In this document: positions 1 through 64,000 of the stretch, one piece after another
Position numbering within the stretch: the stretch's first letter is position 1
Layout: each line of letters starts with the position of its first letter
From: Synechococcus sp. WH 8101
GTDB taxonomy: Bacteria > Cyanobacteriota > Cyanobacteriia > PCC-6307 > Cyanobiaceae
DNA length: 64,000 nt
Direction: 5' to 3'
Assembly: GCF_004209775.1 (NCBI RefSeq)
Contig: NZ_CP035914.1
Span: 1,860,001 to 1,924,000, forward strand
Made by a program: the position numbers and the translations under genes
The notes under the pieces: model-generated
The model's database searches: none
What the model was told of the DNA's origin: nothing
Seen by the model: only the letters and a program-made list of their open reading frames with translations

Positions 1-895
1 ACCAGTAGCGATTCGGGTCGTAGGTGGGGGTGGAGGCGAGCGCCAGCAGTTCGCCGTTGCGAACATCCATCACAATCGCCACACCTTTTTTGGCCTTCCA
101 CTGCTTCACCTGGGCGGTGAGAGCCTTGGCCGCCAGCTGCTGCAGGCGGGCATCGAGGGTGAGCTGGAGACGCAGATCATCACCGAAGAACACCCCGGGG
201 CTGAGGTTGTCGGGAAGAGGCGTGCCATCGGCGCCCCGACGCAGGCTGCGCGACTGCTCATGGCGCATCAGGTCGTCATGCCGGCTCTGTTCCAGCCCCG
301 CCTGAGGCACACGCTCCTGATTCAGGAAGCCCACCACATTGGCGAACAGATCTCCCTGGGGATACACCCGATAGGGATAGGCCTCGAGATCAAGACCACT
401 GATGCCGAGACGCCGGATTTCGGCCGCCGTTTCCGGATCGATCGCCTCGGCCAGGCGAATGCCCGATGGGCGGTCTCCCATGCGCTTCACGAGCTCCGCC
501 ATCGGCACAGCCAGTAGCCCCGAGAGACGTCGAGCCACATCAAGCGGAGGGCGCACCAGCTGGGGGTCGTCGCCAGGAATATTGAAGTAACGGGGATGGG
601 CCCAAAGCCGAAAGCGTTCCTCATCCAGCGCCACCAAGCGGCCGGAACGATCGACGATCGGTCGACGCGTCCCCAGGGGGTCGGTCGTCTGGGTCTGGAG
701 GGAACGGGCCCGGGCCTCCAGGGCATCACTCTGCACCACCTGGAGCCAGGCCATCCTGCCGATCAGGCCCACCAGGCCCACGCAGAGGAGGGCATACACC
801 AGACGCATCCGGCCAGCAGGAACGGGCTCGAGGCGCACGACCCGCTGGCGGAGCCGTTGCTGCGGACGGGCCCGGCGCTCCGTCAAAACAGGCAT
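1..895 (-). CDS. ftsI: Penicillin-binding protein, FtsI/PBP2 family (3' end cut by window edge)
   Basis: This is the N-terminal part (about 298 residues) of a class B penicillin-binding protein, a septal or elongation peptidoglycan transpeptidase; the catalytic domain lies beyond the window. It opens with an Arg-rich cytoplasmic tail, one membrane helix (YALLCVGLVGLIG), then the N-terminal dimerisation region with the TRRPIVDRSGRLVA segment typical of the family. The last visible part (AIVMDVRNGELLALAS, PTYDPNRYW) is the usual start of the transpeptidase fold. The ATG at 895 lies just after the stop of an FtsL-like gene, which favours FtsI over PBP2. Family assignment is firm; the exact paralogue is inferred. 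Confidence 0.85.
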   Translation of the reverse strand, partial: MPVLTERRARPQQRLRQRVVRLEPVPAGRMRLVYALLCVGLVGLIGRMAWLQVVQSDALEARARSLQTQTTDPLGTRRPIVDRSGRLVALDEERFRLWAHPRYFNIPGDDPQLVRPPLDVARRLSGLLAVPMAELVKRMGDRPSGIRLAEAIDPETAAEIRRLGISGLDLEAYPYRVYPQGDLFANVVGFLNQERVPQAGLEQSRHDDLMRHEQSRSLRRGADGTPLPDNLSPGVFFGDDLRLQLTLDARLQQLAAKALTAQVKQWKAKKGVAIVMDVRNGELLALASTPTYDPNRYW

Positions 896-899
896 CAGC

Positions 900-1352
900 T
901 CAATACCCCTGATGGATGGGTTCCTCCATCCAGGCACCGATCATGGCCAGATGGTCGACCTGGGGCTTCGAGGCCGGCTTCGGGCGTTCGAGATACACGA
1001 GATTCGACACCTTGGTGGGCACCAGGGTCTTGGGAAGACGCCCCTTCTCAAGCAGATGGCGCTCAAGCATGGCCGTGGACTCGGTCAGGCGGTGGGATAG
1101 GGAACGGGTGTCGTCCAACTGTTGAAACGCCAGGGTCCAGCGGTGCTGCCAATGCAGCGTCAACCCGGTGAGCACCAACACAGCCGCAAACACCCCCACC
1201 AGGCTGCCGTCAGCTGCACGATGCAGGCCTGCCAACAGGGGGGATCGCCGGGCCACTTTCTGGGCCGACAGCGACCCCTGAATCAACTCCAGGGCACCGT
1301 TCGTGTTGCTCCGCGCAGCAGGAGCAGATCGAGGCTGGGGAACGGCAGTCAC
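900..1352 (-). CDS. FtsL-like small bitopic division protein
   Basis: This protein of about 150 residues has a Pro/Arg/Ala-rich cytoplasmic tail, one strong membrane helix (VGVFAAVLVLTGLTLHW) and then a helical, coiled-coil-prone stretch with heptad-like Leu spacing, which is the FtsL/FtsB layout. Its stop is four bases before the ftsI start, the classical ftsL-ftsI order. Sequence similarity to characterised FtsL is not visible, so the assignment rests on topology and position. The start is uncertain: a GTG at 1352 gives MTAVPQPR, while the frame stays open to 1403. Confidence 0.6.
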   Translation of the reverse strand: MTAVPQPRSAPAARSNTNGALELIQGSLSAQKVARRSPLLAGLHRAADGSLVGVFAAVLVLTGLTLHWQHRWTLAFQQLDDTRSLSHRLTESTAMLERHLLEKGRLPKTLVPTKVSNLVYLERPKPASKPQVDHLAMIGAWMEEPIHQGY

Positions 1353-1439
1353 GGCACAGACCGACCAATGGGCCAGTGAACCATTCCCAACGCGCTGCCG
1401 CAAGCCCGAAACGTCAGGTGCTCACAGGCCCGTTCCCCT

Positions 1440-2864
1440 TCAGGCCAACAGGATCAGATTGAGAAAGGTGGCGCCGTTCCAGAAGGCATGCATCACCACG
1501 CAGGGGAAGAGTCGACCGCTGCTCAGTCTGAGAAGCCCCAGCCCCAGCCCCAGCACAAGCAGCGGCGGCAACTCACCGATGCTGAGATGGGCCACCGCAA
1601 AGATGAGCGCACTCAGAAACACGCTCCAACCACGACCGATACTGCGCCCCAGCACCGGCAGCAGCACGCCGCGAAACACCATCTCCTCAAACAGGGGGGC
1701 CAGCAGCACCGCGGTGGTGGCCAGAAGGGCCAGGGCCCAGCCATCCCGACTGCGCAACACCAGCTCCAGCAGAGGGTTGCTCCCCCCCTGATCACCGAGC
1801 AAGCGCCCCATCAACCACCCGGTGAAGGCCACCGGAGGCATCACCATCAGCCAGGCCCTCCCTCCCTGCAACAGGCCCTGGCCCACCGGCTGCAACCGCC
1901 ACTGCAGCCAGCCTCCCTCCGGCGCTTCGCGGCGGTCGAGACCGCCGAGCTGCTGCTTGATGATCAGCAGGGGTGGCAGAGCCAGAGCGGAGTAACCCAC
2001 GAGAACGGCGGCAGCCTGGCTGAGGGGGCCGCGGAGATCGCGCGTGATCCAGCTCGTGAGCGGACTGACCACGAGGGGCAGCAACACTTCACCGAGCACC
2101 ACGAACCCTCCGGCCACCAGCAGCACCATGTCGATGAGACTGAGGGGCAGCCCCTGAAGCCTGGGCCAGCGCGGTAGATCACCACGCCACAGCATCCAGA
2201 GATGGCGCAGGAGCAAACCGACACCCAACAGCAGCGCGAGCAGGGGAAGCAGCTCCGCCAACAACAGACGCCGGGCCGTGGAGCGGGCAACAGCGGGCTG
2301 CTCACACTCCTGTGCCGTGCCGCCCAAGGCCAGACAGCTCACCTGCCGGAGCAGCGGGTCTGCCGGAGCCACCTCCAGGAGCCGCCGCTCAGCCGCCGAG
2401 AGGCTGGTGCGGTCGGAATCCTCCGCCAGGGCCCGCTGAAGCGGATTCAATCCAGCACCACCCAGGGGAGCTGCCAACAGCCGACGTTGCTGCTCCGCAT
2501 CGGTCTCGAGGGAGGCCAGCAGCAGACGCTGACGGTCATCGAGGCGATCCAGAGGAATCTCTTGCAGAGATTCCAGGAGGACCTGGGCAGGATCAGCCCC
2601 CACCAGAAGAGGGCGGACCGGTTCCGGCAGGGCTGGGCCCGCCAGGAGGGCCATCTCCTGCTGCTGCAGCGACAGGGCCGGGGCCACCGAAGGTCGACTG
2701 AGGCTGTCCATCAACCCCACAACCCAAACGGTCACCGCCAGCAGCAGGGACAGAACGGCCAGGAAGCCTTTGAAGGAAGCGATGCGTCCGATCGGAGGAG
2801 AGGTCAACGGACCGGCGGCAACTGGGCTCGATTCTCCCCGGCGACCGGGACATGTGGGTGACAC
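1440..2864 (-). CDS. CPBP (Abi/CAAX-like) intramembrane metalloprotease
   Basis: A polytopic membrane protein of 474 residues. The C-terminal third carries the CPBP signature: EEMVFRG near residue 393, a His in AVAHLSIG near 426 and HAFWN near 459. These match motifs 1, 3 and 4 of the Rce1-like glutamate intramembrane proteases. The N-terminal half has one helix (LAVLSLLLAVTVWVVGLMD) followed by a long Leu/Arg/Gln-rich extramembrane region and further helices. The substrate is unknown; cyanobacterial members are usually assigned only as putative proteases. The next gene (2915) is divergent. Confidence 0.85.
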   Translation of the reverse strand: MSPTCPGRRGESSPVAAGPLTSPPIGRIASFKGFLAVLSLLLAVTVWVVGLMDSLSRPSVAPALSLQQQEMALLAGPALPEPVRPLLVGADPAQVLLESLQEIPLDRLDDRQRLLLASLETDAEQQRRLLAAPLGGAGLNPLQRALAEDSDRTSLSAAERRLLEVAPADPLLRQVSCLALGGTAQECEQPAVARSTARRLLLAELLPLLALLLGVGLLLRHLWMLWRGDLPRWPRLQGLPLSLIDMVLLVAGGFVVLGEVLLPLVVSPLTSWITRDLRGPLSQAAAVLVGYSALALPPLLIIKQQLGGLDRREAPEGGWLQWRLQPVGQGLLQGGRAWLMVMPPVAFTGWLMGRLLGDQGGSNPLLELVLRSRDGWALALLATTAVLLAPLFEEMVFRGVLLPVLGRSIGRGWSVFLSALIFAVAHLSIGELPPLLVLGLGLGLLRLSSGRLFPCVVMHAFWNGATFLNLILLA

Positions 2865-2914
2865 CGTGGCGGCAGAACGGGCCCATACGATGACCGCGCC
2901 TACGTCTTGATGCG

Positions 2915-4243
2915 GTGACCTTGCGTCTTCTCCTGGTTCGCCATGGCCTGAGCAGTTTCAATGTGGAACGGCGCATTCAGGGCCGCAACGACCTCTCGGT
3001 GCTGACGAGCGAAGGGGAGGACCAGGCCCGTCGCACAGGCCAGGCTCTGATCGATCTCCCCCTCGACGCTGTCTACAGCTCGCCGCTTCAGAGGGCCGCG
3101 GCCACCACCGCCGCGATCCTGGGCGTGCGCAGCGACAGCCTGCAACCGGTGCTCGATGAAGGTCTGCTGGAAGTCGACCTGGAACCCTGGAGCGGTCTGA
3201 CCGCCGATGAGCGCGCCCAACGCGATCCGGAGGCTTACCAGGCCTGGAGGCTCCGGCCGGAAGAGCTGGAGCTCACCCGGACGGATGGGAGCCGCTATCG
3301 ACCGATCCCCGAGCTGATGGAGCAGGCGCGCCGCTTCCTTCAGACCCTGCTGCAACGCCATCCAGTGGGTGGCGACAGCACCGTTCTGGTGGTGGGACAC
3401 AACGCGATCCTGCGCTGCCTGATCCTGGTGCTGCTGGGAGAACCGGAGCGTGGCTTCCGACGCCTGCAACTCGACAATGCCTCCCTGTCGGTCTTCAACC
3501 TCCAACCGAGCAGCGAGGGGCACAGCGTTCAGATCGAGTGCCTCAACAACAGCAGCCATCTCGGTCAGCCCTTGCCGGCCAAGGGCAAAGGCGCCCGCCT
3601 GGTGCTCGTCCGCCATGGCGAAACGAACTGGAACCGGGAGGGCCGCTTCCAGGGACAGATCGATATCCCCCTCAACGCCAACGGCCACGCCCAGGCAGAA
3701 GCGGCCCGCGCCTTCCTCGCACCCGTGCCTCTGCAACGGGCCTACAGCAGCTCCATGTCGCGCCCCCGTCAGACGGCGGAGGGCATTCTTCGCTCCCACC
3801 CCGGGGTCCCCCTCACCGTGACCGGCGGTTTGATGGAGATCGGCCACGGACTCTGGGAAGGCAAGTTGGAAGCGGAGATTCAGGCCCAGTGGGGCGACCT
3901 GCTGGCGGAATGGAAACGCACGCCGCACACAGTGCAGATGCCGGAAGGGGAAACCATCCAACAAGTGTGGGAACGGTCGGTGCACACCTGGACCACGATC
4001 GCCGCGAGCCTCGATCCAGAGGAAACAGCCCTGGTGGTGGCCCATGACGCCGTCAACAAAACGATCCTCTGCCACCTGCTCGGTCTGTCCCCCGCCGACA
4101 TCTGGGCGGTGAAACAGGGGAACGGCGGCGTCACCGTGATCGACATGCCCGTCGATCCTGGCCAGCCTGCAGTGGTGACCTGTCTGAATCTCACCTCCCA
4201 CCTGGGAGGCGTTCTCGACCGCACGGCCGCCGGAGCCCTCTGA
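2915..4243 (+). CDS. Tandem-domain histidine phosphatase (phosphoglycerate-mutase superfamily)
   Basis: 442 residues made of two complete histidine-phosphatase domains. Domain 1 has LLLVRHG (His10) and its second catalytic His in VVGHNAIL (about 162). Domain 2 begins near residue 228 with VLVRHGETNWNREGRFQG and has its partner His in VVAHDAVN. Both retain the RHG and later His, so both could be active. Cyanobacterial relatives include dPGM-type phosphoserine phosphatases and alpha-ribazole-phosphatase-like enzymes; the substrate here is not decided by sequence. The start is GTG 2915, directly before TLRLLLVRHG. It is followed after 4 bases by the dihydroorotase-like gene, probably co-transcribed. 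Confidence 0.85.
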   Translation: MTLRLLLVRHGLSSFNVERRIQGRNDLSVLTSEGEDQARRTGQALIDLPLDAVYSSPLQRAAATTAAILGVRSDSLQPVLDEGLLEVDLEPWSGLTADERAQRDPEAYQAWRLRPEELELTRTDGSRYRPIPELMEQARRFLQTLLQRHPVGGDSTVLVVGHNAILRCLILVLLGEPERGFRRLQLDNASLSVFNLQPSSEGHSVQIECLNNSSHLGQPLPAKGKGARLVLVRHGETNWNREGRFQGQIDIPLNANGHAQAEAARAFLAPVPLQRAYSSSMSRPRQTAEGILRSHPGVPLTVTGGLMEIGHGLWEGKLEAEIQAQWGDLLAEWKRTPHTVQMPEGETIQQVWERSVHTWTTIAASLDPEETALVVAHDAVNKTILCHLLGLSPADIWAVKQGNGGVTVIDMPVDPGQPAVVTCLNLTSHLGGVLDRTAAGAL

Positions 4244-4247
4244 GCCC

Positions 4248-5525
4248 ATGCCGCACACCATGCTGCTGGATCCAGTCCGGATCCTGATCGGCAGCGACCA
4301 GGATCCGATTGAGCAGGGCGCCGCCCTGATCCGCGACGGTGCGCTGGTGGACTTCGGTGACGACGCCAGACAGTTGGCCCAGCGGGAGGGCATCGAAGCC
4401 CAGGCCATGCCCAAGGCGCTCCTGGCGCCTTTGCTGGTCGATCCCCACTCCGTTCTTGAGCAGCCCCTCATCGGCCAGGCGGAAACGCTGGAGAGCCTGT
4501 GCCGCGCTGCCGCTCGGGCGGGCTACGGCCAGGTGGCCCTGCTGCCTCGGGCCGAAACCTGGCGCGACAGGGTCGAGCAGCTCCAGGGGTTCCAACGCCC
4601 TGAGCTTGGGGTGCGGCTGCATCTCTGGGGCGGGTTCAGTTGTGGCGGACGCGGCGAGCAGTTTTCTGCCCATGGTGACCTGCTGGAGCATGGCGCCATC
4701 GGCCTCGCCGACGATGACCACTGCCCGCCGATTCCCCTGCTGCAGCGGGCCCTGGTGCTGGGAGACATGGGCGCGGCCCCGCTGCTGCTTGCGCCACGCG
4801 ACCCCCAGATTCAGGGGGACGGCATGGTGCGCGAAGGGGTGGAGACCCTCCGGGCCGGTTGGCCTCCGGATCCGGTCGCCAGTGAAACCCTGCCCCTGGG
4901 CCAGCTGCTCGAACTGCAGCGCCAGCACCCGGAGCGCCGTCTCTGCCTGATGAACCTGTCCACGGCCGACGGCGTTAACCAGCTGAAGGCAGCAGTCGTG
5001 CCACCACAAGCCAGCGTCTGCTGGTGGCACCTCGTGGCCGACAGCGGCAGCCTGCAGCCCACGGAGACCGGCTGGTGTATCACCCCCTCGCTGGGGGGCC
5101 CGGAAGACCGGCAGGCCCTGATCGACGCATTGGAGCGGGGCACCCTGACGGCCGTGGCAGTGCACGCGGTGCCGCTCGACGAGGAAGACTGCCTGCTACC
5201 GCCGGGAGAACGCCGCCCAGGACTGGCGGGACACCAGCTGGTGCTGCCGGCCCTGTGGCAGGAGCTGGTCAACGTCCGTGGCTGGTCGGTACGTCAACTC
5301 TGGAACGCACTCTGCTTCGGCCCCTCCCGCCTGCTCGGTCAACCGGAGGAGCGACTGGAGGTCGGCAGCAACCGCTGGCTGTTGTTCGACCCCCAGCAGC
5401 GCTGGCGCCAGTCGCGTCAGTCAGCCGATGCGCCCCTGGCGGCCAATCAACCGTGGGAAGGGCGAGAGTTGGTGGGCCAGGTGACGGCCTGCGGTCTCAC
5501 AACCCCAGAGATCCGCTGCGATTGA
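4248..5525 (+). CDS. Dihydroorotase-like amidohydrolase homologue lacking metal ligands
   Basis: This 425-residue protein follows the dihydroorotase/amidohydrolase layout: an N-terminal strand domain, an LLVDPHSV segment at residues 62-69, and a C-terminal region with VRGWSVRQLWNALCFGPSRLLG. The metal-binding DxHxH that should lie at 65-69 reads D-P-H-S-V, so the second His is gone. The downstream His and Lys motifs are also not recognisable. It is therefore probably a catalytically dead paralogue, comparable in principle to the inactive PyrC-type subunits that pair with aspartate transcarbamoylase in some bacteria. It is 4 bases after the phosphatase gene, and its end overlaps convergent lepB by 29 bases. 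Confidence 0.7.
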   Translation: MPHTMLLDPVRILIGSDQDPIEQGAALIRDGALVDFGDDARQLAQREGIEAQAMPKALLAPLLVDPHSVLEQPLIGQAETLESLCRAAARAGYGQVALLPRAETWRDRVEQLQGFQRPELGVRLHLWGGFSCGGRGEQFSAHGDLLEHGAIGLADDDHCPPIPLLQRALVLGDMGAAPLLLAPRDPQIQGDGMVREGVETLRAGWPPDPVASETLPLGQLLELQRQHPERRLCLMNLSTADGVNQLKAAVVPPQASVCWWHLVADSGSLQPTETGWCITPSLGGPEDRQALIDALERGTLTAVAVHAVPLDEEDCLLPPGERRPGLAGHQLVLPALWQELVNVRGWSVRQLWNALCFGPSRLLGQPEERLEVGSNRWLLFDPQQRWRQSRQSADAPLAANQPWEGRELVGQVTACGLTTPEIRCD

Positions 5526-6240
5526 GGGGCCAGAAACGCCACACAGCGCGGCCGAGGATCTCTTGTTCAGGCAGAAAGGGGCCGCCGGGCCAGTACCGGC
5601 CATCCCAGCTGTTGCTTCGGTTATCGCCGAGCGCCAGCACATGGCCCTTGGGCACGGTGACGTTGAGCGTGCGGCAACGGCTCATCCCCTGCGCATCCAG
5701 AGGGCAGTAGTTGCTCACATAGGGCTCGGGCACGGCCTTGCCGTTCACACTCACCTCACCCCGAGGATTCACCACCACCTGATCGCCGGCCACCGCCACC
5801 ACTCGCTTGATGTAAGCGTCACAGGCTGGATCGCCGAGACCGGGGATTAGACCCAGCAGGGGAAAGTTGGCCAGGGCGCATTGCAACGGCGAAGGTGACG
5901 TGGTGGATTTCAGTGCCGGATCGAAGGAATAGGGAGAATTGAAGACAACAATTTCACCTCGGCGGGGGGAACGCTGCCGGTAGGTGAGCTTCTCCACCAG
6001 CAGGCGATCGTGAATCTGCAGACCCGGCAGCATGGAGCCGGACGGAATGAAACGGGCTTCAGCGATCCAGTGCCTGATGCCCAGGTAGAGAGCGAGGGTG
6101 AACAGCACCGGCCCCCAGAAATCCCAGAACGGGTGGGAGCGCCGCGGGCTCGGATCCCTCTGCGCGTCGGACAACTCGCTACAACACGGATTGGAAACGG
6201 CAGGATAGGCGCGACCGGTGTCGGCTCCTAGGCTGCCCAT
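5497..6240 (-). CDS. lepB: Signal peptidase I
   Basis: Type I leader peptidase of 247 residues, which cleaves signal peptides of exported and thylakoid-lumen proteins. After a cytoplasmic N-terminus and one membrane helix (GPVLFTLALYLGIRHW) come box B with catalytic Ser69 (PSGSMLP), box D with Lys145 (YIKRVVAVAGD) and box E (LGDNRSNSWDGR). The ATG at 6240 is chosen because it leaves 14 bases to the divergent gene at 6255; the open frame continues to 6294 inside that gene. The 3' end overlaps the preceding convergent gene. Confidence 0.95.
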   Translation of the reverse strand: MGSLGADTGRAYPAVSNPCCSELSDAQRDPSPRRSHPFWDFWGPVLFTLALYLGIRHWIAEARFIPSGSMLPGLQIHDRLLVEKLTYRQRSPRRGEIVVFNSPYSFDPALKSTTSPSPLQCALANFPLLGLIPGLGDPACDAYIKRVVAVAGDQVVVNPRGEVSVNGKAVPEPYVSNYCPLDAQGMSRCRTLNVTVPKGHVLALGDNRSNSWDGRYWPGGPFLPEQEILGRAVWRFWPLNRSGSLGL

Positions 6241-6254
6241 CGCCAGGATCGCCC

Positions 6255-7760
6255 ATGGTTCGACCCCGCTGGCAAGCGTTGAAACCCTCCTCAAGCGGAC
6301 GCTTCTGGCTGCGCTGGGATCGATTGCTGGCGCTGATCGCCAGCGCCAACCTAGCCTGGGTCGTGTTCGATGTGACCTATGTGCCGTTGCGCACCTTCTG
6401 GCTGCAGCGCAACCTCTACCCGCTGCCGTCGGTGCCGCTGGCCGTACCGCTGCCCTGGATCCCCGACATCACCCCGGTTTATGACCGGGTGAAGGGCATC
6501 GAACCTCATCGCGACACCGCCGCCTACATCGCCCACTTCCGCCAACTCGAGCAGGTGGCCGACCGCCAGGGCATCAACAGCCTCGCCGCGCGGCAGCTGC
6601 GCCTGGAAATGGTGGTGCGCAACAGCCAGCTCATCGACGAGAACCCCTTCATCGGCTCTGGCCAGGCCGGCACTCTCGAAAAACTGAAAAATCGTCTACG
6701 CGCCCGCGCCGGCCTTGATTCGGCCAAACAAGCGGCCGCCCGTCTCCTGAGCGATGACCAACTCGCTCACGGCGGCTGGGAACAGGAGCGTGAATTCTGG
6801 AACCGCCAGATCCTGCCGCTGGCCGCCACCAATTACTGGCGTGGCATCGACGAAAACGGGCAGCCGATCGACCACGCCTGGCGCATCGACACCCCGTTTC
6901 AGGTGGTGTTCCTCCTCGACATCCTGATCCGAGCGATCCGACTCAAACGTCGCTTCCCGGCGATCGCCTGGCGGGATGCCCTGCTGCGGCGTTGGATCGA
7001 CCTGCCGCTGCTGTTGCCGTTCTGGCGCCTGCTGCGAATTATCCCGGTCACCGAGCGGCTGTCCAGCAGCCGTCTGATTCAGCTGGAGCCGCTGCGAACG
7101 GTGGTGAGTCGCGGCGTGGTCGCCCTGCTGGCCCTGGAGCTGTTCGAAGTGCTCACCCTGCGGATCCTCGATGCTGTGCAAGGGGTGATCCGCTCGCCGC
7201 TGCTGCCCCAGAGAATCCGCGGACTCTGCAGTCACCAGTCGGTGGATGACAACGGCGAACGGGAGCTTGCCGAACTGATCAGGTTGTGGATTCCCCTGTT
7301 GCTCACCCAGGTGGGACCGGGCATGCGTCCCCAACTGGTGGCCCTGTTCAGCCACGCGCTGCAGCGCAGCATGAGCGATGCCATGGTGCCTGCTCCGCTG
7401 CGTGAACTGGCGGCGGTGCAACGGGCCGAAAACGGCATCAGTCGCCAGCTGGCAACCGGCATGGTCGACGCCTTTCTCGATCTATCGCGACAGACCGGTC
7501 AACGCCTGGGACGACGGGACGCCCAGATGGACGATCTGGCCCTGGAGGCGCTCGATCGGTTCTGGGAGGAGTTGGCACGCACTTTGGAGCAGGGTCCCGT
7601 GCTGGAGAGGAGTCAGGAGCTGGTGGCGGCCTTCCTCGAGGAACTCAAACGCAACAGCGTGCAGCAGCTGCGCGATCAGGGAGGCGTCGATCAGCTGATC
7701 ACGGAACTCGATGGTCTCAGCTTCACTGAGGAATCGCCTCGCTCCACACCTCGGCGTTGA
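6255..7760 (+). CDS. Conserved cyanobacterial multi-helix membrane protein, function unknown
   Basis: 501 residues. A first helix sits near 25-45 (LLALIASANLAWVVFDVTYV), followed by a soluble loop of about 140 residues, then a helical membrane block at about 215-310 containing IRAIRLKRRFP and WRLLRIIPVTERL. Regularly spaced Arg in the latter resembles an S4-type helix of ion-transport proteins. The C-terminal 180 residues are a charged helical soluble domain. I recognise no named family with certainty; a channel-like role is only suggested by the basic helix. It is divergent from lepB and overlaps the Spx-like gene at its 3' end by 38 bases. Confidence 0.75.
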   Translation: MVRPRWQALKPSSSGRFWLRWDRLLALIASANLAWVVFDVTYVPLRTFWLQRNLYPLPSVPLAVPLPWIPDITPVYDRVKGIEPHRDTAAYIAHFRQLEQVADRQGINSLAARQLRLEMVVRNSQLIDENPFIGSGQAGTLEKLKNRLRARAGLDSAKQAAARLLSDDQLAHGGWEQEREFWNRQILPLAATNYWRGIDENGQPIDHAWRIDTPFQVVFLLDILIRAIRLKRRFPAIAWRDALLRRWIDLPLLLPFWRLLRIIPVTERLSSSRLIQLEPLRTVVSRGVVALLALELFEVLTLRILDAVQGVIRSPLLPQRIRGLCSHQSVDDNGERELAELIRLWIPLLLTQVGPGMRPQLVALFSHALQRSMSDAMVPAPLRELAAVQRAENGISRQLATGMVDAFLDLSRQTGQRLGRRDAQMDDLALEALDRFWEELARTLEQGPVLERSQELVAAFLEELKRNSVQQLRDQGGVDQLITELDGLSFTEESPRSTPRR

Positions 7761-8082
7761 AACCGACAAGGAAACGGCCATCCGGGAGTTCGACAAACGG
7801 CCGTTTGATCAACTTGCCATCGGCGGCAAGGGCGTCGAGAACCTGGGCATCGGTCATGGCCTTGACGCTGGCCGCACCCAGAGCGCGATAACTCTGACCA
7901 CTGGTGTTGAGGAGCGGTTGGCGGCGGCCAAACTGCGCCAGAGCACTGGCTAGGAGGTCCCGATCGGGCGGGCTCACGGTGATGTCGTGGAGAGTTACCT
8001 CAATTCCCCTCTCCTGAAGCCAGGCCAGGGCCTTTCGACAGGTGGAACAGCGGGAGTAACTCCAGATCGTGAGGCCCGTCAC
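7723..8082 (-). CDS. ArsC/Spx-family thioredoxin-fold protein
   Basis: 119 residues with the N-terminal redox motif CSTC (residues 12-15, in WSYSRCSTCRKAL) and the ArsC/Spx fold pattern, including LIKRPFVEL and a C-terminal LVGFN. Such proteins are arsenate-reductase-like or Spx/MgsR-like; glutaredoxin-dependent arsenate reduction cannot be told from a regulatory role here. It is 7 bases downstream of the ferredoxin gene, which makes a redox-themed pair plausible. Confidence 0.85.
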   Translation of the reverse strand: MTGLTIWSYSRCSTCRKALAWLQERGIEVTLHDITVSPPDRDLLASALAQFGRRQPLLNTSGQSYRALGAASVKAMTDAQVLDALAADGKLIKRPFVELPDGRFLVGFNAEVWSEAIPQ

Positions 8083-8088
8083 CGGCGA

Positions 8089-8448
8089 TCAGCGGCCGAT
8101 CAGGGATTTGAGAGCGCCCAGAAGAGAATTCGACCCTTTGCCGACACCGTCATCGGGACGGGTGCGAACGGTGACATCACCATTGACGCTGGTGCGGCAG
8201 CTGAGGCGGTAGTTGGCAGGGCGATCAGCCAGATACACCTCCTCAACATCGCTCCGCGGAGAAAGATTCTGAGCACCCTCCAGCACCTCCACCACGCAGG
8301 TGCCGCACTGACCGACGCCGCCACAGTTGTTGAGATTGTTGAGCCCCTTGTAGGGATTGATGCCGGCATCCAACGCTGCTTTGCGGAGATTGGCACCTTC
8401 AATGCAACCGACCTGCTGGCCTTCCTGCTCGAAACGGATGGTGGGCAC
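8089..8448 (-). CDS. [2Fe-2S] ferredoxin
   Basis: A plant-type ferredoxin fold of 119 residues. Cluster ligands are Cys42, Cys48, Cys51 (CGGVGQCGTC) and Cys84 (YRLSCRT). It differs from photosynthetic PetF in having an extended C-terminal tail (about 30 residues, Gly/Ser/Lys-rich, ending LLGALKSLIGR), so it is more likely one of the low-abundance cyanobacterial ferredoxins than the main photosystem I acceptor. It precedes the Spx/ArsC-like gene by 7 bases. Confidence 0.9.
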   Translation of the reverse strand: MPTIRFEQEGQQVGCIEGANLRKAALDAGINPYKGLNNLNNCGGVGQCGTCVVEVLEGAQNLSPRSDVEEVYLADRPANYRLSCRTSVNGDVTVRTRPDDGVGKGSNSLLGALKSLIGR

Positions 8449-8528
8449 GGGTCGTTCACATGCTGGGCGCGCACCAACTTACAAGCTTCCAGGCCCATCC
8501 CCGCGGGTCTGCAACGGAACTTGGCTCT

Positions 8529-9041
8529 TCATGCCTGAGCCGCCCGGATGCAGGACTCCAGCAGGGGCGCCACCGCATCAGCGTCTCGCCAGCCGCCGAT
8601 CACCGTCACCCGGCCTTCGAGGTTTTTATAGACGCGAAAAAACTCCGCCACATCCTCGAGCTGGTTCGGTGCGATCTGGCGGATGCTGGTGATGCTCCGC
8701 TGGCGGGGGTCCGCCACGGGGACGCAGAGGATCTTGCCGTCGTAATGGCCGGTGTCATGCATATCGAGAACACCGATCGGCCTGGCGCAGATCAGGCAGC
8801 CCGCGAAGGTGGGCTCCTCCATGATCACCATCGCGTCGAGGGGAGAGCCGTCTTCGGCAAGGGTGTTGGGGATGAAGCCGTAGTCAAACGGATATTTCAC
8901 CGACGAGTGCAAGACCCGATCCAGGGCCATCACACCGGCATCGGCGAAATACTCGTATTTATTCCGGCTGCCCGCCGGGATTTCCACCAGCAGGTTCACC
9001 AAGCCGGGTGATGGCGAAGGGGGAAGGGAGCGCAGATCCAT
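8529..9041 (-). CDS. Inorganic pyrophosphatase family protein with altered active-site motif
   Basis: 170 residues of the soluble family I pyrophosphatase fold: [16 protein letters not shown], then [11 protein letters not shown] and [10 protein letters not shown]. The metal-site consensus is DxDPxD, but here it reads D-G-S-P-L-D, so the middle Asp (Asp67 in the E. coli enzyme) is Ser. The start MDLRSLPP at 9041 fits the family N-terminus; the frame is open upstream to 9089. A second, canonical pyrophosphatase is at 26196, so this copy is a paralogue whose activity is uncertain. Confidence 0.85.
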
Positions 9042-9228
9042 CGCGTTCCTGAACCATGGTGGGGTGGTCACCTCGGACTGGCCGGTCACTCAACACGGCC
9101 AACGTCGGTACGCCGATCGTGGCAACCGCAATGGCGAATCCGGTGAGAATGAGTGCCGGGCCTGCGAGATCGAGGCTGTCTTGGGCCGAAAGGTCGGGTT
9201 GGGAACCGTGAGGAGGTTCGGGGTCCAT
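8959..9228 (-). CDS. Possible small single-helix membrane protein
   Basis: An open frame from ATG 9228 encodes about 89 residues, with a clean hydrophobic helix ([24 protein letters not shown]) after an acidic N-terminus. The helix part lies upstream of the pyrophosphatase start; the last 80 bases overlap that gene in another frame and look like shadow coding. The helix is too regular to dismiss, but a frameshift or an earlier stop in relatives could mean the true product is shorter. No family recognised. Confidence 0.4.
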
Positions 9229-9387
9229 GCAGGTGGAAGAGGGAACATCCCGAGCGCTTCGAACCCTCGAAGGGGTTTGTGTTGAGAGCGTCGAGAACCG
9301 CAACTCCTGCTATGGAGCAGAAGTGGGCTTCTTTACTATGACACCTCTTTCAGAGGGTTGCCGGCCAACCGGTCGCAACAACCAAGG

Positions 9388-9852
9388 TCAGGCAGCAGCG
9401 CGGTCCTGACGCTCGCGCCGGGAGGCGAGGTCGGAAGGGGGCTCCTGCAGACCCTCCAGATGGGAACGGATCAACCGCAACTCTTCGAGAATTGCCCCAA
9501 GACATTGCTGCGTGGCCGTCGAGGGTGAATTCAGCACCTCAACGGTGACTTCCTTGATCCGCAGCACATCCTTGGCAAATCGAGCCACCTCGTTGGGGTG
9601 AAACAGAAGCGGGTCTTTCTGATCGCTTCGGTATTCGGGATTGAGCTTGCGGGGATTGAAGGGAGGATTGAGGTTTCTCGGATCGGTGTTGGTGTAGCGA
9701 TACACCGAAGCACGGGAACGATTGAGTGACTTTTGAACGTCTTCGATACCGACAAGGGCATCGGAACGCGCCATTACCGCATCCACATCAACGGAAGGGT
9801 CAACCGTGCCAGCGGCGGCGGAAAGGCTGGGGTCGACCGGCCGTGAGAACAT
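9388..9852 (-). CDS. Conserved hypothetical, possible HTH-type DNA-binding protein
   Basis: 154 residues. The central part (ALVGIEDVQKSLNRSRASVYRYTNTD) looks like a helix-turn-helix reader domain, followed by a Pro/Asn-rich strand (NPPFNPRKLNPEYRSD), a VARFAKDVLRIK helix and a C-terminal helix with Leu/Arg heptads. Residues before 30 are low-complexity. It sits alone, divergent from proS. I believe similar proteins occur in picocyanobacteria, but the DNA-binding role is inference from motif shape. Confidence 0.7.
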   Translation of the reverse strand: MFSRPVDPSLSAAAGTVDPSVDVDAVMARSDALVGIEDVQKSLNRSRASVYRYTNTDPRNLNPPFNPRKLNPEYRSDQKDPLLFHPNEVARFAKDVLRIKEVTVEVLNSPSTATQQCLGAILEELRLIRSHLEGLQEPPSDLASRRERQDRAAA

Positions 9853-9998
9853 GGAACAAGCCTTATGGCAACTGAAGTCTCACGGACGTTAGCAGTTGAG
9901 ACTCAGTCGTCACTCCCTCTCTCCCGGATCGGGTCCACTTCGCGGATCGACCCTCTCTGAGGCGGTGGTAACTTCCCGCTTCTTGCTGAATCACGATC

Positions 9999-11783
9999 AT
10001 GCGCGTCTCCCGCCTGATGCTGGTGACGTTGCGGGATGTTCCCGCAGACGCGGAGATCGCTTCCCATCAGCTGTTGCTTCGAGGTGGATTCATCCGACGG
10101 GTGGGGTCCGGCATCTATGCCTATTTACCGCTGATGTGGCGCGTGCTTCAGCGGATCAATGCGATTGTTCGCGAGGAAATGAACGCGGTGGGGGCCCTTG
10201 AGACTCTGCTGCCCCAGCTCCAACCGGCCGAACTCTGGCAACGCAGCGGTCGCTGGCAGGGCTACACCGCAGGAGAAGGGATCATGTTCCATCTCGACGA
10301 CCGGCAAGGTCGCCAGCTCGGCCTGGGGCCGACCCATGAGGAGGTGATCACATCGTTGGCGGGTGAACTGCTGCGGTCCTACCGGCAACTCCCCGTGACG
10401 CTTTATCAGATCCAGAGCAAGTTCCGCGATGAGATCCGCCCCCGATTCGGGTTGATGCGCGGTCGTGAATTCATCATGAAAGATGCGTATTCCTTCCACG
10501 CCGACGCATCAGATCTGCAGGCCTGTTACGGGGCCATGGATGGGGCCTATCGCCGGATCTTCGATCGTTGCGGCCTGCAGACCGTGGCGGTGGAGGCCGA
10601 TAGCGGCGCCATCGGTGGCGCCGCCTCCCAGGAGTTCATGGTCACGGCTGAAGCCGGTGAAGACTTGATCCTGATGAATGAATCCGGTAGCTACGCCGCC
10701 AACCTCGAGAAGGCTGTCTCGATCGCACCTGACGCCATTCCACTCCCCGAGGGCGACAGCCGGTCCCTCGACACGCCCGGAGAGCACACGATCGAGGCTC
10801 TCTGCAGTGCACAGCAACTCGAGCCCTCCCAGGTCGTGAAGGTTCTCGCGCTGATTGCCCGCATGGATTCCGGAAGCGAGCGCCCAGTGCTGGCCTGCCT
10901 CAGGGGCGACCAGGAGCTGAACGAGGTGAAGCTGATCAACGCCCTTACCGCTGCGCTTGGGGAGGGGGTGCTGGATCTGGCCGCCGTGACTGCCGAACAG
11001 CTGGAACGGCAGGGACTGCAGCCCTGGCCCTTCGGCGCCCTCGGCCCCGACCTGGAGGACAGCCGACTCGCGGGCGCGCGCACCTGGGTTCCCACGTTTC
11101 TGCGCTTCGCCGACCCCACCGCTCTGGCGCTCGAGCGATTCGTGTGCGGCGCGAACACCCCCGACCAGCACCGTTGGGGGTGGCGTTGGCCTGACTGCCA
11201 GGTCTTGCCTCAAGCGGTGGATCTACGCAATGCCCAGGCCGGTGACCGCTGCCAGAGCGATCCGGAGCAGACCCTGGTGGCGCGCCGCGGCATCGAGGTG
11301 GGCCACATTTTTCAGTTGGGCCGAAAATATTCGCAAGCAATGGACGCCAACTTCACCAACGCCGATGGGGGGCAGGAAGCGCTCTGGATGGGCTGTTACG
11401 GCATCGGTGTGTCCCGCCTCGCCCAGGCAGCCGTGGAACAACATCACGACGACGCCGGCATTTGCTGGCCGCTGGCGATCGCTCCATTCCAGGTGATTGT
11501 GGTGGTGGCCAACCTGCAGGACGCAACGCAACGCGGCCTCGGTGAGGATCTCTACGCCAAGTTGATGGCCCAAGGCGTGGATGCCCTGCTCGATGACCGT
11601 CAGGAGAGAGCTGGGGTGAAATTCAAGGATGCGGATCTGATCGGCATTCCCTGGCGGATCGTGGTTGGCCGCGCCGCCGCTGACGGACAGGTGGAACTGG
11701 TGGAACGGGCGACCCGCCAGGCCGATGTGCTGACGGTTGACGCCGCACTCGAACGGGTGCTCGCTGCGGTTGCCGCCGCCTGA
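9999..11783 (+). CDS. proS: Prolyl-tRNA synthetase
   Basis: 594-residue bacterial-type ProRS that charges tRNA-Pro. Class II motif 1 lies near RVGSGIYAYLPL, motif 2 near KFRDEIRPRFGLMRGREFIMKD and motif 3 near the C-terminal GCYGIGVSR. The editing (INS) insertion lies between motifs 2 and 3 (about residues 225-390, with CLRGDQELNEVKL), followed by the C-terminal anticodon-binding domain (VVVANLQDATQRG onward). Length agrees with the long bacterial form. ATG at 9999. Confidence 0.97.
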   Translation: MRVSRLMLVTLRDVPADAEIASHQLLLRGGFIRRVGSGIYAYLPLMWRVLQRINAIVREEMNAVGALETLLPQLQPAELWQRSGRWQGYTAGEGIMFHLDDRQGRQLGLGPTHEEVITSLAGELLRSYRQLPVTLYQIQSKFRDEIRPRFGLMRGREFIMKDAYSFHADASDLQACYGAMDGAYRRIFDRCGLQTVAVEADSGAIGGAASQEFMVTAEAGEDLILMNESGSYAANLEKAVSIAPDAIPLPEGDSRSLDTPGEHTIEALCSAQQLEPSQVVKVLALIARMDSGSERPVLACLRGDQELNEVKLINALTAALGEGVLDLAAVTAEQLERQGLQPWPFGALGPDLEDSRLAGARTWVPTFLRFADPTALALERFVCGANTPDQHRWGWRWPDCQVLPQAVDLRNAQAGDRCQSDPEQTLVARRGIEVGHIFQLGRKYSQAMDANFTNADGGQEALWMGCYGIGVSRLAQAAVEQHHDDAGICWPLAIAPFQVIVVVANLQDATQRGLGEDLYAKLMAQGVDALLDDRQERAGVKFKDADLIGIPWRIVVGRAAADGQVELVERATRQADVLTVDAALERVLAAVAAA

Positions 11784-11843
11784 ACCGCCCCATCCAGGCC
11801 TCTTCACCGGCGCCTTTACAGTCCTCAGAACTGATCCGTCGCC

Positions 11844-12281
11844 ATGCTCACCGCCCTGCTTCGCCTGACGAACAAGTTGCTCAAGGCGACCACGACGGCA
11901 GCACTGGCCGCCATCCTCGGCGTTTCCCTGCTGCTCACGGCCTGTTCAGGGGCCTCCGCTTCCGGCTTGAGCGGTGACTACGTCGAAGACACCGTGGCTG
12001 TGGGCCACAGACTGCAGGCCACCATCGCCCTTCCGCAGGATGATGCCGAACGGCCGGAAGCGGAGGCGGAAGCCCGCACGCTGATCAACGACTACATGTC
12101 GCGGTACCGGCCGCGCCCCCAGGTGAACGGACTCGCATCCTTCACCACCATGCAGACGGCCCTGAACTCCCTCGCCGGCCACTACAACACCTACGCCAAT
12201 CGCCCCCTGCCTGAGGGCCTGAAAGAGCGGGTCGACAAAGAGCTCACCAAGGCGGAGCGGGCGGCTGTGCGCGGCAGCTGA
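11844..12281 (+). CDS. psb27: Photosystem II assembly lipoprotein Psb27
   Basis: 145 residues. An N-terminal signal region ends in a lipobox (SLLLTAC, Cys at about 36), followed by the four-helix Psb27 domain (DTVAVGHRLQATIALP, EARTLINDYMSRYRPRP, FTTMQTALNSLAGHYNTY, LPEGLKERVDKELTKAERA). Psb27 binds CP43 on the lumen side of photosystem II assembly and repair intermediates. It is transcribed in the same direction as proS and purA, with short gaps. Confidence 0.95.
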   Translation: MLTALLRLTNKLLKATTTAALAAILGVSLLLTACSGASASGLSGDYVEDTVAVGHRLQATIALPQDDAERPEAEAEARTLINDYMSRYRPRPQVNGLASFTTMQTALNSLAGHYNTYANRPLPEGLKERVDKELTKAERAAVRGS

Positions 12282-12369
12282 GCACGGCGACCCACTGCTT
12301 TTCTTTTGACCGAAGGGTGGTGGATCTGTAAAGCTGTCGGATTGTGCAGATTGGCGGCTTCGGGCCGCA

Positions 12370-13689
12370 GTGTCTTTGGCCAACGTTGTCGTCATCGGTG
12401 CGCAGTGGGGTGACGAAGGAAAAGGGAAGATCACCGACCTTCTGAGTCGTTCCGCCGATGTGGTCGTCCGCTACCAGGGGGGCGTCAACGCTGGCCACAC
12501 CATCGTGGTTGACGGACAGGTGCTCAAATTGCACCTCATCCCTTCCGGCATTCTTTATCCCGACACCATCTGTCTCATCGGTTCTGGAACGGTGGTGGAC
12601 CCCAAGGTGATGCTTGGGGAGCTCGACATGCTGATCGAGAACGGCATCGACATCTCCGGCCTGCAGCTGGCGTCGACGGCCCACGTGACCATGCCCTACC
12701 ACCGCCTGCTGGATCAGGCGATGGAGATGCAACGCGGTGATCGACGCATCGGCACCACCGGGCGAGGGATCGGCCCGACCTACGCCGACAAGTCGCAGCG
12801 CAGCGGCATTCGCGTGATTGATCTGCTGGATGAACAACGGCTGCGGGATCGCCTCGAAGGCCCCCTGAAGGAAAAGAACCAGCTCCTGGAAACCATCTAC
12901 GGCTTGGAACCCGTCGATGGGGAGGCGGTGATCGGCGAATATCTGGATTACGGACGTCGCCTCGCCCCCCATGTGGTCGATTGCACCCGGGCAATTCACA
13001 CGGCGGCACGGAATCGCAAGAACATTCTCTTCGAAGGAGCGCAGGGAACCCTGCTCGACCTCGACCATGGCACCTATCCCTACGTCACCTCCTCCAACCC
13101 GGTGTCCGGAGGTGCCTGCATCGGCGCCGGCGTCGGTCCGACCCTGATCGACCGGGTGATCGGTGTGGCCAAGGCCTACACCACCCGTGTTGGCGAAGGG
13201 CCTTTCCCCACCGAACTAAGCGGCAGCCTCAACGATCAGCTCACCGAACGCGGCGGTGAATTCGGCACCACCACCGGCCGCCGCCGTCGCTGTGGCTGGT
13301 TTGACGGGGTGATCGGTCGGTATGCCGTTGAGGTGAATGGGCTCGACTGTCTGGCGGTGACCAAGCTGGACGTGCTCGATGAGCTGGATGCCATCCAGGT
13401 GTGTGTGGCGTACGAGCTCGACGGGCAGACGATCGAATATTTCCCAAGCTGCGCCGAGGAATTTTCCCGTTGCAAGCCGATCTTCAAAACCCTGCCGGGC
13501 TGGCAGTGCTCCACCGCCGATTGCCGCCGACTGGAGGATCTGCCTGAAAAAGCGATGGCCTACCTGCGTTTCCTCGCCGATCTGATGGAAGTGCCCATCG
13601 CCATCGTCTCGCTGGGCGCCAGCCGAGATCAGACGATCGTGGTGGAAGATCCGATTCACGGACCGAAACGGGCCCTGCTCAGCGCCTGA
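12370..13689 (+). CDS. purA: Adenylosuccinate synthetase
   Basis: 439 residues. PurA converts IMP and aspartate to adenylosuccinate using GTP, the first committed step to AMP. Visible signatures are [11 protein letters not shown] near the N-terminus, [18 protein letters not shown] and the C-terminal GTP-binding region. No ATG fits the start: GTG 12370 ([10 protein letters not shown]) or TTG 12376 are the candidates. It is followed by a PfkB-family kinase that may act on adenosine, giving a purine-themed neighbourhood. Confidence 0.97.
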
Positions 13690-13746
13690 CCAACAGCCGC
13701 AGCGCCCGAAGGGCGATACTGCCGCTGTTCTGCGCCTGATGGCCCC

Positions 13747-14763
13747 ATGACGACACCCCGATTCAGCAACCACGACTGCTCCCTGGATGTGGTGGGAATC
13801 GGAAACGCGATCGTGGACGTGCTCGTGCAGACCGATGACAGCTTCCTCGAGACGCACGGTCTGAATAAAGGCGCCATGGCTCTGGTGGATGAGAACCAGG
13901 CCCATGCGCTCTATGAAGCCAGCGGCAGCGGTCTGGAGACTTCAGGTGGATCGGCGGCCAATACTCTCGCGGGCCTGGCGCAACTGGGCAGTCGCGCCGG
14001 CTTCATCGGCAGGGTCCGCAACGACCAGCTGGGCGAGATCTTCAGCCACGACATCCGTGCCGTCGGCACACGCTTTGACACCCCTGCAGCGATCGATGGC
14101 CCCAGCACGGCCCGCTGCCTGATCCTGGTCACCCCCGATGCCCAACGCACGATGTGCACCTACCTCGGTGCCTCGGTGCAGCTCGAACCGGAAGACCTGG
14201 ACCTTTCGATGGTGCGAGACACCAAAGTGCTCTATCTGGAGGGCTATCTCTGGGACAGCCCCGCCGCCAAACGGGCCTTCATCTCCGCTGCTGAAACCTG
14301 CCGGCAGAGTGGTGGCCAGGTGGCTCTGTCACTCTCCGATGGCTTCTGCGTGGACCGGCACCGCGACAGCTTCCTGGAGCTGGTGAACGGTCATGTGGAT
14401 GTGTTGTTCGCCAACGAGAGTGAGATCACGTCGCTGTACGGCACAGACGATTTCGATCACGCCATCGCCCAGGTGAAGGGGTGTTGCCACGTGGCGGCCC
14501 TCACCCGCAGCGAAAAGGGTTCGGTGGTGCTCAGCGGTGATCAACGCTGGGACGTTCCCGCCTACAAGCTGGGGGATCTGATCGACACCACCGGCGCCGG
14601 TGACCTCTATGCCGGCGGCTTCCTGCATGGCTACACCCAGGGGCTCGATCTGGAGACCTGCGGCCGGATCGGCTCCCTCTGTGCCGGGCAGGTGGTCACC
14701 CAGCTCGGCCCCCGCTCCCAGGTGTCACTCCAGACGTTGGTGCGGGAGCACCTGGGGAGCTAA
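13747..14763 (+). CDS. PfkB/ribokinase-family sugar or adenosine kinase
   Basis: 338 residues. It has the PfkB family signatures: an N-terminal substrate-binding GIGNAIVDVLV, SGGSAANTL, and the C-terminal anion hole and catalytic base DTTGAGDLYAGGFL. The sequence resembles cyanobacterial proteins annotated as adenosine kinase or ribokinase. Location after purA fits adenosine salvage, but substrate is not proved by sequence. Its 3' end overlaps convergent cutA by 39 bases. Confidence 0.88.
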   Translation: MTTPRFSNHDCSLDVVGIGNAIVDVLVQTDDSFLETHGLNKGAMALVDENQAHALYEASGSGLETSGGSAANTLAGLAQLGSRAGFIGRVRNDQLGEIFSHDIRAVGTRFDTPAAIDGPSTARCLILVTPDAQRTMCTYLGASVQLEPEDLDLSMVRDTKVLYLEGYLWDSPAAKRAFISAAETCRQSGGQVALSLSDGFCVDRHRDSFLELVNGHVDVLFANESEITSLYGTDDFDHAIAQVKGCCHVAALTRSEKGSVVLSGDQRWDVPAYKLGDLIDTTGAGDLYAGGFLHGYTQGLDLETCGRIGSLCAGQVVTQLGPRSQVSLQTLVREHLGS

Positions 14764-15084
14764 CGCCTCCTGCAGCCAGCCGCCATAGGCGGCTGATGCT
14801 GATGCAGTCCAGTGCAGGCACTCGGGTGTGTCGTAACTGTGCAGCGTGTCGAGGGCCTGCCGCAGCGCGGCGAGGCCCTCGGCTGAAGTTTTGATCAGGA
14901 GCTGCACCTCCTCAGCCCGTTCAACACCACCGTTCCAGCGATAGCAGGAGCGGATCGGCATCAGGCTCACGCAGGCGGCCAAGCGGCGCTCCACCAGGGC
15001 TGAGGCCAGGGCTTCCGCCCGTTCACGATCCGCTTCGGTGGTAAGCACAAGCGTGATCGGCGCGGCCTCGGATCGGGAGTCCAT
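14725..15084 (-). CDS. cutA: Divalent-cation tolerance protein CutA
   Basis: 119 residues of the trimeric ferredoxin-like CutA1 fold: ITLVLTTEADRERAEALASALVERRLAACVSLMPIRSCYRWNG carries the family pattern (only part quoted here is diagnostic: ERRLAACV and SCYRWNG), then EVQLLIKT and HSYDTPE. CutA is linked to metal tolerance, but its biochemical function is still unclear. ATG 15084 gives the usual length; the frame is open further upstream. cobK follows upstream on the same strand. Confidence 0.92.
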   Translation of the reverse strand: MDSRSEAAPITLVLTTEADRERAEALASALVERRLAACVSLMPIRSCYRWNGGVERAEEVQLLIKTSAEGLAALRQALDTLHSYDTPECLHWTASASAAYGGWLQEALAPQVLPHQRLE

Positions 15085-15100
15085 CAGCGAGAAAGGAGGG

Positions 15101-15895
15101 TCAGGCCAGAGCAGCCAGAAGCGCCTCCACGCTATGCACAACGGAAACTCCGGCGGGCGGGGCTGGCCGCCGCAGCAACCAGAGCCGCAGGCCCAGCGCC
15201 TCGGCGACCCGATGCCAGCAGCGTTCGCTCACTCCACCAGACTGGCGGCAGAGCACATCCGTGATCTGCCAGCGGCGGCAAAGAGCCAGCTCCAGAGCCC
15301 CGCTTGACCCCGCCGGTGCGAGCGAGTGAAGGGGCCGGAGCAGGGCGAGCTGCTCGGGCGGAATCCCGGCAGCACGGGCCTGACGCAGACCGGCGGGAGT
15401 GGGCAGCACGCGGGCGAACAGCTGGGGTGGCGGTGCCGGCAAGGCCGCCACGACAGCCGAGAGATGGCGCGCTCCCAGGGCCAGCAGCAAGCGCTCCGCG
15501 CGCAGAAACTGAACGTTGTCGATCATGTGCAGCTGCGCGGCCGCTGCTGGAGCGATCGGTTCCAGCCTCCGCTCGAAACGCACCAGGCACCCTTTGGAGG
15601 CGCCGCAGGCCTCCACCAACTGACGGCTGATCAACGTGGCGAAAGGATGGGTGGCATCCACAACCCGATCGATCCTCTGGGTCGCCAGGCGGTGCCGTAT
15701 CGCCGCCACGTCAGCCAGCGGGCCCACCCAGACATGGCTGAGCGACAGCTGGCGGTAGGCCGCTGCGGCGGCAGGCGTCACAACGCTGACGCTGACCCGC
15801 CAGCCCTGCTGGAGCAGGGCGCTCGCAAGGCCTGGCCCCTCACCGGTGCCGGCCAGAAGCCACAGATGCCCCTGGCGATTGTGCGGGCCGTGCAT
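15101..15895 (-). CDS. cobK: Precorrin-6A/cobalt-precorrin-6A reductase
   Basis: 264 residues matching CobK/CbiJ, which reduces (cobalt-)precorrin-6A in corrin-ring synthesis. Family features are the N-terminal WLLAGTGEGPGLASAL, VDATHPFATLISRQ and the later LLALGARHLS and PTPAGLRQARAAGIPPEQ. It lies 16 bases upstream of cutA on the same strand and is divergent from ssb. The initiator ATG at 15895 fits the usual N-terminus. Confidence 0.92.
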   Translation of the reverse strand: MHGPHNRQGHLWLLAGTGEGPGLASALLQQGWRVSVSVVTPAAAAAYRQLSLSHVWVGPLADVAAIRHRLATQRIDRVVDATHPFATLISRQLVEACGASKGCLVRFERRLEPIAPAAAAQLHMIDNVQFLRAERLLLALGARHLSAVVAALPAPPPQLFARVLPTPAGLRQARAAGIPPEQLALLRPLHSLAPAGSSGALELALCRRWQITDVLCRQSGGVSERCWHRVAEALGLRLWLLRRPAPPAGVSVVHSVEALLAALA

Positions 15896-15929
15896 CAGGA
15901 TGGCGGCTCCATCAAGGCGTCAGACGGCG

Positions 15930-16406
15930 ATGAACCACTGCGTGCTCGAAGTGGAGGTGCTGGAGGCCCCCACCCTTCGCTACACCCAGGACAACCAGAC
16001 GCCGATTGCGGAGATGGAGGTGCGCTTCGATGCCCTGCGCGCCGACGATCCCGCCGGTCAGATCAAAGTGGTGGGCTGGGGGAATCTGGCCCAGGATCTG
16101 CAGAACCGGGTTCAGCCAGGGCAGCGCCTTGTGATCGAGGGACGCCTGCGCATGAACACGGTGCCGCGGCCGGACGGCATGAAAGAAAAACGTGCCGAAT
16201 TCACGCTCTCCCGCCTGCATCCGGTGGGAACCGCAGCCGCCGGCGCTCCGTCCGCCAGCCCTTCCGCAACGGGCGGCAGGCCAGCCCAGCCCAGCCGTCA
16301 GGTCTCTGCCAACCGCCCCCCTGCGCCTGCTGCGCCTATTCAGGACAACGCCTCCACCTGGAACAGCGCACCGCTGGTGCCGGAGACCGACGACATCCCC
16401 TTTTGA
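15930..16406 (+). CDS. ssb: Single-stranded DNA-binding protein
   Basis: 158 residues: an OB fold in the first 100 residues (MNHCVLEVEVLEAPTLRYT onward, VIEGRLRMNT), a Pro/Ala/Ser-rich linker, and the acidic tip DDIPF that recruits replication and repair partners. ATG 15930 is preferred because the OB fold starts there; the open frame upstream runs into divergent cobK. Confidence 0.93.
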   Translation: MNHCVLEVEVLEAPTLRYTQDNQTPIAEMEVRFDALRADDPAGQIKVVGWGNLAQDLQNRVQPGQRLVIEGRLRMNTVPRPDGMKEKRAEFTLSRLHPVGTAAAGAPSASPSATGGRPAQPSRQVSANRPPAPAAPIQDNASTWNSAPLVPETDDIPF

Positions 16407-16425
16407 CGGGCGATCCATCCGCAGC

Positions 16426-16674
16426 TCAGGTGGTCGGGTCGAGTCGCTCCGAGGCCTTGGCGAGCAACTGACCTAGTTCCCGCTCCAGGGCCGCGAGATC
16501 GAGACGCAGATCCGACCAGCGACCGCGGTCAATTTGTTCGAGCAGCCAGGCCCGGTCCTGATCGAGCTGGGTGATCAGCTCGGTCAGCTCCGGGGGCTCC
16601 GCTGAAGCCGTGCCGGGCATGTCTGACGCAGGACGGTCCATGGGCGGAGGCATCGTGATCCCCATTCTCCCCAT
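16426..16674 (-). CDS. Small hypothetical protein with coiled-coil helix
   Basis: 82 residues, possibly shorter if the ATG of MDRPASD is used. After a Pro/Met-rich N-terminus, residues from about 28 on (LTELITQLDQDRAWLLEQ, then LDLAALERELGQLLAKAS) form an amphipathic helix with regular Leu spacing. It is convergent with ssb, 20 bases away. No family recognised. Confidence 0.6.
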   Translation of the reverse strand: MGRMGITMPPPMDRPASDMPGTASAEPPELTELITQLDQDRAWLLEQIDRGRWSDLRLDLAALERELGQLLAKASERLDPTT

Positions 16675-16752
16675 GGCGCCCCGCCATCGCGATCGACACC
16701 CATGCGTTCGACACCATCACGAGGCACCAGGGGGATGCAGCAAAGTGCAGCT

Positions 16753-17307
16753 ATGAACAACCTGCTTTCACCAGGCAATTTGATCACCGTGGCCGGTGGC
16801 GTGCTCACCGTGGTGGGCGCCGTCGCTTACGGCAGCGGCAATGCCAACCTCAGTTTGCCGACGATCTTCTACGGGATCCCGATCCTGCTGGGAGGCCTGG
16901 CCTTGAAATCCTCGGAACTGCCTCCTGCCAAGCGGGTGACGCCGGCCAGTCAGCTGAAGAACGAACGCGCCGCCGGCGCCCCCGAACTGGCCAAGCTGCT
17001 CAGCGATGTGACCCGCTGGCGCTACGGCCAGAAAGCGCATCTCGAATCATCCCTGGAAGCCCTGAAGCTCTGGGATGAGGACGAACCGCCCCAGCTGCTC
17101 GAGATTGAAGAACTGCATGGTTCATCGGGATACGGGCTCAGATTGCGCTTCGAGCGTGGCAAGGTTCCCCTGGAGCAGTGGCAGGAGAAGCAGGAACGGC
17201 TCGGTCGCTTCTTCGCCAAGGGGTTGCAGGCCCAGATCACAGCGTTGGGATCCTCCCGGCTGGACCTCACCCTGCTGCCCGCCACAGGCGAGCATGGTCA
17301 GCAGTGA
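16753..17307 (+). CDS. DUF2854 family membrane protein
   Basis: 184 residues. Two hydrophobic segments near the N-terminus (NLITVAGGVLTVVGAVAYG and PTIFYGIPILLGGLALK) are followed by a soluble domain with SDVTRWRYGQKAHLESSLEALKLW and a C-terminal alpha/beta part. This is the pattern of DUF2854, found in cyanobacteria and chloroplasts, with no established function. ATG 16753 starts just before the first helix; the frame is open from 16702. argB follows after 9 bases. Confidence 0.82.
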   Translation: MNNLLSPGNLITVAGGVLTVVGAVAYGSGNANLSLPTIFYGIPILLGGLALKSSELPPAKRVTPASQLKNERAAGAPELAKLLSDVTRWRYGQKAHLESSLEALKLWDEDEPPQLLEIEELHGSSGYGLRLRFERGKVPLEQWQEKQERLGRFFAKGLQAQITALGSSRLDLTLLPATGEHGQQ

Positions 17308-17316
17308 CCGCGAGCG

Positions 17317-18180
17317 ATGGCCAGCGACGACGCCCTGAGGGTTTCGGTTCTCAGTGAAGCCCTTCCCTACATCCAGCGCTTCGCAGGGCGCCGGATCGTG
17401 GTCAAATACGGCGGTGCCGCCATGGCCCATGCCTCGCTGCAGGAGGCCGTGTTTCGCGATCTGGCCTTGCTCACGAGCGTGGGGGTTCGCCCGGTGGTGG
17501 TGCACGGAGGCGGCCCGGAGATCAACCACTGGCTGAAAAAGCTTGAGATTCCCGCCGAATTCCGCGACGGGCTGCGGGTCACCGACCCTTCCACAATGGA
17601 CGTGGTGGAAATGGTGTTGGTCGGACGGGTCAACAAGCAGATCGTGAATGGGCTCAATCGACTGGGTGCTCGTGCCGTGGGCCTCAGCGGCAGCGATGGG
17701 GGCCTGGTGCAGGCCCGCCCCTGGGGGGACGGCAGCCACGGGCTGGTGGGGGATGTGGCCCGGGTGGACCCCGACGTGCTCGAACCTCTCCTGGAGAAGG
17801 GCTATGTGCCGGTGATCTCCAGTGTGGCGGCCACCAGCGATGGCCGTGCTCACAACATCAATGCCGACACTGTGGCCGGCGAACTCGCCGCGGCCCTCGA
17901 AGCGGAAAAGCTGATCCTTCTCACCGACACGCCCGGCATCCTGCGAGATCGGCAGGATCCTGAGTCGCTGATCCGCCAACTGCGCCTGTCGGAAGCGCGG
18001 CAGCTGATCGCCGAAGGGGTGGTGGCCGGTGGCATGACCCCGAAAACCGAGTGCTGCATCCGCGCTCTGGCCCAGGGGGTGGCCGCGGCCCACATCATCG
18101 ATGGCCGCGTCCCCCATGCCCTGTTACTGGAGGTGTTCACCGATGCGGGAATCGGCACCATGGTGCTGGGTCGCGGTTGA
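17317..18180 (+). CDS. argB: Acetylglutamate kinase
   Basis: 287 residues. NAGK phosphorylates N-acetylglutamate, the controlled step of arginine synthesis, and in cyanobacteria is a target of the PII protein. Visible family features are [29 protein letters not shown]-like [21 protein letters not shown], and KTECCIRAL near the end. The long N-terminal helix of the Arg-sensitive hexameric form is present ([14 protein letters not shown]). It lies between DUF2854 and the DUF3153 gene with gaps of 9 and 3 bases. Confidence 0.96.
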
Positions 18181-18183
18181 TCG

Positions 18184-19281
18184 ATGAGCACGCCCACGGC
18201 AGCGGCGGAGGCCGCCCTCGAACGGGGGGATTACGGCCAGTGCCTGCAGCTGTTGGAGCCACTCGCAGCGGAGCACCCGATCACCGATCCCCTGGGCGCC
18301 CATCTGCGCATGCTGATGGTCACCGCCTGGATGGGCCAGGGCCAGGAGGAGAAAGCCCTGAGCACCTGCCGGCTGCTCACCCGCTGCAAAGACAGCGAGA
18401 TGCGCAACCGCGCCCGCCAACTGCTCACGGTGCTGGAGGCGCCCAGCCTGCAGAGACCGGCCCGCTGGTCGATGCAACTGCCGACACTGGCGATCGATCC
18501 GCAGCTGGGGGCACCGCCTAAGTCAGCACGCCGCCGTCGTCGTCAGGTCCCGGCCGCTCCACCGCCGCCGCCCACAGGGCCAACCCAGGCAGCAGCTCCG
18601 GGCTTTGCTGTGGTGGTGCTGGCCGTGCTGCTTGGGCTCACCCTGCTGTTGGGGGGCTGCGGACGCCTGACCACAGACATCCACCTCCCCGGACCCGACC
18701 GGATTCAACTGGGCTGGAGCACCGCCAGTGACAGCGACCAGCTGCTTCCCTGGCAGGAACGGCTGGCGTCCAGTCTCGACGCCACAGGGGATGACTGGAC
18801 CCTGCACAGCAGCGGACACGGGCACCAGCAGTTTGCAAGCCGCACCCTGCGGGGGCAGGAGGCTGGAGCGCTCTGGCAGCGCAGCGTGGCGGTCGCCGCA
18901 GCAGCGGCCGGACTGCGCCTCCCCCCACCGCAACTCAACCTGCAGGAACGCAACTGGTTCCTGGGGGTACAACAACGGCTGGAGCTCAGCGTTGATCTGA
19001 GCCCGCTTCAGGACTTACCCCTGCCTGCCCTGGATGTGCGCATCGAACCGGCGCCCTCACCCCGGGCCCAGCACGGTGCACCGAACCCAGCGGAGCGCCA
19101 GGGCAACACCCTGATCTGGCCCCTGGAAGCGGGCCGGATCAACCAGCTGTCGATGCACCTCTGGCGCTGGAATCCTCTGGGAATCGGCAGTTTGGCCGTG
19201 GTGGTGCTGCTGCTGATCAGCCTGCTGTTGCAGCGGCTGAGACTGACCATGGGATTCGGTTATCCGGAACTCCCCTCGTGA
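18184..19281 (+). CDS. DUF3153 protein with an added N-terminal TPR-like domain
   Basis: 365 residues. Residues 1-85 are helical and TPR-like (AALERGDYGQCLQLLEPLA, EEKALSTCRLLTRC), then a Pro/Arg linker and a membrane helix at about 140-158 that ends in a lipobox-like LLLGGC (Cys159). After it comes the DUF3153 domain (LTTDIHLPGPDRIQLGW) and a second helix near 335-352. DUF3153 proteins usually begin at the signal or lipobox; here a cytoplasmic helical domain is joined in front. Function unknown. It is 3 bases after argB and convergent with priA (1 base gap). Confidence 0.75.
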   Translation: MSTPTAAAEAALERGDYGQCLQLLEPLAAEHPITDPLGAHLRMLMVTAWMGQGQEEKALSTCRLLTRCKDSEMRNRARQLLTVLEAPSLQRPARWSMQLPTLAIDPQLGAPPKSARRRRRQVPAAPPPPPTGPTQAAAPGFAVVVLAVLLGLTLLLGGCGRLTTDIHLPGPDRIQLGWSTASDSDQLLPWQERLASSLDATGDDWTLHSSGHGHQQFASRTLRGQEAGALWQRSVAVAAAAAGLRLPPPQLNLQERNWFLGVQQRLELSVDLSPLQDLPLPALDVRIEPAPSPRAQHGAPNPAERQGNTLIWPLEAGRINQLSMHLWRWNPLGIGSLAVVVLLLISLLLQRLRLTMGFGYPELPS

Positions 19282-19282
19282 T

Positions 19283-21526
19283 TCAGAGGGCGAGCGGGTC
19301 AGGATCGACCGCCAGAGCCACATCCGCGGGCAAGGTCTCCCAGAGAGCCATGCCGGCTGGCAGGGGCAGGTCACTCCCCTGCGGGCCGTGGAGCAGCAGC
19401 TGCCAGCGACTGCGTCCCGCCACGCGTGCCACCGGAGCCGGCGCAGGGCCGAGCAGCTGCCAATCAGCGGCGGCGCAGAGCGGGCGCAACCGTTCCGCCA
19501 GAACGCTGGCGGCGGTAGCGGTGCCCGAAGCCGAGGGCCCCGACAAGCGCAGCAGGCAAGCCCGACTGAAAGGCACCAGGCCCGCCTGCTGCCGCACGGT
19601 CCTCTCCTCTTCAAGAAAGCGCTCATAGCGTCCATCCACCAGATGGCGGATGACGGGATGGTCGGGGGAGTAGGTCTGCACCAGCACCTGACCGGGTTTT
19701 TCGCCGCGGCCAGCCCGGCCGGCCAGTTGCAGCAGCAGTTGCAGGGCCTGCTCTCCGGCTCGCAGATCGGGGCGATGCAGCAAACCATCCGCAGCGAGCA
19801 CCGCAGCAAGGGTGACCCGGGGCAGGTCCATCCCCTTCGCCAGCATCTGGGTTCCCACCAACACATCCGCCTCACCGGCGGCGAACTGCTCCAGCAGACG
19901 GCGATGGCCGTCGCGCCCACCGGTGGTGTCGCGATCGAAGCGCAGCAGACGCAGCCCCTCCAGCTCCTGGGACAGCTGCTCCAGAACCCGCTGGGTGCCA
20001 GCCCCGAAAGGCTTGAAGGCGAGGGACCCGCAATGGCGACAGGACGCCTCCACCTCGGCGCGATGATCACACCAGTGACAACGGAGCCACTGCCGCCCGG
20101 GCTGGCTGCCATGCACCGTGAGGGCCACATCGCAGTGCGGACACTGCACCACCTCGCCACAGCTACGGCAACTGAGAAAGCTGCTGTAGCCCCGTCGCGG
20201 CACCAGAACCACGGCCTGCTCCCCCCGCTCCGGCAGCACCGCCAGACGATCCATCAGTGCACGACTGATCAAGCGGCGATGGCCGTCCTGCAGTTCTGCC
20301 CGCATGTCGATCACATGCACCGGTGGCAGGGGTTGGCTGGAGATGCGCCGGCTGAGGCGCGCCAGGGCCAGTGGACCGGCGGGCGATAGCTGCATCCAGG
20401 TTTCCAGGGAGGGGGTGGCGCTGCCGAGAAGCAGCTTTCCCCCCAGATGTCGCACGCGTTCCAGGGCCACATCCCTCGCGTGGTAGCAGGGCATGGGCGA
20501 CTCCTGCTTGTAGGAACTGTCGTGCTCCTCATCCAGCACGATCAACCCGAGCGGTTCCAGGGGAAGAAACACCGCGGAGCGGGTTCCCACCACCACAAGC
20601 GGCGTCTCCGCCTCGAGGCTGCGGCGCCAGGTGAGCACCCGCTCCCGCTCCCTGCAACCGCTGTGATATTCGAGCACCTGGCTGCCGAAGCGACGCCGAC
20701 AGCGATCCACCAGCTGGGGAATCAGGCCGATTTCTGGAGTGAGCAGGAGCACGTGGCGGCCGGCGGCCAATTCACGGGCCGCCAGCTGCAGATACACCTC
20801 GGTCTTGCCGGAACCGGTCACCCCCCACAGCAGCATCCCCCCGCCTGAGGGCTGCTGGGCAAAGGCTTCGAGAACCTGCTGCTGTTCGTCGGTGAGGGTT
20901 CGGCCCCCAGCATCCGACGCCACGGGAGTGATCTCAAGCGCAGGAGCCTGACGCCGCTCGCGCCGCGCCAGGCCACGGCGCACCAGGGCCTGAATCAGAT
21001 GGGGGCCGAATCCATCGGCCTGCAGCTGCCGCTGCCAGGTGCCGCCGCACTGCATCAGGGCCGCATGAAGCGCCGCCTGGCGTGGGGGCAACGCCGTCTC
21101 ACCCTGAGCACGCGTGTCGGCATCAACGGGCTGAAGCAAGGGCTCCACCCACCAGAGCTCACGGGCGGCGCTGGGCCCTGCCGCGCGCTGCCCAAGCCAG
21201 CCAGGCGGCAGGGCCGCCTTGAGCATGCGAAACGAACTGGTGTGACACCGCACCGCCATGGCATCCAGCCATTGGCGCCAGCGGGGCTCCACAGCAGCGC
21301 GCTGCAGCAACGCCTCCACCGGTTGCAACGCCGGAGGCGGCGGATCCCCAGGCGACAACAGCAATGAATCAGAGGGGCGGCAGGCGATCACCAGTCCCTG
21401 CAGAGGCCGACCCCGCAGGGACACCCGCACGAGATCACCGAGACCAACACCCAGCCCCCGGGAGTCGCTGTAGGTGAAGCTGCGGCCGTCGCGTCCCGCT
21501 TCCAACCAGACATCAACCTCAGTCAT
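19283..21526 (-). CDS. priA: Primosomal protein N', replication-restart helicase
   Basis: 747 residues. PriA reloads the replisome at stalled forks. The N-terminal DNA-binding part begins VDVWLEAGRDGRSFTY. The helicase core has Walker A GVTGSGKTEVY and Walker B DEEH (VLDEEHDSSYK), and is interrupted by eight zinc-binding Cys (SCRSCGEVVQCPHCD, RCHWCDHRAEVEASCRHCG). Later come GTQMLAKGMDLP and LAGRAGRGEKPGQVLVQT. ATG 21526 is preferred over 21544 because the conserved part starts at TEVDVW. Confidence 0.95.
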   Translation of the reverse strand: MTEVDVWLEAGRDGRSFTYSDSRGLGVGLGDLVRVSLRGRPLQGLVIACRPSDSLLLSPGDPPPPALQPVEALLQRAAVEPRWRQWLDAMAVRCHTSSFRMLKAALPPGWLGQRAAGPSAARELWWVEPLLQPVDADTRAQGETALPPRQAALHAALMQCGGTWQRQLQADGFGPHLIQALVRRGLARRERRQAPALEITPVASDAGGRTLTDEQQQVLEAFAQQPSGGGMLLWGVTGSGKTEVYLQLAARELAAGRHVLLLTPEIGLIPQLVDRCRRRFGSQVLEYHSGCRERERVLTWRRSLEAETPLVVVGTRSAVFLPLEPLGLIVLDEEHDSSYKQESPMPCYHARDVALERVRHLGGKLLLGSATPSLETWMQLSPAGPLALARLSRRISSQPLPPVHVIDMRAELQDGHRRLISRALMDRLAVLPERGEQAVVLVPRRGYSSFLSCRSCGEVVQCPHCDVALTVHGSQPGRQWLRCHWCDHRAEVEASCRHCGSLAFKPFGAGTQRVLEQLSQELEGLRLLRFDRDTTGGRDGHRRLLEQFAAGEADVLVGTQMLAKGMDLPRVTLAAVLAADGLLHRPDLRAGEQALQLLLQLAGRAGRGEKPGQVLVQTYSPDHPVIRHLVDGRYERFLEEERTVRQQAGLVPFSRACLLRLSGPSASGTATAASVLAERLRPLCAAADWQLLGPAPAPVARVAGRSRWQLLLHGPQGSDLPLPAGMALWETLPADVALAVDPDPLAL

Positions 21527-21879
21527 GGTCGGTGTTTGGAGCACTCACCGGCTGAATGGGGTTGCGGACGCTACAAGTATTTCTTAAGATAAAGATGTTG
21601 GACAGCCATGAGCTGTTGTCGGAACCGCGCAGAGTTCCGTCCAGAGGGAAGACACGAAGCTCGAGCCACAGGAGTTCTCTCCAGCATGGCCGACCGGTCT
21701 GAGAAAGCCCCTGACAGCCCTGCACCGGTCCCCGGCCCACTCCCCCCTTGTTGATTCAGACACGTTTGGCTGCCATCAGGTCCTGATGACGGCCTGATCG
21801 CTCTCCCGTCGATGGGTCATGCACGCATGCCCGTTCGGTGATGTCTTGTCTTGATGCCCGCCCAACCCCTCCTTTTGCC
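21527..21879. other. Intergenic region between priA and rpoD; rpoD leader
   Basis: About 350 bases separate the divergent priA and rpoD genes. The part next to priA has an AT-rich stretch around 21575-21600 (gtatttcttaagataaagat) that could host promoters in either direction, but no clear -35/-10 pair can be named. The long leader before rpoD is compatible with the several start sites reported for cyanobacterial principal sigma genes. No RNA gene or small coding frame was convincing. Confidence 0.4.
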
Positions 21880-23295
<1,416 letters not shown>

Positions 23296-23317
23296 TCACC
23301 GGCTGGTGATCGGCTCG

Positions 23318-23348
23318 GTCTGGAGGGATCAGCCCCCCTCCAGACTTT
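23318..23348 (+). terminator. Intrinsic terminator of rpoD
   Basis: A 9-base-pair GC-rich stem (gtctggagg / cctccagac, 23318-23326 and 23337-23345) with a 10-base loop and a short T run, starting 23 bases after the rpoD stop. It overlaps the 3' end of the convergent gene at 23329, so it may serve both. Confidence 0.7.
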
Positions 23349-23817
23349 CGGTGAATTCCTCGAAAGCCCGCTTCAGGCGTTCCACGGGGGTCTCCTCCGG
23401 CGGACATTCCTGATTGGTTCGGATCGTGTAGGCATGCAGAAGCCTGGGCTCCGGATTGAGCACGGAAGCCACTGCGGCTTTGAAAAGCACCAGATTCTCC
23501 TGGGTGGAGAGTCCGGCCAGAAAAGGCGACAGGATCCAACCGCTACCGGGCTGGGCGGAATCGGAAGGATGTTTTTCCTTCACAAGCAGAGGACGCAGGA
23601 GCTGGTAAGCCCGTTCACCGTCTCGATCACTGGTCTGCCGCAGACGGGCGATCAACAGCTGACCGCTTGTGAGCAGCACCAGCCGAATTGTGCCTTCGGC
23701 CAATAAAGGCAGAAAGGGCTTCTCGGCATGGGCCGGAACTCCGCTGGCAGAATTCGCTGGCACGCCTCCACCCGAATTGGCGTCATGGCGAACGCCATTG
23801 ACCACGGGTCCGGGCAT
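23329..23817 (-). CDS. Conserved hypothetical protein
   Basis: 162 residues. A Gly/Ala/Pro-rich N-terminus is followed by a compact domain with alternating hydrophobic strands ([20 protein letters not shown]), [27 protein letters not shown] and [24 protein letters not shown], then an acidic tail. No signal peptide. The initiation site may be later (HAEKPFLPL). I recognise no family. It is convergent with rpoD and divergent from hemC. Confidence 0.65.
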
Positions 23818-23913
23818 GACGAGATCTCAACTGTCTCGAATCGTAAAGCGAGCCGCCGCTCCGAGGTGATGGTCATTCGACTGCGTAATCTGGGCGGCTG
23901 CAATCCCCAGGCC

Positions 23914-24867
23914 ATGGCCCTCGAGCATCTGCGCATCGCCTCCCGCCGCAGCCAGCTGGCCATGGTGCAGACCAACTGGGTGAAGGCTGAGCTGGAACAG
24001 GCCCATCCAGGTCTGCCCATTTCGGTGGAAGCGATGGCCACCCAGGGCGACAAGATTCTGGATGTGGCCCTGGCCAAAATCGGTGATAAGGGCCTGTTCA
24101 CCAAGGAACTGGAGGCCCAGATGCTGGTGGGGCGGGCCGAGATCGCCGTCCACTCCCTCAAGGATCTGCCCACCAACCTTCCCGAAGGCCTGATGCTGGG
24201 CTGCATCACCGAACGGGAAGATCCGGCGGACGCCCTCGTGGTGAATGCCAAGAATGCCGAGCACAAGCTGGAGACCCTGCCGGAAGGCGCCGTGGTGGGC
24301 ACCAGCTCCCTGCGCCGGCTGGCCCAGCTGCGCCACCACTACCCGCACCTTGAGTTCAAGGATGTGCGTGGCAACGTGATCACACGCCTGGAAAAACTCG
24401 ATGCCGGCGACTACGACTGCCTGATCCTGGCTGCAGCCGGACTCACCCGTCTGGGATTCGCTGATCGGATTCACCAGATCATCCCCAGTCATATTTCCCT
24501 GCATGCCGTCGGTCAGGGCGCTCTCGGGATTGAGTGCGTGGAAGGGCAGCCCGAAGTACTGGAGTTGATCAAGGTGCTCGAGCATGGTCCCACCGCCAGC
24601 CGCTGCCTCGCCGAGCGGGCGTTTCTCCGGGAGCTGGAGGGCGGCTGTCAGGTGCCGATTGGCGTCAACACCCGCATCGAAGCCAACGAACTGGTGCTCA
24701 CCGGCATGGTGGCCAGCCTCGATGGCAAGCGCCTGATCCGGGATGAACGCCGCGGCACAGTCGACAAAGCCGAGGCAATCGGACAACTGTTAGCCGCTGA
24801 CTTGAAAAGTCAGGGGGCAGGCGACATTCTTCAGGAAATTTTTGCGGCGGTCCGTCCAGAAGCCTGA
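23914..24867 (+). CDS. hemC: Porphobilinogen deaminase (hydroxymethylbilane synthase)
   Basis: 317 residues. HemC links four porphobilinogens into hydroxymethylbilane for chlorophyll, haem and cobalamin. Visible features are the N-terminal [54 protein letters not shown] and the cofactor-binding Cys in [13 protein letters not shown] 23914 gives the family length; the frame is open from 23728. The MarC-family gene starts 4 bases after the stop. Confidence 0.96.
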
Positions 24868-24871
24868 AACC

Positions 24872-25504
24872 ATGTCTCTCTTGCACACCGCCGTCGGCAT
24901 CTTCACCATCTCCAACCCGATCGGCAACCTGCCGATCTACCTGTCCTTCACCGACGGGAACAAGCGCAAGGATCGGGCGATCGCCCGTAGCAGCGCCTTC
25001 ACGTTTTTGATTGCCCTGTTGCTGGCCACCTGGCTGGGCGACGCCCTGCTTGGTTTCTTTGGCATCGGCCGACCGGCCTTCCAGGTGGCCGGCGGCTTGA
25101 TCGTGGTGCTGATCGGTCTGTCGATGCTGCGCTCAGAGCCCTCCAAGGTGCATCACGATCCCGATTCGGTGGAGCGAGATCAGGATTCAGCCGTGAAGGG
25201 CATTGTTCCCCTCGGGATCCCTCTGCTGGCTGGCCCTGGCACCCTCACTGTGGTGATCGCCGATCCGGCCGCCGCCAGCATGGGCGGCAAGCTCGGCCTC
25301 AGCCTGGTGGTGCTTCTTCTCACCGTGGTGGTGTATGTGATCTTCGATGCCGGTGAGATGCTGTCTTCCAAGATCAGCGCATCCGCGTTGCAAGTGCTCA
25401 CCAAAATCATGGGCCTGCTACTCACGGCCATCGCTGTGCAGATGCTCTTCAGTGGTCTGAGCGCCGGCTTCCCTGTGCTGATGCAGCACATGGCCACCTC
25501 CTGA
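24872..25504 (+). CDS. MarC-family integral membrane protein
   Basis: 210 residues with six hydrophobic helices. It carries the MarC/UPF0056 pattern: an N-terminal FTISNPIGNLPIYLSFT and a repeated half starting KGIVPLGIPLLAGPGTLT. The transport function of this family is unproved; the old link to multiple antibiotic resistance has been withdrawn. It directly follows hemC and is convergent with the L,D-transpeptidase. Confidence 0.9.
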   Translation: MSLLHTAVGIFTISNPIGNLPIYLSFTDGNKRKDRAIARSSAFTFLIALLLATWLGDALLGFFGIGRPAFQVAGGLIVVLIGLSMLRSEPSKVHHDPDSVERDQDSAVKGIVPLGIPLLAGPGTLTVVIADPAAASMGGKLGLSLVVLLLTVVVYVIFDAGEMLSSKISASALQVLTKIMGLLLTAIAVQMLFSGLSAGFPVLMQHMATS

Positions 25505-25530
25505 TCAATGGGCACAGGCTGATCTTGGGC

Positions 25531-26070
25531 TCAGCGGGTGATCACCACCGGCGTGCCCACCTCCACCAGGTCGTAGAGCTTTTGCACATGCGCGTTCAGC
25601 ATGCGCACACAGCCATTCGAGACGGCCGCACGAATCTTCACCCAATGGGGCCAGGGAGTGCCATGAATGCCGAACTGGTTCTGCCCCTGTTGCAGGAAAC
25701 CGATCCAGCGATGACCCAGGGGAGCCTTGGGTCCTGTGACCGGATGCACCTTGCCTGACTTCGTGCTCTGATACTGCGGGTTCTTTCGCATGTTCTCCAC
25801 CTGAAAGACTCCGGCGGGGGTAGGCGTTTTGGGATCGCCGATGGCCACCGGCCAGGGCCCGAAGCGCTGACCATCGCGCAGCACGCTGATGCGACGCTGA
25901 CGCAGATCGAGATGGATCTGCGTGGTGGGAGCGGCTGGGAGCACCGCCAGAGGACCGGGCACCGAAGCGGGGCGAGCCCGTGATTCCATCGGCATGGCCA
26001 CTGGGATGGCCAGGGCAACGGAAAGACCAGCGAGGGCCGGCCAGGAAAGAGGCACAGAGCGCGTGGACAT
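25531..26070 (-). CDS. Exported L,D-transpeptidase (YkuD domain)
   Basis: 179 residues with an N-terminal signal sequence (SWPALAGLSVALAIPVA) and a YkuD catalytic domain: strand IHLDLRQRRISVLRDGQ, FGIHGTPWPHW and the nucleophile motif AVSNGCVRM (S-x-G-C-x-R pattern). The enzyme would form 3-3 cross-links or attach proteins to peptidoglycan in the periplasm. ATG 26070 is chosen because the signal peptide starts there. Two other YkuD-type proteins occur in this window (26862 and 41843). Confidence 0.9.
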   Translation of the reverse strand: MSTRSVPLSWPALAGLSVALAIPVAMPMESRARPASVPGPLAVLPAAPTTQIHLDLRQRRISVLRDGQRFGPWPVAIGDPKTPTPAGVFQVENMRKNPQYQSTKSGKVHPVTGPKAPLGHRWIGFLQQGQNQFGIHGTPWPHWVKIRAAVSNGCVRMLNAHVQKLYDLVEVGTPVVITR

Positions 26071-26114
26071 GAGATCGTCAAGACCCTTTGGTCTCAAACT
26101 AAACATCGCCCAGC

Positions 26115-26141
26115 AAAAAAGCAGCCCTGTCGTCGCAGGGC
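26115..26141 (-). terminator. Second terminator downstream of ppa
   Basis: On the minus strand a gccctg/cagggc stem with a 6-base loop is followed after 3 bases by six T. It lies just beyond the first terminator, so the pyrophosphatase transcript meets two hairpins in tandem before the L,D-transpeptidase gene. Confidence 0.65.
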
Positions 26142-26144
26142 ATG

Positions 26145-26167
26145 AAAAAGGCGGGGTTGCCCCCGCC
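26145..26167 (-). terminator. First terminator downstream of ppa
   Basis: On the minus strand a 7-base-pair stem (ggcgggg / ccccgcc) with a 4-base loop is followed directly by five T, 29 bases after the stop of the pyrophosphatase gene. This is the classic intrinsic-terminator shape. Confidence 0.75.
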
Positions 26168-26195
26168 CGGATCGACCTCAGACCGGGTTCAGGAC

Positions 26196-26783
26196 TCAGT
26201 CGACCAGCTTGGGTTCGATCTCAGCTATGTAGCGAGCTTCGCAGCTCTTGATGATCTCCACAGCCTTCTCGGTGCCGAAGAAGCCGTTGACACTGCAGGT
26301 ACCGGGCTTCTTGAGGTCCTTGTAGTGCTCCCAGTAGTAGGTGGTTTCCTTCTTCCAGTGCTCACCGAGATCTTCAAAGCTCTTGATGTGATCCATGCGC
26401 TTGTCGTCAGCCAACACGGCGATCACCTTGTCGTCCACCTCACCGCCGTCATCGAAGGTCATGATGCCGATGATGCGAGCCTCCACCACGGAGCCCGGGA
26501 TGAGGGGCTCGGTCACGTTGACAATTTCGATATCGAGCGGATCGCCGTCCTCATCCCAGGTGCGGGGAATGCAGCCGTAGGCAAAGGGGTAAGCCAGAGA
26601 GGAGTAGCCAACACGGTCCAGCTTCAGGTGACCGGTCTCGGTGATCAGCTCATATTTGTTGATCGTGTTGGAGTTCAGCTCCACGATCGTGTTCAGCCGC
26701 AGCTCCGCCTCATCGGCGAAGGCCGGCAGCACATGCAGCAGGTTGGGCATGCTGCGGCTCGGGGCCTGGTCAAGGTTGGCCAT
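26196..26783 (-). CDS. ppa: Inorganic pyrophosphatase, canonical copy
   Basis: 195 residues. A soluble family I enzyme that hydrolyses pyrophosphate and pulls biosynthetic reactions forward. Substrate and metal residues are intact: NTINKYEL, YPFAYGCIPRTW, and the DEDGDPLDIE motif with all three Asp, then VDDKVIAVL and the Lys-rich HYKDLKKPG. Contrast the copy at 8529, where the central Asp is Ser. Two tandem hairpin terminators follow. Confidence 0.96.
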   Translation of the reverse strand: MANLDQAPSRSMPNLLHVLPAFADEAELRLNTIVELNSNTINKYELITETGHLKLDRVGYSSLAYPFAYGCIPRTWDEDGDPLDIEIVNVTEPLIPGSVVEARIIGIMTFDDGGEVDDKVIAVLADDKRMDHIKSFEDLGEHWKKETTYYWEHYKDLKKPGTCSVNGFFGTEKAVEIIKSCEARYIAEIEPKLVD

Positions 26784-26861
26784 GGACAGGGTGGTTCGGC
26801 GCGGCGCATCCTACGAGCCACAGATCGCTGCATACAGCCGATCGACATCGGGCTGCAGAGA

Positions 26862-27305
26862 TCAGTTCACCACCTGCAGCCGCCGAACCCCAGCCTTGTT
26901 GATCCAAGCGGCCACAGCGTCGGTGTCGGCTTTGTTGGGCAGACAGATGCAGCCGCTGCCCGGCAAGCAGGTGTGAATCCCGAGGGCGCTGCGGGTTGTG
27001 GAGAAGCGAGGGCTGAGATCAATCCACCAGGAACCATCCCAACGCTCCGGCCGGCCGACGTTGTAGCTGCCCACCGGTAGCGGCGCGCCGTTGCCAGGCG
27101 ACCAGCGCCGATCCGATGCCTGGGCCCTGCGGGTGCCGCTCACCGCTGGCCAACTGGCCAATGTCTTGCCGCCTCGCCGCAACTGCAACACCCAGCGCCG
27201 GTCACCGGACGGGAGTGTGCCCTTGGCCTTCTGAAACACCAGCGTGGCTGGCGAAGCCTCAACTGCAAGCAGAAGCGGTGGTGGGGGTGGTGGCAACCAA
27301 GCCAT
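26862..27305 (-). CDS. Divergent L,D-transpeptidase-like protein
   Basis: 147 residues with a short hydrophobic, Pro-rich N-terminus (LPPPPPPLLLAVEA), probably a weak signal or anchor. The rest follows a YkuD-like order: RRWVLQLRRGGKTLASWPA, NGAPLPVGSYNVGR, then GIHTCLPGSGCICLPN with the catalytic-type H and S-G-C. The spacing between His and Cys is shorter than usual, so activity is uncertain. It is 8 bases after the 63-residue gene upstream on the same strand. Confidence 0.65.
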   Translation of the reverse strand: MAWLPPPPPPLLLAVEASPATLVFQKAKGTLPSGDRRWVLQLRRGGKTLASWPAVSGTRRAQASDRRWSPGNGAPLPVGSYNVGRPERWDGSWWIDLSPRFSTTRSALGIHTCLPGSGCICLPNKADTDAVAAWINKAGVRRLQVVN

Positions 27306-27312
27306 GCGGACA

Positions 27313-27504
27313 TCAACCCGTAGGACGCATCTCGCGAATCACTGCATCGATGCAGTGGGGACGATTGCGAATGTAGGCGTTGAACTCAATGGCAAGCAAA
27401 CGCGCCTCGAAAGCATCACTTGCATAGAAGCAGGCTTCCAATTTCTGACCGTCGAAGTGTTTATAGCGAACCGTGTAAGGATTGAGCAAGGAAAGCGACC
27501 GCAT
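27313..27504 (-). CDS. Small conserved hypothetical protein
   Basis: 63 residues without signal or membrane segment: MRSLSLLNPYTVRYKHFDG at the N-terminus, an acidic-aromatic middle (KLEACFYASDAFEARLLAIE) and RPHCIDAVIREM at the end. The compact alpha/beta composition and close spacing to the next gene support real coding. It looks like a small cytoplasmic protein of the kind seen in picocyanobacteria; function unknown. Confidence 0.7.
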   Translation of the reverse strand: MRSLSLLNPYTVRYKHFDGQKLEACFYASDAFEARLLAIEFNAYIRNRPHCIDAVIREMRPTG

Positions 27505-27559
27505 GACAGGAACCTAACAGCAACTTTATTTTTACTCAATCTTGACAGCGAGCACCAAC

Positions 27560-27600
27560 ATCTTCTCTTGAGATTTCACTAACCAAACCTTAGAGAAGAT
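27560..27600. repeat. Inverted repeat in AT-rich intergenic stretch
   Basis: A perfect 9-base inverted repeat (atcttctct / agagaagat) separated by 23 bases, between two minus-strand genes and inside a stretch much richer in A+T than its surroundings. It lacks a T run, so it could be a factor-dependent or weak terminator of the upstream gene (27623) or an operator for the 63-residue gene. The sequence does not decide. Confidence 0.5.
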
Positions 27601-27622
27601 AGCTCCCCCCAAGCTGGCACTA

Positions 27623-27892
27623 TCAGCTCAGCGGCACTTTCTGGACCGCCTGAGCCTGGATCGCATCCACGGTGTGATGGAGCTGGGCGATGTCATGGAG
27701 ACCGTTGACGTCGAACCAAGGTGCCGTGGCCCAGTCGAACCCTTCGCCAAAGGTGTTGTCAGGCGCCACCACATACCAATGGCAGTCGACATCCGGCACA
27801 TCCACAGCGCAGTGCGACCAGTCGTTGCTCCACTGGGGCACCTGCACCCAGAGCACCGCGGCCATCAGCACGCCAAACAGACTGCGGAGCAT
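27623..27892 (-). CDS. Small exported hypothetical protein
   Basis: 89 residues from ATG 27892. The N-terminus is a signal-like segment (MLRSLFGVLMAAVLWVQVP); the mature part has two Cys (HCAVDVPDVDC), several Trp and an acidic-aromatic middle (FGEGFDWATAPWFDVNG), suggesting a small disulfide-bonded periplasmic protein. The frame is open to 27943, but the signal peptide favours the later start. No family recognised. Confidence 0.6.
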   Translation of the reverse strand: MLRSLFGVLMAAVLWVQVPQWSNDWSHCAVDVPDVDCHWYVVAPDNTFGEGFDWATAPWFDVNGLHDIAQLHHTVDAIQAQAVQKVPLS

Positions 27893-27951
27893 GGGTCCAA
27901 TTATGAGACAGGCGGAGCCTAACGGGTCTTCTGGCTGATCCAAGCAGGAGC

Positions 27952-28302
27952 TCAGGCCAAGGGTTCACAGCTGTAGGTCTCAACCCCACCACGCCGCTGG
28001 CGGAACTCAGGGTGATCAGGGTCCTGGGCCCTCCACCACCAGCGACCATCGGTGTAACTGGGGGAACCAGCGTTGTTGGTGCGGGGTAGCTGCAGGGTGA
28101 CGCCGCGCCAATGAATCAGAACGCCATCACCAGGCAAGGTGCCGGCAGCCGTGTTGGGGATCGAGTCGGCCAGAGCCCCCATCGCCTCCCGGCCCAGATC
28201 AATCGTTTCAACACTGAGCCGATCGCCCTCGCAGATCCAGTCGGCCGACACCGGGCTCGGAATCGCCAGCATCAGCTGCAGGGTGAGTGCAAGCGTCACC
28301 AC
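27952..28302 (-). CDS. Small exported hypothetical protein
   Basis: About 116 residues if it starts at the GTG at 28302 or 28299, which yields a good signal peptide (VTLALTLQLMLAIPSPVSA) ending before DWICEGDRL. The mature domain contains ADSIPNTAAGTLPGDGVLIHW, YTDGRWWWRAQDPDHPEF and a late Cys (YSCEP). The frame is open to 28569, but that part overlaps the divergent gene at 28385. No family recognised. Confidence 0.6.
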   Translation of the reverse strand: MVTLALTLQLMLAIPSPVSADWICEGDRLSVETIDLGREAMGALADSIPNTAAGTLPGDGVLIHWRGVTLQLPRTNNAGSPSYTDGRWWWRAQDPDHPEFRQRRGGVETYSCEPLA

Positions 28303-28384
28303 GACGCAACAGCAGCGATTGAGCAGGGAGGAATCCACAGCGGGCTCAAGGGCGCGACAGAGTGACAGTGTGGCCTTTCCAGCA

Positions 28385-28618
28385 ATGCTCCCCTTCAGTC
28401 CGTTCTGCCCGATCAGTGCAGCGAAGATCGCCGGCCTGAAGGCCACGGTGATGCTGCTGCTCGTGCTTCTGATCAAGTCGAAACTGCTGCGCGTGAAGAT
28501 GTCACTGCTCGGCTCCCTGCTCGGCCTGTTCATGCTCACCGGATTTCTGTTGAGCACGGGCCTCCTCACCCTGATCGCCGGTGGCGCCGTGGCCTACGCC
28601 GCAACAAAAGGCAAGTGA
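28385..28618 (+). CDS. Small two-helix membrane protein
   Basis: 77 residues from ATG 28385: MLPFSPFCPISAAKIAGLK, then hydrophobic helices TVMLLLVLLIKSKLL and GSLLGLFMLTGFLLSTGLLTLIAGGAVAYA. Its TGA shares a base with the next ATG (TGATG at 28616-28620), so translation of the two is probably coupled. No family recognised. Confidence 0.6.
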   Translation: MLPFSPFCPISAAKIAGLKATVMLLLVLLIKSKLLRVKMSLLGSLLGLFMLTGFLLSTGLLTLIAGGAVAYAATKGK

Positions 28619-28944
28619 TGGACGATTCCTCGAACCAGACCACGGCATCTCCCAGCCGCGAGCAGATCCTGGCTGCCTCGGCAGGCTGGGTAGCCGTTTT
28701 GCTCAATGTGATTCCCGGCCTTGGCGCCGGCTACCTGTATCAGCGCCGCTGGAAGGCGTATTGGATCACCTCGGTGCTGGCCACAGCCTGGTTTGCGGCA
28801 GGTGCGGCCCTCGGCCAGAACGCTGACCCTGCCGCTGAAGCTCAGAATCAGCTGGTAGGTCTGATCGGCCTGGTGCTGCTGGCAGCAATCACGGCTGCTG
28901 AAGCGGGGCTGTCCGTGAAGCGGGTGCGTCGCAACCAGGGGTGA
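28618..28944 (+). CDS. Small membrane protein, hypothetical
   Basis: 108 residues with three hydrophobic stretches: AGWVAVLLNVIPGLGAGYLY, YWITSVLATAWFAAGAALG and LVGLIGLVLLAAITAAEAG, and a basic C-terminus. The GLGAGYLYQRRWKAYWI pattern resembles small TM2-like or DUF-type membrane proteins, without a firm assignment. It is translationally coupled to both neighbours: TGATG upstream and GTGA downstream. Confidence 0.65.
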   Translation: MDDSSNQTTASPSREQILAASAGWVAVLLNVIPGLGAGYLYQRRWKAYWITSVLATAWFAAGAALGQNADPAAEAQNQLVGLIGLVLLAAITAAEAGLSVKRVRRNQG

Positions 28945-29657
28945 ACAACCAGCAGGCCGCTGCCGCTGTGCTTCGGTTCTGGTTTGAAGACTGCCGGCCC
29001 CATCAGTGGTTCCAACAAAGCGATGCCTTTGATGGGGAGGTTCGCAGCCGCTTTGGGCCCCTGACCATGGAGGCCCTTGCTGGCCAACTGACGGCATGGG
29101 GAGAGGAACCGGACAGCGGGCTTGCCTTGGTGCTGCTGTTGGATCAGTTCAGTCGACAGCTGTATCGGGATCAGCCAGAGGCCTTCAGTGGCGATGCAGC
29201 GGCCCTGGCCCTGAGCCGTCAGGCGTTGGCCTGCGGCTGGTTGTCCGACGAAACATCCCGCCCGCGACGACAGTTCTGGTTGATGCCCTTTCTGCACAGC
29301 GAAACCCTCGCTGACCTGGAGGAGGGGATTCTGTTGCTCGAGCGCTTCAGCGATCCTGCAACTGCTGCCGTGGCACGAAGAAACAGGGAGCTTCTCCTGC
29401 GTTTCGGCCGGTACCCCCATCGCAATGCTGCCCTGGGGCGACTCTCCACTGCAGAGGAGGAGAGCTATCTGCTGACGCGTCACTTACCCCAGTGCGACTG
29501 CTGCGGCAGAGCAGGCCCCCTTCACTACCGCGTGCGCAGCGATGCACGGCCTGAGTGGAGACTCGCCTGCCCTGAATGCTGGGAACCAATCAGCCGACAG
29601 CCCGGCTACCGCTACGGCGGCACCCGCAAGGCCAACCGCCGTCAACGCAAACGTTGA
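28941..29657 (+). CDS. DUF924 family protein with C-terminal Cys-pair extension
   Basis: 238 residues. Residues 1-180 match DUF924: VLRFWFEDCRPHQWFQQSD, LALVLLLDQFSRQLYRD, PRRQFWLMPFLHSE and GRYPHRNAALGRLSTAEE. The family forms an all-helical TPR-like fold with unknown function. The last 55 residues add two Cys pairs (CDCCGRAG and ACPECW) plus a basic tail, resembling a zinc ribbon, which is not part of the usual domain. GTG 28941 overlaps the previous stop. Confidence 0.85.
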   Translation: MNNQQAAAAVLRFWFEDCRPHQWFQQSDAFDGEVRSRFGPLTMEALAGQLTAWGEEPDSGLALVLLLDQFSRQLYRDQPEAFSGDAAALALSRQALACGWLSDETSRPRRQFWLMPFLHSETLADLEEGILLLERFSDPATAAVARRNRELLLRFGRYPHRNAALGRLSTAEEESYLLTRHLPQCDCCGRAGPLHYRVRSDARPEWRLACPECWEPISRQPGYRYGGTRKANRRQRKR

Positions 29658-29686
29658 GGACAAGCGTTGAACACAGGCATCAGAAT

Positions 29687-30025
29687 TCAACCAAAGGTTG
29701 AACCGTTCCAGCCCCAGCAGCTGGCCTGGACATCCTCAAAGCCGATGTAGATGCGATTGGCGGGAATACCCGTGCGGGCCTGGATGAGCTCACAAAACGC
29801 GGCGGTCATCGCCGGCGGCCTCAGGGCTCCGATCGACTTGACCTCCACATAGGCACAGGGCTCAGCGCTACCGGCGAAGGTCATGGGCACGCCGGTCTCC
29901 AGCAGGGTCATCACATAAGCCTCCGGCTTGCCGGTCTGCTCGGCCAACGCCGAAGACAGCTCCTGCAGCAGCGCCGAACCATCCTGGACGGCAGGCAACG
30001 ACGTGCGCACGTTGATCAGGGGCAC
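29687..30025 (-). CDS. MIF/phenylpyruvate-tautomerase-like protein
   Basis: 112 residues of the macrophage-migration-inhibitory-factor fold. The start is taken as GTG 30025 because it puts Pro directly after the initiator (M-P-LINVRTSLP); in this superfamily the N-terminal Pro is the catalytic base. Other matches are KPEAYVMTLLE, FAGSAEPCAYVEVKSIG and IPANRIYIGFEDV. A tautomerase activity is likely; the physiological substrate in cyanobacteria is unknown. Confidence 0.88.
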   Translation of the reverse strand: MPLINVRTSLPAVQDGSALLQELSSALAEQTGKPEAYVMTLLETGVPMTFAGSAEPCAYVEVKSIGALRPPAMTAAFCELIQARTGIPANRIYIGFEDVQASCWGWNGSTFG

Positions 30026-30085
30026 AGCGGGCGGAGCAGCGATGCGGAAATGCTGCCACGTCAAGGCATGACTGTCTTGAACCAG

Positions 30086-30268
30086 CTAGTCCTCCCGCCG
30101 GAAGATGCGCTCCAGCTCAGCGCGGAACTCTCGGCTGCTCAGCGGCTCCCCCGCACGGCGGCGGCGGTTGCGCTTCAACAGCGAGGCGATCCACCACACC
30201 TGGAGGGCCGCGAAACAAGCACCGAACACCACCAGACTGATGGTGGGCGTATCGAGAGCGGTGAGCAT
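30086..30268 (-). CDS. Small single-helix membrane protein
   Basis: 60 residues: one helix (TISLVVFGACFAALQVWWIASLL) then a strongly basic cytoplasmic tail (KRNRRRRAGEP) and an amphipathic C-terminal helix (FRAELERIFRRED). Positive-inside rule places the C-terminus in the cytoplasm. No family recognised. Confidence 0.65.
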   Translation of the reverse strand: MLTALDTPTISLVVFGACFAALQVWWIASLLKRNRRRRAGEPLSSREFRAELERIFRRED

Positions 30269-30312
30269 CGGTGGGTTGTTTCTAGGGTGGCCTGCAGGCC
30301 TGAATCATCGCG

Positions 30313-30564
30313 ATGAACGCTCCATTCGTGCGCCAGCAGGACAAGGATGAATGGCGTGACTTCATCCTGCGCGAACTGGTGAGCTTTCTCTCGGCTCGCA
30401 AGGAGGAGATCTACAGCAACTACGCCGAACGCAGCCAGGGACAATTACCCCTTGAGACGATCGAAGCCGCCGGGCTGATGGATTTCGAGCTGGCGGTCAC
30501 CTTCCTGCAGGACAAACGCTCCGGCCTGGGCCGCGGTTTCCTGGGGATGAACCTGATCCCCTGA
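30313..30564 (+). CDS. Conserved hypothetical small protein
   Basis: 83 residues, soluble, mostly helical: FVRQQDKDEWRDFILRELVS, ARKEEIYSNYAERSQGQLP and FELAVTFLQDKRSGLGRGFL. It is divergent from the 60-residue membrane-protein gene at 30086. Composition and codon use resemble the neighbours, which supports real coding; no family recognised. Confidence 0.65.
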   Translation: MNAPFVRQQDKDEWRDFILRELVSFLSARKEEIYSNYAERSQGQLPLETIEAAGLMDFELAVTFLQDKRSGLGRGFLGMNLIP

Positions 30565-30642
30565 GGTCGGGTCGTCGATCACGCCATCGACACCGGCCGA
30601 ATCCTCCATCTGAGACTGGAGCTGTTCTGCATCAGGCAACCG

Positions 30643-30744
30643 ATGGTTTTCCAACCCAGTGATCCTCGCTTCTGGAAGGCGATCGTTGGCGTGATCTCCC
30701 TGGTGGTGGGTTGCGGCCTGGCTTGGCTGGTGCTGCAGATGTGA
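30643..30744 (+). CDS. 33-residue single-helix membrane protein
   Basis: A short open frame, ATG 30643 to TGA 30744: a polar N-terminus (MVFQPSDPRFWK) then one hydrophobic helix (AIVGVISLVVGCGLAWLVLQ). It resembles the single-helix subunits and regulators common in thylakoid complexes, although none can be named. A second 33-residue protein of the same design lies at 38946. Confidence 0.5.
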   Translation: MVFQPSDPRFWKAIVGVISLVVGCGLAWLVLQM

Positions 30745-30880
30745 GGGGCTTCAGAAAGCAGCCTGCTCAGCCGGTTGTCCTCGGTGATGCGGGAACGCTG
30801 AAAAACAGCTGCACTGTCGCCATCGCGACGACCGGACTGGTTCAGGGCACCAAGCATGAACAGACAATGCCCTCGCCCCC

Positions 30881-31069
30881 ATGACCACCGAACAGGCGAT
30901 CGAACTGATCGAAGGCGCGTTGGATTACAGCCGTCAACGCACCAAATTGCTGGGTAGCTGGGAACGTCAGGGTGATGCTGAGGCGATCCAGCAGGAGTTC
31001 GACGAATGGCTGAATCCTCGCGGTGATGCCCTGCCATTGATGCCCTGCCCCCTGCCTGACGGGAAGTGA
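30881..31069 (+). CDS. Small hypothetical protein
   Basis: 62 residues, soluble: an N-terminal helix (TTEQAIELIEGALDYSRQR), a second helix (DAEAIQQEFDEWLN) and a Pro-rich tail. Amphipathic patterning supports coding. It converges with the DUF427 gene 22 bases away. No family recognised. Confidence 0.55.
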   Translation: MTTEQAIELIEGALDYSRQRTKLLGSWERQGDAEAIQQEFDEWLNPRGDALPLMPCPLPDGK

Positions 31070-31091
31070 ACGGTTGTCGGCTGGGAAGGGT

Positions 31092-31376
31092 TCAGCTGAT
31101 CTCCACCCCTTTACCCCGGTAAAAGGCGAAGCGTTCGCGGATCGATTCGGCGTCGGGCTTGGGAGTGTCATACGCCCAGACGGCATTGCTGATCGATTGA
31201 TCTCCCACCACCACATCCCAGTAGCGGGCCGTTCCCTTCCAGCCGCACACGGTGGTGTGAGTCGACTCGCGAAAGAATTCCGGGCGCATGGAGGGTCGGG
31301 GGAAATAGGGATTACCATCCACCATCACGATGTCGTCGCTTTCAGCAAGCACCTGGCCGTTGAAGATCGCCTTCAT
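31092..31376 (-). CDS. DUF427 family protein
   Basis: 94 residues from ATG 31376. It carries the DUF427 pattern: an N-terminal KAIFNGQVLAESDDIVMVDG, PYFPRPSMRPEFF, the conserved TVCGWKGTARYWDVVV and AVWAYDTPKPDAESIRERFAFY. The family is a small beta fold of unknown function, widespread in bacteria and fungi. It is divergent from the GNAT gene at 31431. Confidence 0.88.
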   Translation of the reverse strand: MKAIFNGQVLAESDDIVMVDGNPYFPRPSMRPEFFRESTHTTVCGWKGTARYWDVVVGDQSISNAVWAYDTPKPDAESIRERFAFYRGKGVEIS

Positions 31377-31430
31377 CGCAATGCGTACCACCGGAATCAA
31401 CGGCAGCGTAGGAGGAAGCAGCCCCATGCC

Positions 31431-31916
31431 ATGACCATTCACACCCTTCATCTGGCGGCGTTTTCCGCCGAACCGCTCTACGGCCCCGAGGAAGCACGCA
31501 CGATCGCCGACCTGGCCGAGACATTGATCGCCGAAGGGCAGGCCAGCTTCACGCTGGAACGGGAGGGAACCGTGGTGGCCCATGCCTGCTACACACCGCT
31601 CAGGCTGGTTGAAGCGCCCCAGCTCAAGGCCTATGTGATGGCGCCCCTGGCGGTGCTTCCCGCCTGGCAAAAGCAGGGTCTGGCCACTGAGTTGATGCAC
31701 CAGGCGGAAGAGGCGCTGGATGCTGATGCGATCTTCGTGCTGGGCAATCCCCTGCACTACGCCCGCCGCTTCTCCACCCCGCATCAGGTGTCGCCTCCCC
31801 AACCCACCGACCACGCGGCCTGCTGGTTCGCCCGGGCGCTCAAGCCCGGGGTTCTCGATGACCTCAAGAGCGCATCACAGATCGACGGCGCTCTCAACAA
31901 TCCGGAGTTGTGGTGA
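31431..31916 (+). CDS. GNAT-family N-acetyltransferase
   Basis: 161 residues from ATG 31431, preceded by a purine-rich ribosome site (ggaggaag). The GNAT fold is visible in the central strand (KAYVMAPLAVLPAWQKQGLA), where V-x-P-x-x-Q-x-x-G/A is the acetyl-CoA loop, and in LMHQAEEAL and IFVLGNPLHYARRF. It is the YhbS-like subtype, with an N-terminal LETLIAEGQASFTL-type strand. Substrate unknown. Confidence 0.85.
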   Translation: MTIHTLHLAAFSAEPLYGPEEARTIADLAETLIAEGQASFTLEREGTVVAHACYTPLRLVEAPQLKAYVMAPLAVLPAWQKQGLATELMHQAEEALDADAIFVLGNPLHYARRFSTPHQVSPPQPTDHAACWFARALKPGVLDDLKSASQIDGALNNPELW

Positions 31917-32050
31917 TCCCGAATGATTTGGATCTGTGCCATGGTGGAGGAGTGAAGCGGGTGTTCCCACGCAAGGGGGCCCGCCAGCCAAGTGAGCCTG
32001 AATATCCACTCCATTCAGCGCGATCCGAATACATCGACCAAGCAAAAACC

Positions 32051-32206
32051 ATGAAAAAACACTCCGCGCCCAAGCGCGATCTGCTCAGTTCGACTGAGCG
32101 GACAAGGGCTGTCAGCAGCGCGACTCCTCCCCGGAGCAAGGGCAAGGCCGGTCACTCCACAACACCCCAGTGGATCAGCTGGGAGGATCTGCTCGGGCAT
32201 CGCTGA
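32051..32206 (+). CDS. Possible 51-residue basic protein
   Basis: From ATG 32051: MKKHSAPKRDLLSSTERTR, a Ser/Thr/Pro/Lys-rich middle, and an ordered tail QWISWEDLLGHR. The open frame extends upstream to 31910, but the ATG with MKKH is more natural. The composition is unusual enough that this remains a candidate. It is convergent with the hydrolase, 3 bases away. Confidence 0.4.
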   Translation: MKKHSAPKRDLLSSTERTRAVSSATPPRSKGKAGHSTTPQWISWEDLLGHR

Positions 32207-32209
32207 GAT

Positions 32210-33139
32210 CTACGAGGGCCAAGCCGCCTTTTGCAGAACGGCCGCAGCATGGGCCTGGGCCTCCGCCGCATCGGGAGCGATCCAAAACGCCAGGTGGGAG
32301 CCCGCCGGGATCCAGTGCAGCTCGGCAGCTTCGATCTGGCCATGGGCCCACCGGGCATCCTCGGGAAGCACATCCCGATCGGCTTCACCATGCAGGATCA
32401 GGGTGGGGCAGCGGATGGCGGTGAGATCGAGCTGGCTGATCGCCGCCAGCTGCTTTAGATCATTGCGAAGGCCCTCGTGACGTTGCTGAAACCGATCCGA
32501 CATCGTGCGCATCATCGCCTGCACGAAGGCCAGCTTGTCTGACGAGTGCATCACCTCGCTGACCCGCTCCTGCAAAGCTTCCGGACTGAGGCTGCTTTCC
32601 GTCTTCAACAGATTGCTCACCACGGCGCCGGGGAAGTGACGCCCCAACCAATCCATCAAACCAATACCCGGTCGGCTGAGAAAGATCGCTTCTTCCCAGG
32701 CACTCAGCTGCTCACCCTTGAGATAAGCCTGCGTCACCCCATCAATCACCACGAGGGATTGCACCCGATCGGGGTATCGACTGGCGAGCAGATAGGCCGG
32801 CGGGCCACCAGCAGACGCTCCCACCACGCCAACGGAAGGCAGCTCCAGGGCGTCGAGCAGCGCCGCAAGCAAATCCGCCTGCTCCTCCAGGTGGACGCCG
32901 CTGCTGAGGGGAGTGCCCAGATACCCCGGCCGCGACGGCGCAATCACACGAAACCCTGCCTCCAGCAAGGGAAGAGCCATCAACAGCCCCTGGTCGCAAC
33001 CACCAGGCCCACCATGCACCGAGAGCACGGTGGGCCCCTCACCCAGACAGGCGATCTCCACCGCACCCAAAGCGGTTTTAATCAGCCGGGAAGGCTGGGA
33101 CAGACAGACCTCAACGCTGAACACGCGGCGGCTGGGCAA
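32210..33139 (-). CDS. Alpha/beta-hydrolase
   Basis: 309 residues. Oxyanion region VLSVHGGPGGCDQG, nucleophile elbow GASAGG (Ser in GxSxG), acid near HGEADRDVLPED and catalytic His in AGSHLAFW. The HGGPG motif is typical of the proline-iminopeptidase and related branch, but no peptidase-specific feature is seen. No signal peptide. Substrate unknown. Confidence 0.88.
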   Translation of the reverse strand: MPSRRVFSVEVCLSQPSRLIKTALGAVEIACLGEGPTVLSVHGGPGGCDQGLLMALPLLEAGFRVIAPSRPGYLGTPLSSGVHLEEQADLLAALLDALELPSVGVVGASAGGPPAYLLASRYPDRVQSLVVIDGVTQAYLKGEQLSAWEEAIFLSRPGIGLMDWLGRHFPGAVVSNLLKTESSLSPEALQERVSEVMHSSDKLAFVQAMMRTMSDRFQQRHEGLRNDLKQLAAISQLDLTAIRCPTLILHGEADRDVLPEDARWAHGQIEAAELHWIPAGSHLAFWIAPDAAEAQAHAAAVLQKAAWPS

Positions 33140-33650
33140 CTTGAATAACGCTAAAGCGATACCGTCGTCAGCGCATCCCCCTTTTGGGGCATGCCATCTT
33201 CACTCTTGAACGTTTTCCTGTGGAGAGCAATGCGCGATTCCACCGATTGCCTTTGTGTTGCGGAGCACCAAGAGTGTGTGCATCGAGATCGGAGGAGCCC
33301 ATGACGGCCGACACTCCACCGGAGCAAAACTGAGAAGCAGCCTGACTTTCCGGCCCCTGCTCCAACAGTTTCCACCCATCCGTGAGGCTGGTCCTTCGGC
33401 AGGCAACGACTGTGCGCCACGTCGATCGACACTCCACTGCACTGCTCACGCGGTTGGTCAACACACCCGTTGCTCAACCGATCAGGTGCCCCGGAGCTGC
33501 ATCAGCCCCACCTCTGGACTCAAGGCCCCAGGCGCCAACAGCCAGTCGCTTCGCAACGAACGCGAACAAGGCCGTCCCTTCCACCGGAGGGGGCGGCCTT
33601 TGCCTTGAAGAAGGCACCGTTTCCCCTGCGAACGGGGTGATGATGCAGGC
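33140..33650. other. 510-base gene-free region
   Basis: Between two divergent genes there is no convincing reading frame on either strand. It contains a ribosome-site-like ggagga followed by a ten-codon frame at 33301, two copies of cgacactccac (33309 and 33428) about 120 bases apart, and a strong hairpin at 33568. The layout would fit a small RNA on the plus strand, but no known cyanobacterial RNA (6S, tmRNA, SRP, RNase P, Yfr1) was recognised. Confidence 0.4.
33568..33600 (+). terminator. Hairpin, possible terminator of an uncharacterised transcript
   Basis: A stem of 7 perfect pairs (aaggccg / cggcctt), extended by 3 more across a small bulge, with a loop of about a dozen bases. The following sequence is tgccttg, a weak U tract, so termination is plausible but not certain. 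It lies 50 bases before the YccF gene and after 430 bases of gene-free sequence. Confidence 0.5.
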
Positions 33651-34061
33651 ATGATCAGTTCCCTGCTCAACATTCTCTGGGTCGTGCTCGGGGGGTTTGT
33701 GATGGCCCTGGGCTGGTGGCTGGCAGGCCTGATCTGCGCGATCACGATCATCGGGCTGCCCTGGGCGCGCTCCTGCTTTGTGATCGGCAGGTTCTCGCTC
33801 TGGCCGTTCGGGCAGGAAGCCGTGAACCGCAAAGATCTGAGCGGCCGAGGCGATCTGGGCACCGGGCCGCTGGGGCTGCTCGGCAACGTGCTCTGGTTCC
33901 TGGTGGCGGGGTGGTGGCTGGCGATCGGCCATCTCACCTCGGCGCTGGCCTGCTTCGTGACGATCATCGGCATTCCCTTCGGGATCCAGCACATCAAGCT
34001 GGCGCTGATCGCTCTTGCGCCGGTGGGCATGACCGTGGTGCCGGTGCGCTCGACTGATTGA
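33651..34061 (+). CDS. YccF-domain membrane protein
   Basis: 136 residues with the duplicated YccF repeat: LLNILWVVLGGFVMALGWWL with TIIGLPWARSCFVIG, then LLGNVLWFLVAGWWLAIG with TIIGIPFGIQHIKLA. About four membrane helices. The family occurs in many bacteria, sometimes near ion channels; no biochemical function is established. Confidence 0.92.
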   Translation: MISSLLNILWVVLGGFVMALGWWLAGLICAITIIGLPWARSCFVIGRFSLWPFGQEAVNRKDLSGRGDLGTGPLGLLGNVLWFLVAGWWLAIGHLTSALACFVTIIGIPFGIQHIKLALIALAPVGMTVVPVRSTD

Positions 34062-34085
34062 GATCCACTGGCACAACATCGGCCC

Positions 34086-34352
34086 ATGCAACGCGACATC
34101 CCCAATCAGGAGACCACGCAGAAATGGTTCCGCAGCCACCTGCTCAACCGCGAGGTAGAACTGCAGGAGCTCTACGAGCTGCCGCTGGGGGAGCTGGATC
34201 TGTTGATGGCCGAAACCGCGGAGATCCGCTCCGATCCGGAAAACCGGGCCCGCAACCATGGCCGCTGGTGCACAGCGGGCTACATGCTCGAGCTGGCGCG
34301 GATCATTGATGCAAGGCGCCTCAGCGGGGCACCCACCACCACCCCTGGCTGA
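34086..34352 (+). CDS. Small hypothetical protein
   Basis: 88 residues, soluble and helical: ETTQKWFRSHLLNREVELQE, LPLGELDLLMAETAEIRSDP and WCTAGYMLELARIID, with no signal or membrane helix. It follows the YccF gene by 24 bases and may be co-transcribed. No family recognised. Confidence 0.6.
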   Translation: MQRDIPNQETTQKWFRSHLLNREVELQELYELPLGELDLLMAETAEIRSDPENRARNHGRWCTAGYMLELARIIDARRLSGAPTTTPG

Positions 34353-34383
34353 TCAGCATCACCCCATGGACTGAGACGCATGC

Positions 34384-34560
34384 TCAACGACGGCTCAGCC
34401 AGCTCCACACAAACCACACGATCACGGCCAGCAGCACCCAGGGCAGCAGCCCCCGCAGCAGGATGGCCGCGATGAGCAACACGAGCAGGCTCACGGCGGT
34501 GCGCTTCACCAGAGCCTTGCTCTGGTCGGTCATGTAGTGCCAGCGGGGAAGGAGCGCCAT
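34384..34560 (-). CDS. 58-residue two-helix membrane protein
   Basis: ATG 34560 to TGA 34384. A polar N-terminus (MALLPRWHYMTDQSKALVKR) is followed by two hydrophobic segments (TAVSLLVLLIAAILL and LLPWVLLAVIVWFVWSWL) and a basic end. The clean hydrophobic pattern and position between the 34086 gene and an intergenic gap support coding. No family recognised. Confidence 0.6.
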   Translation of the reverse strand: MALLPRWHYMTDQSKALVKRTAVSLLVLLIAAILLRGLLPWVLLAVIVWFVWSWLSRR

Positions 34561-34795
34561 CGATCTGGAACCTCAGGGTTGCCACCAGGGCCATTGAAAC
34601 CCTGGCCACTCGATCCGCGTGTTCACCTAATTTGCCCCCTCCCGTGAAGTTGCGGAGGCAAGGGAAGTGTCTCAGTGACATCGTGCTTGAGGATCGGGGT
34701 TGAGTTAGTGATCCTGGTCTGCCTGGGCGGAGTGCTGACGTCTTGGCCCTTCGGGACTCCGCCGGTAGACAGCTGGAGGTGTTGCCTTGAATTCC

Positions 34796-35029
34796 CTATC
34801 CCACCAGGGCCAGCCAGGCGCCAGCGGCAGCGGCAAGCAAGCCACAGATCAGTGCCTGCAGCACGGTGGCGGAGGGATCCGGCTTCTCCCAGCGATCAAT
34901 CGTGCGGCAGGCGATCGCATAACACTCGCCATTGCGATCGAGCTTGGCGAGGTAGCGCTCAATGAAGCGCTCATCCAACTCCAGGCGGTGGAGCTTGGCG
35001 CGGATCTGGTTGCGCTCGAACTGGGTCAT
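34796..35029 (-). CDS. Small tail-anchored-type protein
   Basis: 77 residues from ATG 35029. The first 55 residues are soluble and helical (FERNQIRAKLHRLELDERFIE, YAIACRTIDRWEKPD), and the last 20 form a hydrophobic helix (TVLQALICGLLAAAAGAWLALVG), so it may be anchored by its C-terminus. The frame extends upstream to 35107, but the ATG fits best. No family recognised. Confidence 0.55.
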   Translation of the reverse strand: MTQFERNQIRAKLHRLELDERFIERYLAKLDRNGECYAIACRTIDRWEKPDPSATVLQALICGLLAAAAGAWLALVG

Positions 35030-35217
35030 GGGCGCTCTTCTAACCAAAGGCCACCAAGGGACGTGAGGGCCATCCCCCATTCGGGGGATGCAAAAGCGAA
35101 AACACAAACCAAGACTGGCTTCAGGCTGATTGCTTCGATGCCTAACCGCCTGAGGCGTGGTGGCCCAGCTCCTTCAGCTGGAGGTATTGGCATGAGCAGC
35201 GACGCCGCCCCGATGGC

Positions 35218-35589
35218 TCAGAACACGCAAAAGCGCACATCCACAGCATCACCGTTGAGCACCCTGTAGCGGTACAGGCCGGCACGGGGCGTTCTGATCC
35301 GCCGATAGCCCGCGGGTTCGGCCATGGCATCAGCCTCTTCGCCGGGGTAGATCACCATCACCTGCAAAGGAACCGCATCGGGCCGTGGATCAAGGCGTGG
35401 ATCGATCCGCCACTCCTGCGCGCCACCCAGTTGCAGCGTCAGCTCAACCGGCGCTGCTCCCGCGTAAGTGCCGCAACTGGATCCCCTTGCGAATTGAATC
35501 GGCACCACCGGAATCGGCGCCGCCGAAGCCGCTGGACTCAACAACGGCAGCAGCATCCATGCGAGCCCAGAAAGAAACGAACAACGCAT
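35218..35589 (-). CDS. Exported hypothetical protein
   Basis: 123 residues with a signal peptide (FLSGLAWMLLPLLSPAASA, cleavage before APIPV). The mature domain is beta-rich: PVELTLQLGGAQEWRI, VPLQVMVIYPGEE, and GLYRYRVLNGDAVDVRFCVF at the end, with Cys in SSCGTY and the final RFCVF as a possible disulfide. Its ATG overlaps a possible divergent start at 35588. No family recognised. Confidence 0.6.
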   Translation of the reverse strand: MRCSFLSGLAWMLLPLLSPAASAAPIPVVPIQFARGSSCGTYAGAAPVELTLQLGGAQEWRIDPRLDPRPDAVPLQVMVIYPGEEADAMAEPAGYRRIRTPRAGLYRYRVLNGDAVDVRFCVF

Positions 35590-35644
35590 GCGTGATCAAG
35601 TAGCTCAACGGATGATGATGCAAAGCCAAAGCATCACGCACAAC

Positions 35645-36334
35645 ATGATCCGCATTGCAATGGTGATGGGTTGGACACTCCTCGTCGGCGGGGTCAACGC
35701 CATCACGGCGAGCAGTGCCGGGAAGGCCATGACCGCCGAGCCCTGGGTGAACTGCCTTTACAACAACAAAAGCATCGCCTGCCGGCGCACCTTCCTCTGC
35801 ACCGATGCCCCCTGCAACCGTTTCAAGCTGGAGTGGAAAGACGGTATCCACGACACCTACACACGGGTGAGGGACGGTGCTGCACGCAATGTGGGCTTCT
35901 ACAAAGACCAACGGGGAGGAGAATGGATGCTTCGGGGGTATGCCGACAGCTTCGGACTTATCAATCAAACCAACGGGAATACCATCATCTTCGGCATGAC
36001 GCTGGCGGAATGCCGCAACAGTTCCGGCCTGAGCGATCTCTGCGGACCGAAACAGAATGAGGCCAGGGCTGAGCCCCAGCAGGTCTTGGCAATCCTGCTC
36101 AGACAGCTTGATGCCAAGCCCATGGGCCTCTACGACGGGGTGCGCTTGCTGCGGATCAACCGGCAGGGTGGCGGTAGTGTCACCGTGACCGTGAGCTGCG
36201 AGCGCGAGCAGTGGCGGGTGCAGAACAGCGACAACCCACAAGGTCGCCCCAGCTTTTACGACGCCCCCTTCCTCTCAGCGAAAGGAATCAGCCGCACCTG
36301 GGTGTGCACAGAGCCGGCCAGGGTCCTGGAGTGA
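35645..36334 (+). CDS. Exported hypothetical protein, Cys-rich
   Basis: 229 residues if started at ATG 35645, which gives a signal peptide (MIRIAMVMGWTLLVGGVNA); ATGs at 35588 and 35612 are also open. The mature part carries many Cys in the first third (NCLYNNKSIACRRTFLCTDAPC) plus later single Cys, suggesting disulfide bonds in the periplasm. The C-terminal half has VTVTVSCEREQWRVQ and RTWVCTEP. No family recognised. Confidence 0.6.
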   Translation: MIRIAMVMGWTLLVGGVNAITASSAGKAMTAEPWVNCLYNNKSIACRRTFLCTDAPCNRFKLEWKDGIHDTYTRVRDGAARNVGFYKDQRGGEWMLRGYADSFGLINQTNGNTIIFGMTLAECRNSSGLSDLCGPKQNEARAEPQQVLAILLRQLDAKPMGLYDGVRLLRINRQGGGSVTVTVSCEREQWRVQNSDNPQGRPSFYDAPFLSAKGISRTWVCTEPARVLE

Positions 36335-36353
36335 GGGATCGAAGAGCGCAGGA

Positions 36354-36797
36354 TCACTGATCGAGGCGGATGGACGCCGAGTCGGGCAATGGATGAAAAA
36401 ACTTCGTCCAATACAAGACAAAACAAAGTGTGCCATCCGCTCGCCTCTCAATCACCCAATCTTCCCCAACCACAGCCTTAATCACACCCGAGCCAGAAGC
36501 AGGGCTTTCGCGATAGCGCGCCTGCCAATACACCGTGCCCGATGCATGGATACGGCAGGGATCATCGCACAGGGTAGTGGGAGCGAAATCACCCAACTGA
36601 TGCGACTCGTCGATCCATTGCTGATGCAGTAAACGGTGCTCCTCGAGAGAGAAAGCTTGTCCATCAGGCGCATGAATCCGCGCATCAGGATGAAAGAAGA
36701 GCCTGGCGATACTGCTGGCGCATTCATCGGATGCAACTCCACAAAACCAATCCTTTGCGAGAGCAGACACTTCGCCAAGCGTGATGCAATTCGACAC
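36354..36797 (-). CDS. SnoaL/NTF2-like protein
   Basis: 147 residues of the NTF2-like cone fold: ALAKDWFCGVASDE..SIARLFFHPDARIHAPDG-type opening (partly quoted), EEHRLLHQQWIDESHQLG, and strands TVYWQARYRE, GVIKAVVGEDWVIERRADGTLCF, followed by LYWTKFF. Such proteins may be isomerases, hydrolases or ligand binders; catalytic residues cannot be assigned. No signal peptide. Confidence 0.65.
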   Translation of the reverse strand: MSNCITLGEVSALAKDWFCGVASDECASSIARLFFHPDARIHAPDGQAFSLEEHRLLHQQWIDESHQLGDFAPTTLCDDPCRIHASGTVYWQARYRESPASGSGVIKAVVGEDWVIERRADGTLCFVLYWTKFFHPLPDSASIRLDQ

Positions 36798-36911
36798 TCA
36801 GACAGCCTTGTAATCCAAACCACATTGTCAGAGAGCGGAGCCAGCCGGGCGGACAGGATGGCTTCCGCTTCGTGCATCAGCGCAACAGCAACTGCATGGG
36901 CTGATCCCGGC

Positions 36912-37289
36912 TCACCAGGGCAGCGGCCCGCGTCCTGCCGCAGTGTTGCAACCCACCTGGGAGCCGAGCAGTGCTCCGAGAGGAATCGCCCAGGAGCGGC
37001 CGTCATCCCGTGACATGGCGTAGGCCGCAGCACCACCACCGAGGCCTCCGATCAGGCGACCGAGATTGCAGCGCTGCACCTGTTGCTCCGGCGTGAGTGC
37101 TGGAGTGCCGTAGGCCTGATAGCCATTGTTCACTGGTGCTCCATAGCCGTTGCTTTGGACTGCTTGGCTCCTCCACCAGGGGCGCGCCTCGGCCATCGGG
37201 GGGAACAGGGCGCTGATGGTTGCGGAAACGCCAAGGCAGCAGACAGCCACTGGCCGCAGCCAACGGTGCTGAAACGCGAAAAAGGTCAT
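36912..37289 (-). CDS. Exported glycine-zipper-like hypothetical protein
   Basis: 125 residues from ATG 37289 with a signal sequence (RPVAVCCLGVSATISALFPP then MAEA). The mature part has an Asn/Gly/Tyr-rich linker and a glycine-zipper-like segment (NLGRLIGGLGGGAAAYAM, IPLGALLGSQVGCNTA). Similar Gly-rich helices occur in small outer-membrane lipoproteins and in stress proteins. Upstream sequence to 37604 is open but looks non-coding. Confidence 0.6.
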   Translation of the reverse strand: MTFFAFQHRWLRPVAVCCLGVSATISALFPPMAEARPWWRSQAVQSNGYGAPVNNGYQAYGTPALTPEQQVQRCNLGRLIGGLGGGAAAYAMSRDDGRSWAIPLGALLGSQVGCNTAAGRGPLPW

Positions 37290-37405
37290 GACGCTTGAGT
37301 GTGTGTGAGGAGGTCCAACAGACGCCATGCCTGTTGACCTACCACCAGCCAACTCCGAGCCGATAGCGGAAGGATGACTGAACCTGGAGAAGAATCTGAC
37401 CGGAT

Positions 37406-37795
37406 CTATCCAGCGCCGATCTGCCGACGGCTGAGATCCATGAAATGGCCGGGTCCATACAGCGCCAGAGCAATCACAGCAAACGCGATGGAAGCCATCA
37501 GGCTGCAAAGTCCCACCGAGAGTCCTAGAGGTAAGCCGTGCTGCTGAATCCTGCGTGCCGACAGTCCGCTGAAGGCGAAAGCCACCACACCCACCAGGGC
37601 CCAAGCGACTCCAGACAGAGACAACCCTCCACTCTCGAACATCGCTGAGCCACCGGCTGCAGCAGCCACCAGCAAACCAACCATGATCAGCCCCACGCTG
37701 AGAGGGAACGTTCGCGGCAGGCGTTCCCCCAACGACCAGAAGGCCAGAAGTGCACTCGCCGGCACCGTGAGTGAGAACACCAGGGTCGGCTGGTG
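37406..37795 (-). pseudogene. Fragment of an EamA/DMT-family transporter
   Basis: About 125 residues match only the middle of a drug/metabolite transporter: the end of the first EamA domain (FSLTVPASALLAFWSLGERLP, LIMVGLLVAAAAGG) and the start of the second (GVAWALVGVVAFAFSGLSARR). The N-terminal helices are missing because the frame abuts the stop of the LprI-like gene (37797). The C-terminus breaks off after LALYGPGHF and ends in unrelated residues. It is therefore read as a remnant rather than a working gene. Confidence 0.7.
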
Positions 37796-37796
37796 C

Positions 37797-38210
37797 TCAA
37801 GGCTTCAGCTGATCCAGAAGGGTCTGGGTCAGCTCCAACTCGCAGCGTGTGGTGAAAATGCCATAGCCCGTGCCCTGGAACGCCATCGACTTGGCATAGG
37901 CGCAAATCTTGCGGCGTTCAGCCCGGAAGGCAGAGGCCTGTGCTTTTGGATCGGCACTGGTTTTGTAGAACCCGGTCAGGTTGTCGCGCCAGAGTGTCTG
38001 AAACACCTCACTGGGCACCTCTTTGGCCTCCTTGGCCACCCGAGCGAGGGCCTTCTCCAGGCTTTGGTCCATCGTTTTCAGTGCGGCGATCACACAACCG
38101 GTTTCAGCCACGGTGCTTTGAGATGAGCTGCACACCTCCGCCGCTGGAGCCGGCAGCGGCAACAGGGGCACGACGGCAGCGGCGAGCATCAGAGAAAGTG
38201 AGGCGCGCAA
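37797..38210 (-). CDS. Exported LprI-like (DUF1311-type) protein
   Basis: 137 residues. A signal peptide (LSLMLAAAVVPLLPLPAPAA) leads to a small helical domain with Cys in EVCSSS, ETGCVIAALKTMDQSLEKALARV, W-x-R-like LWRDNLTGFY, and the later RRKICAYAKSMAFQGTGYG and TTRCELELTQTLLDQL. The Cys, Arg and C-terminal T-x-x-L pattern matches lysozyme-inhibitor LprI-like proteins. Role presumably at the cell wall; not proved. Confidence 0.65.
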   Translation of the reverse strand: MRASLSLMLAAAVVPLLPLPAPAAEVCSSSQSTVAETGCVIAALKTMDQSLEKALARVAKEAKEVPSEVFQTLWRDNLTGFYKTSADPKAQASAFRAERRKICAYAKSMAFQGTGYGIFTTRCELELTQTLLDQLKP

Positions 38211-38311
38211 GATCGAACCCTGTCTTCAAGCTGTCCACCATCTTGGCTGAGGTCTGCCAGATAGCAGCTGCGGCACCTAGGACTGGGCCATCTCCCCCTG
38301 AACTGGGCCCG

Positions 38312-38902
38312 ATGCTCCGCAGCGTTTGTCTCACATCAGCTCTGATCGCCGGTTCCCTGGTGGTTCCAGCCAAGGCCGAGATCGTGAAATCATTCTGCGT
38401 TCTCTCCCGGCACGACCACACCATCCCGGTGGAGGAGTTTGACTGCGAGTTCCGGCAATCCCAAGGGACGGTGCAGGTCACCTCCACACGCTGGTCGTTT
38501 CTGTTCCCGGCAGCAGAGCAGGGCAAGACCTTCCAGCGCGACAACTCAATCGAGCGGATCCAGTTGACCAGGGAAGGGGACTACACCCTCAGCATCTATC
38601 AGGGCGGCAAGCCGGCTCCGAAAACAGCCCCCAAGGTCTCCAAGGCCTACCCCCTCCTGTGCTGGCTCAACACAGTCGCCTCCACCTGTAAAACCACACC
38701 AACGGCGAAGGGCGGCTTCCGCCTTGAGTTTTCCCATGCCGACAAACCCACTTACACCCTCACCCCGGTGGGGCCTGCCACAACTGATCGGCAGGAGATG
38801 GTCGACAGCACCGGCACCCGCTGGGCGATGAGCGGTCATCGCTCCTTCCAACTGATGGAGATCGGTGGCTACGGCAACAAGATCGAAGTGAGCGCCCCCT
38901 GA
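38312..38902 (+). CDS. Exported hypothetical protein
   Basis: 196 residues from ATG 38312 with a signal peptide (LRSVCLTSALIAGSLVVPAKA). The mature domain is beta-rich with four Cys (SFCVLSRHDH, FDCEFRQSQG, PLLCWLNTVASTCKT) and repeated Thr/Ser strands ending TRWAMSGHRSFQLMEIGGYG. No family recognised; the Cys pairs suggest an oxidising compartment. Confidence 0.65.
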   Translation: MLRSVCLTSALIAGSLVVPAKAEIVKSFCVLSRHDHTIPVEEFDCEFRQSQGTVQVTSTRWSFLFPAAEQGKTFQRDNSIERIQLTREGDYTLSIYQGGKPAPKTAPKVSKAYPLLCWLNTVASTCKTTPTAKGGFRLEFSHADKPTYTLTPVGPATTDRQEMVDSTGTRWAMSGHRSFQLMEIGGYGNKIEVSAP

Positions 38903-38945
38903 GGCGCCTGCATCAAACTCCAAGCAAGCATCTCCTTCCGGCCTG

Positions 38946-39047
38946 ATGGACAAGCCTCAACAACCCTGGCGCCTCTGGGCCTTTGTGATCGGGTTCAACG
39001 TGGTGGCGTTTCTCGGCTACGCCTGGGCCCGATCCCATGGCATGTGA
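38946..39047 (+). CDS. 33-residue single-helix membrane protein
   Basis: ATG 38946 to TGA 39047: MDKPQQPWRLW then a hydrophobic helix (AFVIGFNVVAFLGYAWARS). Its last 31 bases overlap the 3' end of the convergent SDR gene. It shares design, length and a Pro-x-x-x-W N-terminal pattern with the 33-residue protein at 30643, but the similarity is too short to call homology. Confidence 0.5.
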   Translation: MDKPQQPWRLWAFVIGFNVVAFLGYAWARSHGM

Positions 39048-39997
39048 AGCAAAGCCTCCGAAAGCTGCCATAACGAAGCCGCCAGCTCGTGATCGGCACC
39101 TGCCTCACTCGTGGCCGTGGCCTCAAAGCGATGCAGGCCCGGGCGCACCAGCCGGTTGCTCCAGTAGCTGAAGCCAGGGCTCGAAAAGGCGGCATCCGAA
39201 GCCAGATCAGCCAGCAACCGACCGGCCGTTGGCACCGATTCGGTGAGACGCAGCAGATCCCGTGCCACCAGCGCAAACAACGCCATCCCCAGAGGATTGT
39301 TCTGGCGATTGTGGCGGAAGAAACCTCCGCTGCTGCGGGGAATCACCAACCCAGGGCTCCAGCTGATCACCGGCATGGAGCCCTCCAGTTGCCGATCGAG
39401 CTCGCGCCCCAGCAGCACATTGCAGAGCTTGCTGTCTTTGTAGGCCTTGTCGCCATCGAAGCGATCACTGCCATCGAGCATCACGAAGCCGGCACCCGCC
39501 CGAAGCCCCGCCAGATCCCCCAGGTCAGCCGGTTGACCCACACGCCCGCCGCCGCTGGCGGGGTTGTGCACCTCCGAAGCGGTGATCACGATCCGAGGCT
39601 GCGTGCCCGCTTGCAACAGCGGCAGCAACCGGGTGGCGATCAACTGGTGGGCCAGCTGGTTCACTGCGAAGGTGATCTCAATCCCCTGGGGCGTGAACAC
39701 GGGCGCAGTGGCGCCGGCACGTTGCTGGCCGGCATTCAGCACCAGACCATCCAGGGATTGATGTTCATCCAGCAGCTGTTGACAGGCCCTGTCCACACTG
39801 GCCAGATCCGCCAGATCGACGGCAATGCAGGCGAGCTGACTGGGCGCCGCTCCGGCAGCAAGCAGCTGCTGCTCCGTCTCTTCTGCACGCTCCGGCGTGC
39901 GACAGAACAGAGTGAGCTGATGGCCGCTGCGGGCGAGACGCCGAGCCGCTTCCAGACCGATGCCCGAACTGGCGCCCGTGATCAAGAGTCGTTTCAT
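39017..39997 (-). CDS. Short-chain dehydrogenase, protochlorophyllide-reductase-like branch
   Basis: 326 residues. A Rossmann SDR with TGASSGIGLEAARRL, LVLNAGQQ and the active-site pair in KAYKDSKLCNVLL (YxxxK). The sequence KAYKDSK and the following strand are characteristic of light-dependent protochlorophyllide oxidoreductase and close relatives, but this copy probably is not the chlorophyll enzyme itself because flanking Cys and substrate segments differ. ATG 39997 overlaps the stop of the flavoprotein gene (ATGA), so the two are translationally coupled. Confidence 0.82.
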   Translation of the reverse strand: MKRLLITGASSGIGLEAARRLARSGHQLTLFCRTPERAEETEQQLLAAGAAPSQLACIAVDLADLASVDRACQQLLDEHQSLDGLVLNAGQQRAGATAPVFTPQGIEITFAVNQLAHQLIATRLLPLLQAGTQPRIVITASEVHNPASGGGRVGQPADLGDLAGLRAGAGFVMLDGSDRFDGDKAYKDSKLCNVLLGRELDRQLEGSMPVISWSPGLVIPRSSGGFFRHNRQNNPLGMALFALVARDLLRLTESVPTAGRLLADLASDAAFSSPGFSYWSNRLVRPGLHRFEATATSEAGADHELAASLWQLSEALLHMPWDRAQA

Positions 39998-41619
39998 GGC
40001 AACCACGGCCAGCGCAGACCCAGAGCTTCCGCCGGGTTCATCACCAGAGCATTCAAGGCGCGACCGATCAGCACCTGCGGTTCATCGGCGCGGATCGGGA
40101 TCACCCGGTGCTGGTGGGTGCCGGAAGAATCACTTCCCTTGACCACCCTGCGCCGGATCAGGGAATTGGCGGCCTCCAGGCCACAGACATAAGCCCGCTC
40201 CTGACACAGACCCTTGGCGCCATGCTCGCGGCTGCCCATCCGCACCCAGTCGCCGGCACACACGATCGATGGCACCGCCGTTTCCAGCGGCGGCCGCTGA
40301 CTGAAGCTCCCCGGTGCAAACAGCGACACCGACGCCGGATAGCGCCTCACCTCGGCCTCCAGCACCGTGGCGGTGTGAAAGGCGGGATTAGCCACAGGCA
40401 ACAACTCCCGCATCAACAACGCCACGATCTCCTGATCGCTGAGGGTTGCGATCGCTGAGGCGTTGTAAAAGTCACTGGCAATCACCGATCCCTGGGGCTG
40501 CTCCCCGCCCCATAGGGCTGCTTCCTCCTCCTTCTGCAGCTGATCGAGCATGAAGAAGGTGCCACCGGCCCCCCGCAACGCCTCAAAACGGGAGAACACA
40601 TTGGCGGGATCGGCAACCTCCACATAGGCATCGAGCCACAGACGCACCGAAACCACATCGATGGCACCGAGCTGTCCGGCCTCCACAAGCTCAGGAACGG
40701 CAGCAGCACAGACCGGAGACGCCGCCATCAGCGCGCCCATCCCCTTGGCCCCCACGGCCAGAACCACCGCATCCACCGCTTCAATCAGCCCCTCCTCCCC
40801 CGTTTCAACGGCACGGGTTGCCACCGAAGCAACCGCCGAACCATCGGGCGTGAGGTTCAAGCGCGTAGCCAGCGTGCCCCCCAGCACCCGCAGGCCCTTG
40901 TGCTCGATGAGCCTTCGGGCCAGGGGTGCAATCAAGGCTTCGCCAATGCTTTGGGCCCGGATCCAGCGCACATCGAAGGAATTCTGGTGCGCAAAGGAGT
41001 AGTAGTAAAGAAGCTCCATCGTCACCGCCGCCGAGAGCTCTTCAGGCGGCTTGAACAGTCCCACCAGCAGGGTGGGGCGCAAAAAGTCGTTGATCATCCG
41101 CTCGCTGATTCCGACGCTCCGGAACAACGTCAGCGCATCAAGGTTGTCGTAACGCCGATACACCGCATCACTGCGGTGGAGATCGAGCATCGCGTAGAGA
41201 AGCCCTGTGATGCTCAACCGATCGGCGATTGGCAGGCGTTTGAAGTTGGTGAGCGTTGCTGCCACCTGTCCCAAAGGACTCGGCCACTGGGGCGCATCCC
41301 CGAACACCGGCGCCGAGGCCTCCAGACCATCGGGCGACCAGAAGGCACTGGTGGTGAAGTCCGTGAACACATCGCTGAGGCCGAGCTCAGCGGTGAGGGC
41401 ATTGATGTTGGGGTAGTCCTTCCAGAAACCGCGGGTGCCGGCTTCAAACGGCTTACCGGTGGCGGTGGTGAGGGGCGTGCTGCCGGTGGGATCTGCCATC
41501 CCATCCAGCAGGGTCACACGCACGCCGGCTTCGCCAAGGGCCTTGGCTGCACCCCAGCCAGCCCAGCCGCCGCCAATCACCACCACGTGGGACGCACTGG
41601 ATTGTTCCGTCATCGCCAT
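39994..41619 (-). CDS. FAD-dependent amine-oxidase/phytoene-desaturase-like protein
   Basis: 541 residues. N-terminal dinucleotide fold VVVIGGGWAGWGAAKALGE with the following VTLLDG strand, and a C-terminal FAD motif (PSIVCAGDWVRMGSREHGAKG, then LCQERAYVCGLEAANSL). The arrangement is that of carotenoid desaturases and related flavoproteins, with a substrate domain between (FWKDYPNINAL, DFLRPTLLVGLFKPPEELS). It begins at ATG 41619 inside the stop of a 54-residue gene (TGATG) and is followed by the SDR. Substrate unknown. Confidence 0.82.
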   Translation of the reverse strand: MAMTEQSSASHVVVIGGGWAGWGAAKALGEAGVRVTLLDGMADPTGSTPLTTATGKPFEAGTRGFWKDYPNINALTAELGLSDVFTDFTTSAFWSPDGLEASAPVFGDAPQWPSPLGQVAATLTNFKRLPIADRLSITGLLYAMLDLHRSDAVYRRYDNLDALTLFRSVGISERMINDFLRPTLLVGLFKPPEELSAAVTMELLYYYSFAHQNSFDVRWIRAQSIGEALIAPLARRLIEHKGLRVLGGTLATRLNLTPDGSAVASVATRAVETGEEGLIEAVDAVVLAVGAKGMGALMAASPVCAAAVPELVEAGQLGAIDVVSVRLWLDAYVEVADPANVFSRFEALRGAGGTFFMLDQLQKEEEAALWGGEQPQGSVIASDFYNASAIATLSDQEIVALLMRELLPVANPAFHTATVLEAEVRRYPASVSLFAPGSFSQRPPLETAVPSIVCAGDWVRMGSREHGAKGLCQERAYVCGLEAANSLIRRRVVKGSDSSGTHQHRVIPIRADEPQVLIGRALNALVMNPAEALGLRWPWLP

Positions 41620-41783
41620 CACTCGATCGAAAACTCCCTGCGCAGAGCCCGCGCATCCTGAATGCGCTGCGCTGAGGCCAGCTGGCGCAAACGCATGTTC
41701 AACCAGGCTTTCAGCCGGGTGGACGCCACCGATCGGTTGAGCAGCCGATCACTCGGTTCAGGCTCTCCGAAAGGAATGGTCAT
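41619..41783 (-). CDS. 54-residue protein coupled to the flavoprotein
   Basis: From ATG 41783: MTIPFGEPEPSDRLLNRSV, then a helical basic part (TRLKAWLNMRLRQLASAQRIQ). Its TGA shares a base with the start of the flavoprotein (TGATG), which is the main support for real coding. The frame stays open to 41855. No family recognised. Confidence 0.5.
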   Translation of the reverse strand: MTIPFGEPEPSDRLLNRSVASTRLKAWLNMRLRQLASAQRIQDARALRREFSIE

Positions 41784-41842
41784 CAGAACCAGACGGTGCT
41801 TGAGGCTAGGCAGATCCGTGCGGCGGCCCGAAGGCGGCACGC

Positions 41843-42517
41843 TCAGGGCGTGCAAGGGCCATGGTCGGCCGTCACGATGACCTCATCGCCAAGCTTCACG
41901 GTCTTTAGCAGGGTTTTGAGGATCGGTTCCTTCACATTCAGGCAACCACCGGTGACTTTCTCACCAATGCGGGCCTCGTTGTTGCTGCCGTGGATCGCGA
42001 AGCTGTACCAGCGGAATTTGCCGTCGTATGTGTTGAATCGGAACGGTTGCTTCACGCTGTCGACCGGCTCCAGGCTGATGTAGCCGATGCCGTATTCCCC
42101 CACCTCGCCATCGCCACTGAAATCGATGGCGCTCATATTCTTGAACAACGTCGCCTTGAGCTCGGCTTCGCTCTTGCCCGATTGCTTGATCAGCTGCGGG
42201 GCCATCACGAACTGGTCCTGGCTCAGAATCGCATTCACCTTGAAGCGCCCCAGCGGTGTGTAGCCCTCCTCGAATCGGGTGCCGGCACAGGTGACGCCAT
42301 AACGGCCGTAGCCCACTTGAAAACTGGTGGGCTGCTTGCCACGGACCAACGCGCCTTTGCTCTTGGCCGGGTCGCTCAGATCGATCACAATCCGAATTGG
42401 ACTGTCCAGCGATTCAGCGCTGCCCGAGCCACCGCCTGGCTTTGTGTCATCCCGCCCGCCGCAGCCCGCCAGCAGCAGAGTGAGAGCAAACAACGCAAAG
42501 GGAACACAGCGGCCCAT
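41843..42517 (-). CDS. Lipoprotein with L,D-transpeptidase (YkuD) domain
   Basis: 224 residues. A lipobox (LTLLLAGC, Cys at about 19) is followed by a Gly/Ser linker and a YkuD domain: PIRIVIDLSDPAKSKG, VGYGRYGVTCAGTRFEEG, YTPLGRFKVNAIL, then the catalytic FAIHGSNNEARIGEKVTGGC with the Cys nucleophile in TGGCLNV. It would act on peptidoglycan from a lipid anchor. It is the third YkuD-type protein in the window. Confidence 0.85.
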   Translation of the reverse strand: MGRCVPFALFALTLLLAGCGGRDDTKPGGGSGSAESLDSPIRIVIDLSDPAKSKGALVRGKQPTSFQVGYGRYGVTCAGTRFEEGYTPLGRFKVNAILSQDQFVMAPQLIKQSGKSEAELKATLFKNMSAIDFSGDGEVGEYGIGYISLEPVDSVKQPFRFNTYDGKFRWYSFAIHGSNNEARIGEKVTGGCLNVKEPILKTLLKTVKLGDEVIVTADHGPCTP

Positions 42518-42599
42518 CCCGAAGCAACAAGGTGAGTGGTCTCATGCTGGCCAGGCTCAGCGCGCCTACTCCCTGTGGCAGCTGCCATTCTGGACCCAC

Positions 42600-42626
42600 A
42601 AAAAAGAGGCTCCTTGCGGCAGCCTC
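42600..42626 (-). terminator. Intrinsic terminator of the 42726 gene
   Basis: On the minus strand a gaggct/agcctc stem with a loop of about 9 bases is followed directly by six T. It is 100 bases downstream of the stop of the 88-residue gene and upstream of the lipoprotein gene, so it would separate the two transcripts. Confidence 0.7.
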
Positions 42627-42725
42627 TCGGAGGGTGTGAGGAGAAAAGCCCTGTGAGGAGCTTTCCTATCCACAGTCATAGATCCGAGCCGCCCCTCTGG
42701 GGAAGCCCCCAGATCGAAACAGCCC

Positions 42726-42992
42726 TCAAGGTGCCTTCTGGAATCCAGGGCCAGGCTTGACGGGGATTCCGCCGTTGCAGAAGTTGGAAGCAAACACCTC
42801 CTGGTCCTGCACGGTCCAGTCGGGCTTGTTGGCCTGATACCAACGGATGCTGTCGAGATAACAGGTGTTCCAGCGAGCCGACTGTTCCGCAATCGGCCGC
42901 AGAGACACGGCGATCGACACCGCACTGGCCGTGGCGATGATCCCCAGCACCGGCATCAGATGGGCATTGATCATGTCGCGTGCTTTTGACAT
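42726..42992 (-). CDS. Small membrane-anchored hypothetical protein
   Basis: 88 residues from ATG 42992. An N-terminal membrane helix ([20 protein letters not shown]) anchors a soluble part with two Cys ([14 protein letters not shown] and [13 protein letters not shown]). The frame is open further upstream to 43064, but the helix starts naturally at this ATG. It is divergent from selO. No family recognised. Confidence 0.6.
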
Positions 42993-43057
42993 CGCCAAGA
43001 GGAAACAACTGGTCTCAGTCTCACTCCATAGCATCGACCAACACGGAAGCCGGGCCC

Positions 43058-44758
43058 ATGCCAACGAGAAACGAGAGCAGCACGTTGGTGATCACCGACT
43101 TCAGCCAATTCGCTGAGCGAGTGGATTACTCGCTGCTGGAGGCCCTACGTCCTGATCCTGAGGCCACCAACGATGGCAACGATCACCGGCCTCGCCAGGT
43201 GTGCTCGGGCCATTACGTGCCGGTGACGCCCACCCCCTTGCCTGAGCCCGAGTATGTGGCCCACAGCCCAACGCTCTTCGCCGAGCTGGGGCTCAGCGAC
43301 GCCCTGGCCCACGACGCTCGGTTCCGCCGACTGTTTTCCGGGGATGCCTCGGTGGCCACCAGTCCGATGCGCCCCTGGGGTTGGGCCACGGGCTATGCCC
43401 TCTCGATCTACGGCACCGAATACATCCAGCAGTGTCCTTTCGGCACCGGCAACGGCTACGGCGATGGCAGGGCCCTGTCGATCGTGGAGGGTGTCTACGC
43501 AGGCCGGCGCTGGGAGATGCAGCTCAAGGGTGGCGGCCCCACCCCCTACTGCCGCGGCGCTGACGGGCGTGCAGTGCTGCGCTCCAGTGTGCGTGAGTTC
43601 CTGGCCCAGGAGTTCATGCACGCCCTCGGTGTGCCCAGCTCCCGCTCGCTCAGCCTCTATGTGTCGCGCGCCGAAACCGTGCGCCGGCCCTGGTACAGCC
43701 CCCAGTCACGCTCCTTCGAGCCGGATGTGATGGTCGACAACCCCGCAGCGATCAGCACCCGGGTGGCACCGTCTTTCCTGCGCGTGGGGCAGCTCGAGCT
43801 GTTCGCCCGCCGCGCCCGCAGCCAAGCCCACCCCGAGGCGATGGCCGAGCTGCGGTTGATTGTGGAACACCTAATCGAACGCAACTACAGGCCCGAAATC
43901 GATCCAGCGCTGCCGTTCTCTGAGCAGCTCCTGGAGCTGGCCCGACACTTCCGCGCAAGGCTCACGCGATTGGTCGCCGACTGGATGCGCGTCGGCTACT
44001 GCCAGGGGAACTTCAACAGCGACAACTGCGCCGCTGGGGGCTACACCCTCGACTACGGCCCCTTCGGCTTCTGCGAACTGTTCGATCCGCGCTTCCAACC
44101 CTGGACCGGAGGGGGTGAGCACTTCTCCTTCTTCAACCAGCCAGCGGCGGCGGAAGTGAATTACGGGATGTTCTGGCGATCGCTGCGGCCGCTGCTCGAA
44201 GGCAACCATGGAGCCCTGGCCCAACTTGATGCGATCCACGAAGGCTTCGCCGCCGTGATGCAGCAGGAACTCGAGGCGATGTGGGCCCGCAAGCTCGGTC
44301 TCGCCATCTACGACGAAGAGCTGGTGAGCACACTGCTGCAGCTGCTGATGGCCTCTCGAGCCGACTACACCCGCAGCTTCCGGCTGCTGTCGGCCATTCC
44401 TGAGCAGGCCTCCGATCTGCACCCCAGCTTCTATGTGCAGAGCTCCAGTGAGCTCGATCAGCAGTGGGAGAGCTGGCTGCAGCAATGGCGCACACAACTG
44501 CATGCCAACGGCACCCTGGAGGCAGCATCGGCAGCGATGCGTCGCGTCAACCCCGCCGTCACCTGGCGCGAGTGGCTGATCGCCCCCGCCTACCAGCAAG
44601 CGGAACAGGGAGACCACAGCCTGATCCAGGAGCTGCAGGAGGTGTTCAGCACTCCCTACGACGATCTCTCAGAAGACCGTGCTACCCGTTACGACCGCCT
44701 CAGGCCCCGCGACTTGTTCAATACCGGTGGCCTGTCCCATTACAGCTGTTCGTCGTAG
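43058..44758 (+). CDS. selO: Protein adenylyltransferase SelO (YdiU family)
   Basis: 566 residues. SelO is a pseudokinase that transfers AMP to protein Ser/Thr/Tyr, often in redox responses. Visible features: [20 protein letters not shown] with the active-site Lys and loop, [30 protein letters not shown] and the metal motif TLDYGPFGF. It ends H-Y-S-C-S-S, where the Cys stands at the position held by selenocysteine in animal SelO. ATG 43058 is chosen from the family N-terminus; the frame is open from 42980. Confidence 0.95.
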
Positions 44759-44825
44759 TCGTCTCTTCCAACGTCATCCCCCACCCAGCGACGAGCGCCT
44801 AGGTCAGCGGCAGTATCCCCAGCTG

Positions 44826-44881
44826 GCCAGAAACCTGTCACCACGATCGACTATTCCGCTGATGGGCCGCAGTACAGGCTG
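44826..44881 (-). pseudogene. Probable remnant of a BBE-type flavin-oxidase gene
   Basis: This stretch matches part of the oxidase gene at 51117-51175, with roughly 70 percent identity by eye over about 57 bases and shared blocks such as atcgac, tccgc and gtacaggctg. It sits downstream of porin A exactly as the intact oxidase sits downstream of porin B. No coding function remains. Support comes from position as much as identity, so the match should be confirmed by alignment. Confidence 0.55.
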
Positions 44882-44918
44882 AGTTCAATCAGCCAGCAAC
44901 CAACAACTTTTAGATGAT

Positions 44919-46334
44919 CTAAAAAAGCATGGTGAGCTGCACCATTCCACTCAAAGAATTCGCTTGAGCATCACGTAGACTCACCAGCGGCAGATACGTG
45001 ATAGCAGGCTGAAGATAAAGAGCTGGAGCAAGAGAAATCTGCTTATAGACCTGAAGCATCAATTCATTGGAATTGAACGAATCGGCCAAGAAATCACGTG
45101 TATTAATACGAGCCCAGGAAAGCCCGAGACCAACACTGTCGTCAGGTCGACTCTTCAGGACTCCCTGAGCCGTGAGACCCGCAGTAATCGAAAGACTCAT
45201 CTGATTGGTCGTGGAGGGAGACCATCCCGTACTAATAAAACCATTGATGCCACTGCTATCCACTTCAGGGCGGAAACTCGAAAGCCGCTGATTCAGGAGT
45301 CCATACAAGCCCCAGGCTCCCAGCTCACTAAAGCAAAGCCCCGGATCAAAACGATCGCAAACCACAGATTCTCCTCCCTGGGACCAGACACCGAACCCAA
45401 AAGAGCCAGGCTTGAGGGCATTGCCAGCAACCCAACCGCTGCCGACCTCTGCAATAGCGAAGAGGGGTCCTGTCAGCGAAGGCGTAACCAGACCAGTCTG
45501 AATAGAGGCATCACGAAGACCAGCACGACCATCAAAAACTCCAGCACTGACATAGGCACGCGACAGAAAAAGTTCTGGCAACCATGTCGCAGTGACACCG
45601 AATGCAGAGTTGGTGTAGCCAGGCAAGCGCCCCAGAAGAGTGGGCATCGAGTAAACAGGGGTAAACGCCAAGCTGGTGAGGCTTGAAATCTCGTAACGGG
45701 GATCTCGCGTCACATCCGGACGGTTGATATTGGCGAATACGGTGCTGGCAGATTGCTTCCCTGCGACGAGTCGCAATCTCCTATCGAAAAGGTCCTTGCG
45801 CAGAGCAAATTCAAACAGCTCGGTGCGATCCAGAGGAGGAGCTGCCACAAGGCTGTTGCTGCCCTGGACACTTCCGCTCGGCAACCCTGCATCCGTCGTT
45901 GCATTCACCTGCAAGCCCTGCACCCAAATCCAGGTGTGATCCAGACCAATCGCCTTGCCTAGATCAAGACTCGCTTCCAGCAACAGCTCCTGAGCAGCCT
46001 CATTGGGATTGATCAGACCACCGGAAGGGCCTTCAGAAATCCCTCCAAACCACTGGTCGGTGCCGTTTCCCACCCAAACACCACTAATCCGAAGTGCTCC
46101 ATCAGCAGGTAGCCCTAGCAATCGCCCCAATTCTCCTGTTCCCGGAGCAGTCTGGGAAGCCGCAGGATTACTCGTGGGCGGTAGAACCTGAGCCATGACT
46201 GGCCGGGAAACGGCACCCAGAAGAAGCAAGAGATGCAATAACGAAACACGCTTCAACAGGTATCGGAGATTACGCAACAAACGGAGCCACCGTGAATCCC
46301 TCAAAGCATGACGACCCCAGCCAACCGATCCCAT
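44919..46334 (-). CDS. OprB-like outer-membrane porin, copy A
   Basis: About 471 residues from ATG 46334. A hydrophobic segment (VSLLHLLLLLGAVSRPVMAQ) is the signal peptide, followed by a Pro/Ala/Gly-rich linker and a beta-barrel domain with OprB-family features: GELGRLLGLPADGALRISGVW, ASLDLGKAIGL, KQSASTVFANINRP, GRLPGYTNSAFGV and a final aromatic residue (VQLTMLF). OprB porins admit sugars and other small solutes; the substrate here is inferred to be nucleobase-like from context only. The start is uncertain: a TTG at 46304 is shared with copy B. Paralogue of 52277. Confidence 0.82.
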   Translation of the reverse strand: MGSVGWGRHALRDSRWLRLLRNLRYLLKRVSLLHLLLLLGAVSRPVMAQVLPPTSNPAASQTAPGTGELGRLLGLPADGALRISGVWVGNGTDQWFGGISEGPSGGLINPNEAAQELLLEASLDLGKAIGLDHTWIWVQGLQVNATTDAGLPSGSVQGSNSLVAAPPLDRTELFEFALRKDLFDRRLRLVAGKQSASTVFANINRPDVTRDPRYEISSLTSLAFTPVYSMPTLLGRLPGYTNSAFGVTATWLPELFLSRAYVSAGVFDGRAGLRDASIQTGLVTPSLTGPLFAIAEVGSGWVAGNALKPGSFGFGVWSQGGESVVCDRFDPGLCFSELGAWGLYGLLNQRLSSFRPEVDSSGINGFISTGWSPSTTNQMSLSITAGLTAQGVLKSRPDDSVGLGLSWARINTRDFLADSFNSNELMLQVYKQISLAPALYLQPAITYLPLVSLRDAQANSLSGMVQLTMLF

Positions 46335-46551
46335 GAAGAAACCCTTGAAATATACACCAAAAGCATGATTGCACTGTTTTGCATTGCCGCAGTAGATATT
46401 CAGGGCTTCTAGTTCTTGGCTAAACAGAAACAAATTAGATCGGCCCTACGACTCACCTTGACTTGAGTGCAAATATTTGCGAACGAGACACCCAACGCAG
46501 GGTGACAAGCAGAAAAGTGATTACCAGACTTTATGGACGCAACTTTCTAAA

Positions 46552-47982
46552 ATGACTAGTCTTCTCGCCCGCAATGCCGAGGTTTTGGTCACAATGGATG
46601 GAGAGCGCAGAGAACTGCGAAATGCATCCCTTTATACCGAAGATGGCTGGATCAAGCAGATCGGTCCAGCCGAGGAACTGCCTCAGCATGCCGACACAAT
46701 AATTGATCTCACCGGCCAAATCGTTCTGCCAGGGTTGGTGAATTGTCACCATCACCTCAACCAGACCCTCACACGCAATATCCCAGCAGCCCAGAACAAC
46801 AACCTCTTCGCCTGGCTCAAGGCTCATTACAAGATCTGGGCAGGCACCACACCGGAAGCATCACGTCTCAGCGTGCTTGTGGGCTGCGCAGAGCTCGCCC
46901 TCTCCGGGTGTACAACTGTTTTTGATCATAGCTATGTCTTCAAGAATGGCAACAGCGCGGATGTGATCATCGAGGCTGCGCGTGAATTAGGCATCCGCTT
47001 CCACTGCAGCCGTGGTTCGATGTCCCTCGGGGAATCCAAGGGGGGGCTGCCACCCGATAGCTGCGTGGAGGAGGAGTCGGCAATCCTGGAGGATACGCAA
47101 CGCGTGATCAAGGCTTATCACAACAGCGAACCCGGTGCCATGACGCGGATCGTCGTCGCCCCCTGCTCACCCTTCTCCGTCACTCCTTCCCTGCTGAGAG
47201 ACTCAGCAGATCTGGCTCGCCAGTATGAGGGAGTAGGCCTCCATACCCACCTTTGCGAAACGTTCGACGAAGAGCGCTACACCCTCAACACCTACGCCCA
47301 GCGTCCCGTTGAATTCATGGAAAGCGTGGGTTGGCTGGGGAACGAAGTTTGGTTCGCTCATGCCATACATGTGGATGACCAGGAGATCGGCCAATTCGCC
47401 AGTTGCGGCTGCGGGGTCTCTCACTGTTCCTCCTCGAATATGCGCCTGGCGTCAGGAATTGCGCCCATCAAAAAATACATGGAAGCGGGTGTCAAAGTAG
47501 GGATTGGTGTGGATGGATCCGCTAGCAACGACAGCTCAAACATGATGCTGGAGGTACACACAGCCTTCCTCCTCGCGCGTCTGAAGATGGGGCTACAGCC
47601 ACCAGAAGGGCCCAGCCGCTTCATGAACTTGTCGCAGTCTCACCCAAGAAGGGCCAAGGAATGGATGACGGCTCGCGAAATACTCGAAATCGCCACTCTT
47701 GGGGGAGCCTCTGTAATCGGCAGAGACGACATTGGATCACTGGAAGTTGGCAAGTGCGCCGACTTCTTTACGATAGATCTACATACAGTGGACTATGCAG
47801 GTGCCCTTCAGGATCCAGTCGCTGCAACCGTATTCTGTGCACCACAGAAAGCTTACTTCACCGTTGTCAACGGCAAGGTGATTGTTGATCAAGGCCGACT
47901 GGCTACTGTCGATCTGCCGATGATCATCGAACAGCATAACGCTACTAGCGACAAGCTGATGGGAAATAGCGAGGTTCAATGA
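46552..47982 (+). CDS. 8-oxoguanine deaminase-like amidohydrolase
   Basis: 476 residues of the amidohydrolase family (TIM barrel with metal ion): metal-site opening PGLVNCHHHLNQTLTR, then LSGCTTVFDHSYVF, RGSMSLGESKGGLPPDSC, the substrate region VAPCSPFSVTPSL, HTHLCETFDEE, HCSSSNMRLASGIAP and the catalytic Asp in GVDGSASNDSS. This ordered set agrees with the 8-oxoguanine-deaminase subgroup, which overlaps with proteins annotated as hydroxydechloroatrazine hydrolases. It would convert 8-oxoguanine to urate. ATG 46552 is preferred over 46477. The MFS gene starts 1 base after its stop. Confidence 0.85.
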   Translation: MTSLLARNAEVLVTMDGERRELRNASLYTEDGWIKQIGPAEELPQHADTIIDLTGQIVLPGLVNCHHHLNQTLTRNIPAAQNNNLFAWLKAHYKIWAGTTPEASRLSVLVGCAELALSGCTTVFDHSYVFKNGNSADVIIEAARELGIRFHCSRGSMSLGESKGGLPPDSCVEEESAILEDTQRVIKAYHNSEPGAMTRIVVAPCSPFSVTPSLLRDSADLARQYEGVGLHTHLCETFDEERYTLNTYAQRPVEFMESVGWLGNEVWFAHAIHVDDQEIGQFASCGCGVSHCSSSNMRLASGIAPIKKYMEAGVKVGIGVDGSASNDSSNMMLEVHTAFLLARLKMGLQPPEGPSRFMNLSQSHPRRAKEWMTAREILEIATLGGASVIGRDDIGSLEVGKCADFFTIDLHTVDYAGALQDPVAATVFCAPQKAYFTVVNGKVIVDQGRLATVDLPMIIEQHNATSDKLMGNSEVQ

Positions 47983-47983
47983 G

Positions 47984-49213
47984 ATGAACGGATGGATTCG
48001 CTGGGGTATAACCCAGCTCTTCTTCGTCTTAAGCGTGATCTGCAATATCAGTTTCGCGATTTCATCACCCAACCTAATCAGTTCTCTAGGCCTAGAGGAG
48101 GCTCAGCTCGGCGAACTGGGTGGTATTTACTTTGCCTCCTTCTCGATAGCGCTGCTCATTATCGGAGGTCTTATGTCCACGATCGAGCCACGGCTTTTGC
48201 TGGGCGGTTCCGCGGTTGTGGCAGCGATCGGAGCCCTGATTCTGTCTGCTGCCAATGGATTCGAGGGAGCCCTGATCGCAAGGCTGCTGATGGGCGTCGG
48301 ACTGTCGACCGCTTTTGTTGGGGTGATCACCTACGTGAGCAAGGAATTCCCCCAGAACTTCGCCTTCATGGCCGCCCTGAGCAATGCCATCGCCAACCTC
48401 TGCTCGGCGCTGCTCGCCATCACTAATTCGGTGATTCCAATTCTTGCCGGCTTCCGAGCCCCCTTCCGGCTTCTGGCGCCGCTGATGCTGTTCACCGCTG
48501 GTCTGCTGTTTGTGGTTCTGAGAGAGCGCAAGAGCAGCAGCGAAAGTGCTTCCATTCCAGCCGAGGGAAGTCCTCAGGCCACGCTATCGGCAGCGGAGCT
48601 ACCCACTGCAATCTGCAAAATTCTCACAACTCCTCAGTTCTGGTATGTCGCTCTCTACTTCGGTGGACTTTTCGGATCGTTTCTGGCTTATGCCGATCTC
48701 TGGAACATCCCCTACCAGCTCAAGGTATTCGGGCACACCATCCAACATGCCTCGCTCCTGAATTCCGCCTTCCCCATCGGCATGTCTGTCGGCTCGCTGA
48801 TCGGTGGTGCTTGGGCGAACCGGGCAGGCTTTCTGATACCGATCCGAGTTTTTTCGATCGTTGCGCTGGTTACTGAAGCCCTGCTGTTTGGCAACGCTCT
48901 TCCTGAAGCAGGAGCTGGGTTTGCCTTCTTCCTGGTAGGCATTGGCTGCAGCGCCGCATCCCTGGCATTGGCCGCTCTTCCCGAGCACCTGGAGGCGATT
49001 CTTGTCCCCATTGCCACCACCTTCGTGATGACCTTCACGTATCTACTGAGTGCCCTCATTCAGGTCCTTGCCGGGCAGCCAGGTGGAAAGTCAGGAATCA
49101 CGACCTTCACGAGTTACCAGGGAAGCATCGCCACGATCGTGGTTCCGGTCGCCATCGCGGCGGCCTCCTCGTTCCTGATCCGGCGGCGAACCAGAGCAAC
49201 TGCCGCAATCTGA
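47984..49213 (+). CDS. Major-facilitator transporter
   Basis: 409 residues with 12 predicted helices and a central cytoplasmic loop (RERKSSSESASIPAEGSPQ). Family features include the helix 2-3 segment and RLLMGVGLSTAFVGVITYVSKEF. No drug-exporter or sugar-specific motif is clear. It starts 1 base after the deaminase stop, so it is very probably its partner, importing the purine substrate or exporting the product. Confidence 0.85.
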   Translation: MNGWIRWGITQLFFVLSVICNISFAISSPNLISSLGLEEAQLGELGGIYFASFSIALLIIGGLMSTIEPRLLLGGSAVVAAIGALILSAANGFEGALIARLLMGVGLSTAFVGVITYVSKEFPQNFAFMAALSNAIANLCSALLAITNSVIPILAGFRAPFRLLAPLMLFTAGLLFVVLRERKSSSESASIPAEGSPQATLSAAELPTAICKILTTPQFWYVALYFGGLFGSFLAYADLWNIPYQLKVFGHTIQHASLLNSAFPIGMSVGSLIGGAWANRAGFLIPIRVFSIVALVTEALLFGNALPEAGAGFAFFLVGIGCSAASLALAALPEHLEAILVPIATTFVMTFTYLLSALIQVLAGQPGGKSGITTFTSYQGSIATIVVPVAIAAASSFLIRRRTRATAAI

Positions 49214-49406
49214 ATCTATCCATGTTTTTCTTGGACAAGTCCAGCCAGGGACACCTTTCTTCAGCTATAAAGAACAAGCTGATTTACACTGAAAGAGACG
49301 TGAAACCACCTAGGCTTATCATAGGCAGACATTCAAAATGAGGCAAACCAATCCAATGAATACCTGCAGACTCCAACAAGAATCAAGACAACCCTACGGG
49401 TTCAAA

Positions 49407-50120
49407 ATGCTTCAAAAACTTTACGCAACAGGCCTCACACTGCTGATCCTTTTTTCAGCCTGCCTACCGGCTTCTGCTCTGGCATCGACAAATCTGGAGC
49501 AACAACTAAGCAACAAAAACGGAATCGCCCACTTGCTGCCGTCATTTCGTGATACCAAGGGGCGCTTTAAAGTTCCTGATCCCACTGAAAATGCTCAAGC
49601 TTTTCTCACAGCACAACAAACCCTCACCATCCTGATTGATCAAGCCGAAAGCCAGGCACTCAACCGCCTCAATCCAACTGAGTTGGAAAAGCGGCTCGCC
49701 AAGGCGCCCACACGCCTACCAGCGCGATGGAAACGCGCAGAAATTGCAGTGCGGACCGATGGTCGAACCCAGAGCTGCGCAGATGACGGACCAAATTGTG
49801 CTGCCTACGGTTCCGACTCGTTTTTAAACACTCTGGAACCAGTTGAGGGCCTTGGAGAAAGCTTCTACCGCAGCGTGAATGCGCGTGGGGAGGCACAGGC
49901 TCTTGTCTATGTGCAGCCAACAGCAGTACCCAGCGTCAGCAGACTCCTTCTTGCTGCGGCCAATTCTGCTGGGGTTTGGATTCCCGCTGCATACGCTTTA
50001 GGGCCAGCAGGAGGAGAGGCTTTCATGATTGTCAACAATTGCTTGGACCTTGCACAGGAAACCAATGGAGTACTCAAGCCTTCAGCGATGCTCGTTGCCG
50101 CTTTGCAATGGGTGGATTAA
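49407..50120 (+). CDS. Secreted 237-residue protein of unknown family, copy A
   Basis: Signal peptide MLQKLYATGLTLLILFSACLP, cleaved after ASALAS. The mature protein has a helical first half (TENAQAFLTAQQTLTILIDQ, NPTELEKRLAKAP) and a second half with RTDGRTQSCADDGPNCAAYGS (paired Cys), GESFYRSVNARGEAQALVYV and MIVNNCLDLAQE. No recognised domain. ATG 49356 or 49338 would add a further 17 to 23 residues. By eye it differs from copy B at about 16 positions, mostly in the first half. Confidence 0.75.
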   Translation: MLQKLYATGLTLLILFSACLPASALASTNLEQQLSNKNGIAHLLPSFRDTKGRFKVPDPTENAQAFLTAQQTLTILIDQAESQALNRLNPTELEKRLAKAPTRLPARWKRAEIAVRTDGRTQSCADDGPNCAAYGSDSFLNTLEPVEGLGESFYRSVNARGEAQALVYVQPTAVPSVSRLLLAAANSAGVWIPAAYALGPAGGEAFMIVNNCLDLAQETNGVLKPSAMLVAALQWVD

Positions 50121-50259
50121 AGGCGGGACAGGAAGAAACCATTGGAGCGCTAATACAACAAAAATAACAACAAAATCCAAACGCAGAATCACAGCACTCC
50201 CAATGCGAGCACCCAGAGAAAGCATTCGAATAGTTCGCATAAAAGCGACTGAACCAATG
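50121..50259 (-). pseudogene. Remnant of an ABM-domain membrane-protein gene
   Basis: These bases align with the end of the intact gene at 54447-54590: the blocks tggattaa, aataacaacaaaa, tccaa-cgcag, cacccag/cgcccag and agcattc-a are shared in order. Only the last 45 or so codons remain, including WFSRFYAN matching WLSRLYAN, and the frame is not maintained. It lies downstream of secreted protein A, in the same place as the intact gene after copy B. Confidence 0.7.
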
Positions 50260-50429
50260 CAAAACAATACCCTGCGCTGATCGCAGCATGATTTCCATAT
50301 CATCATGTCAACTTCATAACACTCTCTCACGGACCAACACAGTGTCAATTACGCCATGTCTTTGCGCTTGAAAAACCAACCAAGGTGATCGCGATGGCGA
50401 TGTTCTGATTCGCCATAGGGCAAGTCAGC

Positions 50430-50639
50430 TCAGCGGGCCTGGCCAAACGCCGCTATCTCTGCCGGTGTCGGATTCATCGCGATTGCCATCAACAGCAGGT
50501 CGGCAGCCAGCAGATGATCCCCCTCAGCAAGCAGTAAGCGTCTCAACAGAATCACATCGCCGTAGTCAGCAGCAGCGTTTCCACTGAGCAAACTCCGGGC
50601 CGTACCTCGGGCAACCACCAACTGAAGAGACATGCTCAT
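50430..50639 (-). CDS. Possible small hypothetical protein
   Basis: An open frame of 69 residues (MSMSLQLVVARGTARSLLSG, LLRRLLLAEGDHLLAADLLLM, AIAMNPTPAEIAAFGQ). The composition is plausible for a helical soluble protein, but it sits in the decayed part of copy A and has no counterpart in copy B. No family recognised. Confidence 0.35.
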   Translation of the reverse strand: MSMSLQLVVARGTARSLLSGNAAADYGDVILLRRLLLAEGDHLLAADLLLMAIAMNPTPAEIAAFGQAR

Positions 50640-50734
50640 GGCTTCAAGATGGCACCGCCAATGATTCCAGTGATGAGACAGCAGATTCTCAGCTGATTTG
50701 CCAGCCAGGCCCGGGCCGCTACGCCATCAGTGAT

Positions 50735-50839
50735 TGATAGGCCTCTGTCACCCGCCGGAAGGCCTCTGCCGGCGATCACTGCTTCGTTGGTCCGTGCAGC
50801 GTTGGTCCGTGCGGGTGCGCCGGCTGCTGTCAGCTCCGG
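50735..50839 (-). pseudogene. Internally deleted remnant of a J-domain gene
   Basis: Two blocks of the J-domain gene at 55865-56656 are joined here: tgataggcctctgtcacccg onward (55881-55917) and ctctgccggcgatcactgct onward (56049-56120). The join falls exactly on an 8-base repeat ctctgccg (50764-50771) that occurs in the intact gene at 55910 and 56049, removing 139 bases and shifting the frame. This is what is expected from slippage or recombination between short direct repeats. Confidence 0.85.
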
Positions 50840-50888
50840 TGCAGCTGGCAGAGTTCCTGATCCAGCAATGCCACCTAGAGAACAGCGA

Positions 50889-52220
50889 TTAAGAAGGGGG
50901 ATCGAGAGACGGCAGCAACCCTTCGGGATCCCACTGTTTCTTCATCTGCCGCAGCTGGGGCAGCTCAGAGCCGTAAGCAAGCTCCAACTCCCGCTGGTAG
51001 CGGACCGTGCTCGGATGCCGCTCCACCAGGTAGACGTGACAAGCCAACGACTCCAATGCATCGAAGACCTCATCGGCCCAACGACAGACGGCCTGCTGAT
51101 GCAGAGCATCTCCCGCCGACCAGAAGCCGGAGATCACAATCGACCACTCCGCATGACGGCCCCGGTACAGGCTGCTGGCCATCGGCTGATCGGCGACGGC
51201 GCCTCCGATGTGCTGGAGATCAATGCGGCAGAGACGATTCGGGGCCTTCCGCATCGCCTCCTCAAGGCGAGGCGCCAACGCATGACTCAGGCCTGAAGGC
51301 ACACTGACGGTGTAGATCCAGGAGCGCAGGCGGCGAAAGCGATCAGGCTCCACAGGTGGTTCAGGCGGCAGAACACCGTTGCGATCAGGGAGATTGAAAT
51401 CGGGCAGCCACTCCTGGCCCGCCACATGGTCATGCCAGCACTCCAGACCCTCGCGCAGAAAGGCCGGCAGCAATGCCTCATCGCCCTCCTGGAGCACCAC
51501 GTAACGCATCAGCTGTGCTTGCTCCTGGTCGGGAGGGACACCAAGCACGAACGAGCAGGCAATCTGCCGCGGCAAGCTCTCGGCACAGTTAAGGGCATCC
51601 ACAAGGAACGGGAGGGCATTGAGCTGTCGGATCCCATGCAGCGGGCGACGGGGATAGGTGCGCAAGGTCGTCTCCGTGATCACCGCCAGAAAAGGCGCCG
51701 CGCCGCGCAGCAGTCGCCAAACCTCCGATCCATCAGCATCTTCGGCTCGAATCTCGAATCGGTCCCCATTGGCACGCACTCCACGCATCGCCACCACGCA
51801 ATCGAGGGTGAGTCCGAAACTGCGGCTGAGGTGACCGATGCCACCCATGGTCAACAACCCGAAACCCGGCGTGGCGTGCGTCCCCACAGGCACCATCCGG
51901 TCGTGGGGCTCTAAGGCCCGCAGAACAGCCCCAACACCGCAGCCCCCCTGCACCGTCACCAAATCTCCACTGACCGTGACGCCCCTCAAATGAGCCGCCA
52001 GGTCAAGCATCAGGGCACCGTCACCACTGCAGAAGCGACTGTGGCCGCCACTGCGCACCCGCAGAGGTCGCTTCTGTGCGCAGGCTTGTCGAACGAACGC
52101 CGCAACCTCCTGCTCATCGCGAGGCTGGGCGATGGAGGCCGGATGGGCTGCAGCAGCATCGCCATTGAACACTGCGGCCAGCGCGGTCTCATAGGCCGTT
52201 TCGCCTTGGTGAAGCTCCAT
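50889..52220 (-). CDS. FAD-linked oxidase, berberine-bridge-enzyme type
   Basis: 443 residues. N-terminal FAD domain with the covalent-His motif RVRSGGHSRF, LMLDLAAHLRGV, TVQGGCGVG and TMGGIGHLSRSFGLTLDCVV; C-terminal substrate domain ending LRQMKKQWDPEGLLP, as in the BBE family. The second covalent attachment (a Cys in the GxC loop) is not seen; the segment reads VGTHATPGFG, so linkage is probably by His only. No signal peptide. Substrate unknown. It lies upstream of porin B on the minus strand, and a fragment of a second copy lies near 44830. Confidence 0.85.
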   Translation of the reverse strand: MELHQGETAYETALAAVFNGDAAAAHPASIAQPRDEQEVAAFVRQACAQKRPLRVRSGGHSRFCSGDGALMLDLAAHLRGVTVSGDLVTVQGGCGVGAVLRALEPHDRMVPVGTHATPGFGLLTMGGIGHLSRSFGLTLDCVVAMRGVRANGDRFEIRAEDADGSEVWRLLRGAAPFLAVITETTLRTYPRRPLHGIRQLNALPFLVDALNCAESLPRQIACSFVLGVPPDQEQAQLMRYVVLQEGDEALLPAFLREGLECWHDHVAGQEWLPDFNLPDRNGVLPPEPPVEPDRFRRLRSWIYTVSVPSGLSHALAPRLEEAMRKAPNRLCRIDLQHIGGAVADQPMASSLYRGRHAEWSIVISGFWSAGDALHQQAVCRWADEVFDALESLACHVYLVERHPSTVRYQRELELAYGSELPQLRQMKKQWDPEGLLPSLDPPS

Positions 52221-52276
52221 CGAGCGCTGCCGTCAGTACCGCCGACCTCTCGATAGCAAGACCACCACGATTGCCA

Positions 52277-53698
52277 TCAAAACAACATGGTGAGCTGCAG
52301 CAGTCCGCTCAAAGAGTCATTGCCTGCATCTTTGTTACCAACACGGGGCAGCAGCGTGAGGGTTGGCTGAAGGAAGAGGGCCTCGGCCAGAGCGATCTGG
52401 GCATATCCCTGCAGCATCAATTCATGAGAGTTAAAAGCCTCGGAGAGAAAGCCGCGGGTGTTGAGGCGAGCCCATGAAAGACCCACGCCAAGGCTGTCGT
52501 TCGGACGCGCCTCAAGAGGGCCCTGCAACGTGAATCCTCCGGTGATCGACGCATTCATCTGATTGGTGATGGATGGCGACCAACCAGCGCTGAAGAATGC
52601 ATTGATGCCGCTGCTGTCTTGGTCCGCTCGAAAACTGGAGAGACGCTGATCCAATAGCACATACAGTCCCCAGGCGCCCAAGTCGCTGATGCACTGCTGA
52701 GGGTCAAGAGGATTGCACAGCAACGACTCACCTCCCTGAGACCAGACCCCCACACCAAAGGAGCCGGGCTTACGGGCATCGCCAACGACCCAGCCGCTTC
52801 CCACCTCCATGATGTTGAACAGTGGACCGCTGAGCGACGGGGACGTCAACCCCGTCTGCACGGAGGCAGCACCAAGTCCTCCCCGTCCATCAAACACACC
52901 GGCACTCAAGTACGAGCGGTTGTCAAACCATCCCGGCTGAAGGGTGAACCTCAGGCCAAGCGCTGAATTGGTGTAGCCGGGCAGCCGACCCAGAAGCGTC
53001 GGCATGGAATACACCGGTGTGAAGGCCAGACTGGTGAGGCTGGAGACTTCGTAGCGGGGATCATCGGTGGCGTCGGGGCGATTCATATTGGCGAACACAG
53101 TGCTGGCCGACTGCTTGCCGGCAACAACACGCAGGCGCCCCTCAAAAAAGTCCTTGCGGATGGCGTACTCGAACAGCTCGGTGCGGTCCAGGGGTGGCGC
53201 AGCCACAAGGCTGTTGCTGCCCTGGACACTGCCACTGGCCCTTCCGGCGTTGGTCGTGGCATTCACCTGCAGTCCCTGAACCCAGATCCAGGTGTTCTCC
53301 AGACCAATTGCATTGCCCAGATCCAGGCTTGCCTCCACAAGCAGTTCCTGCGCTTCATCGGTGGACCTGGAGAGTCCTCCGGACCACTGCCCCGTGGCGT
53401 TCCCCACCCAAACACCACTAATCCGAAGCGCTCCATCAGCAGGTAGCCCCAGCAATCGCCCCAATTCACCCGTTCCCGGAGCAGCCTGAGAAGCTGCAGG
53501 ATTACTCGTTGGCGGATGAACCTGAGCCATAACTGGCCCAGGAACGGCACCCAGCACAAACAAGAGATTCAATAACGAAACGCGCTCAAACAGGTATCGG
53601 AGGTTGCGCAACAAACGGAGCCACCGTGAATCCTTCAAAGCATGATGGCATGCAAAACGAGGAAAACCAGTCCAATGAATACTTGCGGACTCCAACAA
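52277..53698 (-). CDS. OprB-like outer-membrane porin, copy B
   Basis: 473 residues from the first ATG (53698); a TTG at 53638 is the start shared with copy A. Signal segment VSLLNLLFVLGAVPGPVMAQ, the same linker and barrel motifs as copy A (GELGRLLGLPADGALRISGVW, KQSASTVFANMNRP, GRLPGYTNSALGL), and the same terminal VQ/LQLTMLF. Differences are concentrated in predicted loops, for example around residue 270 and just after the N-terminal linker. Its 5' end is divergent from and close to secreted protein B. Confidence 0.82.
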   Translation of the reverse strand: MLESASIHWTGFPRFACHHALKDSRWLRLLRNLRYLFERVSLLNLLFVLGAVPGPVMAQVHPPTSNPAASQAAPGTGELGRLLGLPADGALRISGVWVGNATGQWSGGLSRSTDEAQELLVEASLDLGNAIGLENTWIWVQGLQVNATTNAGRASGSVQGSNSLVAAPPLDRTELFEYAIRKDFFEGRLRVVAGKQSASTVFANMNRPDATDDPRYEVSSLTSLAFTPVYSMPTLLGRLPGYTNSALGLRFTLQPGWFDNRSYLSAGVFDGRGGLGAASVQTGLTSPSLSGPLFNIMEVGSGWVVGDARKPGSFGVGVWSQGGESLLCNPLDPQQCISDLGAWGLYVLLDQRLSSFRADQDSSGINAFFSAGWSPSITNQMNASITGGFTLQGPLEARPNDSLGVGLSWARLNTRGFLSEAFNSHELMLQGYAQIALAEALFLQPTLTLLPRVGNKDAGNDSLSGLLQLTMLF

Positions 53699-53725
53699 GA
53701 ATCAAGACAATCCTACGGGCTCAAA

Positions 53726-54439
53726 ATGCTCCAAAAACTTTACGCAATAGGCCTCACCTTTCTGATCCTTTTTTCAGCCTGCCTACCGGCCTCTGGTCTC
53801 GCATCGACAGGCCTGGAGCAACAACTATGCAACAAGAACGGAATCGCCAATTTGTTGCCGTCATTCCGTGATACCAATGGGCACTTCAAGGTTCCTGATC
53901 CCACTGAAAATGCTCAAGCTTTTCTCACAGCACAACAAATCCTCACCATCCTGATTGATCAAGCCGAAAGCCAGGCACTCAACCGCCTCAAGCCAACGGA
54001 GTTAAAAAAGCGGCTCGCCAAGGCGCCCACCCGCCTAGCAGCACGATGGAAACGCGCAGAAATTGCAGTGCGGACCGATGGGCGAACACAGAGCTGCGCA
54101 GATGACGGACCGAATTGTGCTGCCTACGGTTCCGACTCGTTTTTAAACACTCTGGAACCGGTTGAGGGCCTTGGAGAAAGCTTCTACCGCAGCGTGAATG
54201 CGCAAGGAGAGGCACAGGCTCTTGTCTATGTACAGCCAACAGCAGTTCCCAGCGTCAGCAGACTCCTTCTTGCTGCGGCCAATTCTGCTGGGGCTTGGAT
54301 TCCCGCTGCATACTCTTTAGGGCCAGCAGGAGGAGAGGCTTTCATGATTGTCAACAATTGCTTGGACCTTGCACAGGAAACCAATGGAGCGCTCAAGCCT
54401 TCAGCAATGCTCGTTGCCGCTTTACAATGGGTGGATTAA
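53726..54439 (+). CDS. Secreted 237-residue protein of unknown family, copy B
   Basis: Same architecture as copy A: signal peptide (LYAIGLTFLILFSACLP), helical first half, paired Cys SCADDGPNCAAYG and late NNCLDLAQE. The second half is nearly identical to copy A, while the first half carries most substitutions, including an extra Cys (EQQLCNKNG). It is divergent from porin B and converges with the ABM-domain gene 7 bases away. Confidence 0.75.
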   Translation: MLQKLYAIGLTFLILFSACLPASGLASTGLEQQLCNKNGIANLLPSFRDTNGHFKVPDPTENAQAFLTAQQILTILIDQAESQALNRLKPTELKKRLAKAPTRLAARWKRAEIAVRTDGRTQSCADDGPNCAAYGSDSFLNTLEPVEGLGESFYRSVNAQGEAQALVYVQPTAVPSVSRLLLAAANSAGAWIPAAYSLGPAGGEAFMIVNNCLDLAQETNGALKPSAMLVAALQWVD

Positions 54440-54446
54440 GAGTGGA

Positions 54447-55097
54447 TCAGAAAGAGAATACTGGAGAGCTAAAGATAACAAGAAATAACAACAAAAATCC
54501 AAGCGCAGAAGCACAGTACAACCAACTCGAGCGCCCAGAAGAAGCATTCAACCAGTTTGCGTATAGGCGACTGAGCCAAGGTACTAACAACCAGCCAGTG
54601 ACTGCGACTGTGATCGCATTACTGATCAACATATTAAGCGGTAATGGCATCCGACCCAGAGTAGTGCGACCCAACACCATCAAGATCATCACTGATGGAT
54701 AGAGCGCCAACCAGACCAGAAGATTGACTTTCCAGGCCGGTGGCTTTTGACCACTCCGAGAGGTAATCCACTGGTCGAAAGACTGAGGTTCGACAAGCGA
54801 GCGATAGCGATAGCCAATTGCCTCTTCAGCATGAACCAAAAGCCGCCTTCTGACACGACTATCAAGCCAGGCAAGGCAGTTTTCTAAACTCGTAAATCGA
54901 ATTCGAGCAACGCAGCGCGTCAAACCCTGCTGATCACTCGGCTCGTAGTCAAGCTCTTGACCAAGATAGCCTTCAAAGAGACTCGCTGCCCGATCAAGCT
55001 CTTCTTGAAGCTTGGCAAAAGCACTCACCTGCGAGGGAGGCAATTCATTGTGAAAAGTATAAACAAACTGCTCATCAGAGCCCGTCTGATTACCCAT
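54447..55097 (-). CDS. ABM-domain protein with membrane helices
   Basis: 216 residues. Residues 1-100 look like a ferredoxin-like antibiotic-biosynthesis-monooxygenase domain (YTFHNELPPSQVSAFAKLQEE, FTSLENCLAWLDSRVRRRLL). The C-terminal half has two or three hydrophobic helices (VNLLVWLALYPSVMILMVLG, NMLISNAITVAVTGWLLVPW, WLYCASALGFLLLFLVIF). Similar fusions occur in bacteria and are thought to handle small hydrophobic molecules. A decayed copy lies at 50121. Confidence 0.7.
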   Translation of the reverse strand: MGNQTGSDEQFVYTFHNELPPSQVSAFAKLQEELDRAASLFEGYLGQELDYEPSDQQGLTRCVARIRFTSLENCLAWLDSRVRRRLLVHAEEAIGYRYRSLVEPQSFDQWITSRSGQKPPAWKVNLLVWLALYPSVMILMVLGRTTLGRMPLPLNMLISNAITVAVTGWLLVPWLSRLYANWLNASSGRSSWLYCASALGFLLLFLVIFSSPVFSF

Positions 55098-55122
55098 CGA
55101 ACCAACCTATAAATTGAACGCA

Positions 55123-55602
55123 TCAATAGCGAGCACCATCAGGCAACAAGCGAAATTCCTTCCAAATAGCACAAGCCTCCTCCTGAAGGATTTGATTCAA
55201 GCGAATCTCTCGCTCGCCCCTTGCTTTTTGCATGTCAGCATTAATCGCCTCATCAGAAAACAGATCACTATAATCAGACCAAGATGCGGCATAAAAAACG
55301 GTTCTAATTCCAGCCCAATAAGCCGTGGCATAGCACATCGGGCAACACTCACAACTCGTGTACATCACACAACCAGAAAGATCCCAGGTTCCGAGAGCCT
55401 TGCAAGCAGCACGAATTGCATTCACCTCTGCATGAGCACTTGGATCAAGATCTTTCACCACACTATTCCCTGCCGCAGCGATCACCTCACCATCCTTGGC
55501 GATCACAGCACCAAAGGGACCCCCGGTCTTTTCAATAACTCCGGCATTGCGCATTAAGCGAATCGCTTGCCGCATCATTTTCAGATCCAACTCAGTAGCC
55601 AT
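55123..55602 (-). CDS. Guanine-deaminase-like nucleobase deaminase
   Basis: 159 residues of the CDA/guanine-deaminase fold. The first zinc motif is intact (AHAEVNAIRAACKALG, His with catalytic Glu); the second is TSCECCPMCYATAYWAG, with a Cys where the family usually has Pro (CEPCPMC), so all metal ligands remain. The C-terminus with YYS/DEAI and RLLPDGARY resembles the Bacillus-type domain-swapped guanine deaminase. It would convert guanine to xanthine. ATG 55602 is preferred over upstream ATGs. Only copy B of the island has this gene. Confidence 0.82.
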   Translation of the reverse strand: MATELDLKMMRQAIRLMRNAGVIEKTGGPFGAVIAKDGEVIAAAGNSVVKDLDPSAHAEVNAIRAACKALGTWDLSGCVMYTSCECCPMCYATAYWAGIRTVFYAASWSDYSDLFSDEAINADMQKARGEREIRLNQILQEEACAIWKEFRLLPDGARY

Positions 55603-55864
55603 CGCCAAGAATCGACTCATTGCATGATGACCATTCAGGCACTGAGTGGCAACCCCTCGACCCATTGCATCGCGACCAAAGAGCTCGATGTCATCGGGCC
55701 ATAAAAAAATTATCAGAACATGCCATCAAGTCATCAGTGAAGCATAAATTTATAAACGGCTTTAAACCTTTCTGCAACTCTGCAACCTCCTCGCGCCAGA
55801 GGACAGAGCCAGAAAGCCAGCAGCCCTCGTTCCATTGATTATCAGTGAATAGAGTTCGCCACCC

Positions 55865-56656
55865 TCAGGCCACCAGGCGCTGATAGGCCTCTGTCACCCG
55901 CCGGAAGGCCTCTGCCGAGCCACCCATATCCGGATGGTGCTGTTTCACCAGGCGCCGAAACGCCTTCTTGATCGCCTCCTGAGACGCACCGGCCTGGAGG
56001 CCCAGCACCGCCAGAGCATCCGAACTGGAGGTCCAGGCCTGGGCGTTGCTCTGCCGGCGATCACTGCTGCGTTGGTCCGTGCTGCGTTGATCCGTGCGGG
56101 TGCGCCGGCTGCTGTTCGGACGCAGCCGCTGCCGTAGCTCCGCCACCACCCGGGCCGGATCCTCATCCAGCCACTCGCTTGCCCGCACGCCATAGAGCGC
56201 GAAGGCGGCCAGCACGGCCATGCCCTTTTTGGTGGCCTTGCGCCCCACCGCCGACAGCAGATCGGTGCCCAGTCCGCTCACCAGCCGGTCAAGGCGCTGC
56301 TGGAGACTGAGCTGCGGGTGGAAGCTGCTGCGGTTGAGTCGATCCACCAGAGCCTCCAGGCCGCTCTGACGCAGGTCAGTCCAGCCCGCTTGCTGGGCCA
56401 TGGCCTCGCCCCAGCGACGCACCTGATCAGCACTCACCCGCGGCGGCGGACTGGCGGAAGGCTCCTGCCATCGCGGCGGCTGCACCCACTGCTGACGTCT
56501 CTGCCGCTCAAGCTCCCGCTGCAGCCGTCGCACCTCCCGGCGCAGGGCCTCATTCTCCTCGAGCAATGCCGTGAGATTGACGGTGACACGGGGATCAGCC
56601 CCCGGGTCCTGAGCGCACGATCGAGTGGTCGACCACTGGCGCGGATCAAATCCCAT
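55865..56656 (-). CDS. C-terminal J-domain protein
   Basis: 263 residues. An Arg/Gln/Leu-rich coiled coil lies near residues 30-60 (NEALRREVRRLQRELERQRR), a helical middle contains LRQSGLEALVDRLNRSS, a Ser/Arg/Gln-rich linker follows, and the C-terminus is a J domain (VLGLQAGASQEAIKKAFRRL, with the HPD motif in KQHHPDMGGS). J proteins stimulate Hsp70; the coiled coil may set the partner. A deleted fragment of a second copy is at 50735. It marks the right border of the duplicated unit. Confidence 0.85.
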   Translation of the reverse strand: MGFDPRQWSTTRSCAQDPGADPRVTVNLTALLEENEALRREVRRLQRELERQRRQQWVQPPRWQEPSASPPPRVSADQVRRWGEAMAQQAGWTDLRQSGLEALVDRLNRSSFHPQLSLQQRLDRLVSGLGTDLLSAVGRKATKKGMAVLAAFALYGVRASEWLDEDPARVVAELRQRLRPNSSRRTRTDQRSTDQRSSDRRQSNAQAWTSSSDALAVLGLQAGASQEAIKKAFRRLVKQHHPDMGGSAEAFRRVTEAYQRLVA

Positions 56657-56665
56657 GGAATGCGC

Positions 56666-57331
56666 TCACCAGGGCAGCAGCTCACCATTGGAATGCCAGA
56701 AGCTGCCGCTGGTTTCCAGGGTGAGTGCATCGATGCGCGCCAGCAACCCCTCGACCGCCTGCTCCGGAGCAATGCCGTTGGGGTTGAAATTGATCATGCG
56801 GGTGCGCACGAGCCCCGGATGCAGAATCGCCACAGCGATACCCCGGGGTTGGAGGTCGATCGCCAGCGACTTGCCGGCCATGGTCAAGGCCACCTTCGAC
56901 ATCCGGTAGCCATAGGAGCCCCCGGAGCTGTTATCGGCGATCGAACCCATGCGACTGGTCATCAACGCAAGCTTGGCCCCCCGCGGCATCTGATCCAGCA
57001 GCGCCCGCGCCAGGAGCAACGGCGCCAGGGCATTCAGCTCGAACTGACGGCGGATCCCCTCCGGATCGAGATCCTCCAGCCCCATCGACTGCAGGATGCC
57101 GGCATTGAGAATCACCACATCGAGACTCTGTCCCTGCAGGCGAGCCACCAGCTCGGCGGGCGCCGAAGCAGCAGCAAGATCCAGCCCCGCTTCAATTCGC
57201 ACCCCCAGGGCCTCCAGCTCCGGCGAGGGCTCGCGGCAGACCGCAATCACCTGGTCACCTCGTGCCTGCAACTGCCGGCAATACTCCAGGCCGATACCCC
57301 GGTTGGCGCCGGTGACCAGAACTGTTGCCAT
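56666..57331 (-). CDS. Short-chain dehydrogenase/reductase
   Basis: 221 residues. Rossmann motif VTGANRGIGLEYCRQL, NAG strand (VVILNAGILQ) and active site GSYGYRMSKVAL (YxxxK with upstream Ser). The short length and sequence resemble the C-factor/sniffer-type SDRs. Substrate unknown. It is 9 bases from the J-domain gene on the same strand. Confidence 0.9.
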   Translation of the reverse strand: MATVLVTGANRGIGLEYCRQLQARGDQVIAVCREPSPELEALGVRIEAGLDLAAASAPAELVARLQGQSLDVVILNAGILQSMGLEDLDPEGIRRQFELNALAPLLLARALLDQMPRGAKLALMTSRMGSIADNSSGGSYGYRMSKVALTMAGKSLAIDLQPRGIAVAILHPGLVRTRMINFNPNGIAPEQAVEGLLARIDALTLETSGSFWHSNGELLPW

Positions 57332-57377
57332 GACGCTTCCCGCCCGTTCCGTCCCATCCTGACGGCAGCGCAGCCCA

Positions 57378-57944
57378 TCAGCGCATCAGCGTCAGGTCGG
57401 GGTACTGACCGGTGAGCTTGCCGTTGCGGTCGTAGGTGTTCATCGCCATCCGGTTGCTGCCATCGAGGGGGATGGCCAACTGCACCACGGCATCACCGGT
57501 GTGGCAGGGCTTCGGGAACAGGGTGAGGCGCGCGACGCCGACCACCAGATCGCTGGGCTCGCTGGGGGGCACCAACTGGTCCGGGAAGGTGCCGTTGCGG
57601 CCCCAGGGCAGGATCTCGACGCTGTAGTCGCTATCGCAGATTCCGTTCAAAGGCGTGCCCCAGCGGAGGCGAGTGGGCTCGACTGTCAGAACATTCACAA
57701 CAGCACGACCGGCCGTGCTGTTGGCCTTCCAACGGCCCAGATACATGTTGTCGCCAGCCCATTCGTCGGGCTTGATCGGCTCCTTGACAGGCTGGTCGTT
57801 CGATTCAGCACTGAGCCGATGGGCGCGCATCGCCCCGCCGTAGATCGCCCCGATCACGTAGCCGCTCGCCTGGTAGCCCAGTGCACTCACCAAACCGGCA
57901 ATCAAAGCAGCACTGAACAGGGTCTTCAGGGTGGCGCGGCGCAT
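57378..57944 (-). CDS. Membrane-anchored hypothetical protein
   Basis: 188 residues from ATG 57944 with a leading hydrophobic helix (TLKTLFSAALIAGLVSALGY) and a glycine-containing second hydrophobic stretch (GYVIGAIYGGAM). The rest is a periplasmic-type soluble domain with NSTAGRAVVNVLTVEPTRLRW, two Cys (GICDSDYS, PKPCHTGD) and a beta-rich end (VVQLAIPLDGSNRMAMNTYD). No family recognised. Confidence 0.6.
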   Translation of the reverse strand: MRRATLKTLFSAALIAGLVSALGYQASGYVIGAIYGGAMRAHRLSAESNDQPVKEPIKPDEWAGDNMYLGRWKANSTAGRAVVNVLTVEPTRLRWGTPLNGICDSDYSVEILPWGRNGTFPDQLVPPSEPSDLVVGVARLTLFPKPCHTGDAVVQLAIPLDGSNRMAMNTYDRNGKLTGQYPDLTLMR

Positions 57945-58001
57945 GGTGATCAAGCAGACAGTCAATCTTCGGGCGCAGCGCGCGGCAGCGCCACCGCGAC
58001 G

Positions 58002-58553
58002 TCAGCGTTCCAGCGACTGCAGCAGCTTCTTCAGCTTGCCTGCATTGCGCTTCGAGAGACAGGAGATGGTGGCAGCCGTCTGCCCGCGGGTTTCGATCGC
58101 GATCGCATCCCAGAACAGGCCGGATCGATGCGAAAACCCCGCCACCTTCTCCCAGGGCAGCTCCTCATGCCTGGCCGTGAGGCCAAACAGGCTGTAGGAG
58201 GAGATCGTGAGTTTCTCCGGTTGCACCACCACCCGCTGCGGATTGAGGCTCAGCTCAAGCAGCAGCGTGGGCAGCAGCTCGGCTTCGATCACCATCGTTC
58301 GCAAATCGGCCAGAAGATTGCTGCGATCGCCAGGCCTGCTGGAGCGTTCAAGGCTGCTGCCGCAATGCCGGCAGAGCGTGGCTCCATGAGGACAGAACGA
58401 TCGACAGGCCTCGCACTGAATGCCTTCCAGTCGGGTGCCACAGGCGCGGCAGACCTGAGCGTCCGAAGGAATCTCCGTGAGGCAGGCGCTGCAACGCTTG
58501 AACTCCGGCGCATCGCCTGGAGGGAAAGGCGGCTGCATCGGGGGCATCACCAT
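58002..58553 (-). CDS. Zinc-ribbon protein with PH-like C-terminal domain
   Basis: 183 residues. The N-terminal third holds repeated Cys pairs forming two or three zinc ribbons (RCSACLTEIPSDAQVCRACG, CEACRSFCPHGATLCRHCG). The remainder has strands compatible with a small bacterial PH-like fold (QRVVVQPEKLTISSYSLFG, HEELPWEKVAGFSHRSGLF, AIAIETRGQTAATISCLS) and a C-terminal helix (NAGKLKKLLQSLER). Function unknown. Confidence 0.7.
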   Translation of the reverse strand: MVMPPMQPPFPPGDAPEFKRCSACLTEIPSDAQVCRACGTRLEGIQCEACRSFCPHGATLCRHCGSSLERSSRPGDRSNLLADLRTMVIEAELLPTLLLELSLNPQRVVVQPEKLTISSYSLFGLTARHEELPWEKVAGFSHRSGLFWDAIAIETRGQTAATISCLSKRNAGKLKKLLQSLER

Positions 58554-58680
58554 CGGCGATCAGCGATCGTGTGGTTCGATCCTCCCATTTTCATTTCTTG
58601 GAAATGATGTCGAAATGAAATTCCTCTGGCAGAAGGGTCACAGGCGGCCATAAGACAACAGCAGCACTGCGTTCAATCCC

Positions 58681-58848
58681 ATGGCTTTCATCAGTCGCAT
58701 CTGCGCGACCTCCCGTGGCTCCACGATTGATGCGGTCGGCGAAGGCCGCTACCGCGTCTGCGATCGGCAGGCTCACTGCGCCGAAGTGCAGGGTCTCTGG
58801 CAGGCCTATGAAACCTTGCGCCTCCAGGAACAGCGGACCACGTCCTGA
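58681..58848 (+). CDS. 55-residue hypothetical protein
   Basis: ATG 58681 to TGA 58848: MAFISRICATSRGSTIDAVG, a Cys/Arg middle (GRYRVCDRQAHCAEVQGL) and a helical tail (WQAYETLRLQEQRTT). The minus strand also has an open frame here, but the plus-strand product has more ordinary composition and three Cys. Convergent with dcd. No family recognised. Confidence 0.5.
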   Translation: MAFISRICATSRGSTIDAVGEGRYRVCDRQAHCAEVQGLWQAYETLRLQEQRTTS

Positions 58849-58862
58849 ACCCGCGCCAACCA

Positions 58863-59387
58863 TCAGAAACTGCTCTGGGTCTGACCGGCGAATCGTCCGG
58901 CGTAATGCTCATCGCCCTCCATTCGCTGGAAGATGAACTGGCAGATCGGCGTGTCGGGATACACCGCCAGCGGCGCCGGGCCGAAATTACTCATCTCCAG
59001 CACCTGCTGACTGTCGATCCCCGGCCCCATGAACGGTGCACTGATGTGCACCATCAATCCCAGTCGGGCGAAGCGGCTGCGTCCCTCCAGCCAGCCGCAC
59101 AGTCCAGGGCCGAGCCGCAGACGTTCGCGTGTGATCCCGAGCACGGTCTCGCCGGGCATGATCAAGATGTGTTGGCCGTCGGCAACCTCAACCCGGTCGG
59201 TGAGGGCGCGGTAATCGGTGTGCTCACGCACCTCGATCACTTCATGCACCTTGCGGAACACCCGGAAGGTGCTGGCCAGGGTCAGATCCACCGACGCAGG
59301 CCCCACCCGGTCGAGGCAGAAGGGGGTGATCGTGATCAAACCATCCTCGATCGCCTGAAGAATGGCCTGGCGTCCAAGCACCACCAT
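58863..59387 (-). CDS. dcd: dCTP deaminase
   Basis: 174 residues from ATG 59387. A trimeric Dcd/dUTPase-fold enzyme that makes dUTP (or dUMP in bifunctional forms) from dCTP. Features: GRQAILQAIEDGLITITPFC, VDLTLASTFRVF, the nucleotide loop LEGRSRFARLGLMVHISAP and the catalytic Glu region VLEMSNFGPAPLAVYPDTPI, followed by the C-terminal GRFAGQTQSS. Whether it is mono- or bifunctional is not decided here. The frame extends to 59453. Confidence 0.93.
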   Translation of the reverse strand: MVVLGRQAILQAIEDGLITITPFCLDRVGPASVDLTLASTFRVFRKVHEVIEVREHTDYRALTDRVEVADGQHILIMPGETVLGITRERLRLGPGLCGWLEGRSRFARLGLMVHISAPFMGPGIDSQQVLEMSNFGPAPLAVYPDTPICQFIFQRMEGDEHYAGRFAGQTQSSF

Positions 59388-59464
59388 GGCGAGATCCTGT
59401 GCGGGGCCATGAGTATGGGTGACAGCAGCGGCATCATGACGATGCCGCTTCAAGCACTGACCGT

Positions 59465-59797
59465 ATGCCCGCCTTCACCCTGCCCGGCACCTTCCTGGTT
59501 GGCCTGATCGGCCTGTCCGTCGTGCAGGGAGACACGATTCGCTACCGCTGCGGTGGTGGCCAGATCATCGAAGCGCAATACGGCTCCCTCAGCGATCAGT
59601 CGTTGTCGTTCGTGCGCCTGCGCCTCCCCGACGGGCGCCGTCTCACCCTGCCCCAGGTGGCCTCCGGCTCCGGTGCCCGCTACAGCGCCGACCAAGACTT
59701 CACCTGGTGGAGCAAAGGCAACGGCGGCTTTCTCCAGGAAAGGGGTGACGACGGGAAGTGGCGCATCACCCTGGATGCCTGTGATGCTCAGAACTGA
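59465..59797 (+). CDS. MliC-like exported lysozyme-inhibitor-type protein
   Basis: 110 residues. A weak signal segment (TFLVGLIGLSVVQG) is followed by a small beta barrel: DTIRYRCGGGQIIEAQY, SFVRLRLPDGRRLTLPQV, and the active loop SGSGARYSADQDFTWWSKGNGG, then a last Cys (LDACDAQ) pairing with the first. This matches the MliC/PliC c-type lysozyme inhibitor fold. Its stop overlaps the next gene by 14 bases. Confidence 0.8.
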   Translation: MPAFTLPGTFLVGLIGLSVVQGDTIRYRCGGGQIIEAQYGSLSDQSLSFVRLRLPDGRRLTLPQVASGSGARYSADQDFTWWSKGNGGFLQERGDDGKWRITLDACDAQN

Positions 59798-60662
59798 CGC
59801 TGATCCCCCCCTCGTGATCCCACCCCAGAAACAGATGACCGGCATGCTGGGTCATCCCGTGGCCGAGAACCCGATCGACCGCATGTTCGATGCGGTGTAT
59901 GCCCACTACAACCTGCCCTGGCAGTTCTGGAAAAGCGACATCGGCTCTGCAGCTGATCTCGCCCATGCGATTCGGGCGCTGGTGCCCCTCGGCTACCGCG
60001 GAGTCGGCATCACCGTTCCTTACAAGGTGGCGGTCATTCCGATGCTGGATGCCATCGACGCTGACGTGCGCGCCATCGGAGCGGCCAACTACGTGACGGT
60101 GGAACAAGGCCGCCTGATCGGCCACAACAATGACGGCAAAGGGGTCGTCAAAGCGATTGAGAAGGTGTTCTCCCTCCGCGGCCAGCGTGTGGTCATGCTC
60201 GGTGCCGGTGGCGCCGGACGGGCGATGGCGGCGGAACTGGCCTGGGCCGGGGCCGACCAGCTCACCCTGATCACCCGGCGGCAGGAGCAAGGGGAGGAGG
60301 TGGCCGCGATGGTGAAGCGTGTGTCGGGCGTTGCGGCGGAGTGGCGCCCCTGGCAAGGAAACGTGGTGCTGCCGGAAGGCACCACCCTGGTGATGAATGC
60401 CACGCATCTCGGCTGTGCTCCCGACCTGGAGCCGGTGCCCCTCGACTGGAACAGCCTCCAGCCGGGCACCGTGGCCGTGGATGTGATCACCAACCCCCGC
60501 ATCACCCCCTTTCTGGCGACAGCACAGGCGAAGGGCTGCCAGGTGGTGGATGGAGTCGAGATGCTGGTGCAGCTGGCGATTCAGATCTTCCAGCAGTGGA
60601 CGGGCATCACCCCGGAAGAAGCGGTGTTCCAACGGGCCGTGGCCGAAGCGCTGGGTGAATGA
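59784..60662 (+). CDS. Atypical shikimate-dehydrogenase-like (AroE superfamily) protein
   Basis: 292 residues; ATG 59784 overlaps the previous stop, and ATGs at 59835 or 59844 (MTGMLGHPV) are alternatives. The catalytic Lys (GITVPYKVAV) and Asp (GHNNDGKG) and the NAD(P) fold (VVMLGAGGAGRAMAAEL) are kept. The shikimate-binding loop is not: the usual HSxSP reads A-E-N-P-I-D, so both Ser that hold the substrate carboxylate are lost. It belongs with AroE-like proteins of altered substrate and is probably not the main AroE of the shikimate pathway. Confidence 0.82.
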   Translation: MLRTDADPPLVIPPQKQMTGMLGHPVAENPIDRMFDAVYAHYNLPWQFWKSDIGSAADLAHAIRALVPLGYRGVGITVPYKVAVIPMLDAIDADVRAIGAANYVTVEQGRLIGHNNDGKGVVKAIEKVFSLRGQRVVMLGAGGAGRAMAAELAWAGADQLTLITRRQEQGEEVAAMVKRVSGVAAEWRPWQGNVVLPEGTTLVMNATHLGCAPDLEPVPLDWNSLQPGTVAVDVITNPRITPFLATAQAKGCQVVDGVEMLVQLAIQIFQQWTGITPEEAVFQRAVAEALGE

Positions 60663-60748
60663 GCCCGCACACTTCGTCGCCGAAAACTGCCAGGCGATGG
60701 TTTTGCGGTGACCATGGGACGCCCCCACCGGCCTCCAGCCGCAGGCCC

Positions 60749-60922
60749 ATGGTCTTCCCCGAACACGGCCTCATTGAGGAGATCCTGACGTCTTACGCCC
60801 GGCAGACCGGCGTGGCTGAATCCGACGGGGAACTGCAGCGACGCATCGAGTCGTTCCATGTTCAACTACTCACCCTCACCCACCAGCAACTGACCTGGGT
60901 GCATCAGGAATGGTGCGTCTGA
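60749..60922 (+). CDS. Small hypothetical protein
   Basis: 57 residues from ATG 60749, soluble and helical: HGLIEEILTSYARQTGVAES, ELQRRIESFHVQLLTLTHQQ, LTWVHQEWCV. The amphipathic pattern supports coding; the frame is open to 60659. No family recognised. Confidence 0.55.
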   Translation: MVFPEHGLIEEILTSYARQTGVAESDGELQRRIESFHVQLLTLTHQQLTWVHQEWCV

Positions 60923-60949
60923 GGGCTTGCACGTCCGAAGAGTTGGGCC

Positions 60950-61204
60950 TCAGAAGCTCAGGCGGCAGCGGGCGGCATGCATCTGGAGCTCCCCCGAATA
61001 AGCGCCCCCACCTGGCTGATAGGCATAGGGAGCTCGGTTGCCGGCACCGAGTTCGGCGGCGCCGCAATCGAGCGGACGTCCATCGATCTGCAGGGAAAAC
61101 TCCTCGACGGTGAGCCCCGGGGCCTGACGACTCTCCTTGCGAATCTCCACTGGTGGCAACGGCGGAATCGGTGGTGGATCCAAGCGGGTGCCTCCAGCCA
61201 TCAC
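60950..61204 (-). CDS. Possible exported small protein after hypE
   Basis: 84 residues from GTG 61204 (ATG follows). If translation began at an upstream CTG, a signal-like segment (WLLGQAVAQLVVMAGG) would precede a Pro-rich linker (DPPPIPPLPPVEI) and a compact end with LTVEEFSLQIDGRPLDCG and two late Cys. Location directly downstream of hypE on the same strand suggests co-transcription. No family recognised. Confidence 0.45.
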   Translation of the reverse strand: MMAGGTRLDPPPIPPLPPVEIRKESRQAPGLTVEEFSLQIDGRPLDCGAAELGAGNRAPYAYQPGGGAYSGELQMHAARCRLSF

Positions 61205-61255
61205 AACGAGCTGTGCGACAGCTTGCCCCAGCAGCCAGGCCTTGACCAGCGCCGC

Positions 61256-62290
61256 TCAGCAGATCCTTGGCAGCAGTTCCCCGCTCAAGGGCGTCAGGAA
61301 CCGTTCGGTGCCCAGGGGCGTCCGCAGGCGGACCCGGGGAGCGCTCCGCTCCGCCCACGCCTCCACCGCGCCCACAACGGCACCACCGGTGCCAGCCAGC
61401 ACGGCCAGAGCAGACTCCGCCTGATCCGGTGGCACCACCAGCACACAGCGTCCTTCGTTGGCCAGGTGGAGCGGATCGAAGCCGAGCAGGTCACAGCAAC
61501 GGCTCACGGCCGGAACCACCGGGATCCGCGCCTCCTCCAGCACCAGATCACAGCCACTGTCATCGGCAAGTTCCTGCAGGGCCGCCGCCAGGCCGCCACG
61601 GGTGAGGTCGCGCAGGCAATGGGGCTGCACTCCGGCCGCAAACAACGCGGCCACCAAGGGCCAGAGGGGGGCACAGTCGCTCAGCACCGGTGGCTGCAGG
61701 TCGAGACCATGGCGAGCCGCCAGGATCGCCACGCCATGGCGGCCCAGGTCACCGCTCAACAGCAGCACATCCCCCGGACGGATTGCCGCGGGGCTGATCG
61801 CGGCCGGGGCCTCCACCACACCGAGACCACTGGTGCTGATGAAGATCCCATCGGCCTTGCCCCGCTCCACCACCTTGGTGTCACCGGTGGCAATCTCCAT
61901 GCCCGCCTCGGCGGCGGAAGCAGCCATCGACGCCACCACCCGTCTCAGCAGCTCCAGAGGCAACCCCTCCTCGAGGATCAACGACACGCTCAGATACCGG
62001 GGTCGCGCACCCGCCATCGCCAGATCGTTGGCGGTGCCGGTCACCGCCAGGCTGCCGATGTCTCCGCCGGGAAACTCCAGGGGCTGCACCACATAGCCAT
62101 CGCAGCTGAAGGCCAAAGGAGCGGCAGCAGACGGCAGAACAGCCGCATCGTGGAGAACCACGGCAGCCTCATCGCCTCCTCCCGAACGATCGAGCGCCTG
62201 ACCTGGCAACAGCGGCCGTAACTCCTGCTGGATCAGGTCGCGCATCAGGGCGCCACCGCCGCCATGGGCCAAGCGGATGCAGTCCGTCAT
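61256..62290 (-). CDS. hypE: Hydrogenase maturation protein HypE
   Basis: 344 residues. HypE makes the cyanide ligands of the NiFe site by dehydrating a thiocarboxamide formed on its C-terminal Cys. Seen here: N-terminal RLAHGGGGALMRDLI, FSCDGYVVQP, VTGTANDLAMAGARP, ATGDTKVVERGKADG, PGDVLLLSGDLGRHGVAI, LRDLTRGGLAAAL and the essential terminal P-R-I-C. ATG 62290 overlaps the hypD stop, so the two are translationally coupled. Confidence 0.97.
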   Translation of the reverse strand: MTDCIRLAHGGGGALMRDLIQQELRPLLPGQALDRSGGGDEAAVVLHDAAVLPSAAAPLAFSCDGYVVQPLEFPGGDIGSLAVTGTANDLAMAGARPRYLSVSLILEEGLPLELLRRVVASMAASAAEAGMEIATGDTKVVERGKADGIFISTSGLGVVEAPAAISPAAIRPGDVLLLSGDLGRHGVAILAARHGLDLQPPVLSDCAPLWPLVAALFAAGVQPHCLRDLTRGGLAAALQELADDSGCDLVLEEARIPVVPAVSRCCDLLGFDPLHLANEGRCVLVVPPDQAESALAVLAGTGGAVVGAVEAWAERSAPRVRLRTPLGTERFLTPLSGELLPRIC

Positions 62291-63363
62291 CGCCGATAGC
62301 GGTGATAGGCCGCACAGGCTCCCTCGCTCGACACCATCGGCGCCCCCAGGGGCCGCTGCGGAGTGCACGCCCCACCAAAGGCCGGGCACTCCGGCGGCAG
62401 GGCCAGACCCCGCAAAATGCGGCCGCTGATGCAGAGCCTGGGGTCGGAGTCATCGCCAGCGGCGACGGCAGGCTCCAGGGCTGCGGCATCGAGATGCCGG
62501 TAAGCGGGTCGCAGGGCCAGCCCCCCCTGGGGCAGAACTCCCAGGCCACGCCAAGGACGATCCGCAGGTTCAAACACCGCATCGATCAACGCCTGCGCCG
62601 CCCGATTGCCCTCCGGCGTCACCACCCGGGCGTAGGCATTGCTGAGACGCGCTTCGCCCGCCTCCAGTTGTCGCACCGCCTCGAGCACGCCCGCCATCAA
62701 CTCCGCGGGATCGAAGCCGCTCACCACCACCGGCACCCGATGGCGCTCCACCAGCTGCTCCAGCTGCCGTGTGCCCATCACCGCCGCCACATGACCGGCG
62801 GCCAGAAAAGCCTGCACCTCGCTGGCCGGATCGGCAAGGATCGCTTCCATCGCCGGCACGACGCGCACGTGGGCGACCAGCAGCGACAGATTGGGGAGCG
62901 CCAGGGCCTTGGCCTGACGCGCCAACAGGGCCGTGGCGGGAGCGGTGGTCTCAAACCCCACCGCCAGAAACACCACGCGGCGATCGGGATGGCGCCGGGC
63001 CAGCGCGATCGCCTGAAGCGGCGAAGTGAGCAGCTGCACATCCCCTCCGGCCGCCCGCACCGCCAATAGATCCTGGCCGGGATCACTTCCCGGCACCCGC
63101 AGCATGTCGCCGTAGGAACAGAGCACCACATCGGGACGCCGCGCCAGCTTGAGGGCGAGATCAATGCAGGCGGCCGGTGTGACACACACCGGGCAACCGG
63201 GACCATGGATCAGACGCACCACTGGTGGCAGCAGCTGATCAAGGCCCCAGCGGAGGATGGCGTGGGTCTGGCCGCCGCAGACCTCCATCAGGGTCCAGGG
63301 GCGACGGGTCAGGGCAGCGAGGGTGTCAGCCAGCTGCGCCGTTTGGGCATGGGCGTGGATCAA
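62287..63363 (-). CDS. hypD: Hydrogenase maturation protein HypD
   Basis: 358 residues. HypD carries an iron-sulfur cluster and assembles the Fe(CN)2CO unit with HypC. Signatures: TLMEVCGGQTHAILRWG, IHGPGCPVCVTP, GDMLRVPGS, AVGFETTAPATALL, and the C-terminal Cys set (DPRLCISGRILRG, PPECPAFGGACTP). Coupled to hypE by a 4-base overlap and preceded by a dihydroorotate-dehydrogenase-like gene. Confidence 0.97.
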   Translation of the reverse strand: MIHAHAQTAQLADTLAALTRRPWTLMEVCGGQTHAILRWGLDQLLPPVVRLIHGPGCPVCVTPAACIDLALKLARRPDVVLCSYGDMLRVPGSDPGQDLLAVRAAGGDVQLLTSPLQAIALARRHPDRRVVFLAVGFETTAPATALLARQAKALALPNLSLLVAHVRVVPAMEAILADPASEVQAFLAAGHVAAVMGTRQLEQLVERHRVPVVVSGFDPAELMAGVLEAVRQLEAGEARLSNAYARVVTPEGNRAAQALIDAVFEPADRPWRGLGVLPQGGLALRPAYRHLDAAALEPAVAAGDDSDPRLCISGRILRGLALPPECPAFGGACTPQRPLGAPMVSSEGACAAYHRYRR

Positions 63364-63367
63364 CCGC

Positions 63368-64000
63368 TCACCTCCAACCCGTCAGGCCACTGAGGGCACG
63401 GATGTACTGGGCCCGTTCGTAATCCGCGGGCGTGGCGCAACGCTGCTGACTCATGCAGCCGATCAGATCGGCGACCGCGCCGTAGTCGTGCGCCTCCAAC
63501 CACTGACTGAGTTCCAGCTCGATCGCCTGCAACCGGTCCGGACCGTGGCGCAAGAGGCTGGCCACCAGCTGGGTGCCACTCGCTCCGGCCATTAATAGGC
63601 GCACCACATCGGTGGCGCGCTGCACCCCGCCGCTGGCGGCGAGCTGCAGCGGTTCCCTGCCGTGCAACAAGGCGATCCAGCGCAGGGGCAGATGGAGATC
63701 GTGAGGGGTGGAGAGCAGTGGATTGGCCTGCAGCTCCAGCCGCTCGATGTCGATATCGGGTTGATAAAAACGATTGAACAGCACCAGACCATCGGCGCCG
63801 GCTGCGGCAAGACGATGGGCCAGCCCCCGGAAGTTGGTGAAGAAAGGGCCGAGTTTCACCGCCAGGGGAAGCCTCACCTGCGCCCGCACACCACGCACGA
63901 TCGCTTCAATCTCCGCCTCGATCTCACCGCTGCTCAGCAGGGGGTCGGTGGGGAGGCTGTGAATGTTGAGCTCCAGCGCCTGGGCGCCGGCGCTCTCGAT
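63368..64000 (-). CDS. Dihydroorotate-dehydrogenase-like protein (5' end cut by window edge)
   Basis: The C-terminal 210 or so residues of a flavin-dependent TIM-barrel protein: ALELNIHSLPTDPL, VRLPLAVKLGPFFTNFRGLA, GADGLVLFNRFYQPDID, and LAASGGVQRATDVVRLLMAG, which is the phosphate-binding end of the DHOD fold. The NxHxxP-type motif and absence of the usual DHOD C-terminus place it with the DHOD-like proteins found next to pyruvate:ferredoxin oxidoreductase or hydrogenase genes in cyanobacteria, rather than with pyrimidine-synthesis PyrD. The gene starts beyond the window. Confidence 0.85.
   Translation of the reverse strand: MESAGAQALELNIHSLPTDPLLSSGEIEAEIEAIVRGVRAQVRLPLAVKLGPFFTNFRGLAHRLAAAGADGLVLFNRFYQPDIDIERLELQANPLLSTPHDLHLPLRWIALLHGREPLQLAASGGVQRATDVVRLLMAGASGTQLVASLLRHGPDRLQAIELELSQWLEAHDYGAVADLIGCMSQQRCATPADYERAQYIRALSGLTGWR

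Follow-up and report, generated by a model that had tools for sequence, protein, structure and literature searches.

The window analyzed here is a stretch of 64,000 nucleotides (positions 1860001-1924000) of the 2.63 Mb single-contig genome of Synechococcus sp. WH 8101. It contains two related sets of genes in adjacent units, which we call copy A and copy B (Table 1). In each copy, the gene for an OprB-family porin is divergent from the gene for a secreted protein. In copy A, a 3.0 kb cassette with genes for a deaminase and a transporter of the major facilitator superfamily (MFS) lies between these two genes. The secreted protein had no match in Pfam, NCBIfam or PHROG, and it is present in 6 of the 31 genomes of the genus, i.e., in five other congeners. 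Its predicted structure had a mean pLDDT of 39, and the model was set aside. The start of the secreted protein had initially been placed at 49338; most likely it is at 49407 in copy A and at 53726 in copy B, where the relatives start.

Table 1. Features of copy A, copy B and the cassette, with positions in the window.
Feature	Position	Strand	Evidence and remarks
FAD-linked oxidase (FADox) remnant	44812..44881	-	In-frame stop; blastn to 51105-51174, 71%, E=7e-8; tblastn E=3e-8
Porin A (OprB family)	44919..46304	-	PF04966, E=1e-19; TTG start common to B
Cassette, probably inserted	46312..49329		3,018 bp; every part of A without counterpart in B
Cassette left end, non-coding	46312..46551		44.6% GC; upstream of porin A (-) and deaminase (+)
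Probable 8-oxoguanine deaminase (amidohydrolase superfamily)	46552..47982	+	476 aa; NCBIfam NF006055; PDB 3hpa
MFS transporter	47984..49213	+	409 aa; PF07690, E=7e-21; start 1 nt past deaminase stop
Cassette right end, non-coding	49214..49329		116 bp
Secreted protein A	49407..50120	+	237 aa; no known family; start as in relatives
hyp54447 3'-end remnant	50121..50257	-	tblastn E=3e-10; 78% nt over 160 bp
DnaJ-like gene 3'-end remnant	50723..50830	-	90% and 96% matches to 55869-55917 and 56049-56115
FADox, intact	50889..52220	-	PF01565; inside apparently imported tract
Porin B, mosaic	52277..53638	-	5' ~220 nt A-like, rest G009-like; breakpoint 53402-53420
Empty site, copy B	53646..53648		TGG, sole bases of B outside both homology blocks
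Secreted protein B	53726..54439	+	93% aa identical to A
hyp54447	54447..55097	-	No family; intact counterpart of remnant in A
Guanine-deaminase-like protein (cytidine-deaminase fold)	55123..55665	-	PF00383; PDB 1wkq/1tiy guanine deaminase, E=2e-34
DnaJ-like gene	55865..56656	-	3' part is right edge of duplicated unit

We aligned the two copies at base level (44601-50800 for A and 51801-55900 for B). The left block of homology joined 44921-46311 of copy A to 52279-53645 of copy B, and the right block joined 49330-50257 to 53649-54579. Without 46312-49329, copy A aligned with copy B end to end, with a single gap of 3 bases. This alignment confirmed the claim of the initial annotation that the deaminase/MFS pair sits at the divergent porin/secreted-protein junction of copy A. 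The ends of the flanks, which had been put near 46310 and 49330, were correct to within a few bases (46311 and 49330), and the interval, described as holding only the deaminase and MFS genes, has exactly two genes in its 3,018 bp. The homology between the flanks was not limited to coding parts, so the observation withstood the refutation proposed in the initial annotation. The aligned region took in the whole intergenic stretch (87 bp in B; in A, 7 bp on the left and 77 bp on the right) and ran on for ~140 bp beyond the secreted gene. There was no match at E≤1e-3 between copy A and five control stretches of the window of equal size.

There are traces of other copy B genes on both sides of copy A. 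The 70-bp FADox remnant lies on the left side of porin A. Secreted gene A is followed on its right by the hyp54447 remnant, then by two DnaJ-like 3' fragments, and then by the intact FADox. In all, there were five colinear A-side matches to copy B in adjacent units, the pattern of a tandem duplication. The simplest reading of these matches is that a unit of about 5.2 kb, FADox-porin-secreted-hyp-guanine deaminase-DnaJ', was duplicated in tandem. Read in this way, copy A is the left unit, decayed to the porin, the secreted gene and three remnants, and it is in this unit that the cassette sits. An origin of the duplicate in assembly or chance has practically nothing to recommend it: we found no points in its favor, A and B differ by 9% or more, the remnants have decayed, and there is a G009-like tract with a breakpoint of its own.

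A and B, initially treated as two simple copies, are better described as a decayed tandem copy and a copy in which FADox and most of porin B seem to have been imported later from a different lineage. Positions 50862-53537 had 95.7% nucleotide identity to the congener G009, and the genes around the tract (hyp-deaminase, SDR, DnaJ) were 66-75% identical to G009. The A and B porins were 83-90% identical per window over the first ~220 nt and about 68% identical beyond, because a G009-like import appears to have replaced the rest of porin B. Informative sites in porin B were predominantly A-like on the 5' side of the breakpoint (70 versus 6) and G009-like on the 3' side (334 versus 11), and none of 2000 permutations gave a breakpoint as good. 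From 50862 to the breakpoint, the tract is ~2.5 kb. It consists of FADox and the final 1.1 kb of the porin B gene, and these would have been replaced by the G009-like allele in a separate, recent event. Gene conversion between A and B had been considered for an ~89% tract and was set aside, as duplication plus a G009-like import covers both the pattern and the remnants.

The deaminase of the cassette scored 610 bits with the full-length HMM NF006055 (curated cut-off, 532) and matched PDB 3hpa with E=1e-161. Residues H66, H68, Q71, H233, E236, H270 and D321 were invariant in the family alignment; assigned by motif after PMC13054789, these are the metal HxH, H, E, H and D and the catalytic Q. 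Judging from the family, the substrate is most likely 8-oxoguanine or a related purine (8-oxoguanine to urate). The MFS protein scored 74.9 bits with PF07690 (Pfam gathering threshold, 33.4) and reached no subfamily cut-off in NCBIfam. Because the MFS gene begins 1 nt after the deaminase stop, the two genes are likely to be an operon. The MFS protein, again going by its family, probably moves the substrate or the product of the deaminase.

The closest relatives of the deaminase were found in other genera of the family, for which more than 400 genomes were available. They were 85-91% identical in amino acid sequence, and each had an MFS gene directly downstream. In G073, the deaminase was 91% and the adjacent MFS protein 77% identical; in G256, these values were 85% and 66%. 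In G353, the deaminase was 87% identical, and the frame of the adjacent MFS gene (L053 8171-9290) was disrupted, with stretches missing. The DNA similarity to these three genomes was limited to the two genes (~46550-49187), and the outer parts of the cassette (240 bp and 116 bp) had no match in the three loci. In a tree of 24 deaminases, the enzyme from the window and those of G073, G353 and G256 grouped together (98/96). Alphaproteobacterial enzymes were placed further out, and a branch of Pseudomonas and filamentous-cyanobacterial enzymes stood apart. These data suggest that the unit was acquired horizontally, with another picocyanobacterial lineage as its source. The nearest known DNA was just ~73-76% identical, and thus no recent donor is seen. 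The pair in G073 also adjoins an OprB porin (~45% identical to porin A; L045 4118-6818), tail to tail, unlike the arrangement in the window.

The initial annotation had left both an insertion into A and a deletion from B open and had pointed to close relatives as the place to compare the junction. In three congeners (G016, G030, G025), the secreted gene is divergent from an OprB porin gene, with ~140-175 bp between the likely starts and no cassette. The other 30 congeners had no close relative of the deaminase, only distant homologues with 34% identity or less. By parsimony, the cassette-free pairs and the lack of a close congeneric deaminase together argue for insertion into A. The intergenic sequence of A and B had no detectable similarity to that of the three congeneric pairs, and the empty site is therefore polarised by gene order and not by bases. 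It is very unlikely that a single ancestral locus already had the cassette, that both were duplicated together, and that copy B later lost the cassette by a precise deletion. The exact fit of the flanks of A and B is expected from a deletion too, but this history calls for three events (insertion, duplication and near-exact excision), and the cassette is absent from all three congeners that have the pair. In addition, the imported tract ends at 53402-53420, short of 53646, so the import could not have removed the cassette. We therefore rejected deletion from B on the evidence from the congeners; of the two alternatives, it is insertion that the congeners and the kin in other genera support. 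Because copy B has the divergent control region intact, the unit would have arrived in copy A after the duplication.

The locus varied among the relatives. In G009 and G026, the porin and the secreted gene are at separate places, and the locus is therefore unstable. There, the gene order is FADox-porin-hyp-guanine deaminase, and the secreted gene is at another place, where its neighbors are a PF00383 deaminase and an MFS gene. Porins at the matching locus in G019 and G017 were broken (L157 6353-7305 and L158 7367-8395), by internal deletion and by an apparent fusion of the 3' part of the porin with the PF00383 deaminase, indicating that the locus decays repeatedly.

The breakpoints of the cassette had been described as sharp and free of insertion-sequence ends, and this was borne out. 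We found no terminal inverted repeats or target duplication above shuffled expectation at the cassette ends, and no transposase, integrase or recombinase. It is very unlikely that a mobile element, be it an IS, an integron, a phage or a plasmid, carries the cassette. The sharp ends and the occurrence of the cassette in only one genome of the genus would fit such an element, but the interval has no space for a transposase or integrase, there was no phage match, and plasmid matches were only partial and distant (64-72%). There are no tRNA genes in 40000-60000, so the cassette does not resemble a tRNA-targeted island. Entry without transposon marks could have occurred by illegitimate or flank-assisted recombination of DNA that had been taken up. 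The GC content of the cassette (55-57%) is between that of the locus (53%) and that of the window (62%) and is little informative.

The possibility that the cassette's left end contains an RNA element was rejected; an Rfam search gave no match at E≤1. This end does include an 86-bp non-coding match (46332-46415) to C1:1210416-1210501 (L002 1501-1586; 74%, E about 2e-8). Searches of the genus and of 400 genomes of the family, and of viral contigs with an exact pattern, gave no further occurrence. The match at C1:1210416 is upstream of a small ribbon-helix-helix-like frame and near genes for an orange carotenoid protein and a cNMP-binding regulator, and so far leaves the cassette unexplained.

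An extension compatible with insertion is that the PF00383 deaminase and MFS genes that relatives have near the secreted gene gave way here to the deaminase-MFS unit, which would make the locus a plug-in site for taking up and deaminating nucleobases. The relatives' MFS gene is at the matching locus in four of five (G030, G025, G009, G026), and in three of them (G025, G009, G026) the PF00383 deaminase is the immediate neighbor of the secreted gene. The window genome has neither. A search of it for that PF00383 deaminase found nothing, though four congeners match at E<1e-100, and a search with the cassette MFS found no other close MFS. The cassette MFS and the MFS of the relatives are 33-36% identical along their entire length, and the next MFS of the window genome is far less similar. 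On the other side, the loss and the gain may have happened at unconnected times, the deaminases differ in fold and perhaps in substrate, and G030 also lacks the PF00383 deaminase. We regard the replacement as a possibility to be held tentatively. It is somewhat more doubtful that the secreted gene, together with the porin where linked, marks a slot for exchanging unrelated deaminase/MFS pairs, with an enzyme of the cytidine-deaminase fold and its MFS exchanged here for an 8-oxoguanine deaminase of the amidohydrolase fold and its MFS, and that the secreted protein may act as a partner when nucleobases or oxidised purines are taken up. If the replacement is real, an unstudied secreted protein becomes a possible partner in purine uptake.

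Insertion into copy A could also have changed the expression of the porin. The cassette lies within the 84-bp control region between the divergent genes, at a distance of 7 bp from the conserved TTG start of porin A. The old control region would have remained with secreted gene A, and because the region that is shared in B went with that gene, porin A would now be read from the 240-bp left end of the cassette itself. There is an alternative in-frame ATG at 46334, within the end of the cassette, that could even be the start of porin A.

Taken together, we consider it very probable that a horizontally acquired deaminase-MFS unit was inserted into copy A after the duplication, and that copy B received a separate G009-like import. 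The case is one of ordinary gene gain, and mostly of ordinary genome evolution, unusually well ordered in time: a duplication, the decay of one copy, the entry of a foreign operon into the redundant copy, and the import of an allele into the other copy. It provides a clean, ordered record of change at a nutrient locus in a small picocyanobacterial genome.

Tandem duplication followed by decay and by import of homologous DNA is an ordinary genome process. The colinear remnants, the mosaic gene and the sharp breakpoint are like those of other such cases; the difference here is that the duplicate also appears to have taken a foreign operon into its control region. In the open-licence literature that we searched, no publication on this locus was found. 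Marine picocyanobacteria have patchy clusters of genes for organic nutrients (eCAGs), among which organic-nitrogen sets are known (PMC10119275), and the cassette is like these in being a small, patchily distributed set for what would be uptake and breakdown of organic nitrogen. A word search of the main text of that paper turned up neither a deaminase set nor a porin set. Among the amidohydrolases of guanine-deaminase type are 8-oxoguanine deaminase, NdmH (N2,N2-dimethylguanine hydrolases) and AtzB (PMC13054789, PMC12828455), and the enzyme from the window belongs with them in the guanine-deaminase-like part of the amidohydrolase superfamily. NdmH is marked by a C-Q..N plus N signature; at the place of C-Q..N, the window enzyme has C-S-P-F-S (residues 205-209, as in 3hpa), a comparison made by motif position alone. 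It is like 8-oxoguanine deaminase (NF006055 / PRK08203; 3hpa, 7ww2) in its score above the cut-off and in its invariant metal and catalytic positions, and within that family it sits in the alphaproteobacterial/picocyanobacterial set, apart from the Pseudomonas branch.

Follow-up and report, generated by a model that had tools for sequence, protein, structure and literature searches.

Periplasmic solute-binding proteins are exported, apparently soluble and encoded near transport genes. The small protein analyzed here, encoded twice in Synechococcus sp. WH 8101, is like them in these respects, and also in the holding of a small solute that we propose for it. However, it matches none of their families in Pfam, and in place of an ABC transporter it is accompanied by an OprB porin and an MFS permease. 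In the OprB carbohydrate-selective porin systems (PF04966), of which the porin found here is a clear member, we know of no such exported partner, and the context of this porin is purine breakdown, not sugar. The purine-use gene sets of SAR11 and SAR116 share with this locus TadA-kind purine deaminases, purine permeases including MFS members, and the release of purine nitrogen, whereas the main text describing them lacks the word porin, and the part of it seen reports no such Synechococcus cluster (PMC11698098). Our literature search, which reached few subscription papers, found no published description of the exported family or of its genomic island. The main texts of PMC10119275, PMC7522525 and PMC2441476 mention neither guanine nor porin, and the text seen of PMC4949707 touches only in general terms on porins and on exported proteins to which no function is assigned.

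The window, that is, the whole stretch of 64,000 nucleotides that was analyzed (NZ_CP035914.1, positions 1,860,001 to 1,924,000), contains an 11.1-kb island at 44755-55857, delimited by flank comparison. Sister genome G181 (proS 97% identical) lacks it as one block; the window flanks 44754 and 55858 are only 27 bp apart there, so the two strains differ by the whole of 44755-55857 as a unit. GC content is mostly 49-57% in the island, with one stretch of 62%, against 60-69% outside. The gene order begins with OprB-family porin 1 (44919-46433, minus strand), an 8-oxoguanine deaminase-like amidohydrolase (46477-47982, plus strand; NF006055, 610.8 bits against a cut-off of 532; PDB 7ww2, E 7.1e-144), an MFS permease (47984-49213, plus strand; PF07690, E 7.1e-21), exported protein 1 and a FAD-binding oxidoreductase (50889-52220, minus strand; PF01565), hereafter the flavin enzyme, whose sequence relatives include EncM and 6-hydroxy-D-nicotine oxidase. 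It continues with porin 2 (52277-53698, minus strand; true start probably within the open reading frame), exported protein 2, a small membrane protein without a Pfam match (54447-55097, minus strand) and a cytidine-deaminase-fold protein (55123-55665, minus strand; PF00383). By sequence, the last finds its best PDB match in guanine deaminase 1wkq (E 1.7e-34), with other deaminases ranking lower, and the alignment shows the HAE...CxxC zinc motif; kinship and motif mark it as a guanine deaminase, with predicted activity. The small membrane protein gene adjoins the guanine deaminase gene in 11 of 13 mapped guanine-deaminase loci; this was not seen in G277 and G004. Guanine and 8-oxoguanine deaminases in the same island are the main functional clue, which the earlier note on this DNA had missed. 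With about even confidence, we consider that the duplicate small exported proteins work with a dedicated OprB porin lacking an SLH domain in a mobile purine-scavenging island.

The two exported proteins (237 aa each, 93% identical) are encoded by plus-strand open reading frames at 49407-50120 (copy 1, P0002) and 53726-54439 (copy 2, P0001). Both starts were retained, as relatives begin at the equivalent position and not at upstream in-frame ATGs. The signal peptide claimed in the earlier note was borne out: in all eight sequences of the family a hydrophobic stretch peaks within residues 1-30 and is followed by small-residue cleavage-type motifs, the best 12-residue Kyte-Doolittle mean being 2.4-3.2 in this stretch and no higher than 2.0 in the mature protein. 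Hydropathy and AXA-type motifs place the signal peptide of copy 2 at about residues 1-26 (53726-53803, plus strand; cleavage site approximate), and the mature protein of about 210 residues is predicted to be helical towards its N terminus and is better conserved towards its C terminus. A lipoprotein reading was rejected in a lipobox test, as Cys19 occurs only in the two window copies and the other six sequences have no Cys there. Both motifs named in the note are present. In the CX6C motif CADDGPNC (residues 124-131; 54095-54118, plus strand) both cysteines are invariant in the eight sequences, relatives retaining only these and the AD, and NNCLD (residues 210-214; 54353-54367, plus strand) is invariant throughout. 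Since the invariant cysteines are odd in number (Cys 124, 131 and 212), the description "paired Cys" is strictly true of the CX6C pair and does not extend to the whole protein. Comparison of the two window copies gave dN 0.033 and dS 0.167, and that of the G231 and G271 proteins dN 0.049 and dS 0.889, with lower dN in the C-terminal half in both pairs. These ratios are well below 1, which indicates a real gene family under protein-level constraint.

The note had suggested a profile search and structure prediction as checks. Nothing in Pfam, NCBIfam or PADLOC matched the exported protein above a curated cut-off; stray matches below it were to DUF5732 (E 0.049) and GlfT1 (E 0.12), each in one of eight members. 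In PHROGs, judged by E-value, one window copy matched the endolysin PHROG 700 at E 0.0018, a match absent for the G231 relative. The view that the protein has no recognized domain therefore holds for the profile libraries searched, and no PDB sequence matched at E 0.1. AlphaFold models of two exported proteins were poor (mean pLDDT 43 and 52). Searches with these low-confidence models returned nothing at E 0.001 or better in Foldseek (best E 0.51) and no Z of 5 or more in VIA (best Z 4.7), where lipocalin rows at Z 3.0-3.6 were mixed with unrelated rows of similar score; the structural part of the check, which took in the two-lobed alpha/beta fold of solute-binding proteins and the calycin-type barrel of lipocalins, gave no convincing match. 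The note's other suggestion, an extracellular binding protein, likewise drew neither a profile match nor a reliable match of fold. Both models nevertheless place helices N-terminally and mainly strands later, in agreement with the helical half described in the note. Neither outcome that the note had given as refuting its view was seen: a strong match to a known enzyme was not found, and the export signal is present. It is quite unlikely that the protein is an exported enzyme, without an assigned fold, that processes a purine compound in the extracytoplasmic space before uptake, for example by freeing bases from nucleosides. The purine-island context, the strongly conserved C-terminal part, the invariant polar residues and the third Cys would suit such an enzyme, but no profile or convincing fold match connects the protein to any hydrolase and no catalytic motif is recognizable.

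Only seven genomes yielded full-length relatives, and all belong to a single cyanobacterial family (the marine Synechococcus group). Among 300 sampled genomes of this family, nine gave matches at E 0.01 or better, six of them full-length (G000, the genome of the window, G222, G231, G246, G271 and G064) and three short and weak. Of the 31 genomes of the genus covered, six hold the protein, which adds G557 to the holders. Across 291 genomes drawn evenly from the class, the only real copy was that of G000, with two weak partial matches elsewhere. A scan of genome contigs for close relatives with a single exported-protein sequence gave no match, and a profile scan gave one locus, L016, from Synechococcus sp. 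AG-679-A04, which is apparently the same assembly as G557, as their match coordinates agree. No relative was detected in the viral contigs, plasmids and phages searched. Weak matches at E 0.002-0.006 in G298, G269, G281, G311 and G365 were considered as further holders and treated as chance, all being short; four are interrupted by stops and that in G311 is not. The holders do not cluster on a single-gene proS tree of 29 genomes: seven changes are needed on the best tree, and well-supported branches force at least five changes in presence among the labelled rows.

The closest companion of the exported protein is the porin. The island porins (74% identical as proteins) score 95.7 and 71.1 bits, above the PF04966 cut-off of 22.9 (E 5.2e-27 for porin 2 and 1.5e-19 for porin 1). 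Across 51 genomes, the porin clade, defined at E 1e-20, occurs in nine: the seven holders of the exported protein have it intact, and in G253 and G289 it survives in broken form. Presence or absence of intact porin and exported protein agrees in all 51 genomes, 44 of which hold neither intact, and in independent contrasts on the proS tree the two change together in six of six (sign test p=0.031). In G222 and G246 they co-occur unlinked, about 1.4 and 0.7 Mb apart, respectively, and G193, a close relative of both, has neither. At the level of genes, the coupling of the exported protein to the porin is well supported, and the note's suggestion of an envelope partner gains from the 51-genome agreement, the contrasts and the unlinked co-occurrence. 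Its claim of a fixed place beside an OprB porin stands only in part. The exported gene and the porin lie head-to-head in five of the eight gene copies (copy 2 of the window, G231, G271, G064 and G557), whereas the 8-oxoguanine deaminase and permease genes separate copy 1 from porin 1, and G222 and G246 carry the porin elsewhere in the genome. Because the porin adjoins in five of seven genomes, linkage, which is broken only in the G222/G246 lineage, may account for some of the joint gain and loss.

Two genomes retain damaged loci. Compared with G271, G289 has lost about 1.9 kb, comprising the entire exported-protein gene, the 5′ part of the porin and the beginning of the gene for a second deaminase. 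The deletion (around 9891 in locus L055) joins the 3′ half of the porin to the second deaminase gene, and an 18-bp overlap of the alignments there may reflect a short repeat. G253 lacks the exported gene, the flavin enzyme clade and the permease, and a deletion of about 0.3 kb has disrupted its porin. In L016, residues 217-236 of what was a second exported-protein gene persist at 1560-1619, on the far side of the porin; this layout resembles that of the window, so a duplication around this porin may have occurred in another lineage.

An exported protein that is a porin-specific helper, acting in assembly, gating or tethering with no relation to purines and perhaps replacing a missing SLH domain, is unlikely, although the porin is its tightest partner. 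Pfam reports no SLH domain in the island porins and finds one in four of the seven other OprB proteins of the genome, which speaks for such a role. The other three, however, also have none by Pfam and show no sign of needing a helper, and in G246 and G222 the exported gene adjoins a deaminase gene, not the porin.

Purine genes bear on our preferred reading, joint work of the exported protein and the porin in purine scavenging. The exported protein tracks the guanine-breaking enzyme set more loosely than it tracks the porin. Guanine deaminase occurs in 15 of 51 genomes, all seven holders and eight without the exported protein; these eight count against the purine-scavenging reading. In contrasts with the exported protein, guanine deaminase changed in the same direction in four to five cases (opposite 0, no difference 1-2), the flavin enzyme and the permease in four (opposite 0, no difference 2), and the second deaminase and the 8-oxoguanine deaminase in one (no difference 5); none of the contrasts for guanine deaminase, flavin enzyme or permease reached 0.05. 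The flavin enzyme clade (at least 57% identity) was found in seven of 51 genomes, six holders and G289; the holder without it is G557, an assembly of 73% completeness, and the remaining matches are distant paralogues of about 28-41%. The permease is present in five genomes, all among the seven holders. At 6959-8140 of L011 in G231, stops divide the MFS permease gene into pieces of 277 and 113 aa, so that it is probably a pseudogene, the exported protein and porin there being intact. The 8-oxoguanine deaminase is found at full kinship in G000 only, with two distant matches (31-33%). The incomplete spread of these two genes among the holders also counts against the purine-scavenging reading. A second cytidine-deaminase-fold protein, which at E 0.01 matches by sequence nothing in the PDB except guanine deaminases (E 3e-4), is encoded directly downstream of the exported gene in three of the seven holders (G271, G246 and G222), and a fourth copy of its gene is the one cut by the deletion in G289.

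The patchy distribution, low GC and clean insertion or loss would also fit an island with another purpose, such as a surface change against phage or grazers, with the exported protein as its accessory and the deaminases as chance neighbors. We regard this as highly improbable, since PADLOC gave no match and the exported protein repeatedly occurs together with the guanine deaminase and flavin enzyme clades without linkage (G064, G222 and G246). In G064, the exported protein and porin occupy one locus and the guanine deaminase and flavin enzyme another; its relative G009 lacks all four.

Enzyme families and co-occurrence thus point to a purine role of the exported protein alongside the porin. 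In the scavenging scheme that we favor, the porin would pass purine bases (guanine, perhaps 8-oxoguanine) across the outer membrane. Located at the porin mouth or in the periplasm, and with its conserved C-terminal part presumably braced by a CX6C disulfide, the exported protein would bind the base or dock on the porin and so ease passage to the MFS permease, which would carry the base in; the cytosolic deaminases would then release ammonium. Purine binding by the exported protein is our proposal. A bolder version, which we think distinctly improbable, is a two-part outer-membrane uptake of poorly soluble purines in picocyanobacteria, in which the dedicated porin works with an exported protein, new in fold, that would bind purines, collecting guanine from sources such as crystals, detritus or exudates and passing it on to the porin or permease. 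A supply of purines is plausible, because Prochlorococcus exudes them as a traded ocean resource and SAR11 groups carry deaminases and permeases for their use, according to the part seen of PMC11698098. If the island does give some Synechococcus strains purine uptake, a phototroph would join the ocean purine trade, a cyanobacterial OprB porin clade would gain a substrate class, and the exported family would gain a testable job. The near-identical genomes G000, with the island, and G181, without it, offer a ready comparison.

The duplication extends beyond the exported-protein genes. Blocks at 49330-50257 and 53649-54579, the latter including the 3′ end of the membrane-protein gene at 54447, are 90.8% identical over 931 columns, whereas DNA identity between the porin genes is just 72%. 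Compared with their G222 counterparts, porin 2 shows 94% and the flavin enzyme 96% identity. A mixture of tandem duplication and later replacement by recombination would explain these identities. A 37-bp exact direct repeat at 50735-50771 and 55881-55917 puts a fragment from the 3′ terminus of the 55865 gene inside the island and is likely the footprint of a tandem duplication.

Searches for other elements gave minor observations. No tRNA was found at 42000-58000, and sigma-70 and terminator scans stayed at chance level. Using the NtcA-type consensus GTAN8TAC, we found no site upstream of the exported-protein genes, a point against the purine-scavenging reading, and two elsewhere in the island (46260 and 47233); in L012, such a site precedes the membrane-protein gene. 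Outside the island, two minus-strand open reading frames at 61256-63363 resemble the hydrogenase maturation proteins HypE and HypD.
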